Source: Acidobacteriota bacterium
Lineage (GTDB): Bacteria > Acidobacteriota > Thermoanaerobaculia > Thermoanaerobaculales > Sulfomarinibacteraceae
Length of the DNA: 40,697 nucleotides
Direction of reading: 5' to 3'
Assembly: GCA_024641545.1 (NCBI GenBank)
Contig: JAHECW010000031.1
Location: 1 to 40,697, forward strand
Below the pieces are notes generated by a model that saw only the letters and a program-made list of their open reading frames with translations, was not told the DNA's origin and did no database searches. Every line of letters starts with the position of its first letter. Positions within the stretch are counted from its first letter, which is position 1. Below are positions 1 through 40,697 of the stretch, piece after piece. The position numbers and the translations under genes are program-made.

Positions 1-35
1 TGCTGGTGAGGATTCCGAGGGTGGAGTGAGGAGTG

Positions 36-88
36 AGCGCTCCCTCCGGTCGCTGTGAGGAGGTCAGCGCTCCCTCCGGTCGCTGTGA
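36..88. repeat. Two copies of a 23-bp direct repeat
   Basis: An identical 23-bp unit (AGCGCTCCCTCCGGTCGCTG plus TGA) occurs at 36-58 and again at 66-88, a 30-bp period. It lies in non-coding sequence directly before a heptanucleotide tandem array. No coding potential or known element is recognised. Confidence 0.8.
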
Positions 89-90
89 AA

Positions 91-139
91 CGTCTAACGT
101 CTAACGTCTAACGTCTAACTCCTAACTCCTAACCGCTAA
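91..139. repeat. Heptanucleotide tandem repeat (CGTCTAA)n
   Basis: Seven 7-bp units lie head to tail: four exact CGTCTAA, two CTCCTAA, then CCGCTAA. The 3' units have drifted at the first positions but keep the CTAA core. The array sits upstream of the promoter of the hdr/frd operon. Arrays of this type change length by slippage; no function can be read from the sequence. Confidence 0.85.
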
Positions 140-219
140 CCCCTGGCCTCCACATTTCCACACTTTATCAAGCGGCCCCGTGACCTCGAAAAACTGCGAC
201 AACGTATCACTCACAACCC

Positions 220-248
220 TTGTTCCAAATTTCACATTGCGCTATCAT
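220..248 (+). promoter_or_regulatory. Putative sigma70-type promoter of the hdr/frd operon
   Basis: TTGTTC at 220-225 and TATCAT at 243-248 are separated by exactly 17 bp. They would start transcription near 255, about 70 nt before the first gene. No other good pair is visible between the tandem repeats and the first gene. Motif match only. Confidence 0.5.
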
Positions 249-325
249 GACCCCGCGCTTGGGTGCCCGACCGTGGTCGATCGACCCCTCCGGAAACGTC
301 CGAGCGGACCCGATACGAGGGGGCC

Positions 326-736
326 ATGGCCAGTATTCCCAGTCCGATCCACCCAGACAACCTGAAAGCCGTCAACAAGATCGCCGAACTCTCCGGACAG
401 AACGTCCACGAGTGTATGCAGTGCGGCACCTGCTCGGCGGTCTGCCCCATGGTGGGTTCCATGGGTTTCACCACGCGGATGGGCATCCACTATCTCCAGT
501 TCGGTGAAATCGAGCCCGTGATCAAGGCCCAGATCGGCGAGTACTGCGCCTCGTGCCATACCTGCGTCGTGCGCTGTCCGCGCGGCATCGACGTGCCGAG
601 GGTCTTCGAGGCCGTTCGCCAGCTTGTCCTGCGGACCAACACCGATCTCATCAAACCGCAGGAGATCCCGAAAGAAACCATGGCGGAGGCGCCGCAGATC
701 GCCTTTGTCTCGACCTTCCGCAAGCTCACCTCGTGA
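326..736 (+). CDS. HdrC-like 4Fe-4S electron-transfer subunit
   Basis: A 136-residue protein with two ferredoxin-type cysteine clusters, CMQCGTCSAVCPMVG near residue 32 and CASCHTCVVRCPRGID near residue 73. This is the arrangement of heterodisulfide reductase subunit C, expected to carry two [4Fe-4S] clusters and relay electrons. ATG 326 is chosen because a purine-rich GAGGGGG precedes it; the open frame upstream (from 263) has no family similarity. It is the first gene of an operon: the HdrB-like gene starts 8 bp after its stop, followed by iron-sulfur and flavoprotein genes of a fumarate reductase. The protein has no membrane segment, unlike HdrC subunits that dock with membrane HdrE, so I infer it links the CCG subunit and the FrdB-like subunit in a soluble or peripheral complex. 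Confidence 0.85.
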   Translation: MASIPSPIHPDNLKAVNKIAELSGQNVHECMQCGTCSAVCPMVGSMGFTTRMGIHYLQFGEIEPVIKAQIGEYCASCHTCVVRCPRGIDVPRVFEAVRQLVLRTNTDLIKPQEIPKETMAEAPQIAFVSTFRKLTS

Positions 737-744
737 GGCAGAAC

Positions 745-1632
745 ATGAAGCTCGGTTACTACCCCGGTTGTACGCTCAAGACCAAGGCAGCAAACCTCGA
801 GAAGGCGGCGATGGCCGCCCTTGACCACCTCGGGGTGGAGTACAAGGAACTCAGTCGCTGGAACTGCTGCGGAGCGGTCTTCTCGCTCACCGACGACGAT
901 CTCATCCATCAGGTGGCGCCGGTGCGGAACCTCATCCGCGCGGCCCAGGAGGGCTGCGACACCGTCGTCACGATCTGTTCGCAGTGCTACAACACCCTCG
1001 CGCGCGCCAACAAACTCGTGCGCGAGAACGAGGAGAAGCGCGACACCCTCAACCGCTTCATGACCGAGGAACCGGATTACAACGGCGAGGTCGAAGTGGT
1101 CCACTACCTCAGCCTGCTCCGCGAGCGGGTCGGTTGGGAGAAGCTGCGCGAGGCGGTCGCCAACCCCCTTACGGGCCTCAAAGTGGCGCCGTTCTACGGC
1201 TGCACCCTGGTTCGTCCCGAAGAGGTCGCGATCGATGCGGTGGACGACAGAATCCTCGAAGGCTTCATCGAGGCGCTCGGCGCCGAGCCCGCGAGGTTTT
1301 CAGCCTCTCGGGAGTGCTGTGGTTCGTACCAGATGATCGCCCACCCGGAGGAGGGGATCAAACGCGCTGCCAAGGTCATCGGCGCCGCCAACCGCTCCGA
1401 AGCCGATGCCCTGATCCTGAGCTGTCCCATGTGCGAATACAACCTCGGTACACGGCAGCGCGAGGTGGTCGCGGCCACCGACGGCCTGACTGAAGTTCCG
1501 ACCTATTACTTCACCCAATTGCTCGGCGTCGCGCTGGGCTTGGATACCGACCTCTGCCGCCTCGACCTCAACGGTCCGGCGGCGCAGGAACTGCTTGTCG
1601 ACAAGAAATTCATCGCGGCGGCGACCGTCTGA
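745..1632 (+). CDS. HdrB-like protein with two CCG domains
   Basis: A 295-residue protein with two cysteine-rich (CCG) domains. The first has WNCCGAVF and then CSQC; the second has ECCGSYQM and then CPMC. In HdrB these cysteines bind a noncubane [4Fe-4S] site that reduces disulfides; the same domain occurs in the C-terminal half of thiol:fumarate reductase TfrB and in SdhE/MfrE of class E succinate:quinone reductases. The N-terminus GYYPGCTLK is typical of the family. ATG 745 lies 8 bp after the hdrC-like stop. Together with the following two genes it resembles TfrAB or SdhABE split into separate polypeptides. The physiological partner (thiol, quinone or another carrier) cannot be told from sequence. 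Confidence 0.85.
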   Translation: MKLGYYPGCTLKTKAANLEKAAMAALDHLGVEYKELSRWNCCGAVFSLTDDDLIHQVAPVRNLIRAAQEGCDTVVTICSQCYNTLARANKLVRENEEKRDTLNRFMTEEPDYNGEVEVVHYLSLLRERVGWEKLREAVANPLTGLKVAPFYGCTLVRPEEVAIDAVDDRILEGFIEALGAEPARFSASRECCGSYQMIAHPEEGIKRAAKVIGAANRSEADALILSCPMCEYNLGTRQREVVAATDGLTEVPTYYFTQLLGVALGLDTDLCRLDLNGPAAQELLVDKKFIAAATV

Positions 1633-1657
1633 GCGGCCGGCCGGAGGAGACAGGGGA

Positions 1658-2410
1658 ATGGAAACAGCAACACTGACCGAGAAGGTGGCGGCGAAGACGA
1701 TCCCCATCTACATCATGGGCAAGAAGTACGAGGTCCCGGAGACCCTGACCATCATGAAGGCCATGGAGCACTCCGGTTACCAGTACATCCGCGGCTGCGG
1801 CTGTCGCGGCGGCGTCTGCGGCGCCTGCGCCACGGTCTACCGAAAAGCGGGAGATTACAAGATCTACACCGGCCTCGCCTGCCAGACGGTGGTCGAACCG
1901 GAGATGTATCTCACACAGATTCCGTTCTACCCGGCCAACCGTGCGGCGTACGATTTCGAATCCGCGAAGCCCACGGCCGAGACCGTCTACGAGCTCTACC
2001 CCGAGCTCTTCCGCTGCGTCGCCTGCAACTCGTGCACCAAGGTCTGCCCGATGGATGTCGAGGTCCTGGATTACATCTCGGCCCTCAAGCGCGGCGATCT
2101 GACCGCAGCGGCCGAGATCTCCTTCGACTGCATCCAGTGTGGGCTCTGCGCCTCGCGCTGCATGGGCGAGATGGCCCAGTACCACATGGCGCAGGTCGCA
2201 CGGCGGCTCCAGGGGGGCAAGATCGCCCCCAAGGCCGAGCACCTCGAGAAGATGTGCGGCGAAATCGACGCCGGCACCTTCACCGATGTCCTCGCCGAGG
2301 CCAAGAAGATGACCGTGGACGAGCTCAAGAAGGTCTACACGGAACGCGAACTGGAGCCCCACATGGGCGCCGACGAATGGACCCCGGCCTCGAATTTCGG
2401 TCTCGCCTGA
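1658..2410 (+). CDS. Fumarate reductase/succinate dehydrogenase iron-sulfur subunit-like
   Basis: A 250-residue protein. The N-terminal half is a plant-type [2Fe-2S] ferredoxin fold with a CGCRGGVCGACA loop and a later Cys in GLACQ. The C-terminal half has two 4Fe-4S motifs, CVACNSCTKVCPMDV and CIQCGLCASRCMGEM. This is the FrdB/SdhB order, though the second C-terminal motif lacks the usual CP ending (CMGEM). ATG 1658 has a good GGAGGAGA ribosome site 7-14 bases upstream. It sits between the HdrB-like subunit and the flavoprotein, whose start follows by 10 bp, so it very likely passes electrons between FAD and the Hdr-type subunits. Confidence 0.88.
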   Translation: METATLTEKVAAKTIPIYIMGKKYEVPETLTIMKAMEHSGYQYIRGCGCRGGVCGACATVYRKAGDYKIYTGLACQTVVEPEMYLTQIPFYPANRAAYDFESAKPTAETVYELYPELFRCVACNSCTKVCPMDVEVLDYISALKRGDLTAAAEISFDCIQCGLCASRCMGEMAQYHMAQVARRLQGGKIAPKAEHLEKMCGEIDAGTFTDVLAEAKKMTVDELKKVYTERELEPHMGADEWTPASNFGLA

Positions 2411-2420
2411 GAGGTAACTG

Positions 2421-4091
2421 ATGCCCTACACACCCGAACTCAAAGAACTCATCAAGATCGTCGAGAAGACCCGCCCCGAGCGGGTGGCGAAAAAACGCAA
2501 CGGCGAAGAGATCCCGTTCCTCAGCCTCGACGAGCGCAAGAAACGGCTCGACTTCCACCCCGACTTCAAGACGGAAGGCCGGCGCGAGCTCAAGGTCGGC
2601 CCGTCCAAGGGCTACGGCATCGCGCACGAGATCGCCGATCTCCTCGAGGCCGGCAGCCGGGTCGCGCCTGAGAAGGTCAACCTCTCCGAGCCCGCCTATG
2701 AGACCGACGTGCTCGTCATCGGCGGCGGCGGCGCCGGGACCTCGGCGGCGATCCTCGCCTCACAGCACGGCGCCAAGGTCATCATGGCGACCAAACTCCG
2801 CCACGGCGACGCCAACACCATGATGGCCGAGGGCGGCATCCAGGCCGCGTCGAAGGGCCACAAGGACTCGCCCTACTACCACTATCTCGACGTCATGGGC
2901 GGCGGCCACTTCACCAACGTTCCCGAGCTCGCCGAGACCCTGGTGACCAGCGCCCCCGACGCCATCCGCTGGCTCGAGCACCTCGGCGTCAACTTCACCA
3001 AGAAGGCCGACGGCACCCTCGAGACCATCCACGGCGGCGGCACCTCGCGCAAACGCATGCACTACGCCGCCGACATCACCGGCGCCGAGATCATGCGCAC
3101 CATCCGCGACGAGGCGCGCAACCTCGCCGACAAGATCCAGGTGCTCGAGTTCTCGCCCGCCGTCGAGCTCGTGCTCAACGAGCACGGCCAGTGCGCCGGC
3201 GCGGTGCTCTACAACATGGAGACCCAGGAGTACTTCGTGGTCAAGGCCAAGGCGGTGATCCTGGCCACCGGCGGCTGCGGCCGGCTCCACATCCAGGGTT
3301 TCATGACCACCAACCACTACGGCGCCACCGCCGACGGCATCGTTCTCGGCTACCGCGCCGGGGTGCCGGTGAGCTTCCTCCACACGGTCCAGTACCACCC
3401 GACGGGGATCGTCTTCCCCGAGCAGGCCGAGGGCATCCTCATCACCGAGAAGTTCCGCGGCTCGGGCGCCAATCTCGTCAACGTCGAGGGCAACCAGTTC
3501 GTCAACGAACGCGAGCCGCGCGATGTCGAGGCCGCGTCGATCATCAAGGAGTGCGTTCACGACGGGCTCGGCGTTCCGACCCCGACCGGCCGGCTCGGGA
3601 TCTGGCTCGACTCGCCGATGATCGAGGACCTCGCCGGCGAGGGCACCGTCAAGCGCGAGTTCCCCGGCAAGTACATCCTCTACAAGCGCTTCGACATCGA
3701 CATCTCGAAAGAGCCCATGCTCATCTACCCGACGCTGCACTACCAGAACGGCGGGCTCGAGTTCAAGGAGACCGGCGAGACCCGGGTTCCGGGCCTGTTC
3801 GTGGCGGGCGAGGTCGGCGGCGGCATCCACGGCGCCAACCGCCTGATGGGCAACTCGCTGCTCGACATCATCGTCTTCGGCCGGATCGCCGGGACCAGCG
3901 CGTCCGCGTACATCGAAAACGGCGTCAAAGACGGCAAGCTCACCCTCGAGCACGTCGTCAAGTACAACGCCGAGGTCGCCAAGGCCGGCATCACCGACGG
4001 CCGCGTCGCTCCGGCCATCATCCCCAACTACACCGAGGCCGAGGTCCGCTCACGCCAACTCACCGCCAACTACATCGGAAACGTGCGGTAG
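2421..4091 (+). CDS. Fumarate reductase/succinate dehydrogenase flavoprotein subunit-like
   Basis: A 556-residue FAD protein. An N-terminal extension of about 90 residues precedes the dinucleotide-binding glycines VIGGGGAGTSAA. Active-site features of the FrdA/SdhA family are present: QYHPTGI, the TE of ILITEKFR, the Arg of EPRD, LHYQNGG, and GANRLMGNSLLD. The residue aligned with the His that binds FAD covalently in SdhA (S-H-T-V-S-A-Q-G-G) is Asn here (A-N-T-M-M-A-E-G-G), so FAD should be non-covalent, as in thiol:fumarate reductase and L-aspartate oxidase. It is last in the four-gene operon and has no membrane-anchor gene beside it. The reaction is fumarate/succinate interconversion; the preferred direction is unknown. 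Confidence 0.9.
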   Translation: MPYTPELKELIKIVEKTRPERVAKKRNGEEIPFLSLDERKKRLDFHPDFKTEGRRELKVGPSKGYGIAHEIADLLEAGSRVAPEKVNLSEPAYETDVLVIGGGGAGTSAAILASQHGAKVIMATKLRHGDANTMMAEGGIQAASKGHKDSPYYHYLDVMGGGHFTNVPELAETLVTSAPDAIRWLEHLGVNFTKKADGTLETIHGGGTSRKRMHYAADITGAEIMRTIRDEARNLADKIQVLEFSPAVELVLNEHGQCAGAVLYNMETQEYFVVKAKAVILATGGCGRLHIQGFMTTNHYGATADGIVLGYRAGVPVSFLHTVQYHPTGIVFPEQAEGILITEKFRGSGANLVNVEGNQFVNEREPRDVEAASIIKECVHDGLGVPTPTGRLGIWLDSPMIEDLAGEGTVKREFPGKYILYKRFDIDISKEPMLIYPTLHYQNGGLEFKETGETRVPGLFVAGEVGGGIHGANRLMGNSLLDIIVFGRIAGTSASAYIENGVKDGKLTLEHVVKYNAEVAKAGITDGRVAPAIIPNYTEAEVRSRQLTANYIGNVR

Positions 4092-4117
4092 CCTGCCGCG
4101 GCCGATCGAAAACACTC

Positions 4118-4150
4118 ACCGGCGGGGCAGATGCCCCGCCGGTCTTTCTT
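4118..4150. terminator. Rho-independent terminator, probably bidirectional
   Basis: A perfect 11-bp stem (ACCGGCGGGGC/GCCCCGCCGGT) with a 4-nt loop AGAT at 4118-4143 is followed by CTTTCTT on the plus strand. On the minus strand the stem is followed by GAGTGTTTTC. It lies 26 bp after the flavoprotein stop and 8 bp after the minus-strand stop of the MerB-like gene, so it can end both convergent transcripts. Confidence 0.85.
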
Positions 4151-4151
4151 A

Positions 4152-4925
4152 TCAACCGCGAGGGCGGCGACGCTGAAACGCCTCGAAGGCAAAGAGCGCT
4201 CCCTGGACAATTCGCGTAGAAAAACAACTTTGAGCAAGAGTCAGGTAGGTCCCGTCGATCTGTGGATTGGTTGAGCGGTGCTCCCTCGCGTGTTCTTCTG
4301 ACCAGAAGAAAACGCTCTTTCGTCAATAGCCGTCGATGATCGTGGGTTCCGAGAAGGTGCTCCAGTCGACCTCCGGCTCGAACACCAGCGGGGCCGGTCC
4401 TCCCCTCTCGACTCGGTGACGAAGCTCGCTGTCAAACACCAAAACCATCGGTTCGCCGCAGTGTGCACATGTGGTGCGAATCTCGACCTCGAGGTCGCGG
4501 TCCTGCAGTCGCCCTTGCACGAAGGGCGTCGCAATCGCGTCCTCGGCTCAAGCGGCGTCCAATCGCTCGCCCGTGCTGAAGAGCAGACGATGCCCAGTCT
4601 CGTCGACGGTGACCGGAAACGCCCACGAGATTTCCGATCGATCAGGGCGCGCGAGGAAGAAGAGGTTCGCCTCGAGGTCGCTGACGATCTTCGCAGTACG
4701 CTCGCGCGGCAAACTCAGCTCTGACGAGATGACCTCGATCGAGATCGGCCGACCGTGACCCGGCATCTCTCGTACGACGAAGTTCCGCACCGCATGATGC
4801 TCCTGCGACATGAACTCGAGCCGCCTGCCGATGAGCTTCGGTGCATCGCGCAGCTCCCTCTCCCAGTCTCTCTGCGGCAATTCCGTGATCGTCGCTCCAC
4901 GACCTTTCAAAATCGTCTCGGACAT
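4152..4925 (-). CDS. MerB-like organomercurial lyase homologue, predicted double selenoprotein (TGA = Sec at 126 and 201)
   Basis: Read through two in-frame TGA codons, this is one 257-residue protein. Residues 42-120 match the MerB N-terminal winged-helix part (GRPISIEVISSELSLPRERT). The first TGA (4550-4548) gives U126 in RLDAAUAEDAIATPFVQGR, aligned with MerB Cys96 (RLYAWCALDTLIFPALIGR); the Asp99 equivalent is D129. CAHC at 153-156 covers the structural Cys117. The second TGA (4325-4323) gives U201 in YURKSVFFWSEEH, aligned with Cys159 (FCCHVHFF) with the same spacing to the FF pair; the C-terminal helix region continues to a TGA at 4152. Start ATG 4925 has AAGGAGG 6 bases upstream. MerB uses Cys96, Asp99 and Cys159 to break C-Hg bonds; Sec for both Cys is inferred. 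No other mer gene is nearby. The main alternative is a pseudogene with two nonsense changes. Confidence 0.85.
4288..4315 (-). other. Candidate bacterial SECIS element 2 (after Sec201 codon)
   Basis: After TGA 4325-4323 the message forms a 12-position stem, +8 to +19 against +24 to +35, with only one mismatch (U12/C31) and an apical GGUC loop at +20 to +23. There are 19 nt between UGA and loop. The loop carries the same GGUC core as the E. coli fdhF SECIS apical loop. It lies inside the extended coding region. Confidence 0.8.
4504..4533 (-). other. Candidate bacterial SECIS element 1 (after Sec126 codon)
   Basis: Downstream of TGA 4550-4548 the message forms GCCCUU-CGUGC-AAGGGC: a perfect 6-bp stem at +21 to +37 with a 5-nt loop at +27 to +31. 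Further imperfect pairing extends it to about +15/+44. There are 26 nt between UGA and loop, and G is the second loop base. This fits known bSECIS rules (loop roughly 16-37 nt away, G in the first two loop positions). Confidence 0.75.
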
Positions 4926-4994
4926 GGATCCTCCTTTCGAACAACATGACGTCAAACGGCACACCGGCCGAAGTCGACGCTTCGACAGCGGGCC

Positions 4995-5008
4995 ACACCA
5001 GCTGGTGT
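4995..5008. promoter_or_regulatory. 14-bp perfect palindrome upstream of the MerB-like gene
   Basis: ACACCAGCTGGTGT reads the same on both strands. It lies 70 bp upstream of the start codon of the minus-strand MerB-like gene, inside the divergent intergenic stretch 4926-5314. It is a plausible dimeric regulator site; no regulator gene is adjacent. Apart from this and the two promoter candidates, nothing else is recognised in this gap. Confidence 0.4.
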
Positions 5009-5064
5009 CATCGGGATTGTCGGTTTGAGTATTGCTCGCCGCCACGCCGCGGCACGAATAAATC

Positions 5065-5093
5065 AAAATGGGTCGCGGTCAGGCCGTTGTCAA
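5065..5093 (-). promoter_or_regulatory. Weak candidate promoter for the MerB-like gene
   Basis: On the minus strand a perfect TTGACA (5093-5088) is followed after 17 bp by CATTTT (5070-5065), a poor -10 match. It would give a leader of about 130 nt that includes the ACACCAGCTGGTGT palindrome. Only the -35 box is convincing. Confidence 0.3.
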
Positions 5094-5267
5094 GGATGGG
5101 AGGGCGCAATGTGAGCCTTCTGTAAAATTCAAGAACCGGCCATTGAGGTTCCCCGACCCCCATCACCATCTCTCCTGTGGATGTATCCTGCCCACTTCCG
5201 CATCGTCACGTCGATCGCGTTTTCGACACCGTCATCTCATCGGGTTTTCGCGACGAGCCGCGGACGA

Positions 5268-5296
5268 TTGACCGCGTCCAATGCGGAGCCTATTGT
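5268..5296 (+). promoter_or_regulatory. Promoter of the CHRD protein gene
   Basis: TTGACC at 5268-5273 and TATTGT at 5291-5296 with a 17-bp spacer. Transcription would start near 5303, just before the ribosome site GGAGG at 5303-5307, giving a very short leader. Confidence 0.6.
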
Positions 5297-5314
5297 AGTC
5301 GTGGAGGACTGAAA

Positions 5315-5863
5315 ATGAGATTCCGTTTCTTCTTACCGGTGGTGATCCTGCTCGTCGTCGGTGTGTCTGCAGCGCACGGCGAGATTCTCGTCTACGGCGG
5401 ATCACTCTCGGGCGCCGCGGAGAATCCGCCGACTCCTTCGCTCGGATCGGGAACTGCAACCATCTCGTACGACACAACGGCGCACACACTCCTGGTTGAT
5501 TTCGATTTCACCGGCTTGACCGGCGCGACCACCGCCGCCCACATCCACTGCTGCGTCGCTCCCCCGGGGAACGCGAGCGTGGCGTCGCAAACCCCTTCTT
5601 TCCCAGGGTTTCCGACAGGGGTCACCTCGGGCAACTTCACCAGTACTCCGGCCTTCGACCTCACCGACACCGCGAGCTTCAACCCGAGCTTTGTAGTGGC
5701 CAACGGCGGAACGGCGGCCGGCGCCGAGGCCGCTCTCGCTGCGGGTCTCGCGACCGGTCAGGCGTACCTGAGCATCCACACAACGGCATTCCCCGCCGGC
5801 GAGATCCGCACTTTCCTCACCCTGGTCACCCCGGTCCAACTCCAACGGTTCAGCGTCGACTGA
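5315..5863 (+). CDS. Secreted CHRD-domain protein
   Basis: A 182-residue exported protein. Residues 1-23 form a signal peptide ending around SAAHG. The rest is a CHRD (chordin-like) domain: an early GAAENPP segment, the AAHIHCC motif, and the diagnostic AYLSIHTTAFPAGEIR near the C-terminus. CHRD domains are beta-rich modules of extracellular proteins whose bacterial role is not established. ATG 5315 is chosen because GGAGG lies 7 bases upstream and the signal peptide starts there. The last 12 residues, VTPVQLQRFSVD, closely resemble the end of the unrelated secreted protein at 35144-35836. It is a single-gene unit with its own promoter. Confidence 0.85.
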   Translation: MRFRFFLPVVILLVVGVSAAHGEILVYGGSLSGAAENPPTPSLGSGTATISYDTTAHTLLVDFDFTGLTGATTAAHIHCCVAPPGNASVASQTPSFPGFPTGVTSGNFTSTPAFDLTDTASFNPSFVVANGGTAAGAEAALAAGLATGQAYLSIHTTAFPAGEIRTFLTLVTPVQLQRFSVD

Positions 5864-6020
5864 CCGGATACCTGGAGGAGGAACCTCGTGGGTGGGGGCC
5901 ACCCTCACCGTCGCACCGGAAAAAGGGTGAAAGGGCTCCCGGATTCACACTTTTCTCCAGATCCGATCGCTCTTCCCGCTCAATGTGTCGTCGGCACCGT
6001 CATCGGCACCACACCATCGG

Positions 6021-6026
6021 TATAAT
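6021..6026 (+). promoter_or_regulatory. Consensus -10 box 6 nt before a start codon
   Basis: A perfect TATAAT is followed by GACCCG and then ATG 6033. Transcription starting 7 nt after the box would begin at or next to the ATG, giving a leaderless mRNA; no ribosome site precedes the ATG. No convincing -35 box is seen about 17 bp upstream. Confidence 0.45.
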
Positions 6027-6032
6027 GACCCG

Positions 6033-9000
6033 ATGGTCAGGACGGAGACCTCCGTGGCGCCGCGGTGCTCCGTTCGAGCGGTTCCCATCCTCCTTTGGTG
6101 CCTGCTGCCTTTCGGCGCCGCCATCGGGGCGCGCGCCGCGGATCCGGCGACGCCGCTGGACCTGGCGGCCCTCGGGTCGCCGACCTTTACCACCTTCACC
6201 GCCAAGGATGGTGTTCCGGACACCACGATCCTCACGATCGGCACCGATGGTGAGGGCTTTGTCTGGCTGAGCACATCGCAGGGGCTCGTCCGGTACGACG
6301 GCCACCGCTGGGAGCCGACCGCGGTACCCGAGGCATCGGCGCGCATCAGCGACATGTACCTCGACCACGAGGGCACATTCTGGGTGTCGCTCCTGTCGTC
6401 CGGCATCTCGCACCTCGACCGGGGGGGCTGGCACTTCGAAGGGCCCTCGAGCGGGCTCACCGCCAAGGGCTTCTTCAGGGTGGTCGAGGTCGCGGACGAA
6501 CTCGGACGACTCGAAACCTGGGCATTGTCGCTCGACGGTCGGCTCTTCAGTCGCACCGGGGACCGCTGGCAGGTCGATCCCGACTCCGAACAGCTCCCGC
6601 ACGAGACCCTTCTCGGGCTGGCGCGCACCCGTGAGATCGGCGGCACGACGCGGCTCTGGGTGGCGACCTACAACGACGGTCTCTGGTTCCGCGAGCAGGG
6701 CGCCGGTTGGCGCCGTTTTGCCGCCCCGGGATTCGACGCCGCCCAGGTCGACGATGTCCTGGTCACGCGGCACGAGGGGCGGGAGGAGCTGTGGATCGCC
6801 ACCTACGGCTTCGGCCTCTGGCGGATGACCGAGGACGCACTCGACCTGATCGCCGGCGAACCCGGAGAAGGGGGCAACAGCATCATCTACCGCCTCGCCG
6901 CGAGCACTCCCCAGGGTCCGGCGCGCATCGTGTGGGCGGCCACTCGGGGCGGGTTGGTGCGCGTCCACGGCACCCGGGCCGAAACCTTCGGACGACGCCA
7001 CGGGCTGCCCTCGGACGGGGTGCGCAGCGTCGATCTGTGGCGCAGCCCGGAAGGCACCGACGTGCTCTGGGCAGCCACCGAGTCCGGCGTTGTGCGAACG
7101 ATCCAGTCGGGGAACGGATGGCGTACCGCCTCGCTCATGGGATCACGCTCGAACGGCGTCTTCGGGGTCCTCGTGGAGCCCGACGGACACGGCGGTGAGC
7201 GCCTCTGGGTCGCATCGTCCGGCGACGGCCTCGGGCTCTTCGAAGACAACCGTTGGCGGATCATCGACGCTCCCATCGCCACGTTGCCCGGCTCGAACTT
7301 CCGTCTCCTGGTGCGCGCTCCGGACGAGGAAGGGCGCCTCGTGCTCTGGACCGCGGTGGAACCCGGTGAGCTTTTCAAGATCACGGAGGGACCCAGGATC
7401 GACCGGGTCGCGACCCCGTGGCCGAAGAACAGCGGCCAACACGTGTTGGATCTGTTGACGCGCATGACCGACCGTGGTTACGAGCTCTGGGTCGCGACGC
7501 GTGAGAGCGGCATCTACCTAATGCGGAACGGTCGCTGGGAGGCCACCCCCGCGGCGGGCGTGGTCGGGCAGTGGCGGGTCGCCAAGCTTCTCGAGCAGTT
7601 CGATCGGGAGGGACGCTCCTGGCTCTGGGCGACCTCGAACCAGGGGCTTGCCCGCCTCGACCACGACGGCTGGACCCTGCTCGGGGGCGATGACCTGCCT
7701 TCGTCCGACCTCATCGGGCTCGACCTGATTCCGGACGCCGGTGGACACCCCGTGCTGTGGATCGGCAGCGCCGGGAACGGCATCATCCGTCTCGACGTGA
7801 GCGACCCGCTCGAGCCGCGGGTTCTCGCGCCCGAAGACCTTCCCCCTCTGCCGGACCCGGGCGTGTACAGCGCCAAGCGCGATTCTCAAGGGCGGATCTA
7901 CCTGTGCACGAACAACGGCGTCCAGCAGCTGACACCCAACGCGTCCGGAGGATTCGACAGCCGCATCTTCGGTCGCCGTGACGGAATTCTGCACGAAGAG
8001 TGCAACACCAATGCCCAGTTCATCGATGACCACGACCGCTTCTGGGCGGGGACGCTGGCCGGGCTCAGCGTGTACGACCCCGCCGACGTGGTCCCGGAAC
8101 GGCATCCGAAAAACCTCCTCCTTCGGCGCGTCCGGGTTGATGGGGAAGAGGTCAACCCCTCCTCGGTGCGGATTCCCCCCGACGCCAGGGAGGTCGACTT
8201 CGAGGCGGCGCTGCTGACCTGGCAGCGCGAGGACGAGACCCGATTCCGCTGGCAGCTGGTCGGCCACGAGTCGCAGCCCGGTGCGTGGGTCGCGGACAAC
8301 CGCCGCGTCTACGGGAAACCACCGCCGGGGAACTACCTGCTGCGGATCGAAGGGCGCGACTACGCGGACCTGCCCAGCCGGCCGGTCGAGCTCCCGGTCG
8401 AGGTTCTGCCCGCCTGGTGGGAGCGGACGTCGGTGCGGGTCGTCAGCGCTGCGGGGTTGATCCTCGCTGTCGCGGGCGCCTACCGTCGCCGGATCCGCTG
8501 GTTGTCAACCCGGAAGGTCGAGCTCGAGCAGCTCGTGACGGGGCGCACCGCCGAGCTCGCCGCCGCCAACGACCGCCTCGCCCAGCTCTCCCATGAGGAC
8601 GCCCTCACCGGCGTCGCCAACCGGCGCCGGTTCGACCAGGCCCTCAACAACGAGTGGCGGCGCGCCCTGCGCGCGGGGACCCCGCTCGGGCTGCTGCTGC
8701 TCGACGTCGACCACTTCAAGGCCTACAACGACACTCTCGGCCACCAAGCCGGCGACGCCTGCCTGCAGGCCATCGCAAAGGCGATTGCCGACGCCCACCT
8801 GCGCGCGGGAGAGCTCGTCGCGCGCTATGGCGGCGAGGAGTTCGCCGTGCTTCTCCCGGGCGCCTCCCGCAAAGGGATCCGGACATCCGCGGACACCGTC
8901 CGGCTGCGGATCGTCGAGCTCGGCCTTCCCCATCCGCAATCGTCCACGGCTCCGGTGGTGACGGTCAGCGTCGGGTTCGCCTGGACCCGGCCCGAAATCG

Positions 9001-9113
9001 GCGCCGACCCGACGTCCCTGCTCGCTGCCGCCGACGGCGCCCTCTATCTCGCCAAGCACGAGGGGCGAAACTGCACCCGCGAGGCTTCCGACGGCTGCCG
9101 CACTTCGCATTGA
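6033..9113 (+). CDS. Periplasmic-propeller (Reg_prop/Y_Y_Y) sensor diguanylate cyclase
   Basis: A 1026-residue membrane sensor. A signal peptide ends at ARA-ADP (about residue 36). Roughly residues 45-690 are repeated propeller blades with W-and-G-rich units such as GEGFVWLSTSQGLVRYDG. A Y_Y_Y domain follows (about 700-790), then one membrane helix (VRVVSAAGLILAVAGAY), a short coiled coil (ELEQLVTGRTAELAAANDR) and a GGDEF domain. The active motif is GGEEF at 933-937, so c-di-GMP synthesis is expected. The inhibitory-site position reads RAGE rather than RxxD. Such propellers usually sit on histidine kinases that sense polysaccharides. ATG 6033 is preferred over GTG 5985 because it starts the signal peptide and follows a TATAAT box. 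No partner gene is adjacent. Confidence 0.9.
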   Translation: MVRTETSVAPRCSVRAVPILLWCLLPFGAAIGARAADPATPLDLAALGSPTFTTFTAKDGVPDTTILTIGTDGEGFVWLSTSQGLVRYDGHRWEPTAVPEASARISDMYLDHEGTFWVSLLSSGISHLDRGGWHFEGPSSGLTAKGFFRVVEVADELGRLETWALSLDGRLFSRTGDRWQVDPDSEQLPHETLLGLARTREIGGTTRLWVATYNDGLWFREQGAGWRRFAAPGFDAAQVDDVLVTRHEGREELWIATYGFGLWRMTEDALDLIAGEPGEGGNSIIYRLAASTPQGPARIVWAATRGGLVRVHGTRAETFGRRHGLPSDGVRSVDLWRSPEGTDVLWAATESGVVRTIQSGNGWRTASLMGSRSNGVFGVLVEPDGHGGERLWVASSGDGLGLFEDNRWRIIDAPIATLPGSNFRLLVRAPDEEGRLVLWTAVEPGELFKITEGPRIDRVATPWPKNSGQHVLDLLTRMTDRGYELWVATRESGIYLMRNGRWEATPAAGVVGQWRVAKLLEQFDREGRSWLWATSNQGLARLDHDGWTLLGGDDLPSSDLIGLDLIPDAGGHPVLWIGSAGNGIIRLDVSDPLEPRVLAPEDLPPLPDPGVYSAKRDSQGRIYLCTNNGVQQLTPNASGGFDSRIFGRRDGILHEECNTNAQFIDDHDRFWAGTLAGLSVYDPADVVPERHPKNLLLRRVRVDGEEVNPSSVRIPPDAREVDFEAALLTWQREDETRFRWQLVGHESQPGAWVADNRRVYGKPPPGNYLLRIEGRDYADLPSRPVELPVEVLPAWWERTSVRVVSAAGLILAVAGAYRRRIRWLSTRKVELEQLVTGRTAELAAANDRLAQLSHEDALTGVANRRRFDQALNNEWRRALRAGTPLGLLLLDVDHFKAYNDTLGHQAGDACLQAIAKAIADAHLRAGELVARYGGEEFAVLLPGASRKGIRTSADTVRLRIVELGLPHPQSSTAPVVTVSVGFAWTRPEIGADPTSLLAAADGALYLAKHEGRNCTREASDGCRTSH

Positions 9114-9124
9114 CGCTGATGATG

Positions 9125-9149
9125 ATGGGTGCCACGTTCAGAATGCACC
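9125..9149. repeat. GGGTGCC palindromic repeat, copy 1
   Basis: ATGGGTGCCACGTTCA followed by GAATGCACC; GGTGC (9128-9132) can pair with GCACC (9145-9149). It is the first of six related intergenic copies in 9.1-16.5 kb and lies 12 bp after the diguanylate cyclase stop. The rest of the 9114-9284 gap holds nothing else I recognise. Confidence 0.6.
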
Positions 9150-9284
9150 GTTGTTGATGGGTTGGCGAGCAGCTGACACGAGAGATCACCAGCGGGGCTG
9201 GAGAGCCTACCGGGGAAGAGGTGGTGCTGCCCGGAGATTCCAGGGACGATCTAGAATGGCTTCCAGGGGAATTTCGGTACCGCT

Positions 9285-9791
9285 ATGTTCGACCAATCGA
9301 CAGGCTCCCGTGACTCGCGCCTCTCCTGGAGCCTCTTGTTGGCGATTGCGCTGGCGGCAATCGGACTGGCCAGGCTTTTCAGCGACTTTCTTACGGACAT
9401 CGACCCAACCTGGGCGTTGTGCCTCGGCGACTCGCCTCTACGTTTCTTGGCACGAACCACCGACGGCTCGCTTGCAGGCGACCTCAATGTCCAGTACTTC
9501 AAGGTGATGGCAATCCCTTGCGGTATGGCTCTCATCTTCCTTGTCAACGGTGGTCTGACCGGTGGAATTGCCGCAGCGGAGCGACGCTGGGCGAGTCCTC
9601 GGTTCCGCTTGACCTGCATCGTCGCTTTGGCCGCGGTCTGTGCATTATGCGAAGTCGAGAAGGCCACCCACCTTCTGGGCCTCCCAACCGGGCTTGTGAA
9701 GGGCGAGCGAGCGTGGCTTAACCACGTAGTCCATAACGTTGGCGGTATCTTGTCCTACCCGTTGTCGTTCCTGTTTCGGTATCGAGCATGA
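9285..9791 (+). CDS. Small integral membrane protein of unknown function
   Basis: A 168-residue protein with about four hydrophobic segments, near residues 14-32, 73-92, 106-122 and 145-163. Between the first two lies a polar, probably extracytoplasmic loop containing CLGDSPLRFLARTTDGS. I do not recognise the family. GC content looks lower than in the flanking genes, and the gene is bracketed by two copies of the GGGTGCC repeat (9125 and 9791), which suggests it may have been acquired. ATG 9285 has only a distant, weak AGGGGAA upstream, so the start is uncertain; downstream methionines would delete the first membrane segment. Confidence 0.6.
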   Translation: MFDQSTGSRDSRLSWSLLLAIALAAIGLARLFSDFLTDIDPTWALCLGDSPLRFLARTTDGSLAGDLNVQYFKVMAIPCGMALIFLVNGGLTGGIAAAERRWASPRFRLTCIVALAAVCALCEVEKATHLLGLPTGLVKGERAWLNHVVHNVGGILSYPLSFLFRYRA

Positions 9792-9820
9792 TGGGTGCCC
9801 CGAGAAGTCACGAGGCACCT
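9791..9820. repeat. GGGTGCC palindromic repeat, copy 2
   Basis: GGTGCC (9794-9799) and GGCACC (9814-9819) form a hairpin, extended by CG/CG pairs, around an 8-nt loop. It begins at the last base of the stop codon of the membrane protein gene. It could act as a weak 3'-end hairpin, but no T tract follows. Confidence 0.55.
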
Positions 9821-9912
9821 ATCGGAGCTCCGAAATCCTGCCCTGCACCCCATTTTCGAAACCAATCCGGGGGTATTTCGTCTCTCTCGGGGGATCCGTC
9901 AGGAGGTTCACG

Positions 9913-10401
9913 ATGAGTGCCGCTCGAGCCCTGGTTTTGCTGACCACCTTGATTCTGCCGGCCGTCCCGGCATTCACGACCGAGCCCATGTCCGACGAGG
10001 CCGTGCTTCGTGAGATCAAAGAAGTCCTGTGGCCGAAGGCATACTTCGAACAGGACACGGCGCTTCTCGATCGAATCCTGGCCGACGAATTCAAGTTGAT
10101 CGACGGCAGCGGCGCCTGGTCGACAAAGGACGAGGAGCTCGAATGGGTGGCCGACAACGAACCCTCCTACGACTCGCTGGTCTTCGAGATCCGGCGGCTC
10201 GAGATTTTTAACGGCGATGCTGCAATCGTCGCCGGAACCGGCACGGTACACGCTTCGGACGAGACCGGCCCCTACGTCGCGGAGTATCAGTCGACCAACG
10301 TCTTCGTGAAACGAGCCGGAGTATGGAGAGCGGTCTCGTCGCACGTTTCCGGGTACCGGCGAGAACAGGTGAACGGTCAGTCGGCCATCCCGTCGAGGTA
10401 G
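9913..10401 (+). CDS. Secreted DUF4440/SnoaL-like protein
   Basis: A 162-residue protein. Residues 1-21 form a signal peptide (hydrophobic ALVLLTTLILPAVPAF). The mature part has the cone-shaped SnoaL-like/DUF4440 pattern: EAVLREIKEVLWPKAYFEQD, then LLDRILADEFKLIDGSG, a middle strand with GDAAIVAGTGTVHA, and a closing STNVFVKRAGVWRAVSSH. These domains bind small ligands or act as weak enzymes; the specific role is unknown. ATG 9913 has a strong AGGAGG ribosome site at 9901-9906. The 3' end overlaps by 25 bp a short convergent open frame. It appears to be a single gene. Confidence 0.8.
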   Translation: MSAARALVLLTTLILPAVPAFTTEPMSDEAVLREIKEVLWPKAYFEQDTALLDRILADEFKLIDGSGAWSTKDEELEWVADNEPSYDSLVFEIRRLEIFNGDAAIVAGTGTVHASDETGPYVAEYQSTNVFVKRAGVWRAVSSHVSGYRREQVNGQSAIPSR

Positions 10402-10544
10402 GCCTCGGCGTCGGCGAGGGACGAAAAGTCCTTGACCGGGTAGGTGGCCTTGATCTCACGCTGCAGGCGTCCGAGCTCGAGCGGTCCGAAGACGCTTCCT
10501 TGGCCCACCCGTGCAGCCGCGCGGCAGCCGTTGTCGCCGGCCAT
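10377..10544 (-). pseudogene. Short ORF or gene remnant, unknown family
   Basis: A 55-residue frame beginning MAGDNGCRAAARVG and ending SSLADAEAYLDGMAD. The same frame stays open upstream of the ATG (GLFVRAAIPKIIR) back to a TGA near 10594, and that stretch also looks protein-like, so this may be the 3' end of a decayed gene rather than a complete small gene. It overlaps the end of the DUF4440 gene on the opposite strand. No ribosome site precedes the ATG. The remainder of the 10402-10759 gap holds repeat copy 3 and an inverted repeat. Confidence 0.35.
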
Positions 10545-10610
10545 CCTGATTATCTTCGGAATCGCCGCGCGAACGAAGAGTCCTGCGTCCCATCATACCG
10601 ATGGGAGCGG

Positions 10611-10690
10611 ATGGGTGCCGCCCTCGGCATTCTCAGCATCGTTGTGTTCCCGTCGTCGAACAACACCATGGTTTGCCAAGGGTGGCACCC
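10611..10690. repeat. GGGTGCC palindromic repeat, copy 3 (bounded element)
   Basis: GGGTGCC at 10613-10619 and GGCACCC at 10684-10690 bound a segment of about 80 bp as inverted termini. The enclosed sequence shows no coding frame. It lies between the DUF4440 gene and the Ntn/S41 fusion gene. Confidence 0.5.
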
Positions 10691-10720
10691 GCGTAACCTT
10701 TTCGTCCGTCCCGTCGTCGT

Positions 10721-10745
10721 TACGGAAGAGGTGACGAATTCCGTA
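10721..10745. promoter_or_regulatory. Inverted repeat TACGGAA-N11-TTCCGTA
   Basis: Perfect 7-bp arms at 10721-10727 and 10739-10745 sit just upstream of the ribosome site GAGGAGG of the gene at 10760. This is a candidate operator or mRNA hairpin close to the start of translation. Confidence 0.35.
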
Positions 10746-10759
10746 CACGAGGAGGACCG

Positions 10760-12937
10760 ATGAACGGAAAAGGATCTCGACGTCTCATGAGCTTGACGAC
10801 GGCCTGCGTGATCGCATCCGCTGCAGTCACTCCGGTCGCATCGGGCGAGGCCATCGACCTCGAGTTCAACCGACCATCCGCGTCCCAGAGCGAGCCCGAG
10901 CGCACCCTGGCCACCCTGGTACGGGTGCGGGGACCCGGCGGGATTCACCTCGACGGCCTTTACCTGCTTTCGCATTCCGGGGATCGAAGCGAGCTGTTCT
11001 CTCAGGAGAACCAATCGATGATCGACAACCCGCTCATTGAGCGACCCTGGAGATTCTGCAGCGTGTTCTCGTCCGGAACTGCCGACGGGATGATCGTCGG
11101 AAGAAACTGGGACAACGAAAACGTCGGATCGATCATCGTCAATTTGTACCAACCCGAAACCGGCTACCGATCGATTTCGTTCTCTAGAGCCATCGACATG
11201 AACCTCCCGTTGAACGTCGACCTTCTCGAGTTCCGAGATCACCCTGTCGCCCGAGGTCTGCTTCTGGCGCCCTTCCACTCGTTCGACGGCATCAACGAGC
11301 ATGGTCTCGTCGTCGCCGTCGCCGGGGTGAAACAGGTCGAAGTGCGCCCACGGGAAGGCAAACAGCTCGCGTATGTCCCGTACCTGATCAGGATGATCCT
11401 CGACCGTGCGAGAAACGTCGACGAGGCGGTGGACGTCGTGTCCGACTACGTCCCGTTCGACCTCGACCCCCACTCCCTCGACTCGCACATGCTGGTCGCC
11501 GATGCTGCAGGGCATTCGGCTGTCCTCGAGTACGTCGGAGACCGGTGGGAGATCTTTCCCGGCACGGGCAATTGGCAGGTAATGGAGAATCGAGCGATCC
11601 ACGGCGCGACCGACGACATGCTCAGAGCCAACGGGTGGCGACACCGGGTCATGTCCGAGGCTCTCGAGAGCTTGGAAAAGAGCCCGGACTGGGAGGAAGG
11701 GCTGGGAATCCTGGAACAGGTCGCGCAAAAAGGCACGGTTTGGTCCGCGGTGTACTCACCTTCGACCCGGGACCTCTATTTCACCGTGTACCAGAACTGG
11801 CACGAAACCTACCACCTCGAGATTCCAGAGAAAACTGCGATTGAAGCGTCTGCGCGTGCAGGCCCAATCGGCAGGACGTACTCCCCAGAGACCATCCGAG
11901 AGGACCTCGCCACTCTCTATCACGATCTCGAAGTCTCGCCGTACGACCTGTTCATCTTCACTGACAAGACCGAGCTCGACACCGAATACGAGAGGCTTCT
12001 CGGCACCATCACCGAACCCATGACCACCCGCGACGCAGCCAGGATGTTCCAGTCCTTCGTGGTGAAGGCGAAGATCTCCCATTTGACTGTCGAGTTTCCC
12101 GTCGAGGCGTTCCGGGAATGGTATCGGGCGGGAGGTCGGCTCTTTCCGTTCGATCTCGTTTTCGACGGTGATCGGCCGCTCATCGCCTATCTGCGGCCGG
12201 GCGCCTTCATGAACCTTTCGTCCAGCGACCTCTCGGAGCAGGAGACGTGGGACAACACGGAGTTCCTGTCGTTCATGGACTCGGTGTTCACCGAGATTTC
12301 CGTCAGGAAACCGAAGATCCTGATTCTCGACATCCGGGGCAATCCGGGTGGGAGCTCCACTTTCAGCAATCCGATGATCGCCTATGTGGCGGACCGGCCC
12401 TTTCGGGAGGCCTCCGAGGCGCGCTTTCGAACCAGCCGCCACACCAAAGACTTCTGGCGGGACCTGCAGGACGTCGACGATCCTATGATCGTGGAGCTGA
12501 AAGAACAGATCATGACCAGGGAGGACGGGGAGCGCTGGAGCGAGGTGGCAGAACCGTATCCACCACGAACGGACGCGTTGCGATTCGAAGGCAGGGTCGT
12601 TGCCCTCGTCGATCGGTTCTCGTATTCCAACGCAGCGGCGGTGGCCGCCATCCTTCAGGACCACGACTTTGCGACGCTGGTGGGCGAGGAGACCTCGTTC
12701 AACCCCTCCAACTGCGGTGGCGTCCACACCTTCAACCTGCCCCACACCCGGATGGAGGTGGTCTATCCGAAGATGTGCGGCGTCAGACCGAGCGGCGACG
12801 TGAGCCCCCATGGCGTCATCCCGGACCACGAGGTGCACCAGGACTACTTCACCGATGAGGACGAGATTCTGGAGGAGGCGTTGCGGATCATCCGGGAGCC
12901 GACGACGGGTACAGGGATCAGCATGGTCGCACTGTGA
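10760..12937 (+). CDS. Secreted fusion: choloylglycine/acyltransferase-type Ntn hydrolase plus S41 peptidase-like domain
   Basis: A 725-residue exported protein with an N-terminal signal segment (about 10-29). Residues 95-360 look like an Ntn hydrolase of the penicillin acylase/C45 acyltransferase group: C100 in RFCSVFSSG is the presumed nucleophile after propeptide removal, followed by GRNWD and HSFDGINEHGLVVAV. Residues 430-710 look like a C-terminal processing peptidase (S41) core: ILILDIRGNPGGSS, then VALVDRFSYSNAAAVAAIL with S623 the likely catalytic Ser, and VGEETSFNP. The usual PDZ domain is not evident. ATG 10760 has GAGGAGG 6-7 bases upstream. The likely task is amide or peptide-bond hydrolysis outside the cytoplasm; substrates are unknown. 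No operon partner is evident. Confidence 0.8.
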   Translation: MNGKGSRRLMSLTTACVIASAAVTPVASGEAIDLEFNRPSASQSEPERTLATLVRVRGPGGIHLDGLYLLSHSGDRSELFSQENQSMIDNPLIERPWRFCSVFSSGTADGMIVGRNWDNENVGSIIVNLYQPETGYRSISFSRAIDMNLPLNVDLLEFRDHPVARGLLLAPFHSFDGINEHGLVVAVAGVKQVEVRPREGKQLAYVPYLIRMILDRARNVDEAVDVVSDYVPFDLDPHSLDSHMLVADAAGHSAVLEYVGDRWEIFPGTGNWQVMENRAIHGATDDMLRANGWRHRVMSEALESLEKSPDWEEGLGILEQVAQKGTVWSAVYSPSTRDLYFTVYQNWHETYHLEIPEKTAIEASARAGPIGRTYSPETIREDLATLYHDLEVSPYDLFIFTDKTELDTEYERLLGTITEPMTTRDAARMFQSFVVKAKISHLTVEFPVEAFREWYRAGGRLFPFDLVFDGDRPLIAYLRPGAFMNLSSSDLSEQETWDNTEFLSFMDSVFTEISVRKPKILILDIRGNPGGSSTFSNPMIAYVADRPFREASEARFRTSRHTKDFWRDLQDVDDPMIVELKEQIMTREDGERWSEVAEPYPPRTDALRFEGRVVALVDRFSYSNAAAVAAILQDHDFATLVGEETSFNPSNCGGVHTFNLPHTRMEVVYPKMCGVRPSGDVSPHGVIPDHEVHQDYFTDEDEILEEALRIIREPTTGTGISMVAL

Positions 12938-12959
12938 CAGGTGACTCGTTCCGAATGTT

Positions 12960-13012
12960 CGGGTGCCTTTCAAGGCGCCAGGCCCGACAACAACTGTTAA
13001 GTGTGGCACCCG
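12960..13012. repeat. GGGTGCC palindromic repeat, copy 4
   Basis: CGGGTGCC (12960-12967) and GGCACCCG (13005-13012) are perfect 8-bp inverted arms around 37 bp. The element fills most of the gap between the convergent fusion gene (stop 12937) and the phosphate transporter gene (stop 13045). Confidence 0.6.
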
Positions 13013-13044
13013 TCGGCAGCGTCCACGATCGCCGGTCGACCCGA

Positions 13045-14043
13045 TCAGCCGGAGAACCCTGCCGCAGCGACCAGGAACCACGCCAGCGCCGCGACAGCCG
13101 CCGCCGCCGGGATGGTGAGCACCCACGCCCAGACGATGCGGTAGGCCATGCCCCAGCGGATCGCTCCCATGCGGACCGGCGCACCGACCCCGATGATGGC
13201 GCCGGTGATGGTGTGGGTGGTCGAAACCGGGATGCCGCCGAGAGTCGACAGCAGGATCGAGCACCCGGCCGCGGTCTCGGCGCAGAAGCCGTCGACCGGC
13301 CGCAGCTTGGTCATCCGCATCCCGAGGGTCTCGATGACCTTCCAGCCACCGGCCAGGGTGCCGAGCGCGATCGCCCCGTGGCACGCCAGGACCACCCACA
13401 GCGGGACGTAGAACGTGTCGCCCAGGTAACCGGTGCTGAAGAGCAGTACGGCGATGATGCCCATGGTCTTCTGGGCGTCGTTGGCGCCGTGGCCGAGGCT
13501 GTACAGTGCAGCCGAGAGCAGCTGCAGCCGCCGGAACCAGCGATCCACGGGGCCGGGTGCGGCGCGCCGGCAGATCCACAGCACGGAAACCATCAGCACA
13601 GCCCCGAGGATGAAGCCGACGAGCGGCGCGACAACGATGAAGACGGCGATCCTGATCAGACTCGGGGCCAGCAGGGCGCCGAACCCGGCCTTGGCCATCC
13701 CCGCGCCGACCAGGGCTCCGACCAGGGCGTGTGAAACGCTGATCGGCAGTCCGACCTGGGTGCACAGCCAGGTCCAGACGGTGGCGCCGATCAGCGTCGC
13801 GAACAGCATCGGCGGGCTGATGACGCCGGGGTCGACGACGCCCTTGCCGATGGTGTTCGCGACGTGGACCCCAAAGACGAAGGCCGCGGCGAAGTTGAAG
13901 AAGGCCGCCCAGAGCACCGCCAGGCGCGGCGACAGGACGCGGGTCGAGACGACGGTGGCGATTGAGTTCGCAGCGTCGTTCATCCCGTTGAGGAAGTCGA
14001 ACAGCAGGGCCAGTCCCACCAGGAAGATGACAAACGCGAGCAT
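13045..14043 (-). CDS. Inorganic phosphate transporter, PiT family
   Basis: A 332-residue polytopic membrane protein with about ten hydrophobic segments. It contains both copies of the PiT signature: GMNDAANSIATVVSTR near residue 20 and GHGANDAQKTMGIIAV in the middle, plus PVSTTHTITGAIIGVG near the C-terminus. PiT proteins take up metal-phosphate with protons or sodium. The start may be ATG 14043 or GTG 14046, directly adjacent in frame; ATG is taken. The DUF47 (PhoU-like) gene ends 10 bp upstream on the same strand, the usual pit-accessory pairing, so the two form an operon. Confidence 0.92.
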   Translation of the reverse strand: MLAFVIFLVGLALLFDFLNGMNDAANSIATVVSTRVLSPRLAVLWAAFFNFAAAFVFGVHVANTIGKGVVDPGVISPPMLFATLIGATVWTWLCTQVGLPISVSHALVGALVGAGMAKAGFGALLAPSLIRIAVFIVVAPLVGFILGAVLMVSVLWICRRAAPGPVDRWFRRLQLLSAALYSLGHGANDAQKTMGIIAVLLFSTGYLGDTFYVPLWVVLACHGAIALGTLAGGWKVIETLGMRMTKLRPVDGFCAETAAGCSILLSTLGGIPVSTTHTITGAIIGVGAPVRMGAIRWGMAYRIVWAWVLTIPAAAAVAALAWFLVAAAGFSG

Positions 14044-14053
14044 CACCGCCGCC

Positions 14054-14683
14054 CTACCCGTGCGCCAGCACGATCCCCTCGACGATGTCGGCCACGTCCT
14101 CGCAGCAGTCGGTGGCCTCCTCCATCAGATCGAGGATCTCCTTCCACTTGATGAACTCGAATGGGTCGTTCTCCTCCTTGAGCAGCAGCGCAACCGCCTC
14201 CCGCCGCTGCCGGTCGGCCTCGTTTTCGCGGGTGTTGATGTCGACGGTGAGGGCGAGGATGCGCTCCTTCTTCTTCTTCAAGGTCCGCAGCAGGCTCACC
14301 ATCTCCTGCACCGAGCGCGCGGCCGCGTCGAGGGTGACGGCAAGATCGCGCGCCCCGGCGATCCGGCTCCGCGGTTGGTAGAGCACGAGCCGCGAGCCTG
14401 CCGCGTTGGCGAGGTCCAGGATGTCGTCTATGCGGGTCACCAGGCGGTGGATGTCGAGCCGGTCGAGGGGCGTGACGAAGGTCCTGTGGAGATGGGCCAT
14501 CGCCCGGTGCACGGTCTCGTCGGCGCGATGCTCGCACTCGTGGAGGCGATCGCCCATCTCACCGCTCCGGTCGCCGTCGGTCATCATCTGCCGGAGCACA
14601 TCGACACCGTCGACGATGCAGCCCGTCAGCTCGTCGAACATGGTGAAGAACTCCTCGTCGCGCGGCACGATGGAACGCAGCAT
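14054..14683 (-). CDS. DUF47/PhoU-like phosphate transport accessory protein
   Basis: A 209-residue, mostly helical protein of the DUF47 family (PhoU-related, TIGR00153 type). It has charged heptad stretches, for example the KKKKERILALTVDINTRENE region, and the family pattern HECEHRADETVHRAM near residue 50. These proteins are encoded next to PiT transporters and are thought to modulate them, probably through metal-bound PhoU-type bundles. ATG 14683 is chosen because GGGAGG precedes it by 6 bases; the open frame upstream to 14860 has no similarity to the family. It is the first gene of the two-gene phosphate operon. Confidence 0.9.
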   Translation of the reverse strand: MLRSIVPRDEEFFTMFDELTGCIVDGVDVLRQMMTDGDRSGEMGDRLHECEHRADETVHRAMAHLHRTFVTPLDRLDIHRLVTRIDDILDLANAAGSRLVLYQPRSRIAGARDLAVTLDAAARSVQEMVSLLRTLKKKKERILALTVDINTRENEADRQRREAVALLLKEENDPFEFIKWKEILDLMEEATDCCEDVADIVEGIVLAHG

Positions 14684-15260
14684 CACGAACCTCCCTCGGT
14701 CACGACTCGACGGTCGTCGCCTCGCCGCCGGGGTCCGGCGCCGATGAGGAACCGGTGATGCCCCGTTGCGACCCGGACTCACCTCCGAGCGTGCATGAAG
14801 GTACACTCGGATCGGCTCGGAGGGAAGCCCCCCCCCCGCCGACGTTACCCAGTGCTCCACCGCGCCGGCCTCTGGCCCCCCCTTGGGTGCCGCGGGTCCG
14901 CAGCTGGGTAGGGCTGGCCGCTGAGTTCCAGGCGTGCGGACCTCGTACGGTGCCCCACATCGGTGCCGGGGGTGAGATCCTCGAGATGTTGAACTTCACG
15001 TCAGTCGACCGAGTCTCCGTGATTTTCCAGGGTTCTGATGCGTGAAGCATATTCTCATTTTCGCATTCGGGAGCCAAACACCTCGCCCGACACCGCGCAG
15101 AAAAGCGCAAGGAACAAAAACAAACTTCCGTAGCGTTGACCTCGTTTCCACAGGGCTGCAGCCTGGTCACCGATTTCGAATCTTGATGCCACGTCCTGAG
15201 ACGGTATATTTTGGGCACCCGAGTTCAAGCGAGAGAACGTTGCGCCAGGGAGGTCTCGAC
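14684..15260. other. Divergent intergenic region, 577 bp
   Basis: This lies between the pit operon (minus) and the LVIVD gene (plus). It contains inverted arms CCTCCGAGC (14782-14790) and GCTCGGAGG (14815-14823), which could be an operator or hairpin, and a run of ten C at 14830-14839. Open frames in it have no protein-like character. A promoter for the rightward gene is listed separately. Confidence 0.5.
15183..15210 (+). promoter_or_regulatory. Promoter of the LVIVD gene remnant
   Basis: TTGATG at 15183-15188 and TATATT at 15205-15210 with a 16-bp spacer, about 50 bp before ATG 15261, which itself has CAGGGAGG upstream. The start region of the truncated gene therefore looks intact. Confidence 0.5.
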
Positions 15261-15863
15261 ATGAAGCTCCGAGTCGCGTCAACCGTCACTATCGTCCTGG
15301 TCGTCGCGTCGGTCGTCGCGAGAGCGTCCTGCATCCGCCAGACCGACCGGATCGTCGGCGGTCCGGCCGCCGGTGTCGTCGCGCTCGGGGATCTCGCGGT
15401 GATCGGCTCCGGACCGCGCCTCGTGGTCGTCGATATCTCCGATCCCGGCTCTCCGACCTCTGTCGCCGATGTCGCCCTCAGCGAGCTCACACCGTACCAG
15501 GGGAGCACCTGCGTGACCCCACTCGCCGGCCGAGAGGGCCTCGTCGTCGTTTCGGAAAGCTGCAGCTGTTCCGCCCACCTGCTGCTGGTCGACCTCACCG
15601 AGGCCGACGATCCGAGAGTCGTGTCGTCGATCGATCTCTGGGACGCCGCCGACCACGCGATATTCGTCGGCGACATCCTGTGGGTGTCCAGCCCTGTCCC
15701 CATCGGTTGCATCATTCACCCCGCAGTGACCGCATTCGACCTGCAGGACCCGATGAATCCCGAGAGGCTCGGACGGTACGTGAGCAACAGCTGGTTGATC
15801 GATCTGGACGCCGAAGGAGACGTGCTCGCGGTGTTGGAGGCGCGCGGCTACGAAGGTCGGATG
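15261..15863 (+). pseudogene. 3'-truncated secreted LVIVD-repeat protein
   Basis: ATG 15261 has a good GGGAGG ribosome site and begins a signal peptide (residues 1-22). About 180 residues of LVIVD-type beta-propeller repeats follow, seen as LVVVDISDPGSP, LLLVDLTEADDP and VTAFDLQDPMNPE. After EARGYEGR (residue 201) the frame enters a copy of the GGGTGCC repeat, which it translates as VGATFTFSR. It then runs on through unrelated sequence antisense to the next gene before stopping at 16052. LVIVD proteins normally have many more repeats, so I infer loss of the 3' part by deletion or insertion at the repeat. The leftover product may still be made. Confidence 0.7.
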
Positions 15864-15889
15864 GTGGGTGCCACGTTCACATTTTCACG
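15864..15889. repeat. GGGTGCC repeat, copy 5, at a gene breakpoint
   Basis: GTGGGTGCCACGTTCACATTTTCACG. It shares GGGTGCCACGTTCA with copy 1 (9125). It lies exactly where the LVIVD protein loses similarity to its family and 51 bp before the stop of the convergent SRPBCC gene. Confidence 0.65.
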
Positions 15890-15939
15890 CTTGCTGATCT
15901 CGACGACCTTTCTTGAGACTGCGTCGGTGCCGTTCCTCA

Positions 15940-16353
15940 TCAGGCAGGTTCCCTCTTGCGGAGCCGGTGCCAGCCGATCTCCCAGATGGTACGGAAGCGC
16001 CGCTCCAGGAAAACCTTTTCGATCAACGGTGAGAGGAAGAGCAAGCACCTGACCGAAATCTCCTCGAATCCGTCGACCTCGACCCCGTTGTCGACTTCCC
16101 TGAACCGGACCTCACCCCTCCCCCGCCAGAATCCCCGGAACACCCAGCGGACCAGTCTCTCCGGTTCGTGCTCGGTGTTTCTGGCGATGAGAGGAAACGG
16201 GAATCCCTTGAGACCGATGGCGTACCAGCCGCCGCCGAGATCGTTGGGGTTACCGGCGAGACCATAGAGCCGCGGCCAGTCCGCCGGGGTTCGGAAGTAC
16301 TGATAGACCTCGGCCACCGGTAATCTGAAGGACTCGTTGAAGGTAATCTTCAT
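15940..16353 (-). CDS. SRPBCC (START/polyketide cyclase-like) family protein
   Basis: A 137-residue cytoplasmic protein with the SRPBCC ligand-binding pattern: an N-terminal strand MKITFNESFRLP, the helix AEVYQYFRTPADWPRLYG, middle strands ending in VEVDGFEEISV, and a long C-terminal helix containing RRFRTIWEIGWHRLRKRE. Proteins of this fold bind hydrophobic ligands or act as cyclases/aromatases; nothing shows the ligand here. The start at 16353 has only a weak CAGGTAA upstream. It stands alone, convergent to the LVIVD remnant. Confidence 0.75.
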   Translation of the reverse strand: MKITFNESFRLPVAEVYQYFRTPADWPRLYGLAGNPNDLGGGWYAIGLKGFPFPLIARNTEHEPERLVRWVFRGFWRGRGEVRFREVDNGVEVDGFEEISVRCLLFLSPLIEKVFLERRFRTIWEIGWHRLRKREPA

Positions 16354-16420
16354 CGATGCAGGTTACCTGAAGCGGAAGATGGCTTCCACGCGCCACGTAC
16401 CGCAGGGTTGCATCCTTGAA

Positions 16421-16447
16421 ATGGGTGCCACGTGCATCTTCGTGCAC
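16421..16447. repeat. GGGTGCC repeat, copy 6
   Basis: ATGGGTGCCACGTGCATCTT followed by CGTGCAC; it shares ATGGGTGCCACGT with copy 1. It lies in the 245-bp gap between the SRPBCC gene and the metallo-beta-lactamase-fold gene. Confidence 0.6.
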
Positions 16448-16598
16448 TTGCCGATGAATGGTGGCTCCTGTTGATGATGGCTGTCACCGCTTGCACGCAT
16501 CGCCCTCAGGGTGGCGCCCTCTCGACGCCTGCTCGACAAAACAACCGTGTCGCAGCAACGTATCGGAAGGCAGGCCGGTTGAAGGGAGTGACCTCGCG

Positions 16599-17612
16599 AT
16601 GACCACTCGAAGCCTCTCACGCCTGATCGGGGCCGTTCTTTTGATGACGGCAGGGGGCGTCCACGCCCGGTCGACCACCGAAGCGGTGTCCCCGGACCCG
16701 GTCTCGAGCCGCCTCGGCGAAGATGTCGTCCTGATCCCGGGCCGATTCCTCCCGGGCGCGCAACCCGACGGCAACACCATTCTGGTGACGGCTCCGGCCG
16801 GTCTGATCGCAATCGACACCGGGCGACACGCCGACCACACGCAGCTGATTCTCGATCTCGCGACCCGGGAGGGCGTTCCGATCGTCGCGGTGATCAACAC
16901 CCACTGGCACCTCGATCACATCGGCGGCAACCCACCCGTCAGGACGGCCTTCCCGGACGTCCGGGTCTGGGCGAGCGACGCTTTCGCCGAGGCGCAGGCC
17001 GGTTTCCTGACCCGCTATCGCGCCCAGCTCGTCGAGGCGGTCGCGGGCTCCGAGGACCCATCGGCGAAGGCAGCGTGGCAGGGCGAGATCGCGATCATCG
17101 ACGCCGGGGCGGCGCTCGGGCCCGACCGGATCGTGACGGCGACCGGCGCCCGCACGATCGCCGGCCGCTCGCTCGAAATCGGCTACGAAAGCCACGCGGT
17201 GACCGCCGCCGACCTCTGGGTATTGGACCGCCTTTCCGGGGCCCTCGCGGCCGGCGACCTCGTGACCCTTCCGGTTCCGCTGCTCGACACCGCGTGCCCC
17301 TCCGGCTGGCTGACCGCGCTCGACCATCTCTCCGCCGTTGAGTTCGAGCTGCTCATTCCCGGTCACGGCGCGCCGATGACCCGGGAGCAATTCGCCACCT
17401 ACCGCGCCGCTTTCGCCGCCCTTCTCACCTGCGCCTCATCCGAACAGTCAGACGAGGCGTGCATCGAAGGGTGGATCCACGACCTTGGACCGTTGATCCA
17501 GGAATCCGAGCGCGGTTTCGCGCGTCGGCTGCTCGAGTACTACATCCCGTCGAGCCTGCGCGCGCCAGCCGTGACGCTCGACCGCTTCTGCGGCGGAGAC
17601 GCTCACACCTGA
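16599..17612 (+). CDS. Secreted metallo-beta-lactamase-fold hydrolase
   Basis: A 337-residue protein with a signal peptide (about 1-24). The fold is shown by THWHLDHIGGN (HxHxDH zinc motif), a further His in ESHAVTAADLWV, the metal-bridging Asp in AAGDLV, and the final PGHGAPM. A C-terminal extension has paired cysteines (TCASSEQSDEACIEG, RFCGG), suggesting disulfides outside the cytoplasm. The family covers lactamases, glyoxalase II-like and quinoprotein-relay-type hydrolases; the region after the zinc sites does not decide the substrate. ATG 16599 is chosen because it begins the signal peptide and has GGGAG 10 bases upstream. It is a single gene. Confidence 0.85.
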   Translation: MTTRSLSRLIGAVLLMTAGGVHARSTTEAVSPDPVSSRLGEDVVLIPGRFLPGAQPDGNTILVTAPAGLIAIDTGRHADHTQLILDLATREGVPIVAVINTHWHLDHIGGNPPVRTAFPDVRVWASDAFAEAQAGFLTRYRAQLVEAVAGSEDPSAKAAWQGEIAIIDAGAALGPDRIVTATGARTIAGRSLEIGYESHAVTAADLWVLDRLSGALAAGDLVTLPVPLLDTACPSGWLTALDHLSAVEFELLIPGHGAPMTREQFATYRAAFAALLTCASSEQSDEACIEGWIHDLGPLIQESERGFARRLLEYYIPSSLRAPAVTLDRFCGGDAHT

Positions 17613-17735
17613 TTGACAGGACAAGTGCACTTCTATGAACCTGGAACCGTTTTGGAGATCTTCATGGAAGCGCCGATCCACCAAGGGGCTGGGCCTGAAC
17701 GGCTCGGGGGGAGAGCGCGTTGCACGAACCGGCGG

Positions 17736-18297
17736 CTAACCGGGCTTGCGGGCGACCATGGCCAGCTCGTCGGCGGAAGGATCGTAATCGTCGCCAGCCA
17801 CGTTGGCCAGGACCGTCTCGACCTCGAGCCCGGCCTCCTCGACCTCGGACGTGAGCGACTCCGGCGTGAAGCACTGGAACCAGTTGTACAGGGTTTGGGT
17901 GCGGTCGTTTTCGATCACGGTGTACTTGTCGAGCAGAACCCGTTCATCCTCGTACTTGAAGGTGTTGACGAAAGTGTAGTGGGGCGACGCCGGCCAGAAC
18001 CCGCCGAGATGGTCCTTTTCGTACGCGGCCGACTCCTCCCGCTTGGCGAACTCGTTCATCGTGTAGGCGTCAAGCAGCACGGCGCCCCCAGGTTCGAGCA
18101 GTCTGGAAAATGTCTCGAGCAGGGCTTTTCTCCGGACGGGGCCGAGGGCGCTGAAGTCGCACATGATCATGAGAATGAGATTGAAACGCGCGTCGGTCTC
18201 GAGTTCGAGGTAGTTGGCTACGAGGTGTTCGACCCCCAGCGAGGTGCTGGTCGCAGGGGTGGCTGAACTCGTCGCCGGGTCGATCTCGATGGCTGGT
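17736..18297 (-). pseudogene. 5'-truncated SAM-dependent methyltransferase
   Basis: The frame from 18297 down encodes the C-terminal two-thirds of a class I methyltransferase: AIEIDPATSSAT in place of the usual motif I/II region, then VEHLVANYLELETDARFNL, MIMCDFSALGPVRR (motif IV region) and LLEPGGAVLLDAYTM. The N-terminal part with the SAM-binding GxGxG is missing. The similarity begins just after the stop codon of the upstream lipoprotein gene (18298-18300), so there is no start site; ATG 18170 is internal to the fold. I infer a deletion that removed the 5' end and brought this fragment behind the YdbL-like gene. Confidence 0.7.
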
Positions 18298-18924
18298 TTA
18301 CTTCTGTCCCCAGGCCCCGTCCGGACGCTGGATCCAGTCGCCGGCGTGCGCGTTCTCGCGCAGGGTTTCGGCGTAGGTCGCGCGGATCTGAGGCAGCTGG
18401 GCGAGATCGACGTTCTTGGCCGCGGCGATCTCCTTGAACAGCTGCTCGCGGTCGGCGTTCTCGTCCTTGACCAGCTTTTGCGCGTCGGCCCGCTCCTTCA
18501 GCCCCTGGATTGCATCGAGGTTGCGGACCACGAGCAGGGCCTGGTTGCTCTCGCCGACCACGCCCCTCGCCTTGAGATCGTTGACCGCCCCGAGCCGCGT
18601 GGCGCGTGAGTCGATGATCTTGCGGATCGCCGGGTTGGTGATCTCGGGCGCCGCGACCTCGTCCTCCGCCGCGTACGCAGTGGTCGCCCCGAGTGAGAAG
18701 ATGTACGAGAGCAGGCTTTCTGACCCGCCTTCGTCGGACGGGGCGACCGGCGTCGGCGTCGGCTCGGGGGCCGGCGCCGCCTCGCCCGCCGCTGTTTTAT
18801 GCACCTCGTCCTCGATCTGCTGCGCCAGCTCCTTGACCGCCGCCTCGGGGAAGTAGACGTTGATGGTGATGCACGCCGCCAGCACAGCGACGCACCCGAG
18901 TCCGATCACGATCGAGCGTTTCAT
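18298..18924 (-). CDS. YdbL-like (DUF1318) lipoprotein
   Basis: A 208-residue lipoprotein: a short signal with lipobox LAAC (Cys18), followed by ITINVYFPEAAVKELAQQIEDEV. A Pro/Ala-rich linker and a hydrophobic patch come next. The C-terminal domain (about 110-208) matches YdbL: LKARGVVGES, then QKLVKDENADREQLFKEIA and GDWIQRPDGAWGQK. In E. coli, YdbL works with the outer-membrane lipoprotein YnbE and the AsmA-like YdbH in phospholipid transport. The ITIN segment after the lipid Cys resembles YnbE, so this may be a YnbE-YdbL fusion (inference). ATG 18924 has GGAGG 8 bases upstream and lies 29 bp after the YdbH-like stop; the two are co-transcribed. Confidence 0.82.
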   Translation of the reverse strand: MKRSIVIGLGCVAVLAACITINVYFPEAAVKELAQQIEDEVHKTAAGEAAPAPEPTPTPVAPSDEGGSESLLSYIFSLGATTAYAAEDEVAAPEITNPAIRKIIDSRATRLGAVNDLKARGVVGESNQALLVVRNLDAIQGLKERADAQKLVKDENADREQLFKEIAAAKNVDLAQLPQIRATYAETLRENAHAGDWIQRPDGAWGQK

Positions 18925-18953
18925 CTTCAGGTCCTCCGTTCGGGGAAACTCCT

Positions 18954-21900
18954 TCAAGGTTGCGGTGTCGCGGTCGTCACGTCAAGGGTCCTGAGGCGCT
19001 CAATCATGGTCCGGAACGACACCGTCATGCCCGGCTGGACGTTGACGACGTCGAGCCGCAGCGGAAGCCTGCCCTTGACGAAGAGCTCCCGATCGCCCCG
19101 CCGCTCGAGACCGCGAAGCAGGAAGCGATCCTGCGACAGGGCCATCTCGACGCCGATCCCCCGGTACGCGTAGCTGTCGATGAAACGCCGGAGGCCGCGA
19201 TCGAGGAGCCCGAGGCCGCTGCCCGTACCGACGATCGCGATATTGTTGACCGCCTTCAGCGAGATCCGCTGCCGCACGCCCTCATGGGGCACCGACCGGA
19301 GGCGGCCGCGGAACCGGACCGGGACGTCACGGAAGATCTCACAGTCGACAAGCTGACCCTCGATGATGCCGCTCATGGTGCCGAAATCGAAGGTCCGGGT
19401 GACCAGAGCGAGGTCGATTTCCCGCCAGTCGGCCGAGAACTTCAGCCGAGGATAGCGGGTGAGGAGATCGGAGCCGGCGATGTCGCGCATCGTCACCGTG
19501 CCTCCGAACACCGCAAGCTCGCCGGTCCCGTCCACAGTCAGGATGCCGTTGCTGTAGAGCACGCGAGGAAAGCGGCCCGTCACATCGCCCTCGAGCGGCG
19601 GCAGCCCGAGCGTCCGCGACACCTCGGCGAGGCTGATGCGGTGCAGCCCGACCGTGGCCGTCAGGTGGCGACTCGATCGTGCCAGGTCGGCGAATCCGGC
19701 GTTTTCGAACACGACCTCGCCGCCGAAAACCGGTAAATGGAGGTCACCGACCATCGTCACGGAGTCCCCGAGCAGGACGAGCTCGGTCGCGGTCGCCGAC
19801 AGCTGCACCCCGCCCACGGTCGCGCGGTCGAATTCGAGCGAGCCCCGGTGCGCCTGTCCCGCCTCCACCGTGCCGTTCTCATCCCAACCGAGGTCGATCG
19901 GAAGTTGGATTCGAAGATTCTTCACGCTCGAGCCGTTGTCCACTGAACCCATCGACAGCCCGTCCAGCCGCATTTTCCCCGTTGCGGTGGCCACCCCGCC
20001 GGCGGTGCCGCTCAACCGCGTCCGGAGCTCGCCGCCATCGAGTCGAAGGCTTCCCGCAGCTCCGAGCGTGCCCTGAAACGGAACCTCGACGTACCGCTCC
20101 CAGAACCCTCCGATGTCCGCGACCGTGAGTGTTCCCTCCCAGGAGGGCGTTTCTCCGACAGCGGTCCGAAACGTCCCTGCTAGGGCCGCCTGGGGCGGCA
20201 GCTCGAGCTGCGCCGTCACCGCCACGTCGCCGCCCGAGCTTTTGCTCGCATCGACGTCCGCCACCGCCCGGCGGTCGGTGAAGTCGGCGTAGTGCGTTCC
20301 CCACAGGAGCTGGAATCCGCCCAGGGTGGCGGCGACGTTCAGCCTCAGGTTGCCGCCCGAACCGGCGACGCCTTTGAGCTGTGCCTTCGCTTCGAGCCCT
20401 TCCATCACGCGGCTGCCGCCAACCGCGCTGAGGCCGGCTCCCGCCAGCTCGATGGGACCGGCGAAGGTCCACCCGGCGGTGTCTTTCGTCGCCTCCAGCT
20501 CGAGCTTCGCGCGCCCGTAGGCTTTGGCATCGCTCAGCGAGCCGCCGAGAACCGGCGCGGCAAACCGCAGCCAGCCGTTCAGATCGTCGACCCGTGCCGC
20601 CAGCCGGGCGGTCGCGGCCGTGGCCGTTTGCCAGGTTGCCTCGAGCCGAGCCGTGCCCAGCCTGCCGGCGTCGACGACCAATTGTCGGAGCTGGGCCGCG
20701 CCTCGTTCCAGGTCCAGGGTCGCCGACGCCTGCAGGACAACCGGCACCGGGTCCAGGGGATCGACCGCGACGATCAGCAGGGTGTCGGGCACCTCGAGTT
20801 CGATCGTCGGTTTGGCGCGCGCCCACGAAAATCGTGCGACCGGGTGCTCGCAGGAGAGCCGCCAGCCGGGCGGACCCCCGTCTGCCGCCCCGACCGGGCG
20901 GACGGCGAGATCACGAACCCACACCTCTCCGGTCACGGACGGCGCCGTGAGGCTGCCGCCGAGCCGTCCGTCGGCCGTCACCTCGCCCGCCACAATCAAG
21001 TCCTCGGGAAACAACGCTGCTGCAGCCGCAGCGAGCTGGTCTATCAGTGGTTCGAGATCGCCTCCGCTCCAGCTCCAGCGTGCGTCGAGCGGCACCGGTT
21101 TCTCGAGCGCTGCTGAGCCCGTCACGTCGAGGTGGCCGGCCGCGACGGTGGCCAGCCTCAAGGAGCCGGAGACCGGGCGATCTGCGGCGGCCAGCTCGAT
21201 GTTCGCCGCGAACGTCGCCGGGAGCAGGGCGTCGAGGACGGCGCTCGGCGCGGTCTCGGTGGGTGGCCTCGCTATTCGGCCGGTGAGTTCGATCCGCCCG
21301 GTCGGTAACCCGGCGCCGCCGATCCGGACCTCACCCTTCCCGGCGAGGTTGCCGCGGAGGGGCAACGAACCGGCGATGTCGAGATCATGAGCCGTGAGAT
21401 CGACGGTCAGTCCGCTTGCTGGATCGCCGTCGACCGCGAGGTCGATCGTGCCGCCGACCACGCTCCAGCCCGGGGGCAGATCGAGCGGCGGGATCGACCA
21501 GGCAGCGGCGTCGATCTCGTCGGCCAGCGCCCGCAACCACGTCACCCGCCACGGCGATGTCGCGACCGTCGCCTCGATTCGCGCCTCTCCGACCGACGAC
21601 AGCGACGGCGCAAGCTCGACGCGGAGGACACCGGGCGCTTCCTCGATCACGGTGCCGTCGAGCCGCGCCACGGCATCCACCGGCCGACCCGCCAACGAAA
21701 CCCGGTCGACACGGGCGCTGAGTGCGAACCGCGGTTCGTCCGCAGCCAGGCGAAGCTCGCCGACAAGGCCGTCGGCGAAAGTGTGCCGCACGCTGTCGGG
21801 CACGTCGAGGCCGGCCAGCCGGAGCAGGGGTTCGAGCTGCAGCCGGTTGCCGGTGAACGTCAGGGTCCCGGTCGGCACGATTCCGAGATCGTTCAGGTCG

Positions 21901-22355
21901 GCCGTGAAATCGATGTCGCTATCGCCGTCGGGCGAGAGCAGCGTGACGCGACCGGCGGCGATCTCGAGCCGCGCCGCCTCAGGATTCATCTGCGGTCCAC
22001 CTGCCGTCGGCCACACCTCGCCGGAGGCCGGGTCCACCACGACCTCGACGCCGGTCAGCCGCAGGAACTCGAAACGACCCCCGGCCATCTCGCCGAAGGC
22101 GCCACGGGCCGCGATCTCGGCGATGCGGATCTCCCGCAGACCGGGCGCGGCGTGCATTCGAATTACGACGCCCCCGAGTCGGAGCGCGCTCAGGCCGTCG
22201 ATGTGCAGGCTGCCGACCGCGACCTCGGCATCGAGGCGCTCGTTCAGCGCCGACTGCACGATCCGGCGGGGCTGATCTCGCGCCAGCCACAGGCCGATCG
22301 CGACCGCTGCGGCGGTCGCCGCAACGACGGCCGCGAGGAGTCTCACCTTTCGCAT
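18954..22355 (-). CDS. YdbH-like AsmA-fold intermembrane transport protein
   Basis: A 1133-residue protein. An N-terminal membrane anchor (VRLLAAVVAATAAAVAIGLWLA) is followed by a very long run of short beta-strands, the pattern of AsmA/TamB/YdbH bridge proteins that form hydrophobic grooves between inner and outer membranes. The C-terminal third has the YdbH family region (FGTMSGIIEGQLVDCEIFRD; NNIAIVGTGSGLGLLDRGLR). It is longer than E. coli YdbH (about 880 residues). Its partner YdbL-like lipoprotein gene follows by 29 bp, which supports the call. The start is ATG 22355, at the anchor; no clear ribosome site is seen, and GTG 22361 is an alternative. Expected role: phospholipid delivery to the outer membrane. 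Confidence 0.82.
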   Translation of the reverse strand: MRKVRLLAAVVAATAAAVAIGLWLARDQPRRIVQSALNERLDAEVAVGSLHIDGLSALRLGGVVIRMHAAPGLREIRIAEIAARGAFGEMAGGRFEFLRLTGVEVVVDPASGEVWPTAGGPQMNPEAARLEIAAGRVTLLSPDGDSDIDFTADLNDLGIVPTGTLTFTGNRLQLEPLLRLAGLDVPDSVRHTFADGLVGELRLAADEPRFALSARVDRVSLAGRPVDAVARLDGTVIEEAPGVLRVELAPSLSSVGEARIEATVATSPWRVTWLRALADEIDAAAWSIPPLDLPPGWSVVGGTIDLAVDGDPASGLTVDLTAHDLDIAGSLPLRGNLAGKGEVRIGGAGLPTGRIELTGRIARPPTETAPSAVLDALLPATFAANIELAAADRPVSGSLRLATVAAGHLDVTGSAALEKPVPLDARWSWSGGDLEPLIDQLAAAAAALFPEDLIVAGEVTADGRLGGSLTAPSVTGEVWVRDLAVRPVGAADGGPPGWRLSCEHPVARFSWARAKPTIELEVPDTLLIVAVDPLDPVPVVLQASATLDLERGAAQLRQLVVDAGRLGTARLEATWQTATAATARLAARVDDLNGWLRFAAPVLGGSLSDAKAYGRAKLELEATKDTAGWTFAGPIELAGAGLSAVGGSRVMEGLEAKAQLKGVAGSGGNLRLNVAATLGGFQLLWGTHYADFTDRRAVADVDASKSSGGDVAVTAQLELPPQAALAGTFRTAVGETPSWEGTLTVADIGGFWERYVEVPFQGTLGAAGSLRLDGGELRTRLSGTAGGVATATGKMRLDGLSMGSVDNGSSVKNLRIQLPIDLGWDENGTVEAGQAHRGSLEFDRATVGGVQLSATATELVLLGDSVTMVGDLHLPVFGGEVVFENAGFADLARSSRHLTATVGLHRISLAEVSRTLGLPPLEGDVTGRFPRVLYSNGILTVDGTGELAVFGGTVTMRDIAGSDLLTRYPRLKFSADWREIDLALVTRTFDFGTMSGIIEGQLVDCEIFRDVPVRFRGRLRSVPHEGVRQRISLKAVNNIAIVGTGSGLGLLDRGLRRFIDSYAYRGIGVEMALSQDRFLLRGLERRGDRELFVKGRLPLRLDVVNVQPGMTVSFRTMIERLRTLDVTTATPQP

Positions 22356-22434
22356 GGTGGACACATGATAGACCCATCGTGAATGTCGCCGCGCATGTCG
22401 GGTGAGGATGGCGCGTCTTGGCGCGTCGTTCGGC

Positions 22435-22704
22435 TCATCGGAGCCGGCTGCCGATGCCTTCGACGGCTCCGGTTGCGAACCGGAAGACGGAGTCGGCCGG
22501 GTCGATGCCGTCGCTGCTGAAAGCCCAGGCTGGAATGACGAGCGGCAGGCCGCTGCCGAAACCCAGGTCCTTGGGGTGGGCGGCAACCGGCGTCGCCGGG
22601 GATCCGGGGACGGTTCGCACGGGCGCGGGCCAGGCCACCGTCGTCAGCAACACGAAAAGCGCCGGTTTCAAGGCCGGCTCCTTCAGATTGCTCTTGTCCT
22701 GCAC
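22435..22704 (-). CDS. Possible small protein upstream of the YdbH-like gene
   Basis: An 89-residue frame with GTG start, a preceding GAGGGA about 8 bases upstream, and a hydrophobic stretch (LFVLLTTVAWPA) that could be a signal or anchor. Codons end mostly in G or C and the composition is protein-like, but I recognise no family. It is co-directional with ydbH, 79 bp upstream. The rest of the 22356-22988 gap (upstream of both this frame and the rightward gene at 22989) shows nothing else I can name. Confidence 0.35.
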   Translation of the reverse strand: MQDKSNLKEPALKPALFVLLTTVAWPAPVRTVPGSPATPVAAHPKDLGFGSGLPLVIPAWAFSSDGIDPADSVFRFATGAVEGIGSRLR

Positions 22705-22988
22705 GATCGTGTTCCCTCACGGCGTGAAGTAGATTCGGTCCGGACGGCTTTCAATCGAGCCGATGGAGGCGGCGTGCGGGACCGGTGCAAGGGCCGAAGG
22801 GCGTGGTACCTTCGAGGTGGGCGAAAAGCAATTTCCACCCGTCGCGGCTGGTGACTGGACCACAGAAGAGCGGTCGATCCTGATTCGATCAGACGGATGC
22901 TCGGCTTGGGAGGACAAGCCGGTAACATCCGACAGGTTTTCGTCTCGATTTCCCCCGGGAGCGAAACGTATTCACGAAGGAGTTCCGC

Positions 22989-23657
22989 ATGGCAAGGAAA
23001 ATGGTCGTCACTTTTCTTCTCGCGTTTCTTTTTGTGCTCTGCACCGACATTTCGGCGACCACTTACGGCAAGGAGAAGAAGGGCCTGAAAGGCCGATATC
23101 TGGTTGTCGACAATGGTGTGGACACCTCGAGATACGCTGGCGCCATCGTCATCCTCGAGCCGACTCTGGTTGAATTCGACAAAGATCGACCGGTCGACAA
23201 CGAGACGATTCGAGACGCGGCCGACGACATGCTTCGGGAGCGCCTGACCGGGTTGAAGAACGCCGGCCTCTTCGACAGCATCGTATCTTCCACACCTCTC
23301 GAACTTCCGACCGACAAGCCCATCCTTCGTCTCCAACCGGAAATCCAGATCCAACACGGTTCCCAGGCGATGCGGGTCTTTGTCGGGATGGGCGCCGGAA
23401 AATCAAAGACCCACATCCGGGTGGAGATCTTCGACGCCCGGAGCGGGGAACACGTCGGGTACTTCAACGGCTACGGCTCCGGCTCCGGAACGTGGACTTT
23501 CACCGGCGGCGACACCTCCAGAATGGCCCAGGACGACTTCGAGGAGAGCTTCAACCTCTTTTCGGAGTACCTCCAGCAAGCGATCCCAAAGACGCGGGCG
23601 GTCTCGAACCCGCCGGTGGCCTCGAACACACCTGCGGCTCCGGGCGCGATCTACTAG
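22989..23657 (+). CDS. Secreted DUF4410-like protein
   Basis: A 222-residue exported protein with a signal peptide (1-23, hydrophobic VVTFLLAFLFVLC). The mature part resembles DUF4410: VILEPTLVEFD, a helix ADDMLRERLTGLKNAGLFDSI, then RVFVGMGAGKSKTHIRVEIFD, where the GxGAGK-strand segment is typical of that family. The protein ends in a Pro/Ala tail. The function of DUF4410 is not known. ATG 22989 has GAAGGAG 6-7 bases upstream. No co-directional neighbour is close, so it appears monocistronic. The 158 bp after it, up to the convergent peptidase gene, hold nothing I recognise. Confidence 0.75.
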   Translation: MARKMVVTFLLAFLFVLCTDISATTYGKEKKGLKGRYLVVDNGVDTSRYAGAIVILEPTLVEFDKDRPVDNETIRDAADDMLRERLTGLKNAGLFDSIVSSTPLELPTDKPILRLQPEIQIQHGSQAMRVFVGMGAGKSKTHIRVEIFDARSGEHVGYFNGYGSGSGTWTFTGGDTSRMAQDDFEESFNLFSEYLQQAIPKTRAVSNPPVASNTPAAPGAIY

Positions 23658-23815
23658 GAGGGTGGAGTGGATCGATGGTGGATGGATTTGGGAGGGTCGT
23701 TTGAGGCCGATTTTTGTCGGGTTCGCAGGTCTCTACCGGTGTTATGGGCTCAGAACCGCCGGAAATCGGGCCAAACGGCACCCGAAAAGCGCCGCCGGTC
23801 TTTCCCGCTGCCGGC

Positions 23816-25438
23816 TCAGCGGTCGGCGAGCAGCCACGCCGTCGCCAGGGCCAGTCGGGCGACCCGCCGGACCTGATCCGCGTCGAGCGCCTCGGCGGTG
23901 TCCCCGGGTTCGTGGTAGGCGGGGAAGAAGTTGCCGAAGAAGCGGATGAACGGGACGCCGGCGCGGGCGAAGTCGCGATAGTCGCTGCCGCCCTCGGTGC
24001 CGTCGGTGCGGTCGAAGTGGAGCGCGATGCCGGTTCCGGCGGCGCCGCGACGCAGCGCCGCGTCGAGCGCGGGCGCGCCGTCGGGAAGCCCGAGCTCGAT
24101 GAAGTCGGCGGGGTTGAGGCCGGTCAGGAGCTCATCGCCGCGCTCGAGGCCGGTGTCTGCGACGAGCTTGGCGATCTCCTCCGGCAGCCAGGGGTGACCG
24201 ATCATGTCGAGGTTGAGGTAGGTCGTGCGCTCGAGCGGCCACAACGGATGACGGACATAGAAACCGGAGCCGAGCTTGCCCTCCTCCTCGCCGGTCCAGA
24301 AGGCGAATGCGACCGTCCGTTTCGGCGCGACCGGGCTCGCGGCGAAGGCCTTCGCGATCTCGAGCAGCGCCGCGACGCCCGAGGCGTTGTCGTCGGCGCC
24401 CGGGTAATCGTCGTCGCCGATGCGCCCGAGGTGGTCGAGGTGGGCGCCGACCAGCACGATCTGCGCCCGGAGCTCGGGGTCGGCGCCGGGGATGACGCCG
24501 AGGACGTTCCGGGTCTCGACCGGGCGCTCGTCCCCGCTCCAGCTGATGGTGGCGGTGACCTCCGGAAGCAACCCGGCGACTCCGCCGCCGGCGCCGAGGA
24601 GCGAGTCCGCGACCGCCGCCGACACCAGCGCGAGCAGCGGCCCGTCGTCGGCGTCCGAGCCGCCGGAGAAGGGCAGGAAGAACCGGTTTGCCACCTCGCG
24701 ACCGCGATCGAGGCGCGCCCCCCAGTCCTCGCGCTCGACCACCAGCACGGCGGCCGCGCCCCGGGACCGCGCCGCCTCGAGCCGCGCATCGTAGCGCTCG
24801 TCGCTGTCCCGGGCATCCCAGCGCGCCCGGAGCTCGTCGGTCTGCCACTCGGCGCCGGCGGGGAGGCCGGCGAGCACGAGGACGATCCTTCCCCGCACAT
24901 CCAGGCCGAGGTAATCGTCGTGGCCGAGGTCCGCTTCACGGATGCCGTGTCCGGCGAACACGACCGCACCGGTGATGCTCTGCGGCGCCGCCGCAGGCGG
25001 CACGACGTCGACGCCGGATGTGAAGACCCGGCCCGAGCTTGCATCCCCATTCCGGCGGGTGACGGTCACCGACCCGTGGAGCCCGCTGATCTCGCGCACC
25101 GGGACCGCCTGGAACCGGGTGCCGGCGTCGGCGCCCGGCGCCGCGATCCCGGCGAGCTCGAGTGCCGCCGCCACGTACTCGGCCGCGGCGTCGAGACCGC
25201 GGTCGCCGAGGCCCCTGCCCGCCAGACCCGGCGAAGCGAGGAAGGCGATGTGCGCGGCCAGCGCGGGCGCGTCGAGACCGGCGACCGCGGCCGCCATCGT
25301 TCCGGGGAGCGGCTCGACCGGCTGCGGCAGGACGAAGTCGGCGGCGCGGCCCGCCGCGGTCTGATCCGGATTTCCGGCGGCGCCCGCCGGAACGGCGAGG
25401 GCGAGAGCGAGACAGAAGACTGCGGTCGGTCGTCGCAT
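23816..25438 (-). CDS. Secreted M28 zinc aminopeptidase with PA domain
   Basis: A 540-residue exported peptidase. The signal peptide is residues 1-22 (VFCLALALAVPAGAAG). A protease-associated insert spans about 115-310. The M28 catalytic core has GAHLDHLG (333-338 region, zinc His), GADDNASG (bridging Asp349), FWTGEEEGKLGS (catalytic Glu pair near 384-386), NLDMIGH (Asp411) and a late His in PAYHEPGD. It should release N-terminal amino acids from peptides in the periplasm or outside. ATG 25438 has AAGGAG 9 bases upstream. It is the last gene of the minus-strand cluster, 73 bp after the racemase gene. Confidence 0.9.
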   Translation of the reverse strand: MRRPTAVFCLALALAVPAGAAGNPDQTAAGRAADFVLPQPVEPLPGTMAAAVAGLDAPALAAHIAFLASPGLAGRGLGDRGLDAAAEYVAAALELAGIAAPGADAGTRFQAVPVREISGLHGSVTVTRRNGDASSGRVFTSGVDVVPPAAAPQSITGAVVFAGHGIREADLGHDDYLGLDVRGRIVLVLAGLPAGAEWQTDELRARWDARDSDERYDARLEAARSRGAAAVLVVEREDWGARLDRGREVANRFFLPFSGGSDADDGPLLALVSAAVADSLLGAGGGVAGLLPEVTATISWSGDERPVETRNVLGVIPGADPELRAQIVLVGAHLDHLGRIGDDDYPGADDNASGVAALLEIAKAFAASPVAPKRTVAFAFWTGEEEGKLGSGFYVRHPLWPLERTTYLNLDMIGHPWLPEEIAKLVADTGLERGDELLTGLNPADFIELGLPDGAPALDAALRRGAAGTGIALHFDRTDGTEGGSDYRDFARAGVPFIRFFGNFFPAYHEPGDTAEALDADQVRRVARLALATAWLLADR

Positions 25439-25511
25439 CGGGGTTGGCTCCTTGGCGGTTCGGGCCGGTCCGAAAGGCCGGCGGTTGATCGGGCGTCGGC
25501 TGCGCATCGGG

Positions 25512-26660
25512 TCAGCGCAGCCGCTCGCTGTGGATGGTGAACGCGGCCAGCCGGTCGGGCGCCACCGTGACGCCGATGCCGGGGCCGGGCGGCACCTCGA
25601 TGAAGCCTTCCCCGTCAAGCACCACCGGCGGATCGGCGATGTCCTCGACAAAGTAGCGCCGGGTCTCCGAGGTGTCGCCGGGGAGCGAGAAACCGTCGAC
25701 GGTCTGGAGGTGGATGTTCACCGCCCGCCCGATCCCGGTCTCGTCCATGCCGCCCGACCACACCGGGATGCCGTGCGCCGCCGCGTGGTCGACGATGCGC
25801 AGCGACTCGATCAGCCCTCCGACCCTGCCCTGCTTGAGGTTGAGGATGCGGCAGGCGCCGAGCGCGATCGCCGCGGCGGCGTCGTCGAGGTCGTGGACCG
25901 ACTCGTCGAGGCACAACGGGGTGGTGAGCCGCCGCTGCAGGATCGAGTGCTGGTAGATGTCGCTGTAGGACAGCGGTTGCTCGATCATCGTCAGCGCGTA
26001 GTCGTCGAGACGCGCCAGGTGATCGGCGTCGGAGAGGGCGTAGTCGCCGTTGGCGTCGACCATGAGCGGGAGGTCCCCAAAGCGCTCGCGGACGGCTCGG
26101 ACGTACTCCAGGTCCTTGCCCTTCTTGACCTTCATCTTGACCCGGTGGTAGCCGGCGGCGACCGCCTCCTCGACCGCTGCAAGGAGCTCGTCCGGGGTGT
26201 CCTTGAGACCGATGCTGACGCCCGACATGATGCGCCGTCGCGGGCCGCCGAGCAGCTCGTGCAGCGGTCGCCCGCTGCGCTTGGCGGCGAGGTCGACGAG
26301 GGCGTTCTCGACCGTCGCCTTGGCCATCTGGTGGCCGCGGACGCGGCGGAAACGCGCGCCCAGCTCGCCGATGGTGATCCCCGGTTCGACGATCGGGAGA
26401 AGGAAGTCCTTGATGATGTGGCGGGCCGTCGACGTCGTCTCGGACGCGTAGTAGGGATCGGGATCGGCCACGCACTCGCCCCAGGCGGTGAGGCCGTCGC
26501 CGTCGAGCCGCAGCAGCAGCGCCTCCTTGACCGTCCACTCGGCGGTGCTGATGGCGAAAGGGGTGATGAAAGGGATGCGGACCACCACGAGCTCGATGCG
26601 GTCGACGGCGCCGATCCGCTCGCCGGCGATTCCGTGCCACGACCGGGTGGTTGCGACCAT
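25512..26660 (-). CDS. Enolase-superfamily N-acylamino acid racemase / o-succinylbenzoate synthase-like
   Basis: A 382-residue enzyme of the MenC/NSAR subgroup. All catalytic positions are visible: KMK at 175-177 (acid/base lysines), metal ligands D202 (VDANGD), E227 (IEQP) and D252 (LDES), and the second lysine K276 (NLKQGRVGG). The intervals from the first Asp on match those of Amycolatopsis NAAAR. The family either makes o-succinylbenzoate (menaquinone path) or racemises N-acyl amino acids. Being among peptidases and an M20 hydrolase, and with no men genes beside it, favours racemisation or epimerisation (inference). ATG 26660 lies 2 bp after the M14 stop; a downstream start is possible because about 20 residues precede the fold. 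Confidence 0.87.
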   Translation of the reverse strand: MVATTRSWHGIAGERIGAVDRIELVVVRIPFITPFAISTAEWTVKEALLLRLDGDGLTAWGECVADPDPYYASETTSTARHIIKDFLLPIVEPGITIGELGARFRRVRGHQMAKATVENALVDLAAKRSGRPLHELLGGPRRRIMSGVSIGLKDTPDELLAAVEEAVAAGYHRVKMKVKKGKDLEYVRAVRERFGDLPLMVDANGDYALSDADHLARLDDYALTMIEQPLSYSDIYQHSILQRRLTTPLCLDESVHDLDDAAAAIALGACRILNLKQGRVGGLIESLRIVDHAAAHGIPVWSGGMDETGIGRAVNIHLQTVDGFSLPGDTSETRRYFVEDIADPPVVLDGEGFIEVPPGPGIGVTVAPDRLAAFTIHSERLR

Positions 26661-26662
26661 GG

Positions 26663-28144
26663 CTAGCGGACCACGCGGAGCACCGGCAGTGTGCCGTCGG
26701 CGCCCGCCAGCTCGCGGAACCGGGGGTACTGGTAGAGGCCGTACATCGCCGCCGGCTCGACAATCAGGGCGGCGCGCACCGCGGCTTCGCCGACGAGCGG
26801 GACCCACAAGCTGCCGGGCGCGAGGTCGACGGCCGCGGCCTCGCCGCAGCGAACGATCTGCCGGCCCTCGTAACGGCTGTAGACCTCGTCGAACTCGTCC
26901 TCGACGCGCAGCAACTCGCAGCTCTCGGCGGCGAACGAACGCGGCGCTGCAAGCTCCTCGAAGGGGATGCCGTGGCGCTCGAGCAGGGCGCGGAAAGGGG
27001 CCGCGGCCGCGGCCGGAACCGCGTACCCGAGCGGGGTCGGCACCGTGCGTTTGACCGCCATGGTGGTCATCATGTTCGCCGTCGCGACCGATGCGGTGCG
27101 ACCGGTGGCCTGGTCGAGGACGGGGAACTCGGTCACCGTGGCCTCCGGGTTGACCCACAGGTAGTTGGTCGGGAGGAAGGCGGGCAGCGGGCGGCGCCTC
27201 GCGTCCTCGATCGTCGCGAGGTCCTCGGCACGATGTCCGTCGCCCCGCAGGATCTGCCCGAACAGCGCAAGATAGGCGTCGACGCGGTTGCCCAGGTCGG
27301 CGTCGCGGTCGCCGTCGGCGTGCCGCGCCGCGGCCTCGATGATGAACGACAGGCCGCCGTACATCCCGAGGCCGTTGAGCCCGCCATCGACATCGGGCGC
27401 CGACGGCCGCTGCTCGTCGTTCGGCGGGACGCCGCCCACCCAGTAGCGGAGAAACCGGTGGCCCGCCGTGCGCACGGCCGCGTCCGCGCTGCCGAGGAAG
27501 CGCAGCGCAGCGTCGCGGACGCGGCGGTCGAAGAGCGGGTTGTCGAGCGAGTCCATCGTGATGTCGGGCCACTTCAGCCAGCCCCGCGCGCGGTAGCCCT
27601 CGGAGTCGCGGCCGAACTCGTGGCAGTCCACCACCACCTGCGGCAGCAGCCGCCGCACCAGCCGGTGGAGGGTCTGAGTCTCAGGTTGCTCGAGGACCAT
27701 GTGGTCGCGGTTCAGGTCGGCGCCGGCGGAGTTTTCCCGGGTCCCGGCCTCGGCGCCGTCCGGATTGACGATCGGCATCACCCACAGGTCGACATCCTCC
27801 GGGAGGAGGCCGGGCTTCCCGGCGATGTCGCGCACGAGGTAGAGCAGCGCGTCCGTACCTGCGACCTCGTCCCCGTGCTGCCGCGCATAGAGGAAGATCC
27901 GCCACGTCCGCCCTTCGCCGCCGCCGAGGTGGACCAGGTAGAGCGGCCGACCCGCGGCGCTCGCCCCCTCGACCGACACGCTCACCCCCGGTTGCCCGTC
28001 GACCCGACGGAGGAATTCCTCCATCTCGGCGAACGCGGTCGTCCTGGTCAGCGTGCGGTGGTCGTCGGGAAGCGCGGTGCGAAGGTCCGGCGTCGCGGCC
28101 GGAGCGGCCGCGAGCGCGGCGAGTGCGAGCAGCTCGATGATCAT
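26663..28144 (-). CDS. Secreted M14-family zinc carboxypeptidase-like protein
   Basis: A 493-residue exported protein with a signal peptide (1-18). M14 residues are present: zinc ligands H90 and E93 in ARQHGDEVAG, H175 in VDCHEFG, the substrate Arg in ADLNRD (R146), and the catalytic Glu in SFIIE (270). The C-terminal 170 residues form an extra domain typical of bacterial M14 proteins. Such enzymes remove C-terminal residues from peptides or act on peptidoglycan or N-acyl substrates; which one is not clear here. ATG 28144 has GGAGGG 5-6 bases upstream. The racemase gene starts 2 bp after its stop, so the two are probably coupled. Confidence 0.88.
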   Translation of the reverse strand: MIIELLALAALAAAPAATPDLRTALPDDHRTLTRTTAFAEMEEFLRRVDGQPGVSVSVEGASAAGRPLYLVHLGGGEGRTWRIFLYARQHGDEVAGTDALLYLVRDIAGKPGLLPEDVDLWVMPIVNPDGAEAGTRENSAGADLNRDHMVLEQPETQTLHRLVRRLLPQVVVDCHEFGRDSEGYRARGWLKWPDITMDSLDNPLFDRRVRDAALRFLGSADAAVRTAGHRFLRYWVGGVPPNDEQRPSAPDVDGGLNGLGMYGGLSFIIEAAARHADGDRDADLGNRVDAYLALFGQILRGDGHRAEDLATIEDARRRPLPAFLPTNYLWVNPEATVTEFPVLDQATGRTASVATANMMTTMAVKRTVPTPLGYAVPAAAAAPFRALLERHGIPFEELAAPRSFAAESCELLRVEDEFDEVYSRYEGRQIVRCGEAAAVDLAPGSLWVPLVGEAAVRAALIVEPAAMYGLYQYPRFRELAGADGTLPVLRVVR

Positions 28145-28244
28145 GCCGGTCCCTCCGTGGCCCGCGGCGCGGCGCCGGCGGATCTGCCATTGCCCGTTTC
28201 CACTCCGCTGCAGGCCGGCCCGCCGGCGCTCCACCGGCTCCGCA

Positions 28245-29663
28245 TCAGAACGGCCCCCAGTTGAGCAGGACCGGCGGCACCAGCAGTGCGAGGCTCAGCA
28301 CGACGAGCACGATCATCAGCGGCAGGAACCAGCGCGCCCAGGTCTCCCACGGGATTCTCGCCATCGCGAGGACGCCCATGGTGACCGCCGACGTCGGCAG
28401 GATCGGGTTGATGAACTCGCAGAGCTGGTAGGCGTAGACCGTGGTCTGGCGGCTCAGCCCGACGAGGTCGGCGAGAGGCGCCATGATCGGCATCGTCAGC
28501 GCCGCCTGTGCGGTTCCGGAGTGGATGAAGAAGTTGATGACCGACTGGACGACGAACATCGCCTGCGCGGCCATGACCCCGGGAAGCCCGGAAATCGCCT
28601 GCGAGCTCGAGTTCAGGATCGTGTCCAGAACCTGCGCCTCGCGCGAGATGATGAGCAGCGCCCGGCCGCAGGCGATGATCAGCGAGACGCCGACCATGTC
28701 CTTCGCCCCGGCCACGAAGCTCGAGGCGATCGCGCTCGGCCGCAACCCGGCTACCACCCCGATGATCAGCCCCATGGCGAGGAACAGCGCTCCGATCTCC
28801 TCGATGAACCACTTGGCCTCGAGGATTCCCCAGATCAGTACCCCCATGCTGGCCGCGAAAATCACGATGACCGCGGCCCGGCGACCGGTCCACGGCTCGG
28901 TGCTGGTGACGGCGCTGAGGCCCGAGAGATCCCGGGCGCGGTCGAGCTCGAAGACCGGGCTCGACTCCGGCCGGCGCTTCACCCGGGCCGCGTACACCAT
29001 GACCCAGGCCACGATGACGCCGGTCCCGATAAACCAGGTCAGGACGCGGTAGCCGAGCCCCGAGTACAGCGGCAGACCCACCAGCCCCTGGGCGACACCG
29101 ACGGTGAAGGGGTTGAAGAACGCTGCGGCGAAGCCGGCCGCCGCGCCGAGAAAGGGGATCGACACGCCGACGATGGAGTCGTAGCCGAGCGACAGCGCGA
29201 GGGGGACGAAGATCAGGATGAACGGGATGGTCTCCTCGGCCATCCCGAAGACCGAGCCGCCGAGGGAGAAGACGACCATCAGCAACGGGATCAGGAACCG
29301 CTCGAGAGTCGGTCGCGCGACGAGCGCCGCGGTGATCCGCCGGATCGAGAAGTCGATGGCCCCGGTGGCCTGGACCACCGTGAATGTGCCGCCGATCAGG
29401 AGCAGGAACGCGATGATCTGAGCGCCGTCGAGAAAGCCCCGGATCGGTGCGATCATCAGCCACTCCGGGCCGAGGCGGATCTTGTCCACCTGATGGTAGG
29501 TGCCGGGAACCGTGACCTGCCGGCCGTCGCGGTCGGCGTGCTCGTAGCTGCCCGACGGGATCAGCCACGACAGCGCCAGCGTGAGCACGATCAGCGAGCT
29601 CACGATGACCAGGGTGTGGGGCAACCGGATCGGTGACTGGGTCGCGTTCGCGGCACGGCTCAT
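28245..29663 (-). CDS. YfcC/DcuC-type transporter
   Basis: A 472-residue polytopic membrane protein with 11-12 hydrophobic segments. It matches the YfcC/C4-dicarboxylate anaerobic carrier family: an N-terminal helix ending in LSWLIPSGSYEH, GMAEETIPFILIFVPLAL, FFNPFTVGVAQGLVGLPLYS, and the C-terminal QLCEFINPILPTSAVTMGVL. Members are thought to move amino acids, peptides or dicarboxylates across the inner membrane. Here it lies between the M20 and M14 peptidase genes, so import of the peptide or acyl-amino acid products is likely (inference). The start at 29663 is followed directly by the first membrane helix; an acceptable GAGAGG lies upstream. The M20 gene ends 18 bp before it. Confidence 0.88.
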   Translation of the reverse strand: MSRAANATQSPIRLPHTLVIVSSLIVLTLALSWLIPSGSYEHADRDGRQVTVPGTYHQVDKIRLGPEWLMIAPIRGFLDGAQIIAFLLLIGGTFTVVQATGAIDFSIRRITAALVARPTLERFLIPLLMVVFSLGGSVFGMAEETIPFILIFVPLALSLGYDSIVGVSIPFLGAAAGFAAAFFNPFTVGVAQGLVGLPLYSGLGYRVLTWFIGTGVIVAWVMVYAARVKRRPESSPVFELDRARDLSGLSAVTSTEPWTGRRAAVIVIFAASMGVLIWGILEAKWFIEEIGALFLAMGLIIGVVAGLRPSAIASSFVAGAKDMVGVSLIIACGRALLIISREAQVLDTILNSSSQAISGLPGVMAAQAMFVVQSVINFFIHSGTAQAALTMPIMAPLADLVGLSRQTTVYAYQLCEFINPILPTSAVTMGVLAMARIPWETWARWFLPLMIVLVVLSLALLVPPVLLNWGPF

Positions 29664-29681
29664 GGGGTTTCCCGCCTCTCC

Positions 29682-30890
29682 TCACAGGGTTGCGAGCAGG
29701 TCCGCTAGGAGCACCATGCGTTTCTCGAGCGAGCGCAGGTCGAGCCATTCGTCCCGGGTGTGCATCCCGCCGCCCACCGGGCCGAGCCCGTCGACCACCG
29801 GCACGCTCGCGGTGTCCGTCATGTAGTTAGGGAACGAGATCCCGCCGCGGTTGTCCTCGACCTCGAGCCGGAATCCCCGGGCCGCGGCCAGCGCGACCGC
29901 GCGGCGGACCAGCTCCTCCCCGGGGCCGCGGGGGTCGACGGGAGGCGCCGACACCCCCGTGATCAACGTTGCGACCACCTCGTGGTCGGCCGCGATCCGA
30001 TCGGCGGCGTCGGTCAGCTCGGCCAGGACCGCGGCGCCTTCCGCGGCCGACAGAAAGCGAACCTCACCCTCGGCCACCGCCCGTTCGGGAACGATGTTGC
30101 GCTGACGCGAGGTGCCGAGGAGGGCGTGGTTGTCGGCCAGGGCGTCGACAAAGTCGGTGGTCCCGGCCACCAGCCGCCCGACGTTGACCGTCCGCCCGGC
30201 CCCCGGGACGGAGAGCCGCTGCGCCGCGGCGCACCAGTCGGCCGCCGCCGCCAGGGCCGACCGACCCTCCCAGTAGGCGAGGCCGGAGTGGGCGGGTCGC
30301 CCGACGACCTCGAGACGCCACTCGGTGAGACCGCGCCGGCCGGCGACCAACGACTCGGCGTCGCCCCGCGGTTCGCCCGGTTCGAGGACGAGGACCGCCC
30401 TGGCGCGGGCGCTCCAGTGCCGGACCGCACGCTCCGAGATCGACCCGCTCGACTCCTCGTCGGGCACCGCGACGAGGGTGAGCCCGTCGGGCATCCGCCC
30501 CCCCGCCGCGGCCAGCAGGTCGAGCGCACCGACGAGTGTGGCGAGGCCGCCCTTCATGTCGAGCGCCCCGGTGGCCTCGAGCCGATCGCCGGCCACCTTC
30601 GGTGGGACAGCCGGAAGAACCGTGTCCAGGTGGCCGACGAGCACCAGCCGGCGGTCGCCGGCGGCCGGTCCGGACGCCACGAGGACCGGCTGCAGGACAC
30701 CGTCGGCGTCGCGCTCCTCGCGGACGTCGCAGGCCAGACCGCGGCGGGACAGCTCGGTGCCGAGCCGCGCCGCGACGCGCCGCAGACCGTCCGCGTCCCC
30801 GCTCGGTGACGACAGCGCGCAGAGCTCGACGAGGAGCGCCAGCGTGCGCTCGAAAACCTCGCCGCGAACCGGCCGGCGATCCTCGGTCAC
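29682..30890 (-). CDS. M20 metallopeptidase, glutamate carboxypeptidase (CPG2)-like
   Basis: A 402-residue cytoplasmic hydrolase (no signal peptide). All M20 zinc and catalytic residues are seen: H87 and D89 in GHLDTV, D111 in GALDMKGG, the Glu pair 145-146 in PDEESS, E170 in VLEPGEP and H377 in GGGMHTRDE. The dimerisation domain lies near 180-290 (GRPAHSG). CPG2-like enzymes cut C-terminal Glu or Asp or remove acyl groups from amino acids. It starts with GTG in the sequence GTGA, overlapping the TGA stop of the cyanophycinase-like gene, which implies translational coupling. With the NSAR-type racemase it could form an N-acyl-D to L-amino acid route. Confidence 0.9.
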   Translation of the reverse strand: MTEDRRPVRGEVFERTLALLVELCALSSPSGDADGLRRVAARLGTELSRRGLACDVREERDADGVLQPVLVASGPAAGDRRLVLVGHLDTVLPAVPPKVAGDRLEATGALDMKGGLATLVGALDLLAAAGGRMPDGLTLVAVPDEESSGSISERAVRHWSARARAVLVLEPGEPRGDAESLVAGRRGLTEWRLEVVGRPAHSGLAYWEGRSALAAAADWCAAAQRLSVPGAGRTVNVGRLVAGTTDFVDALADNHALLGTSRQRNIVPERAVAEGEVRFLSAAEGAAVLAELTDAADRIAADHEVVATLITGVSAPPVDPRGPGEELVRRAVALAAARGFRLEVEDNRGGISFPNYMTDTASVPVVDGLGPVGGGMHTRDEWLDLRSLEKRMVLLADLLATL

Positions 30891-31846
30891 CAGTCTTCTC
30901 CGGCATTGTCGGCGCGCGGAAGCCGGTCGGAACCCGGTTGATCGCCGGGACCGGTTGTCGGTTGCCCGCCGGCGCCGGGGTCGGACCCGGTGACGACCCG
31001 GCGCGTCGCGAGGTCGAAGACCTCGCCGGCCAGCAGCAGGTCGACCCGCAGGCCGTGCACCCCGAGGTCGTCCTCCGCGGCTCTGCCGGCCCGCCGGCTC
31101 ACCGCTGCGGCGCTCGCGTCGAGCACCATGACGGCGCGGTCGCCCATGACCTCGAAGGTCCCGTCCGGGCGGACCCAGACGGCGGTGTCCTCGTCGATGC
31201 CGACGCCGAGCATCTCCGGGTGCTCGAGGATCACCGAGATCAGCCGGTTGGAACGTTGGCGGGCGATGAAGTGCTGGTCGACGATGACATCGCGGAACAA
31301 TCCCAGGCCGCGCACGAGCTCGACGCTCCCGGCGCGGATGACCTCGAAGTCGCCTTCGCCGGTGATCATGAGCGGGCTCTGGCAGGCGGTGCCGGCCGAG
31401 GTGCCCCCGACCACCGCACCGCGAGCGAACGCCGCGGCGACGGCGTCACCCACCGCCGTGTCGAGGAGCGCGCGGGTGATGCGGGCCTGGTCGCCGCCGC
31501 CGAAGAAGATACCTCCGGCCGCGGCCGCAGCTTCGGCCCAGTCCGGCCGCATGGCGTCATCCCGGTTCTTGATGTCGAGGGTGACGACGTTCGGGCAGCC
31601 GTACTTCTCACGGAAGAGATCGGTGTAGTAAGTGGCGACATCCGCGTCGTCGGACGCGGTCGGAATGGCGACGATTCGCGCCTGCGGCCCCCCGGCGAGC
31701 TCGATGAACTTCGCCATCGCGTCGGCGGGCTTGTCGCCGCCGCCGATCAGCACCAGGTGGCCTTGCGGCGCCTCGGCGGCGAAGGTGCCGGCGGCGATCA
31801 TCGCCCCGGTCGAGAACGCGATCAGGAATGACAGCAGGGATCGCAC
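30887..31846 (-). CDS. Secreted cyanophycinase-like S51 peptidase
   Basis: A 319-residue exported protein. A signal peptide (1-23) is followed by the class I amidotransferase-like S51 fold: HLVLIGGGDKP, FFGGGDQ, the nucleophile S150 in VGGTSAGTA, and DQHFIARQRSNRLISVI, the hallmark of cyanophycinases. Cyanophycinase releases beta-Asp-Arg dipeptides from cyanophycin; secreted relatives may act on other beta-aspartyl peptides. The start is GTG 31846, with AGAGAGGTGAT ending 6 bases upstream; this gives the signal peptide, while the longer open frame does not. A terminator-like hairpin separates it from the TonB receptor gene 85 bp upstream. Its C-terminal 30 residues are low-complexity and rich in Gly and Pro. 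Confidence 0.88.
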   Translation of the reverse strand: MRSLLSFLIAFSTGAMIAAGTFAAEAPQGHLVLIGGGDKPADAMAKFIELAGGPQARIVAIPTASDDADVATYYTDLFREKYGCPNVVTLDIKNRDDAMRPDWAEAAAAAGGIFFGGGDQARITRALLDTAVGDAVAAAFARGAVVGGTSAGTACQSPLMITGEGDFEVIRAGSVELVRGLGLFRDVIVDQHFIARQRSNRLISVILEHPEMLGVGIDEDTAVWVRPDGTFEVMGDRAVMVLDASAAAVSRRAGRAAEDDLGVHGLRVDLLLAGEVFDLATRRVVTGSDPGAGGQPTTGPGDQPGSDRLPRADNAGEDW

Positions 31847-31874
31847 GATTGCATCACCTCTCTCGCCGACTCGT

Positions 31875-31914
31875 TGAAAATGGGGAGGGGCGGCCGATCG
31901 ACCGCCGCCTCCCC
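31875..31914 (-). terminator. Terminator/attenuator between receptor and peptidase genes
   Basis: GGGGAGG...CCTCCCC arms (7 bp, extended by GCGG/CCGC) form a strong GC-rich hairpin at 31882-31914, followed on the minus strand by ATTTTCAAC. It sits 18 bp after the TonB receptor stop. It would trim transcription before the downstream peptidase genes. Confidence 0.6.
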
Positions 31915-31931
31915 GTTCGTGTGACTGGATT

Positions 31932-34682
31932 CTAGAAGGAGAACCGAAGGCCGACCCGGATCTGACGCGGCGATTCGATGTCCGTCGGCTCGCCGTACGA
32001 GCTCCGCGGGTACCAGCCGTCCGCGCCCTCCGACGGATAGTAGTTGGCATACCGGGCGGCGACGTCGAGCACCGTGGCCTCGTTGGTCAGGTTGAAGACC
32101 TCGATCGACGCGGTCAGATGGTACCTGGAGGAGAAATTCGCGGTCCATGCCAGACGCAGGTCGATGGTGCTGCGGTCCGGCAGCTGCTGGGAGCCGCGAT
32201 CGGTGAGCCAGATGTAGTTACCCGTCGAGGCGTTGTAGTCGAGCTCGTAGATCCGCGCGTACGGGGTCCAGTACCAACCGGAGAGGTAGGTGTACTGGCC
32301 GCCGAGCTCGAAGTTGAGCGGCAGGTTGACCGACCCGGAGAGCTTGAACTCCCACTCGCTGTACTTCTCCATCCTCCCGTCGGCGTTGGTGAAACCGTTG
32401 CGATCCTCGTACTCGTACTCGTAGGAGTTGTTCTTGAGCATGTTGCCGTTCATGTCGGTCCAGACGAGTGATGAGCGGGCCTGCCAGCCGTGGGCGAACC
32501 GTTTCTCGAAGCGGAGGATCGCCGCCTGGTAGTCGCGGTAGCCGCCGTTGTCGGTGGTGAGGACGAACTCGGGCTGCGACAGCAGGTTCCAGACCGGCAG
32601 GTCGCCGCCGCCGAACGGGTTGTCGGGGGCGGTGAGCGCCTCGTAATCCTGGTTGACGTTGACCATCGCCATCATGGAACGGAAATTCCGGCTGATCAGG
32701 TCGACGCCGATCAGCATCTCGGCGCCGAGCTGCTGCTCGAGGGTCACGACGAACTCATCGGCGTACGGGTGGTTCACCTTGCCCATGGTTCCCATGGCGG
32801 CCACCGGCACGTCGCAATCGGTGTAGTCGAGGGTGTCCTCGCTCCAGTAGCACTCCTGGTTCGGGATCACGCCGTTGCCAGAGATCTCGCGATCGAAGAG
32901 ATAGGTGAACATCTTCTCGTGGTATCGGCCCCAGTGCGCCTTCAGAGCGGTCTTGGCGTTGCCGAAGATGTCCCACACGAAGCCGACCCGCGGGTCGATG
33001 AAATCGACGTCATAAACCGTCGAGCTGCCGTGGCCCTCCTGCCATCCGCCGCGGTAGGCGCCAAAGCGGAGGCCGACGTTGACGGTCACGCGGTCGAGCC
33101 GCATCGAGTCCTGCGCGTACAGCGCGAGCCCGGAGAACTTGGGGTGCTGGTCGTACTCGCCGTAACCCATGAGGATCGAGGCCCACGGGCTGACGCCGCA
33201 CGAGGGGTCGGCGAAGTAGGCTTCGGACGAGTCGCAGACCGTCGAGTCGTCGTAGTAGGTGAAGCCGCCGTTGCGCCGCCACACATCGGACGACACCGCC
33301 TGTTCGTATCCCGCGCCGAACTTGAACTCATGCGAGTCGTTGTCGCCGAACAGCCCGTCCTTGAACAGGCTCCAGGAGCCGTCGAGGTTGTACACCCGAC
33401 GGTAGGCGAGATCGGTTGTCGAGGCGTTGTACCAATCGACCTCGGTGTCCCAGTAGTCGACGTGCCCGGGCGTGTCGGTGCCGTTGTAGGGAAGGTAGTC
33501 GTCGCGCCCGCTGTAGCCGGTGAACTTGACGTTGAAGAAGTTGTTGGAGTTGACCAGCTTCTCCCAGTGGGCGGCAAAGGTGTAACCGGGCGCGTCCTGC
33601 TTCGACGACGCCTCGGGCAGCGTGTACTCGCCGACCCCGCGGCGCTCGTTGACCAGCCCTTCGTACTCGCCCATGAACATCAGCCGGTCGGAGTCGCCGG
33701 CCTGGTAGGTCAGCTTGCCGAGAAAGCGCGGTATCTTGCGGTCCGATGTGGCAAGAGCGCCGTAGGGCGTGGTGACCTGGTGCCAGTACTCGGCCGAAAC
33801 GAAGTACCACAGGTTGTCCCTGAGCACCGGGCCGCCGACGCTCACCGCGGCGTCGGAGAACTTGAACACGTCGGCGTCGGTGGTCGGGTCGTTGTCGGCC
33901 GTCCACGACGCCGGCTGGAAGTAGTACTCGACATCGCCGTGGAACTCGTTGCCGCCCGACTTGGTGACGCCGTTGATGATGCCGCCGGTGTAGCCGCCGT
34001 ACTCGGCGGGAGCACCGAGACCGGCGACCTGGATCTCCTGGAACCACTGGATGGCGGGCAGAACCCAGTGCTGGCCGCCGCCGGTGTCGGCAACGTTGAC
34101 GCCGTCGAGGGTGAATGCGTTCTGGCGTTCCTCGGTGCCGCCGTACGCCAGCATGGCGCTGCCGCTGGACTGGAAGTAGTCGATGTTCACCCCGGGTGCG
34201 GAGCGGATGATGTTGTAGTAGTTGCGGGGCAGCGGCTGCGTGGTCAGGAAGTCGGAGTCGAAGCTGGTTCCCACCGCATTCGACACCACGCTCACCAGCG
34301 GGGCCTCGCCGGTGACGACGATCTCGTCGGCGGCCTCCGCCATGGTCATCGTCAGATCGACCGCCAGCGACTGGCCGAGCGTGACCTTGACCCCTTCCCG
34401 GCGAACCGTTCTCATCCCGACGAGCGAGGCGTCGAGGACGTAGGTGCCGGACGGCAGCGAGGGGAATCGGTAGATTCCCCTGACGTCCGTGACCGCCCTC
34501 ATCTCGCCGGCGACCAACGAGTCCGAGGTCGCCGTCACGGTGACTCCCGGCAAGGGGGCGCCGTCGGGGCCCTCGACCGTGCCCTGAATGCTTCCTGTCA
34601 CGCTCCCCTGGGCGCCGGCCGAAGCCGCCAGACCGAGTGCGAGCAGGACCAGAATTGTGTTTCGCAGTGCATCAGATCGCAT
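31932..34682 (-). CDS. TonB-dependent receptor, Oar-like, with carboxypeptidase-regulatory domain
   Basis: A 916-residue outer-membrane receptor. The signal peptide is residues 1-24 (ending ASAGAQ). A CarboxypepD_reg-like domain (about 26-110) starts GSIQGTVEGPDGAPLPGVTV. The plug domain starts near DEIVVTGEAPL and contains the conserved FTLDGVNV and GGIINGVTKSGGNEFHGDV. The remainder is a 22-strand-type barrel ending in RVGLRFSF with the terminal Phe expected for outer-membrane insertion. ATG 34682 has AAAGGAGG 5 bases upstream. As the first gene of the minus-strand cluster of peptidases and a transporter, it should import peptides or related polymers. The 461 bp upstream (34683-35143) hold a promoter candidate and no gene. 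Confidence 0.92.
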   Translation of the reverse strand: MRSDALRNTILVLLALGLAASAGAQGSVTGSIQGTVEGPDGAPLPGVTVTATSDSLVAGEMRAVTDVRGIYRFPSLPSGTYVLDASLVGMRTVRREGVKVTLGQSLAVDLTMTMAEAADEIVVTGEAPLVSVVSNAVGTSFDSDFLTTQPLPRNYYNIIRSAPGVNIDYFQSSGSAMLAYGGTEERQNAFTLDGVNVADTGGGQHWVLPAIQWFQEIQVAGLGAPAEYGGYTGGIINGVTKSGGNEFHGDVEYYFQPASWTADNDPTTDADVFKFSDAAVSVGGPVLRDNLWYFVSAEYWHQVTTPYGALATSDRKIPRFLGKLTYQAGDSDRLMFMGEYEGLVNERRGVGEYTLPEASSKQDAPGYTFAAHWEKLVNSNNFFNVKFTGYSGRDDYLPYNGTDTPGHVDYWDTEVDWYNASTTDLAYRRVYNLDGSWSLFKDGLFGDNDSHEFKFGAGYEQAVSSDVWRRNGGFTYYDDSTVCDSSEAYFADPSCGVSPWASILMGYGEYDQHPKFSGLALYAQDSMRLDRVTVNVGLRFGAYRGGWQEGHGSSTVYDVDFIDPRVGFVWDIFGNAKTALKAHWGRYHEKMFTYLFDREISGNGVIPNQECYWSEDTLDYTDCDVPVAAMGTMGKVNHPYADEFVVTLEQQLGAEMLIGVDLISRNFRSMMAMVNVNQDYEALTAPDNPFGGGDLPVWNLLSQPEFVLTTDNGGYRDYQAAILRFEKRFAHGWQARSSLVWTDMNGNMLKNNSYEYEYEDRNGFTNADGRMEKYSEWEFKLSGSVNLPLNFELGGQYTYLSGWYWTPYARIYELDYNASTGNYIWLTDRGSQQLPDRSTIDLRLAWTANFSSRYHLTASIEVFNLTNEATVLDVAARYANYYPSEGADGWYPRSSYGEPTDIESPRQIRVGLRFSF

Positions 34683-34990
34683 GACTCCTCCTTTTACGCC
34701 GTGCGTAGCCGCAGCGGCGCGTTCCTCCACAGAAATGGATCTTCGCGGGATGGTTCGGAAGCGCTCGGCGGGCTCCGGCGCGGATCGCGCCGCTCCGCGA
34801 ATGACGCCGCGACGACCGGCCGCGGCCGACCTGAAAGCGGCCCCGGCGCGGGTCGCGAGGATGGACGCCGGCCGGGACCGTCGGCGGCGCCGGAAAACCG
34901 ACCGGCACCCGGGGATAGCCGTCTCCGTTGGTTTGGCATCACCGAGCGCCCCGTGGCAGCGGAAAACCCCCAGCACGAGCACCACCGAGC

Positions 34991-35020
34991 AAGTTACGCG
35001 CGGTGTCAAGATGCTGTCAA
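34991..35020 (-). promoter_or_regulatory. Promoter of the TonB receptor cluster with doubled TTGACA
   Basis: On the minus strand TTGACA (35020-35015) is followed after 18 bp by TAACTT (34996-34991). A second TTGACA lies at 35009-35004, 11 bp on, one helical turn. The doubled box may be a regulator site rather than two -35 elements. It implies a leader of about 300 nt before ATG 34682. Confidence 0.45.
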
Positions 35021-35143
35021 GGCCGGTTGCGGCGGCGCCGGCGGGGTGCGGTGGAGCCGCACAGCAACCCGAGATCACTCAGCTCCGGGTGTTTCGGCCT
35101 CCGCCGGATTGGTCGTCGGCGTCGACCCGGGCGGCAACCGGGT

Positions 35144-35836
35144 TCACTGCACGTTCAAGCGCTGCAGCTCAACCGGGACGATGTCGTCTCCGATCCTGAC
35201 GTAGCCGAGATACCAGCCGGGGTAGGCGACCGAGGTGTCGGAGCCGAAGTCGAACCGGACCTGGATGGTCTGACCGGTATAGGCGGACAGGTCGAAGCAC
35301 TGCTGGATCCAGTTTTGCGACGGGGTCGCGCTGGAGCCGGTCCAGCCGGGTTGGTTGTCCACACAGTAGGCGTAGAAGGTGGCGCTGAGGCTGACGGTGG
35401 CGTTGTAGACCGGGCTCGGCTGCAGCACCACGTCGTTCACCTTGACGTTGACGCCGTCGTAGTTGGTTTCGGTCTGGAGGTAGCTCAGGATCTCCATCTT
35501 GTCGGTAGCGACAGTTACTTCGAAAGGAGGCGACAGCAGCCCCTCGCCGGCGTTGTTCGGGTAGTTGCCGGCGAGAACAGTTCCCCACACGGTGCCCGGT
35601 GCGCCGGAGATGGTGCTGGTTCCCCAAGCCCAGACCTCCCCACCGCCCCCCGTGACATCACAGGTGGTGGTGGCGAAGCCCTGGTCCGAGACCGCGAAGT
35701 CCCAGTCGTGAGCTACGTACACCAGATTGCACGGGACCGTCGGCAGCTCCGCCATGGCCGGCGCCGGTGGTTTCTCCTGCGCCATGACGAAGCCCACGAT
35801 CGCCAATAATCCGACCAGAAGCGCGATTTTCCTCAT
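35144..35836 (-). CDS. Secreted beta-sandwich protein with PVELQR-type C-terminus
   Basis: A 230-residue exported protein: signal peptide 1-19 (LLVGLLAIVGFVMA), a short Pro-rich linker, then a beta-sandwich of the MAM/immune-inhibitor-A-like kind. The pattern includes VAHDWDFAVSDQGF, GEGLLSPPFEVTVATDK, CFDLSAYTGQTIQVRFDFGSDTS and PGWYLGYVRIGDD. This fold is common in extracellular adhesion or substrate-binding modules. It ends in IVPVELQRLNVQ, matching the last residues of the CHRD protein at 5315. ATG 35836 has GGAAGGGGA upstream. It lies directly upstream of, and co-directional with, the TonB cluster, but with a separate promoter between them. The exact family is not recognised. Confidence 0.75.
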   Translation of the reverse strand: MRKIALLVGLLAIVGFVMAQEKPPAPAMAELPTVPCNLVYVAHDWDFAVSDQGFATTTCDVTGGGGEVWAWGTSTISGAPGTVWGTVLAGNYPNNAGEGLLSPPFEVTVATDKMEILSYLQTETNYDGVNVKVNDVVLQPSPVYNATVSLSATFYAYCVDNQPGWTGSSATPSQNWIQQCFDLSAYTGQTIQVRFDFGSDTSVAYPGWYLGYVRIGDDIVPVELQRLNVQ

Positions 35837-35935
35837 GGTCTGTGTCCCCTTCCTGTGGCGGATCTCACAAATGTGTTTCCGAATCCGAACGGCGGGTTTG
35901 ACTTTTCTGAGATAAGGCGCCCGGAGTGTACCACG

Positions 35936-38134
35936 ATGAGACCTGGGCAACCAGGGTCGACGGGTCCAGGTGCGCTCCGCTATTCTCAGGGCACAGTGCA
36001 ACCCTCGATCCTCATGCGCCGGCTGGTGATCGGCAGCGTGCTCGCAACCGCCTGGGTTCCCTGTGTGGTCTCGAGGTCTCTCGTTTTCCCCTACATGTCG
36101 GCCAAAGGTCACCTCTTCCGACTTCTGGTGGACCTTGCGGTCGCCGGTTGGGCGATCTTGGCGGTTACCCGCCCGTCGCTGCGCCCGCGCTCGAGTCCGA
36201 TTCTGACAGCGCTGGCGATCTTCGTCGTCTGCCTGGGCGCTGCCGACGTCGCCGGCGTCTGTCCCGCCCGCAGCCTGCTCGGCAATCTCGAGCGCATGGA
36301 GGGCTGGTTCACCCACATCCATCTGCTGGCGTTCTTCCTTGTGCTCCCGGCTGCGTTGGCGGGCGAAGGACTCTGGCGCCGCTTCTGCCAGCTCTCTCTG
36401 ACCGCCAGCGTGGTCGTCACCGCCGTCGCCTTCGGCCAACTGGTCGGGGCCTGCCCGCTGGACTCCCCCGCCGGACGGGTCGACGGCACCCTGGGTAACC
36501 CGAGCTTCCTGGCTGCCTACCTGGCCTTCCACATCTGGCTCGCCGGTTTCCTCGCCCTGCGCCCGGCCGCCACCACCCGCGCTCGTCTGTGTCTCGGGGC
36601 AATCGTCGTCGTCGAGGGAACGGCGCTGTTTTTCACCGCAACTCGGGGGACGATGCTCGGACTGGTGGCGGGCACGTTGGTGGCATCCTGCCTGATTCTG
36701 TGGTCGGAGCGGGAGAGGGTGCGGGTGAGGCGGCTCGCAACCGTGGTCGCGGTCGGCGGATTGCTGGTGGTGGCCGGCCTCGTGCTCCTGAAAGAGAGCC
36801 CCATCCTCACGACCAGTCCGGTCCTCGCGAGGTTCGCCGCGATTTCGCCGACGGAGCTCACTTCCCAGTCGCGTCTGCTGGCCTGGCGGGCGGCGCTCCA
36901 GGGCGCCGCCGAACGGCCTTGGATCGGTTGGGGCCAGGAAAATTTCGCCGTCGTCTACGCCCGCCACTATGATCCCCGCCTGTACACCCAGGATCCGTTC
37001 TTCGATCGGGTGCACAACGTCTTCCTGGAGTGGCTCGTCGCCGGCGGTGTGCTCGTCCTTCTCGCCTTCTGTTCGGTCCTGGCCGCCTTCCTGTTGGTGG
37101 TCTGGCGCGGGGAGACATTCAGCGCGGTGGAGCGCAGCCTGCTTACCGGCCTGGCCGTCGGTTATGTGGTTCACGGATCGCTGCTCTTCGACACCCTCAC
37201 CAGCCTCATGCTCGCGACTGCGCTGCTGGCCTGGGTCCACTCGCGATGCACCGACTCTCGGCCGCCGCCGGACTCCGGCGCTTCGGAGCACCGCATCGCG
37301 TGGGCGGTCGTCGCAGTGGCGGTCGCCGCGGCCGGGTCCGCAAGCGCCGTCCTCACCTGGCGCACGCTCGAGGCCGAGCGGGCGCTGCTCCGAGCGGTCC
37401 GACCGGAATCGCGTGGCGTGGATGGCGTCCTGACGGCGTTCAGGAGCGCTCTCCGGCACTGGACTCCGGCGACTCCCAAGGTGCGCGAGCGGTTGCTGAG
37501 CACGACCGTCGAAATCGGCCGGTCACGACCGGCGGGCACCGTTGCTCTCGCCCAACTCACCGCCCTCGCATACCGGGAGATGACCCGGCAGGTCGCGGCC
37601 GGCCCGCTCGACGTGCGCCCGCGGGTGGCGCTGGCCTCCTTTCTGTGGCGTTTCTCGGCATTCGACGAGGCCGAGTCGCTGCTCGAGCGCGCGCACGACC
37701 TCGCCCCGCGCATGCAGCACATTCTGTTCGAGCTGGGTTCGCTCCAACTCGAGCAGGGGAGGACCGAGGACGCGCTGCGGACCTTCCGCTCCGCGTACGA
37801 TCTCGAACCGGGTTGGACCGAGGCGCGCAACCGGTACGCGGCCGCGGCCATCATGGCGGGCCGAGGGCAGCTGGCGGACGAGCTGTTGCTGCCCGCGGAA
37901 GGCACCGTCGCCCTGGCTGACGAGTGGCTGATCGCCGCTTTCAGGGCGTCGGGCGACCTGCCCAACCTGGTCGCGGCGCTGGAGGCCCGGCTTCGTGCAG
38001 CCCCGGCCGAGGGCAAAGAAAGCGACAACGTGCGTGCGTCCCTGGCGGCGGCGCGGACCGCCCTGACCGAGCGGGTGATGAGCGACGATTTCGAGCTCCG
38101 GACGACCGCCGCGTGGTCCGGGGTGATTCCCTAG
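35936..38134 (+). CDS. O-antigen ligase/polymerase-like membrane protein with C-terminal TPRs
   Basis: A 732-residue protein. Residues 27-480 contain 11-12 membrane segments with the Wzy_C/O-antigen ligase pattern: GTLGNPSFLAAYLAF, FTATRGTMLGLVAG, then the long periplasmic loop with WRAALQGAAERPWIGWGQENF and FDRVHNVFLEWLVAGG. Residues 560-700 form tetratricopeptide-like helices (DEAESLLERAHDLAP, LEQGRTEDALRTFRSAYDLEP). Members join or polymerise glycan chains on a lipid carrier in the periplasm, or glycosylate proteins. ATG 35936 is taken for its GGAG 9 bases upstream; ATG 36014, at the first helix, is an alternative. No other glycan genes are nearby, so the substrate cannot be inferred. Confidence 0.85.
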   Translation: MRPGQPGSTGPGALRYSQGTVQPSILMRRLVIGSVLATAWVPCVVSRSLVFPYMSAKGHLFRLLVDLAVAGWAILAVTRPSLRPRSSPILTALAIFVVCLGAADVAGVCPARSLLGNLERMEGWFTHIHLLAFFLVLPAALAGEGLWRRFCQLSLTASVVVTAVAFGQLVGACPLDSPAGRVDGTLGNPSFLAAYLAFHIWLAGFLALRPAATTRARLCLGAIVVVEGTALFFTATRGTMLGLVAGTLVASCLILWSERERVRVRRLATVVAVGGLLVVAGLVLLKESPILTTSPVLARFAAISPTELTSQSRLLAWRAALQGAAERPWIGWGQENFAVVYARHYDPRLYTQDPFFDRVHNVFLEWLVAGGVLVLLAFCSVLAAFLLVVWRGETFSAVERSLLTGLAVGYVVHGSLLFDTLTSLMLATALLAWVHSRCTDSRPPPDSGASEHRIAWAVVAVAVAAAGSASAVLTWRTLEAERALLRAVRPESRGVDGVLTAFRSALRHWTPATPKVRERLLSTTVEIGRSRPAGTVALAQLTALAYREMTRQVAAGPLDVRPRVALASFLWRFSAFDEAESLLERAHDLAPRMQHILFELGSLQLEQGRTEDALRTFRSAYDLEPGWTEARNRYAAAAIMAGRGQLADELLLPAEGTVALADEWLIAAFRASGDLPNLVAALEARLRAAPAEGKESDNVRASLAAARTALTERVMSDDFELRTTAAWSGVIP

Positions 38135-38308
38135 ATCTCCATCGGCGCCGCAGGGCCGCCCAACCGGTGGCCATGACACGTGTTCTCGTCGGCCCGGCCG
38201 CGGACCTCGCGCACGGGCCCGTGCGGGGTCGGCCGAGAGGGGGGCGCACGTTGCCCGACGCAATCACGAGGCGCGCAACAACGGTATGATGGTGTTGGTC
38301 AGGAAAGC

Positions 38309-39010
38309 ATGGTCAATGTCGTTGCCTTTGTCGGAACCGCCCGCCGGGACGGCCTGGTGAGCCGGATCTGCGGACGGGTGCTTGAAGGCGCCGCGGACGC
38401 GGGTGCCTCGACCGAGCTGATCAACCTCTACGACCACGAAATCAAACCCTGCATCGGTTGCTGGTCGTGTTACATGAGCGGTACGTGTGTTCACGAGGAT
38501 GAATTCGAGCCCCTCTTCCACAAGCTCCGGGATGCGGATGCGGTGGTTCTCGGAAGCCCTGTCTACATCGGCTGCATGTCGGGGGTCATGAAGAACTTCT
38601 TCGATCGCCACAACGGACTCGCGGTCAGGAACCCGCCCGGAGCCGCGGAGTTCAATCGGCTTCGTCCGCTCGACAAGCTGCGCACCATCACCCGCGAGGT
38701 GCTCCGGTTCGGACCCAGGTATCCCGGCATGCGCGGGAAGGGGTACGTTCTGGTCACCGCGTCGACGCTGATGTTCCCGTTCACGGTTCTCGCCGGCCAG
38801 ACCCGGCTCGCGGTGGCTTCCCTCGCCGCGCTGCCGCGCAGGCTGGGCGGCAGGGTGCAGGCGAGCATCGTCTACACCGACAGTCTCGCGCGGTGCCTCG
38901 AGGGCAAGGAACAACGGGTCATGCGGCGCGCGTTCCGTGTCGGGCAGCGGATCACGCGGCGACTGCCGAGACGGAGCATATCGGTTCCCGGTGAAACAAA
39001 GGTGTCGTAG
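38309..39010 (+). CDS. Iron-sulfur flavoprotein-like NAD(P)H/FMN reductase
   Basis: A 233-residue flavodoxin-fold protein. FMN-binding features are VAFVGTARRDGLVSRIC (phosphate loop), VVLGSPVYIGCMSGVMKNFFDR and YVLVTAST. Between the first strands it carries CIGCWSCYMSGTC, a CX2CX2CX5C motif like that of iron-sulfur flavoproteins, which bind a [4Fe-4S] cluster. The C-terminal 60 residues are basic (MRRAFRVGQRITRRLPRR). Expected role: cytoplasmic electron transfer, perhaps to quinones or oxygen species; the partner is unknown. ATG 38309 follows AGGAAAGC; a TATGAT -10-like box lies at 38285-38290. It follows the polymerase gene by 174 bp and looks like a separate unit. Confidence 0.82.
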   Translation: MVNVVAFVGTARRDGLVSRICGRVLEGAADAGASTELINLYDHEIKPCIGCWSCYMSGTCVHEDEFEPLFHKLRDADAVVLGSPVYIGCMSGVMKNFFDRHNGLAVRNPPGAAEFNRLRPLDKLRTITREVLRFGPRYPGMRGKGYVLVTASTLMFPFTVLAGQTRLAVASLAALPRRLGGRVQASIVYTDSLARCLEGKEQRVMRRAFRVGQRITRRLPRRSISVPGETKVS

Positions 39011-39361
39011 CTTCGCGGTGGACGGTTTCCTGCAATGCCGCGATTGCGAAGGCTGGTGGCGGCAGGCGCGACTTCCCGTCACGCCGAGGTATCGCCGGAC
39101 TCGAAGCCATCGACGAAAACGACAGCGGTGTGCCGCTGCGGACGAGTCGGTGTCGCCCGAGAGGGTCCCGTCGTTGCCGAATGTCGTCAAATCGGAGACG
39201 ACGGTTGTTCCGGGTTTTTCAGTGCACGGGAGGGAGGTGACGAGCCCGGAGCCGGAATCCCCGAAGAGCTCCGGTCCAAGGGGCGGCACCACCAACTGCC
39301 ATTTCATCCAGGCCTCCCTCAAGCCCGGCTTCGGAACGCGTTCTGGTGCTATCCTCCACCG
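39011..39361. other. Intergenic region, 351 bp
   Basis: No gene is recognised. A minus-strand open frame crosses it whose N-terminal part (TTFGNDGTLSGD near 39150-39170) faintly recalls a LamG-type motif, but it has no domain context. A TATCCT -10-like box lies 6 nt before the start codon of the kinase gene, without a clear -35. Confidence 0.4.
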
Positions 39362-40697
39362 ATGAGAGCCTCAGCCGCGCCGCGGACCCGGGGTCGGCTC
39401 GTCGGGGTCCGCGAGGGGCCTGACCGTGCGCGCCGACGCTCTCTGACCGGGATCCTGGCGGCGTCGCTTCTCCTGGTCGCGCTGGTGCCGTTTCTGCCCC
39501 TGACGCTCCTCACCTGGTTCGGATTCCATCGCGAAGTGGAGGTGGTGGAGGCCGAGGTCCGCGACTCGAATCAGCACATCGCGGTGCTCGCCGGCACCTA
39601 CCTCGATACCTTGATCCGACAGATTCGAGACGGGGCGCGGGTCGCCGAGGCCCTGGGAACCGCCACCCTGCCGCCCCGCCTGGCCGGTGTCGACTGGGAG
39701 CTGGTGTCGGCCGACGGCACGGTCGCGGAGACGCAGGTGAATCCCGCTCGACTGGGACGGCCGTGCGGCTACGGTTCACTGCTGGAGGACCGATCCGGGT
39801 TGACCCGGGTCGGCCCCTGGATCGCGGACGCCGCGCCGACGGTGCTCTTCCTCGGACCCGAGAATGGCGCCGTCAGAACGGTGGCGGTCCTCGACCCCGC
39901 CGTCCTCCACCGCGAGCTTCGGGCGTGGACCCACGGCAGGCTCAACCGCCACCTCTACGTCGTCGAGCGGAGCGGGAATCTGCTTTTCTACTCCGACCTC
40001 GCGCTCTCCCAACAGGGGACCGATCTCAGGGCCAACCCGCCGATCAAGGGTTTCACGGCGGGCAAGGTCGGGGAGGTCCGTTTTGTCAGCCTCGTTTCGG
40101 GCAAGGAGCGTCTCGGCTTCGTGCACCGGCTGACCGAAGCCGACTGGGGCGTCGTGGTCAGCGCCGATGCCGGCGACCGATTGCTCGGTCTGAAGAACCG
40201 GTACCGGTATCTCGGCTGGTCGATCGCCTTCGCTCTCGCCGCAGCCGTGGCCATTCTCTTGCTCGGTTCGCGCTGGCTGGCGCGACCGCTCCTCGACCTC
40301 CGCCGCGCGTTGCTCGACCCTGATCGGGCTCAGAAGGACCCGCTCAGAGTCGAGCCGGCGACCCGCCGAGTCGCGGAGTACGACGACCTCGTCAACGTCA
40401 TCGACGAGCTCGGCGCAGACCTCGCCGCGGTGGAGCGGGAACTCGTCCAGGCGGAGAAGGCATCCATGCTCGGACAGCTCGCCTCCGGTTTGGCCCATGA
40501 AATGGGAACGCCGCTCAACGTCATCACCGGCAATGCCCAATACCTGCTGCGCAAGGCGCAATCGGATCAGGTGCACGTCTCGATGCTCGAGCAGATCGTC
40601 AATCAGGCGCAGCGAATCGCGGCGATGATTCGGCGTCTGCTCGATCTGTCTCGGCCGGCTGAGGCGCGTCTCGCGCCGGTCGACCTGCCCGCGGTGG
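39362..40697 (+). CDS. Sensor histidine kinase, 5' part (cut by window end)
   Basis: An open frame of 445 codons runs off the window. It encodes a membrane sensor: helix one near residues 30-52 (ILAASLLLVALVPFLPLTLL), a periplasmic region of about 230 residues of Cache type (RLNRHLYVVERSGNLLFYSD), helix two near 283-303 (WSIAFALAAAVAILLLGS), then a HAMP-like linker. The dimerisation/phosphoacceptor helix is LASGLAHEMGTPLNVITG with His379. The ATP-binding domain lies beyond the window. The HE-x-GTPL motif is typical of NtrB/HisKA-type kinases. ATG 39362 has no ribosome site; a TATCCT box 6 nt upstream hints at a leaderless message. The response regulator may follow downstream. Confidence 0.88.
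   Translation, partial: MRASAAPRTRGRLVGVREGPDRARRRSLTGILAASLLLVALVPFLPLTLLTWFGFHREVEVVEAEVRDSNQHIAVLAGTYLDTLIRQIRDGARVAEALGTATLPPRLAGVDWELVSADGTVAETQVNPARLGRPCGYGSLLEDRSGLTRVGPWIADAAPTVLFLGPENGAVRTVAVLDPAVLHRELRAWTHGRLNRHLYVVERSGNLLFYSDLALSQQGTDLRANPPIKGFTAGKVGEVRFVSLVSGKERLGFVHRLTEADWGVVVSADAGDRLLGLKNRYRYLGWSIAFALAAAVAILLLGSRWLARPLLDLRRALLDPDRAQKDPLRVEPATRRVAEYDDLVNVIDELGADLAAVERELVQAEKASMLGQLASGLAHEMGTPLNVITGNAQYLLRKAQSDQVHVSMLEQIVNQAQRIAAMIRRLLDLSRPAEARLAPVDLPAV

Follow-up and report, generated by a model that had tools for sequence, protein, structure and literature searches.

We have analyzed a locus of seven genes within a stretch of 40,697 nucleotides of acidobacterial DNA (hereafter the window), belonging to a genome of 5.38 Mb in 310 contigs. 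The locus is real, conserved and modular; it is a variant of the known cyanophycin-scavenging cluster, and its distinctive part is an enzyme of the NSAR/OSBS family. To judge from its gene content, it probably scavenges extracellular cyanophycin or very similar beta-aspartyl-arginine material. Cyanophycin is multi-L-arginyl-poly-L-aspartate, with residues of the L form only, and is a major nitrogen store of cyanobacteria. Its use by other bacteria is only partly known, and some phyla have isoaspartyl dipeptidases that still await identification (PMC10206079). The locus offers a testable cyanophycin route in Acidobacteriota, in which the M20 enzyme is named as candidate dipeptidase.

The seven genes all lie on the minus strand, in the order and with the families given in an earlier note on this DNA, and its reading of them as a substrate-use locus is borne out. 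A TonB-dependent receptor (31932-34682; PF25183 3e-30, PF13620 5e-18, Plug 2e-4), with an N-terminal CarboxypepD_reg domain and a predicted role in outer-membrane uptake, is followed by a secreted S51 peptidase (30887-31849) and a cytoplasmic M20 metallopeptidase resembling carboxypeptidase G2 (29682-30890; PF01546 3e-19, 1cg2 1e-23). Then come a YfcC/DcuC-family inner-membrane transporter (28245-29663; PF03606 2e-96), a secreted M14 zinc carboxypeptidase (26663-28144; PF00246 2e-14), the NSAR/OSBS-family enzyme of the enolase superfamily (25512-26660), which we call the racemase, and a secreted M28 aminopeptidase (23816-25438; PF04389 2e-39). Read by eye, the N-termini of the receptor, S51, M14 and M28 proteins are hydrophobic and Sec-like, and those of the M20 protein and racemase are not. 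The GTGA overlap reported for the S51 and M20 genes is confirmed (GTG at 30890-30888, TGA at 30889-30887). The 2-bp gaps were slightly overstated: only the interval between M14 and the racemase is 2 bp, the others being approximately 18 bp (M20 to YfcC), 73 bp (racemase to M28), 82 bp (receptor to S51) and 100 bp (YfcC to M14). A promoter scan across the locus region gave nothing exceeding shuffled expectation. The receptor matched no SusC model and there is no SusD among the locus proteins, so the SusC/SusD pair that marks a polysaccharide-utilization locus of the SusCD type is lacking here. Just upstream of the receptor, the C-terminal part of the frame 35144-37459 (minus strand) encodes a small secreted InhA-like MAM-domain protein, which is possibly part of the locus.

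The S51 protein matches the curated cyanophycinase model TIGR02069 with 185 bits against a cut-off of 126.6, and its best PDB matches are the cyanophycinases 7uqv and 3en0. Gln101, Asp172, Gln173, Arg178, Arg180 and Arg183 of CphB are critical for activity and for the pocket beside the catalytic Ser132, in the account of Law et al. (2009) given in PMC3235067. With His174 and Glu201, which are also catalytic, added to the seven residues named there, the set comes to nine (Q101, S132, D172, Q173, H174, R178, R180, R183 and E201 in CphB numbering). The window protein has retained every one of them, and so have the homologues aligned, without exception. The protein thus combines the active-site and binding residues of CphB with a Sec-like N-terminus (by eye), and is predicted to be an extracellular exo-cyanophycinase. 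The score and the nine retained residues fit the earlier suggestion of a beta-aspartyl or cyanophycin-like substrate.

We also searched for cyanophycin genes elsewhere. No cyanophycin synthetase was found above the cut-off in four genomes, the best match in the present one scoring 61 bits against a cut-off of 850. A synthetase lacking above cut-off is what one would expect of a scavenger; taken with the cyanophycinase residue set, no IadA above cut-off and a single IaaA-type gene, it gives the profile of an external scavenger. In Thermoanaerobaculia, Sec-exported cyanophycinases without a synthetase have already been proposed to act as external scavengers (PMC8528874), and the adjacency of receptor and cyanophycinase has also been published before (PMC3400609). 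A cyanophycin-scavenging cluster comprises a cyanophycinase, IadA or IaaA, and a transporter (PMC10206079). Our locus resembles this in its secreted cyanophycinase, its adjoining transporter genes (TonB receptor and YfcC/DcuC carrier) and the absence of a synthetase above cut-off. It differs in lacking IadA, IaaA and CphZ, and in having M20, M14, M28 and the NSAR-family enzyme. The genome search gave no IadA above cut-off, there was no match to CphZ within the window, and the one Asparaginase_2 (IaaA-type) gene present is on a different contig from the locus. Since our search of the cluster turned up no isoaspartyl dipeptidase belonging to a known family, the locus appears to work like the published type of cluster without being a strict member of it.

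Does the locus contain another enzyme that might split the S51 product? The M20 protein aligns with the poly(aspartic acid) hydrolase 7ljh (2e-10), and its gene adjoins S51 in five relatives whose S51 locus has no racemase. Since the receptor-S51-M20 set is kept without the racemase in congeners (G001, G002) and in other relatives (G006, G015, G023), M20 is a candidate for the dipeptide hydrolase that cleaves this product. The YfcC protein scored 364 bits with a basic amino acid antiporter model, below the cut-off of 500. The M14 active-site motifs HxDE, NRDH and DxHE are conserved across homologues. A marginal AstE_AspA match (25.7 versus 25 bits) had led us to consider M14 as a relative of CphZ; profile comparison gave this a probability of 0.4%, and it was rejected. 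M28 is adjacent in several related loci.

Are the seven genes conserved as a unit? Locus contents in relatives rest on tblastn, automatic gene calling having missed some genes in GC-rich loci. Co-localization is indeed conserved in relatives. A fixed seven-gene operon is not: two modules recur in Acidobacteriota, receptor-S51-(M20 or PGA_cap) and (M20)-YfcC-M14-racemase-(M28), and these occur apart, rearranged and in differing orientation. They face each other in six genomes (G034, G030, G143, G144, G146 and G147), whereas in the window and in G050 both point the same way. Receptor homologues (40-74% identical) stand beside S51 in related genomes. The gene grouping exceeds chance: of the 13 genomes in the class with the racemase clade described below, 8 have the cyanophycinase and racemase genes no more than about 6 kb apart; in G004 and G145 a contig end falls between the two. 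S51 was above cut-off in 10 of 13 genomes with the clade versus 49 of 136 without it (Fisher p = 0.006, indicative only, as the genomes are related).

The core set also occurs alone. Loci L164, L165, L166, L167 and L169, from the same genus and other relatives, contain a three-gene unit of TonB receptor, S51 and M20 with no racemase, and other relatives keep receptor-S51-PGA_cap without it. As the core set is found without the racemase in sister genomes, the racemase is, on this distribution, accessory and dispensable for the core process. The PGA_cap-family protein is secreted. Several related loci (L033:11073-12311, L155:4682-6049, L156:8924-10315 and others) have its gene placed between S51 and the racemase module; it is absent from the window. 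The protein is weakly similar to the lasso-peptide Trp epimerase MslH (124 bits, cut-off 700).

The solved structures nearest to the racemase are 1wue and AmyNSAR (1sja). It shares with the NSAR/OSBS family (AmyNSAR 1sja, DrNSAR 1r0m, Enterococcus 1wue) the fold family, the KxK motif and second lysine, the metal ligands, and an Arg three residues past the catalytic lysine; the catalytic lysines and metal-binding acids (K175/K177, D202, E227, D252, K276) are conserved. Might it be simply the organism's o-succinylbenzoate synthase (MenC) for menaquinone, present here by happenstance? It passes TIGR01928, an NCBIfam model labelled o-succinylbenzoate synthase (NSAR/OSBS type), with 305 bits against a cut-off of 200.65. 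However, menB fell below the cut-off in this genome (145 versus 342.7 bits) and 39 of 40 relatives likewise had none above it. The genome also contains two VitK2_biosynth (MqnA/MqnD-family) genes of the futalosine pathway, and the racemase is missing from congeners. These results leave the MenC assignment with almost no probability, and we have rejected it; the earlier note had allowed that its proposal would fall if the enzyme were the only OSBS for menaquinone, and that objection fails with it. Elsewhere in the order, G022 (C56:18301-20890) has a true menB beside an enolase-family gene in an apparent men operon, the other members searched mostly having genes of the futalosine pathway.

A scan of 84,980 species genomes for the racemase gave 80 loci, 54 of which (58-82% identical) group with the window enzyme. 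A quickly built tree, in which some outgroup branches are long, has a branch of SH-aLRT 99 that divides 53 clade rows (the window enzyme among them) from Acidobacteriaceae NSARs of 45% identity, 1sja and 1wue. Asp306 (in GGMDETG) is present in all 57 readable clade rows, and the residue is Leu in all 29 others; the position aligns with Ile293 of AmyNSAR, which is changed in the variant 5fjp. Four acidic residues are clade-specific (D66, D68, D306 and E332), though for D66 and D68 there is some bias, VADPDP[YF]Y having been among the scan patterns; D306 and E332 are free of it. The window enzyme is thus unlike the rest of the NSAR/OSBS family in forming its own clade, with Asp at the position of AmyNSAR Ile293, extra acidic residues, and linkage to cyanophycinase and YfcC. 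Asp306 and the other acidic residues would fit a cationic substrate. Near relatives of the racemase occur in MAGs of Holophagae, Thermoanaerobaculia and other Acidobacteriota, which makes an uncultured member of this phylum the most likely host. The clade extends to Aminicenantes, Ignavibacteriota, Bacteroidota, Spirochaetota and Oxalobacteraceae, although misbinning may affect some MAG labels. Searching the literature yielded no relevant account of a racemase linked to cyanophycin, or of residue R266 in NSARs.

Members of this racemase clade in Oxalobacteraceae (Undibacterium, Duganella, Rugamonas and others) are found within a differently built cluster, comprising a cyanophycinase, a TonB receptor of another Pfam family, YfcC, a secreted M20, a CphZ-like hydrolase, AstA and an AraC-type regulator. 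Its YfcC is 35% and its secreted S51 31% identical to those of the window, and this S51 is also above the cut-off. The AstA (arginine succinyltransferase) is above the TIGR03243 cut-off, and the CphZ-like protein has 8ein as best PDB match (269 bits). CphZ is a cyanophycin dipeptide hydrolase, associated with the Aot operon (Sharon et al., 2023, as cited in PMC10206079); a protein of this type belongs to the Oxalobacteraceae version and is absent from the window locus, whose M14 is unrelated to it by profile comparison. Across the 54 clade loci the commonest neighbor is YfcC (26), followed by TonB receptor (22), S51 (17, a count that reflects the sequence covered, many contigs being short), AstA (12) and CphZ (12). 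At 26 control loci with GGMLE-type NSARs, S51, YfcC, AstA and CphZ all numbered zero, and there were two weak receptor matches. Several clade loci (Aminicenantes, some Ignavibacteria, Pelomonas) have no cyanophycinase near the racemase within the sequence covered, which counts against the cyanophycin reading. That one type of enzyme occurs in two differently built clusters, on the other hand, speaks for its being functionally tied to basic substrates derived from cyanophycin.

The Oxalobacteraceae arrangement of AstA, AraC, CphZ-like protein, secreted M20, cyanophycinase, receptor, YfcC and NSAR is seen at L077:1-11107 with equivalents in L082-L094, and is apparently a full cluster for catabolism of cyanophycin to arginine. 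Rugamonas aquatica has a second cluster beside the first (L090:11462-18268), with two S51 genes, a TonB receptor, and CphZ-like and YfcC-like genes. In two Ignavibacteriae loci (L053:2788-4671 and L059:3736-5586) the racemase has a hydrolase of the S15/CocE type nearby, which in L053 bears a T9SS tail. A gene resembling cocaine esterase, located next to cyanophycin genes, has been mentioned as a possible isoaspartyl dipeptidase (PMC10206079).

The pairing of an NSAR with M20 led the earlier note to a route from D- to L-amino acids via N-succinyl derivatives. D-Arg would be acylated (for example succinylated), racemized by the NSAR, and the L form deacylated by M20. Work on Geobacillus reportedly describes the conversion of N-succinyl D- to L-amino acids by an NSAR, an M20 desuccinylase and a GNAT succinyltransferase. 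Our locus likewise has an NSAR-family enzyme, with both catalytic lysines, together with an M20, and an AstA arginine/ornithine succinyltransferase gene stands beside the racemase in 12 loci of the Oxalobacteraceae type. Against this, AstA, the only succinyltransferase family searched for, was found in none of eight acidobacterial genomes with the racemase, the present one included. The M20 resembles carboxypeptidase G2 and not a desuccinylase, the genes sit among secreted peptidases and uptake genes, unlike the Geobacillus pathway, and the secreted cyanophycinase would be left unexplained. The route finds no support in this genome, and we regard it as unlikely.

Less likely still is a more general scavenging of peptides, in which S51 would act on aged isoaspartyl or acidic peptides, alongside generic peptidases, and the racemase on N-acyl or D-residue peptides of necromass. 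The three secreted peptidases do belong to broad families, no cyanophycinase appears in the sequence covered at several loci of the racemase clade, and the PGA_cap protein occurs in several relatives. Yet S51 has kept the pocket set R178/R180/R183 and passes the cyanophycinase model, and the context in Oxalobacteraceae is one of basic amino acids.

How, then, would the scavenging of cyanophycin proceed? The secreted S51 would free beta-Asp-Arg dipeptides from the polymer, the TonB receptor and YfcC-type carrier would import them, and accompanying peptides would be trimmed by the secreted M14 and M28. Cleavage of beta-Asp-Arg would fall to the cytoplasmic M20 or to an IaaA-type enzyme encoded elsewhere in the genome. 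The NSAR-type enzyme would act on beta-Asp-Arg, or on some other acylated arginine, at the alpha-carbon of the arginine. We infer the substrates of these steps, that of S51 included, and racemization or epimerization as the reaction of the NSAR-type enzyme. The beta-aspartyl group is a 2-aminosuccinyl group, which makes beta-Asp-Arg a close analogue of the N-succinyl-amino acid substrates of the family. Tentatively, an acylated arginine such as beta-Asp-Arg may be the substrate of the racemase. Against this, cyanophycin is all L, so the need for a racemase has no explanation; as a guess, it might salvage dipeptides with D-Arg from aged material. If the racemase does epimerize beta-Asp-Arg, this would be an unexpected and previously unrecognized stereochemical step in cyanophycin catabolism. 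It is more doubtful whether the Asp306 clade as a whole is a dedicated beta-aspartyl-arginine (or beta-aspartyl-lysine) epimerase, maintained in several phyla and taken up independently by the differently built cyanophycinase clusters of Acidobacteriota and Oxalobacteraceae. The analysis delimits a clade of NSARs for which a cationic substrate is predicted, in a family whose members often carry annotations as menaquinone enzymes.

Two further genes on the plus strand of the window were noted. A single open reading frame at 10760-12937 has an unusual combination of matches, to an AAT/CBAH domain (penicillin acyltransferase/choloylglycine hydrolase type) and, at the C-terminus, to an S41 peptidase domain, and a large protein encoded at 5985-9113 has a match to the Reg_prop sensor propeller and a GGDEF diguanylate cyclase domain.
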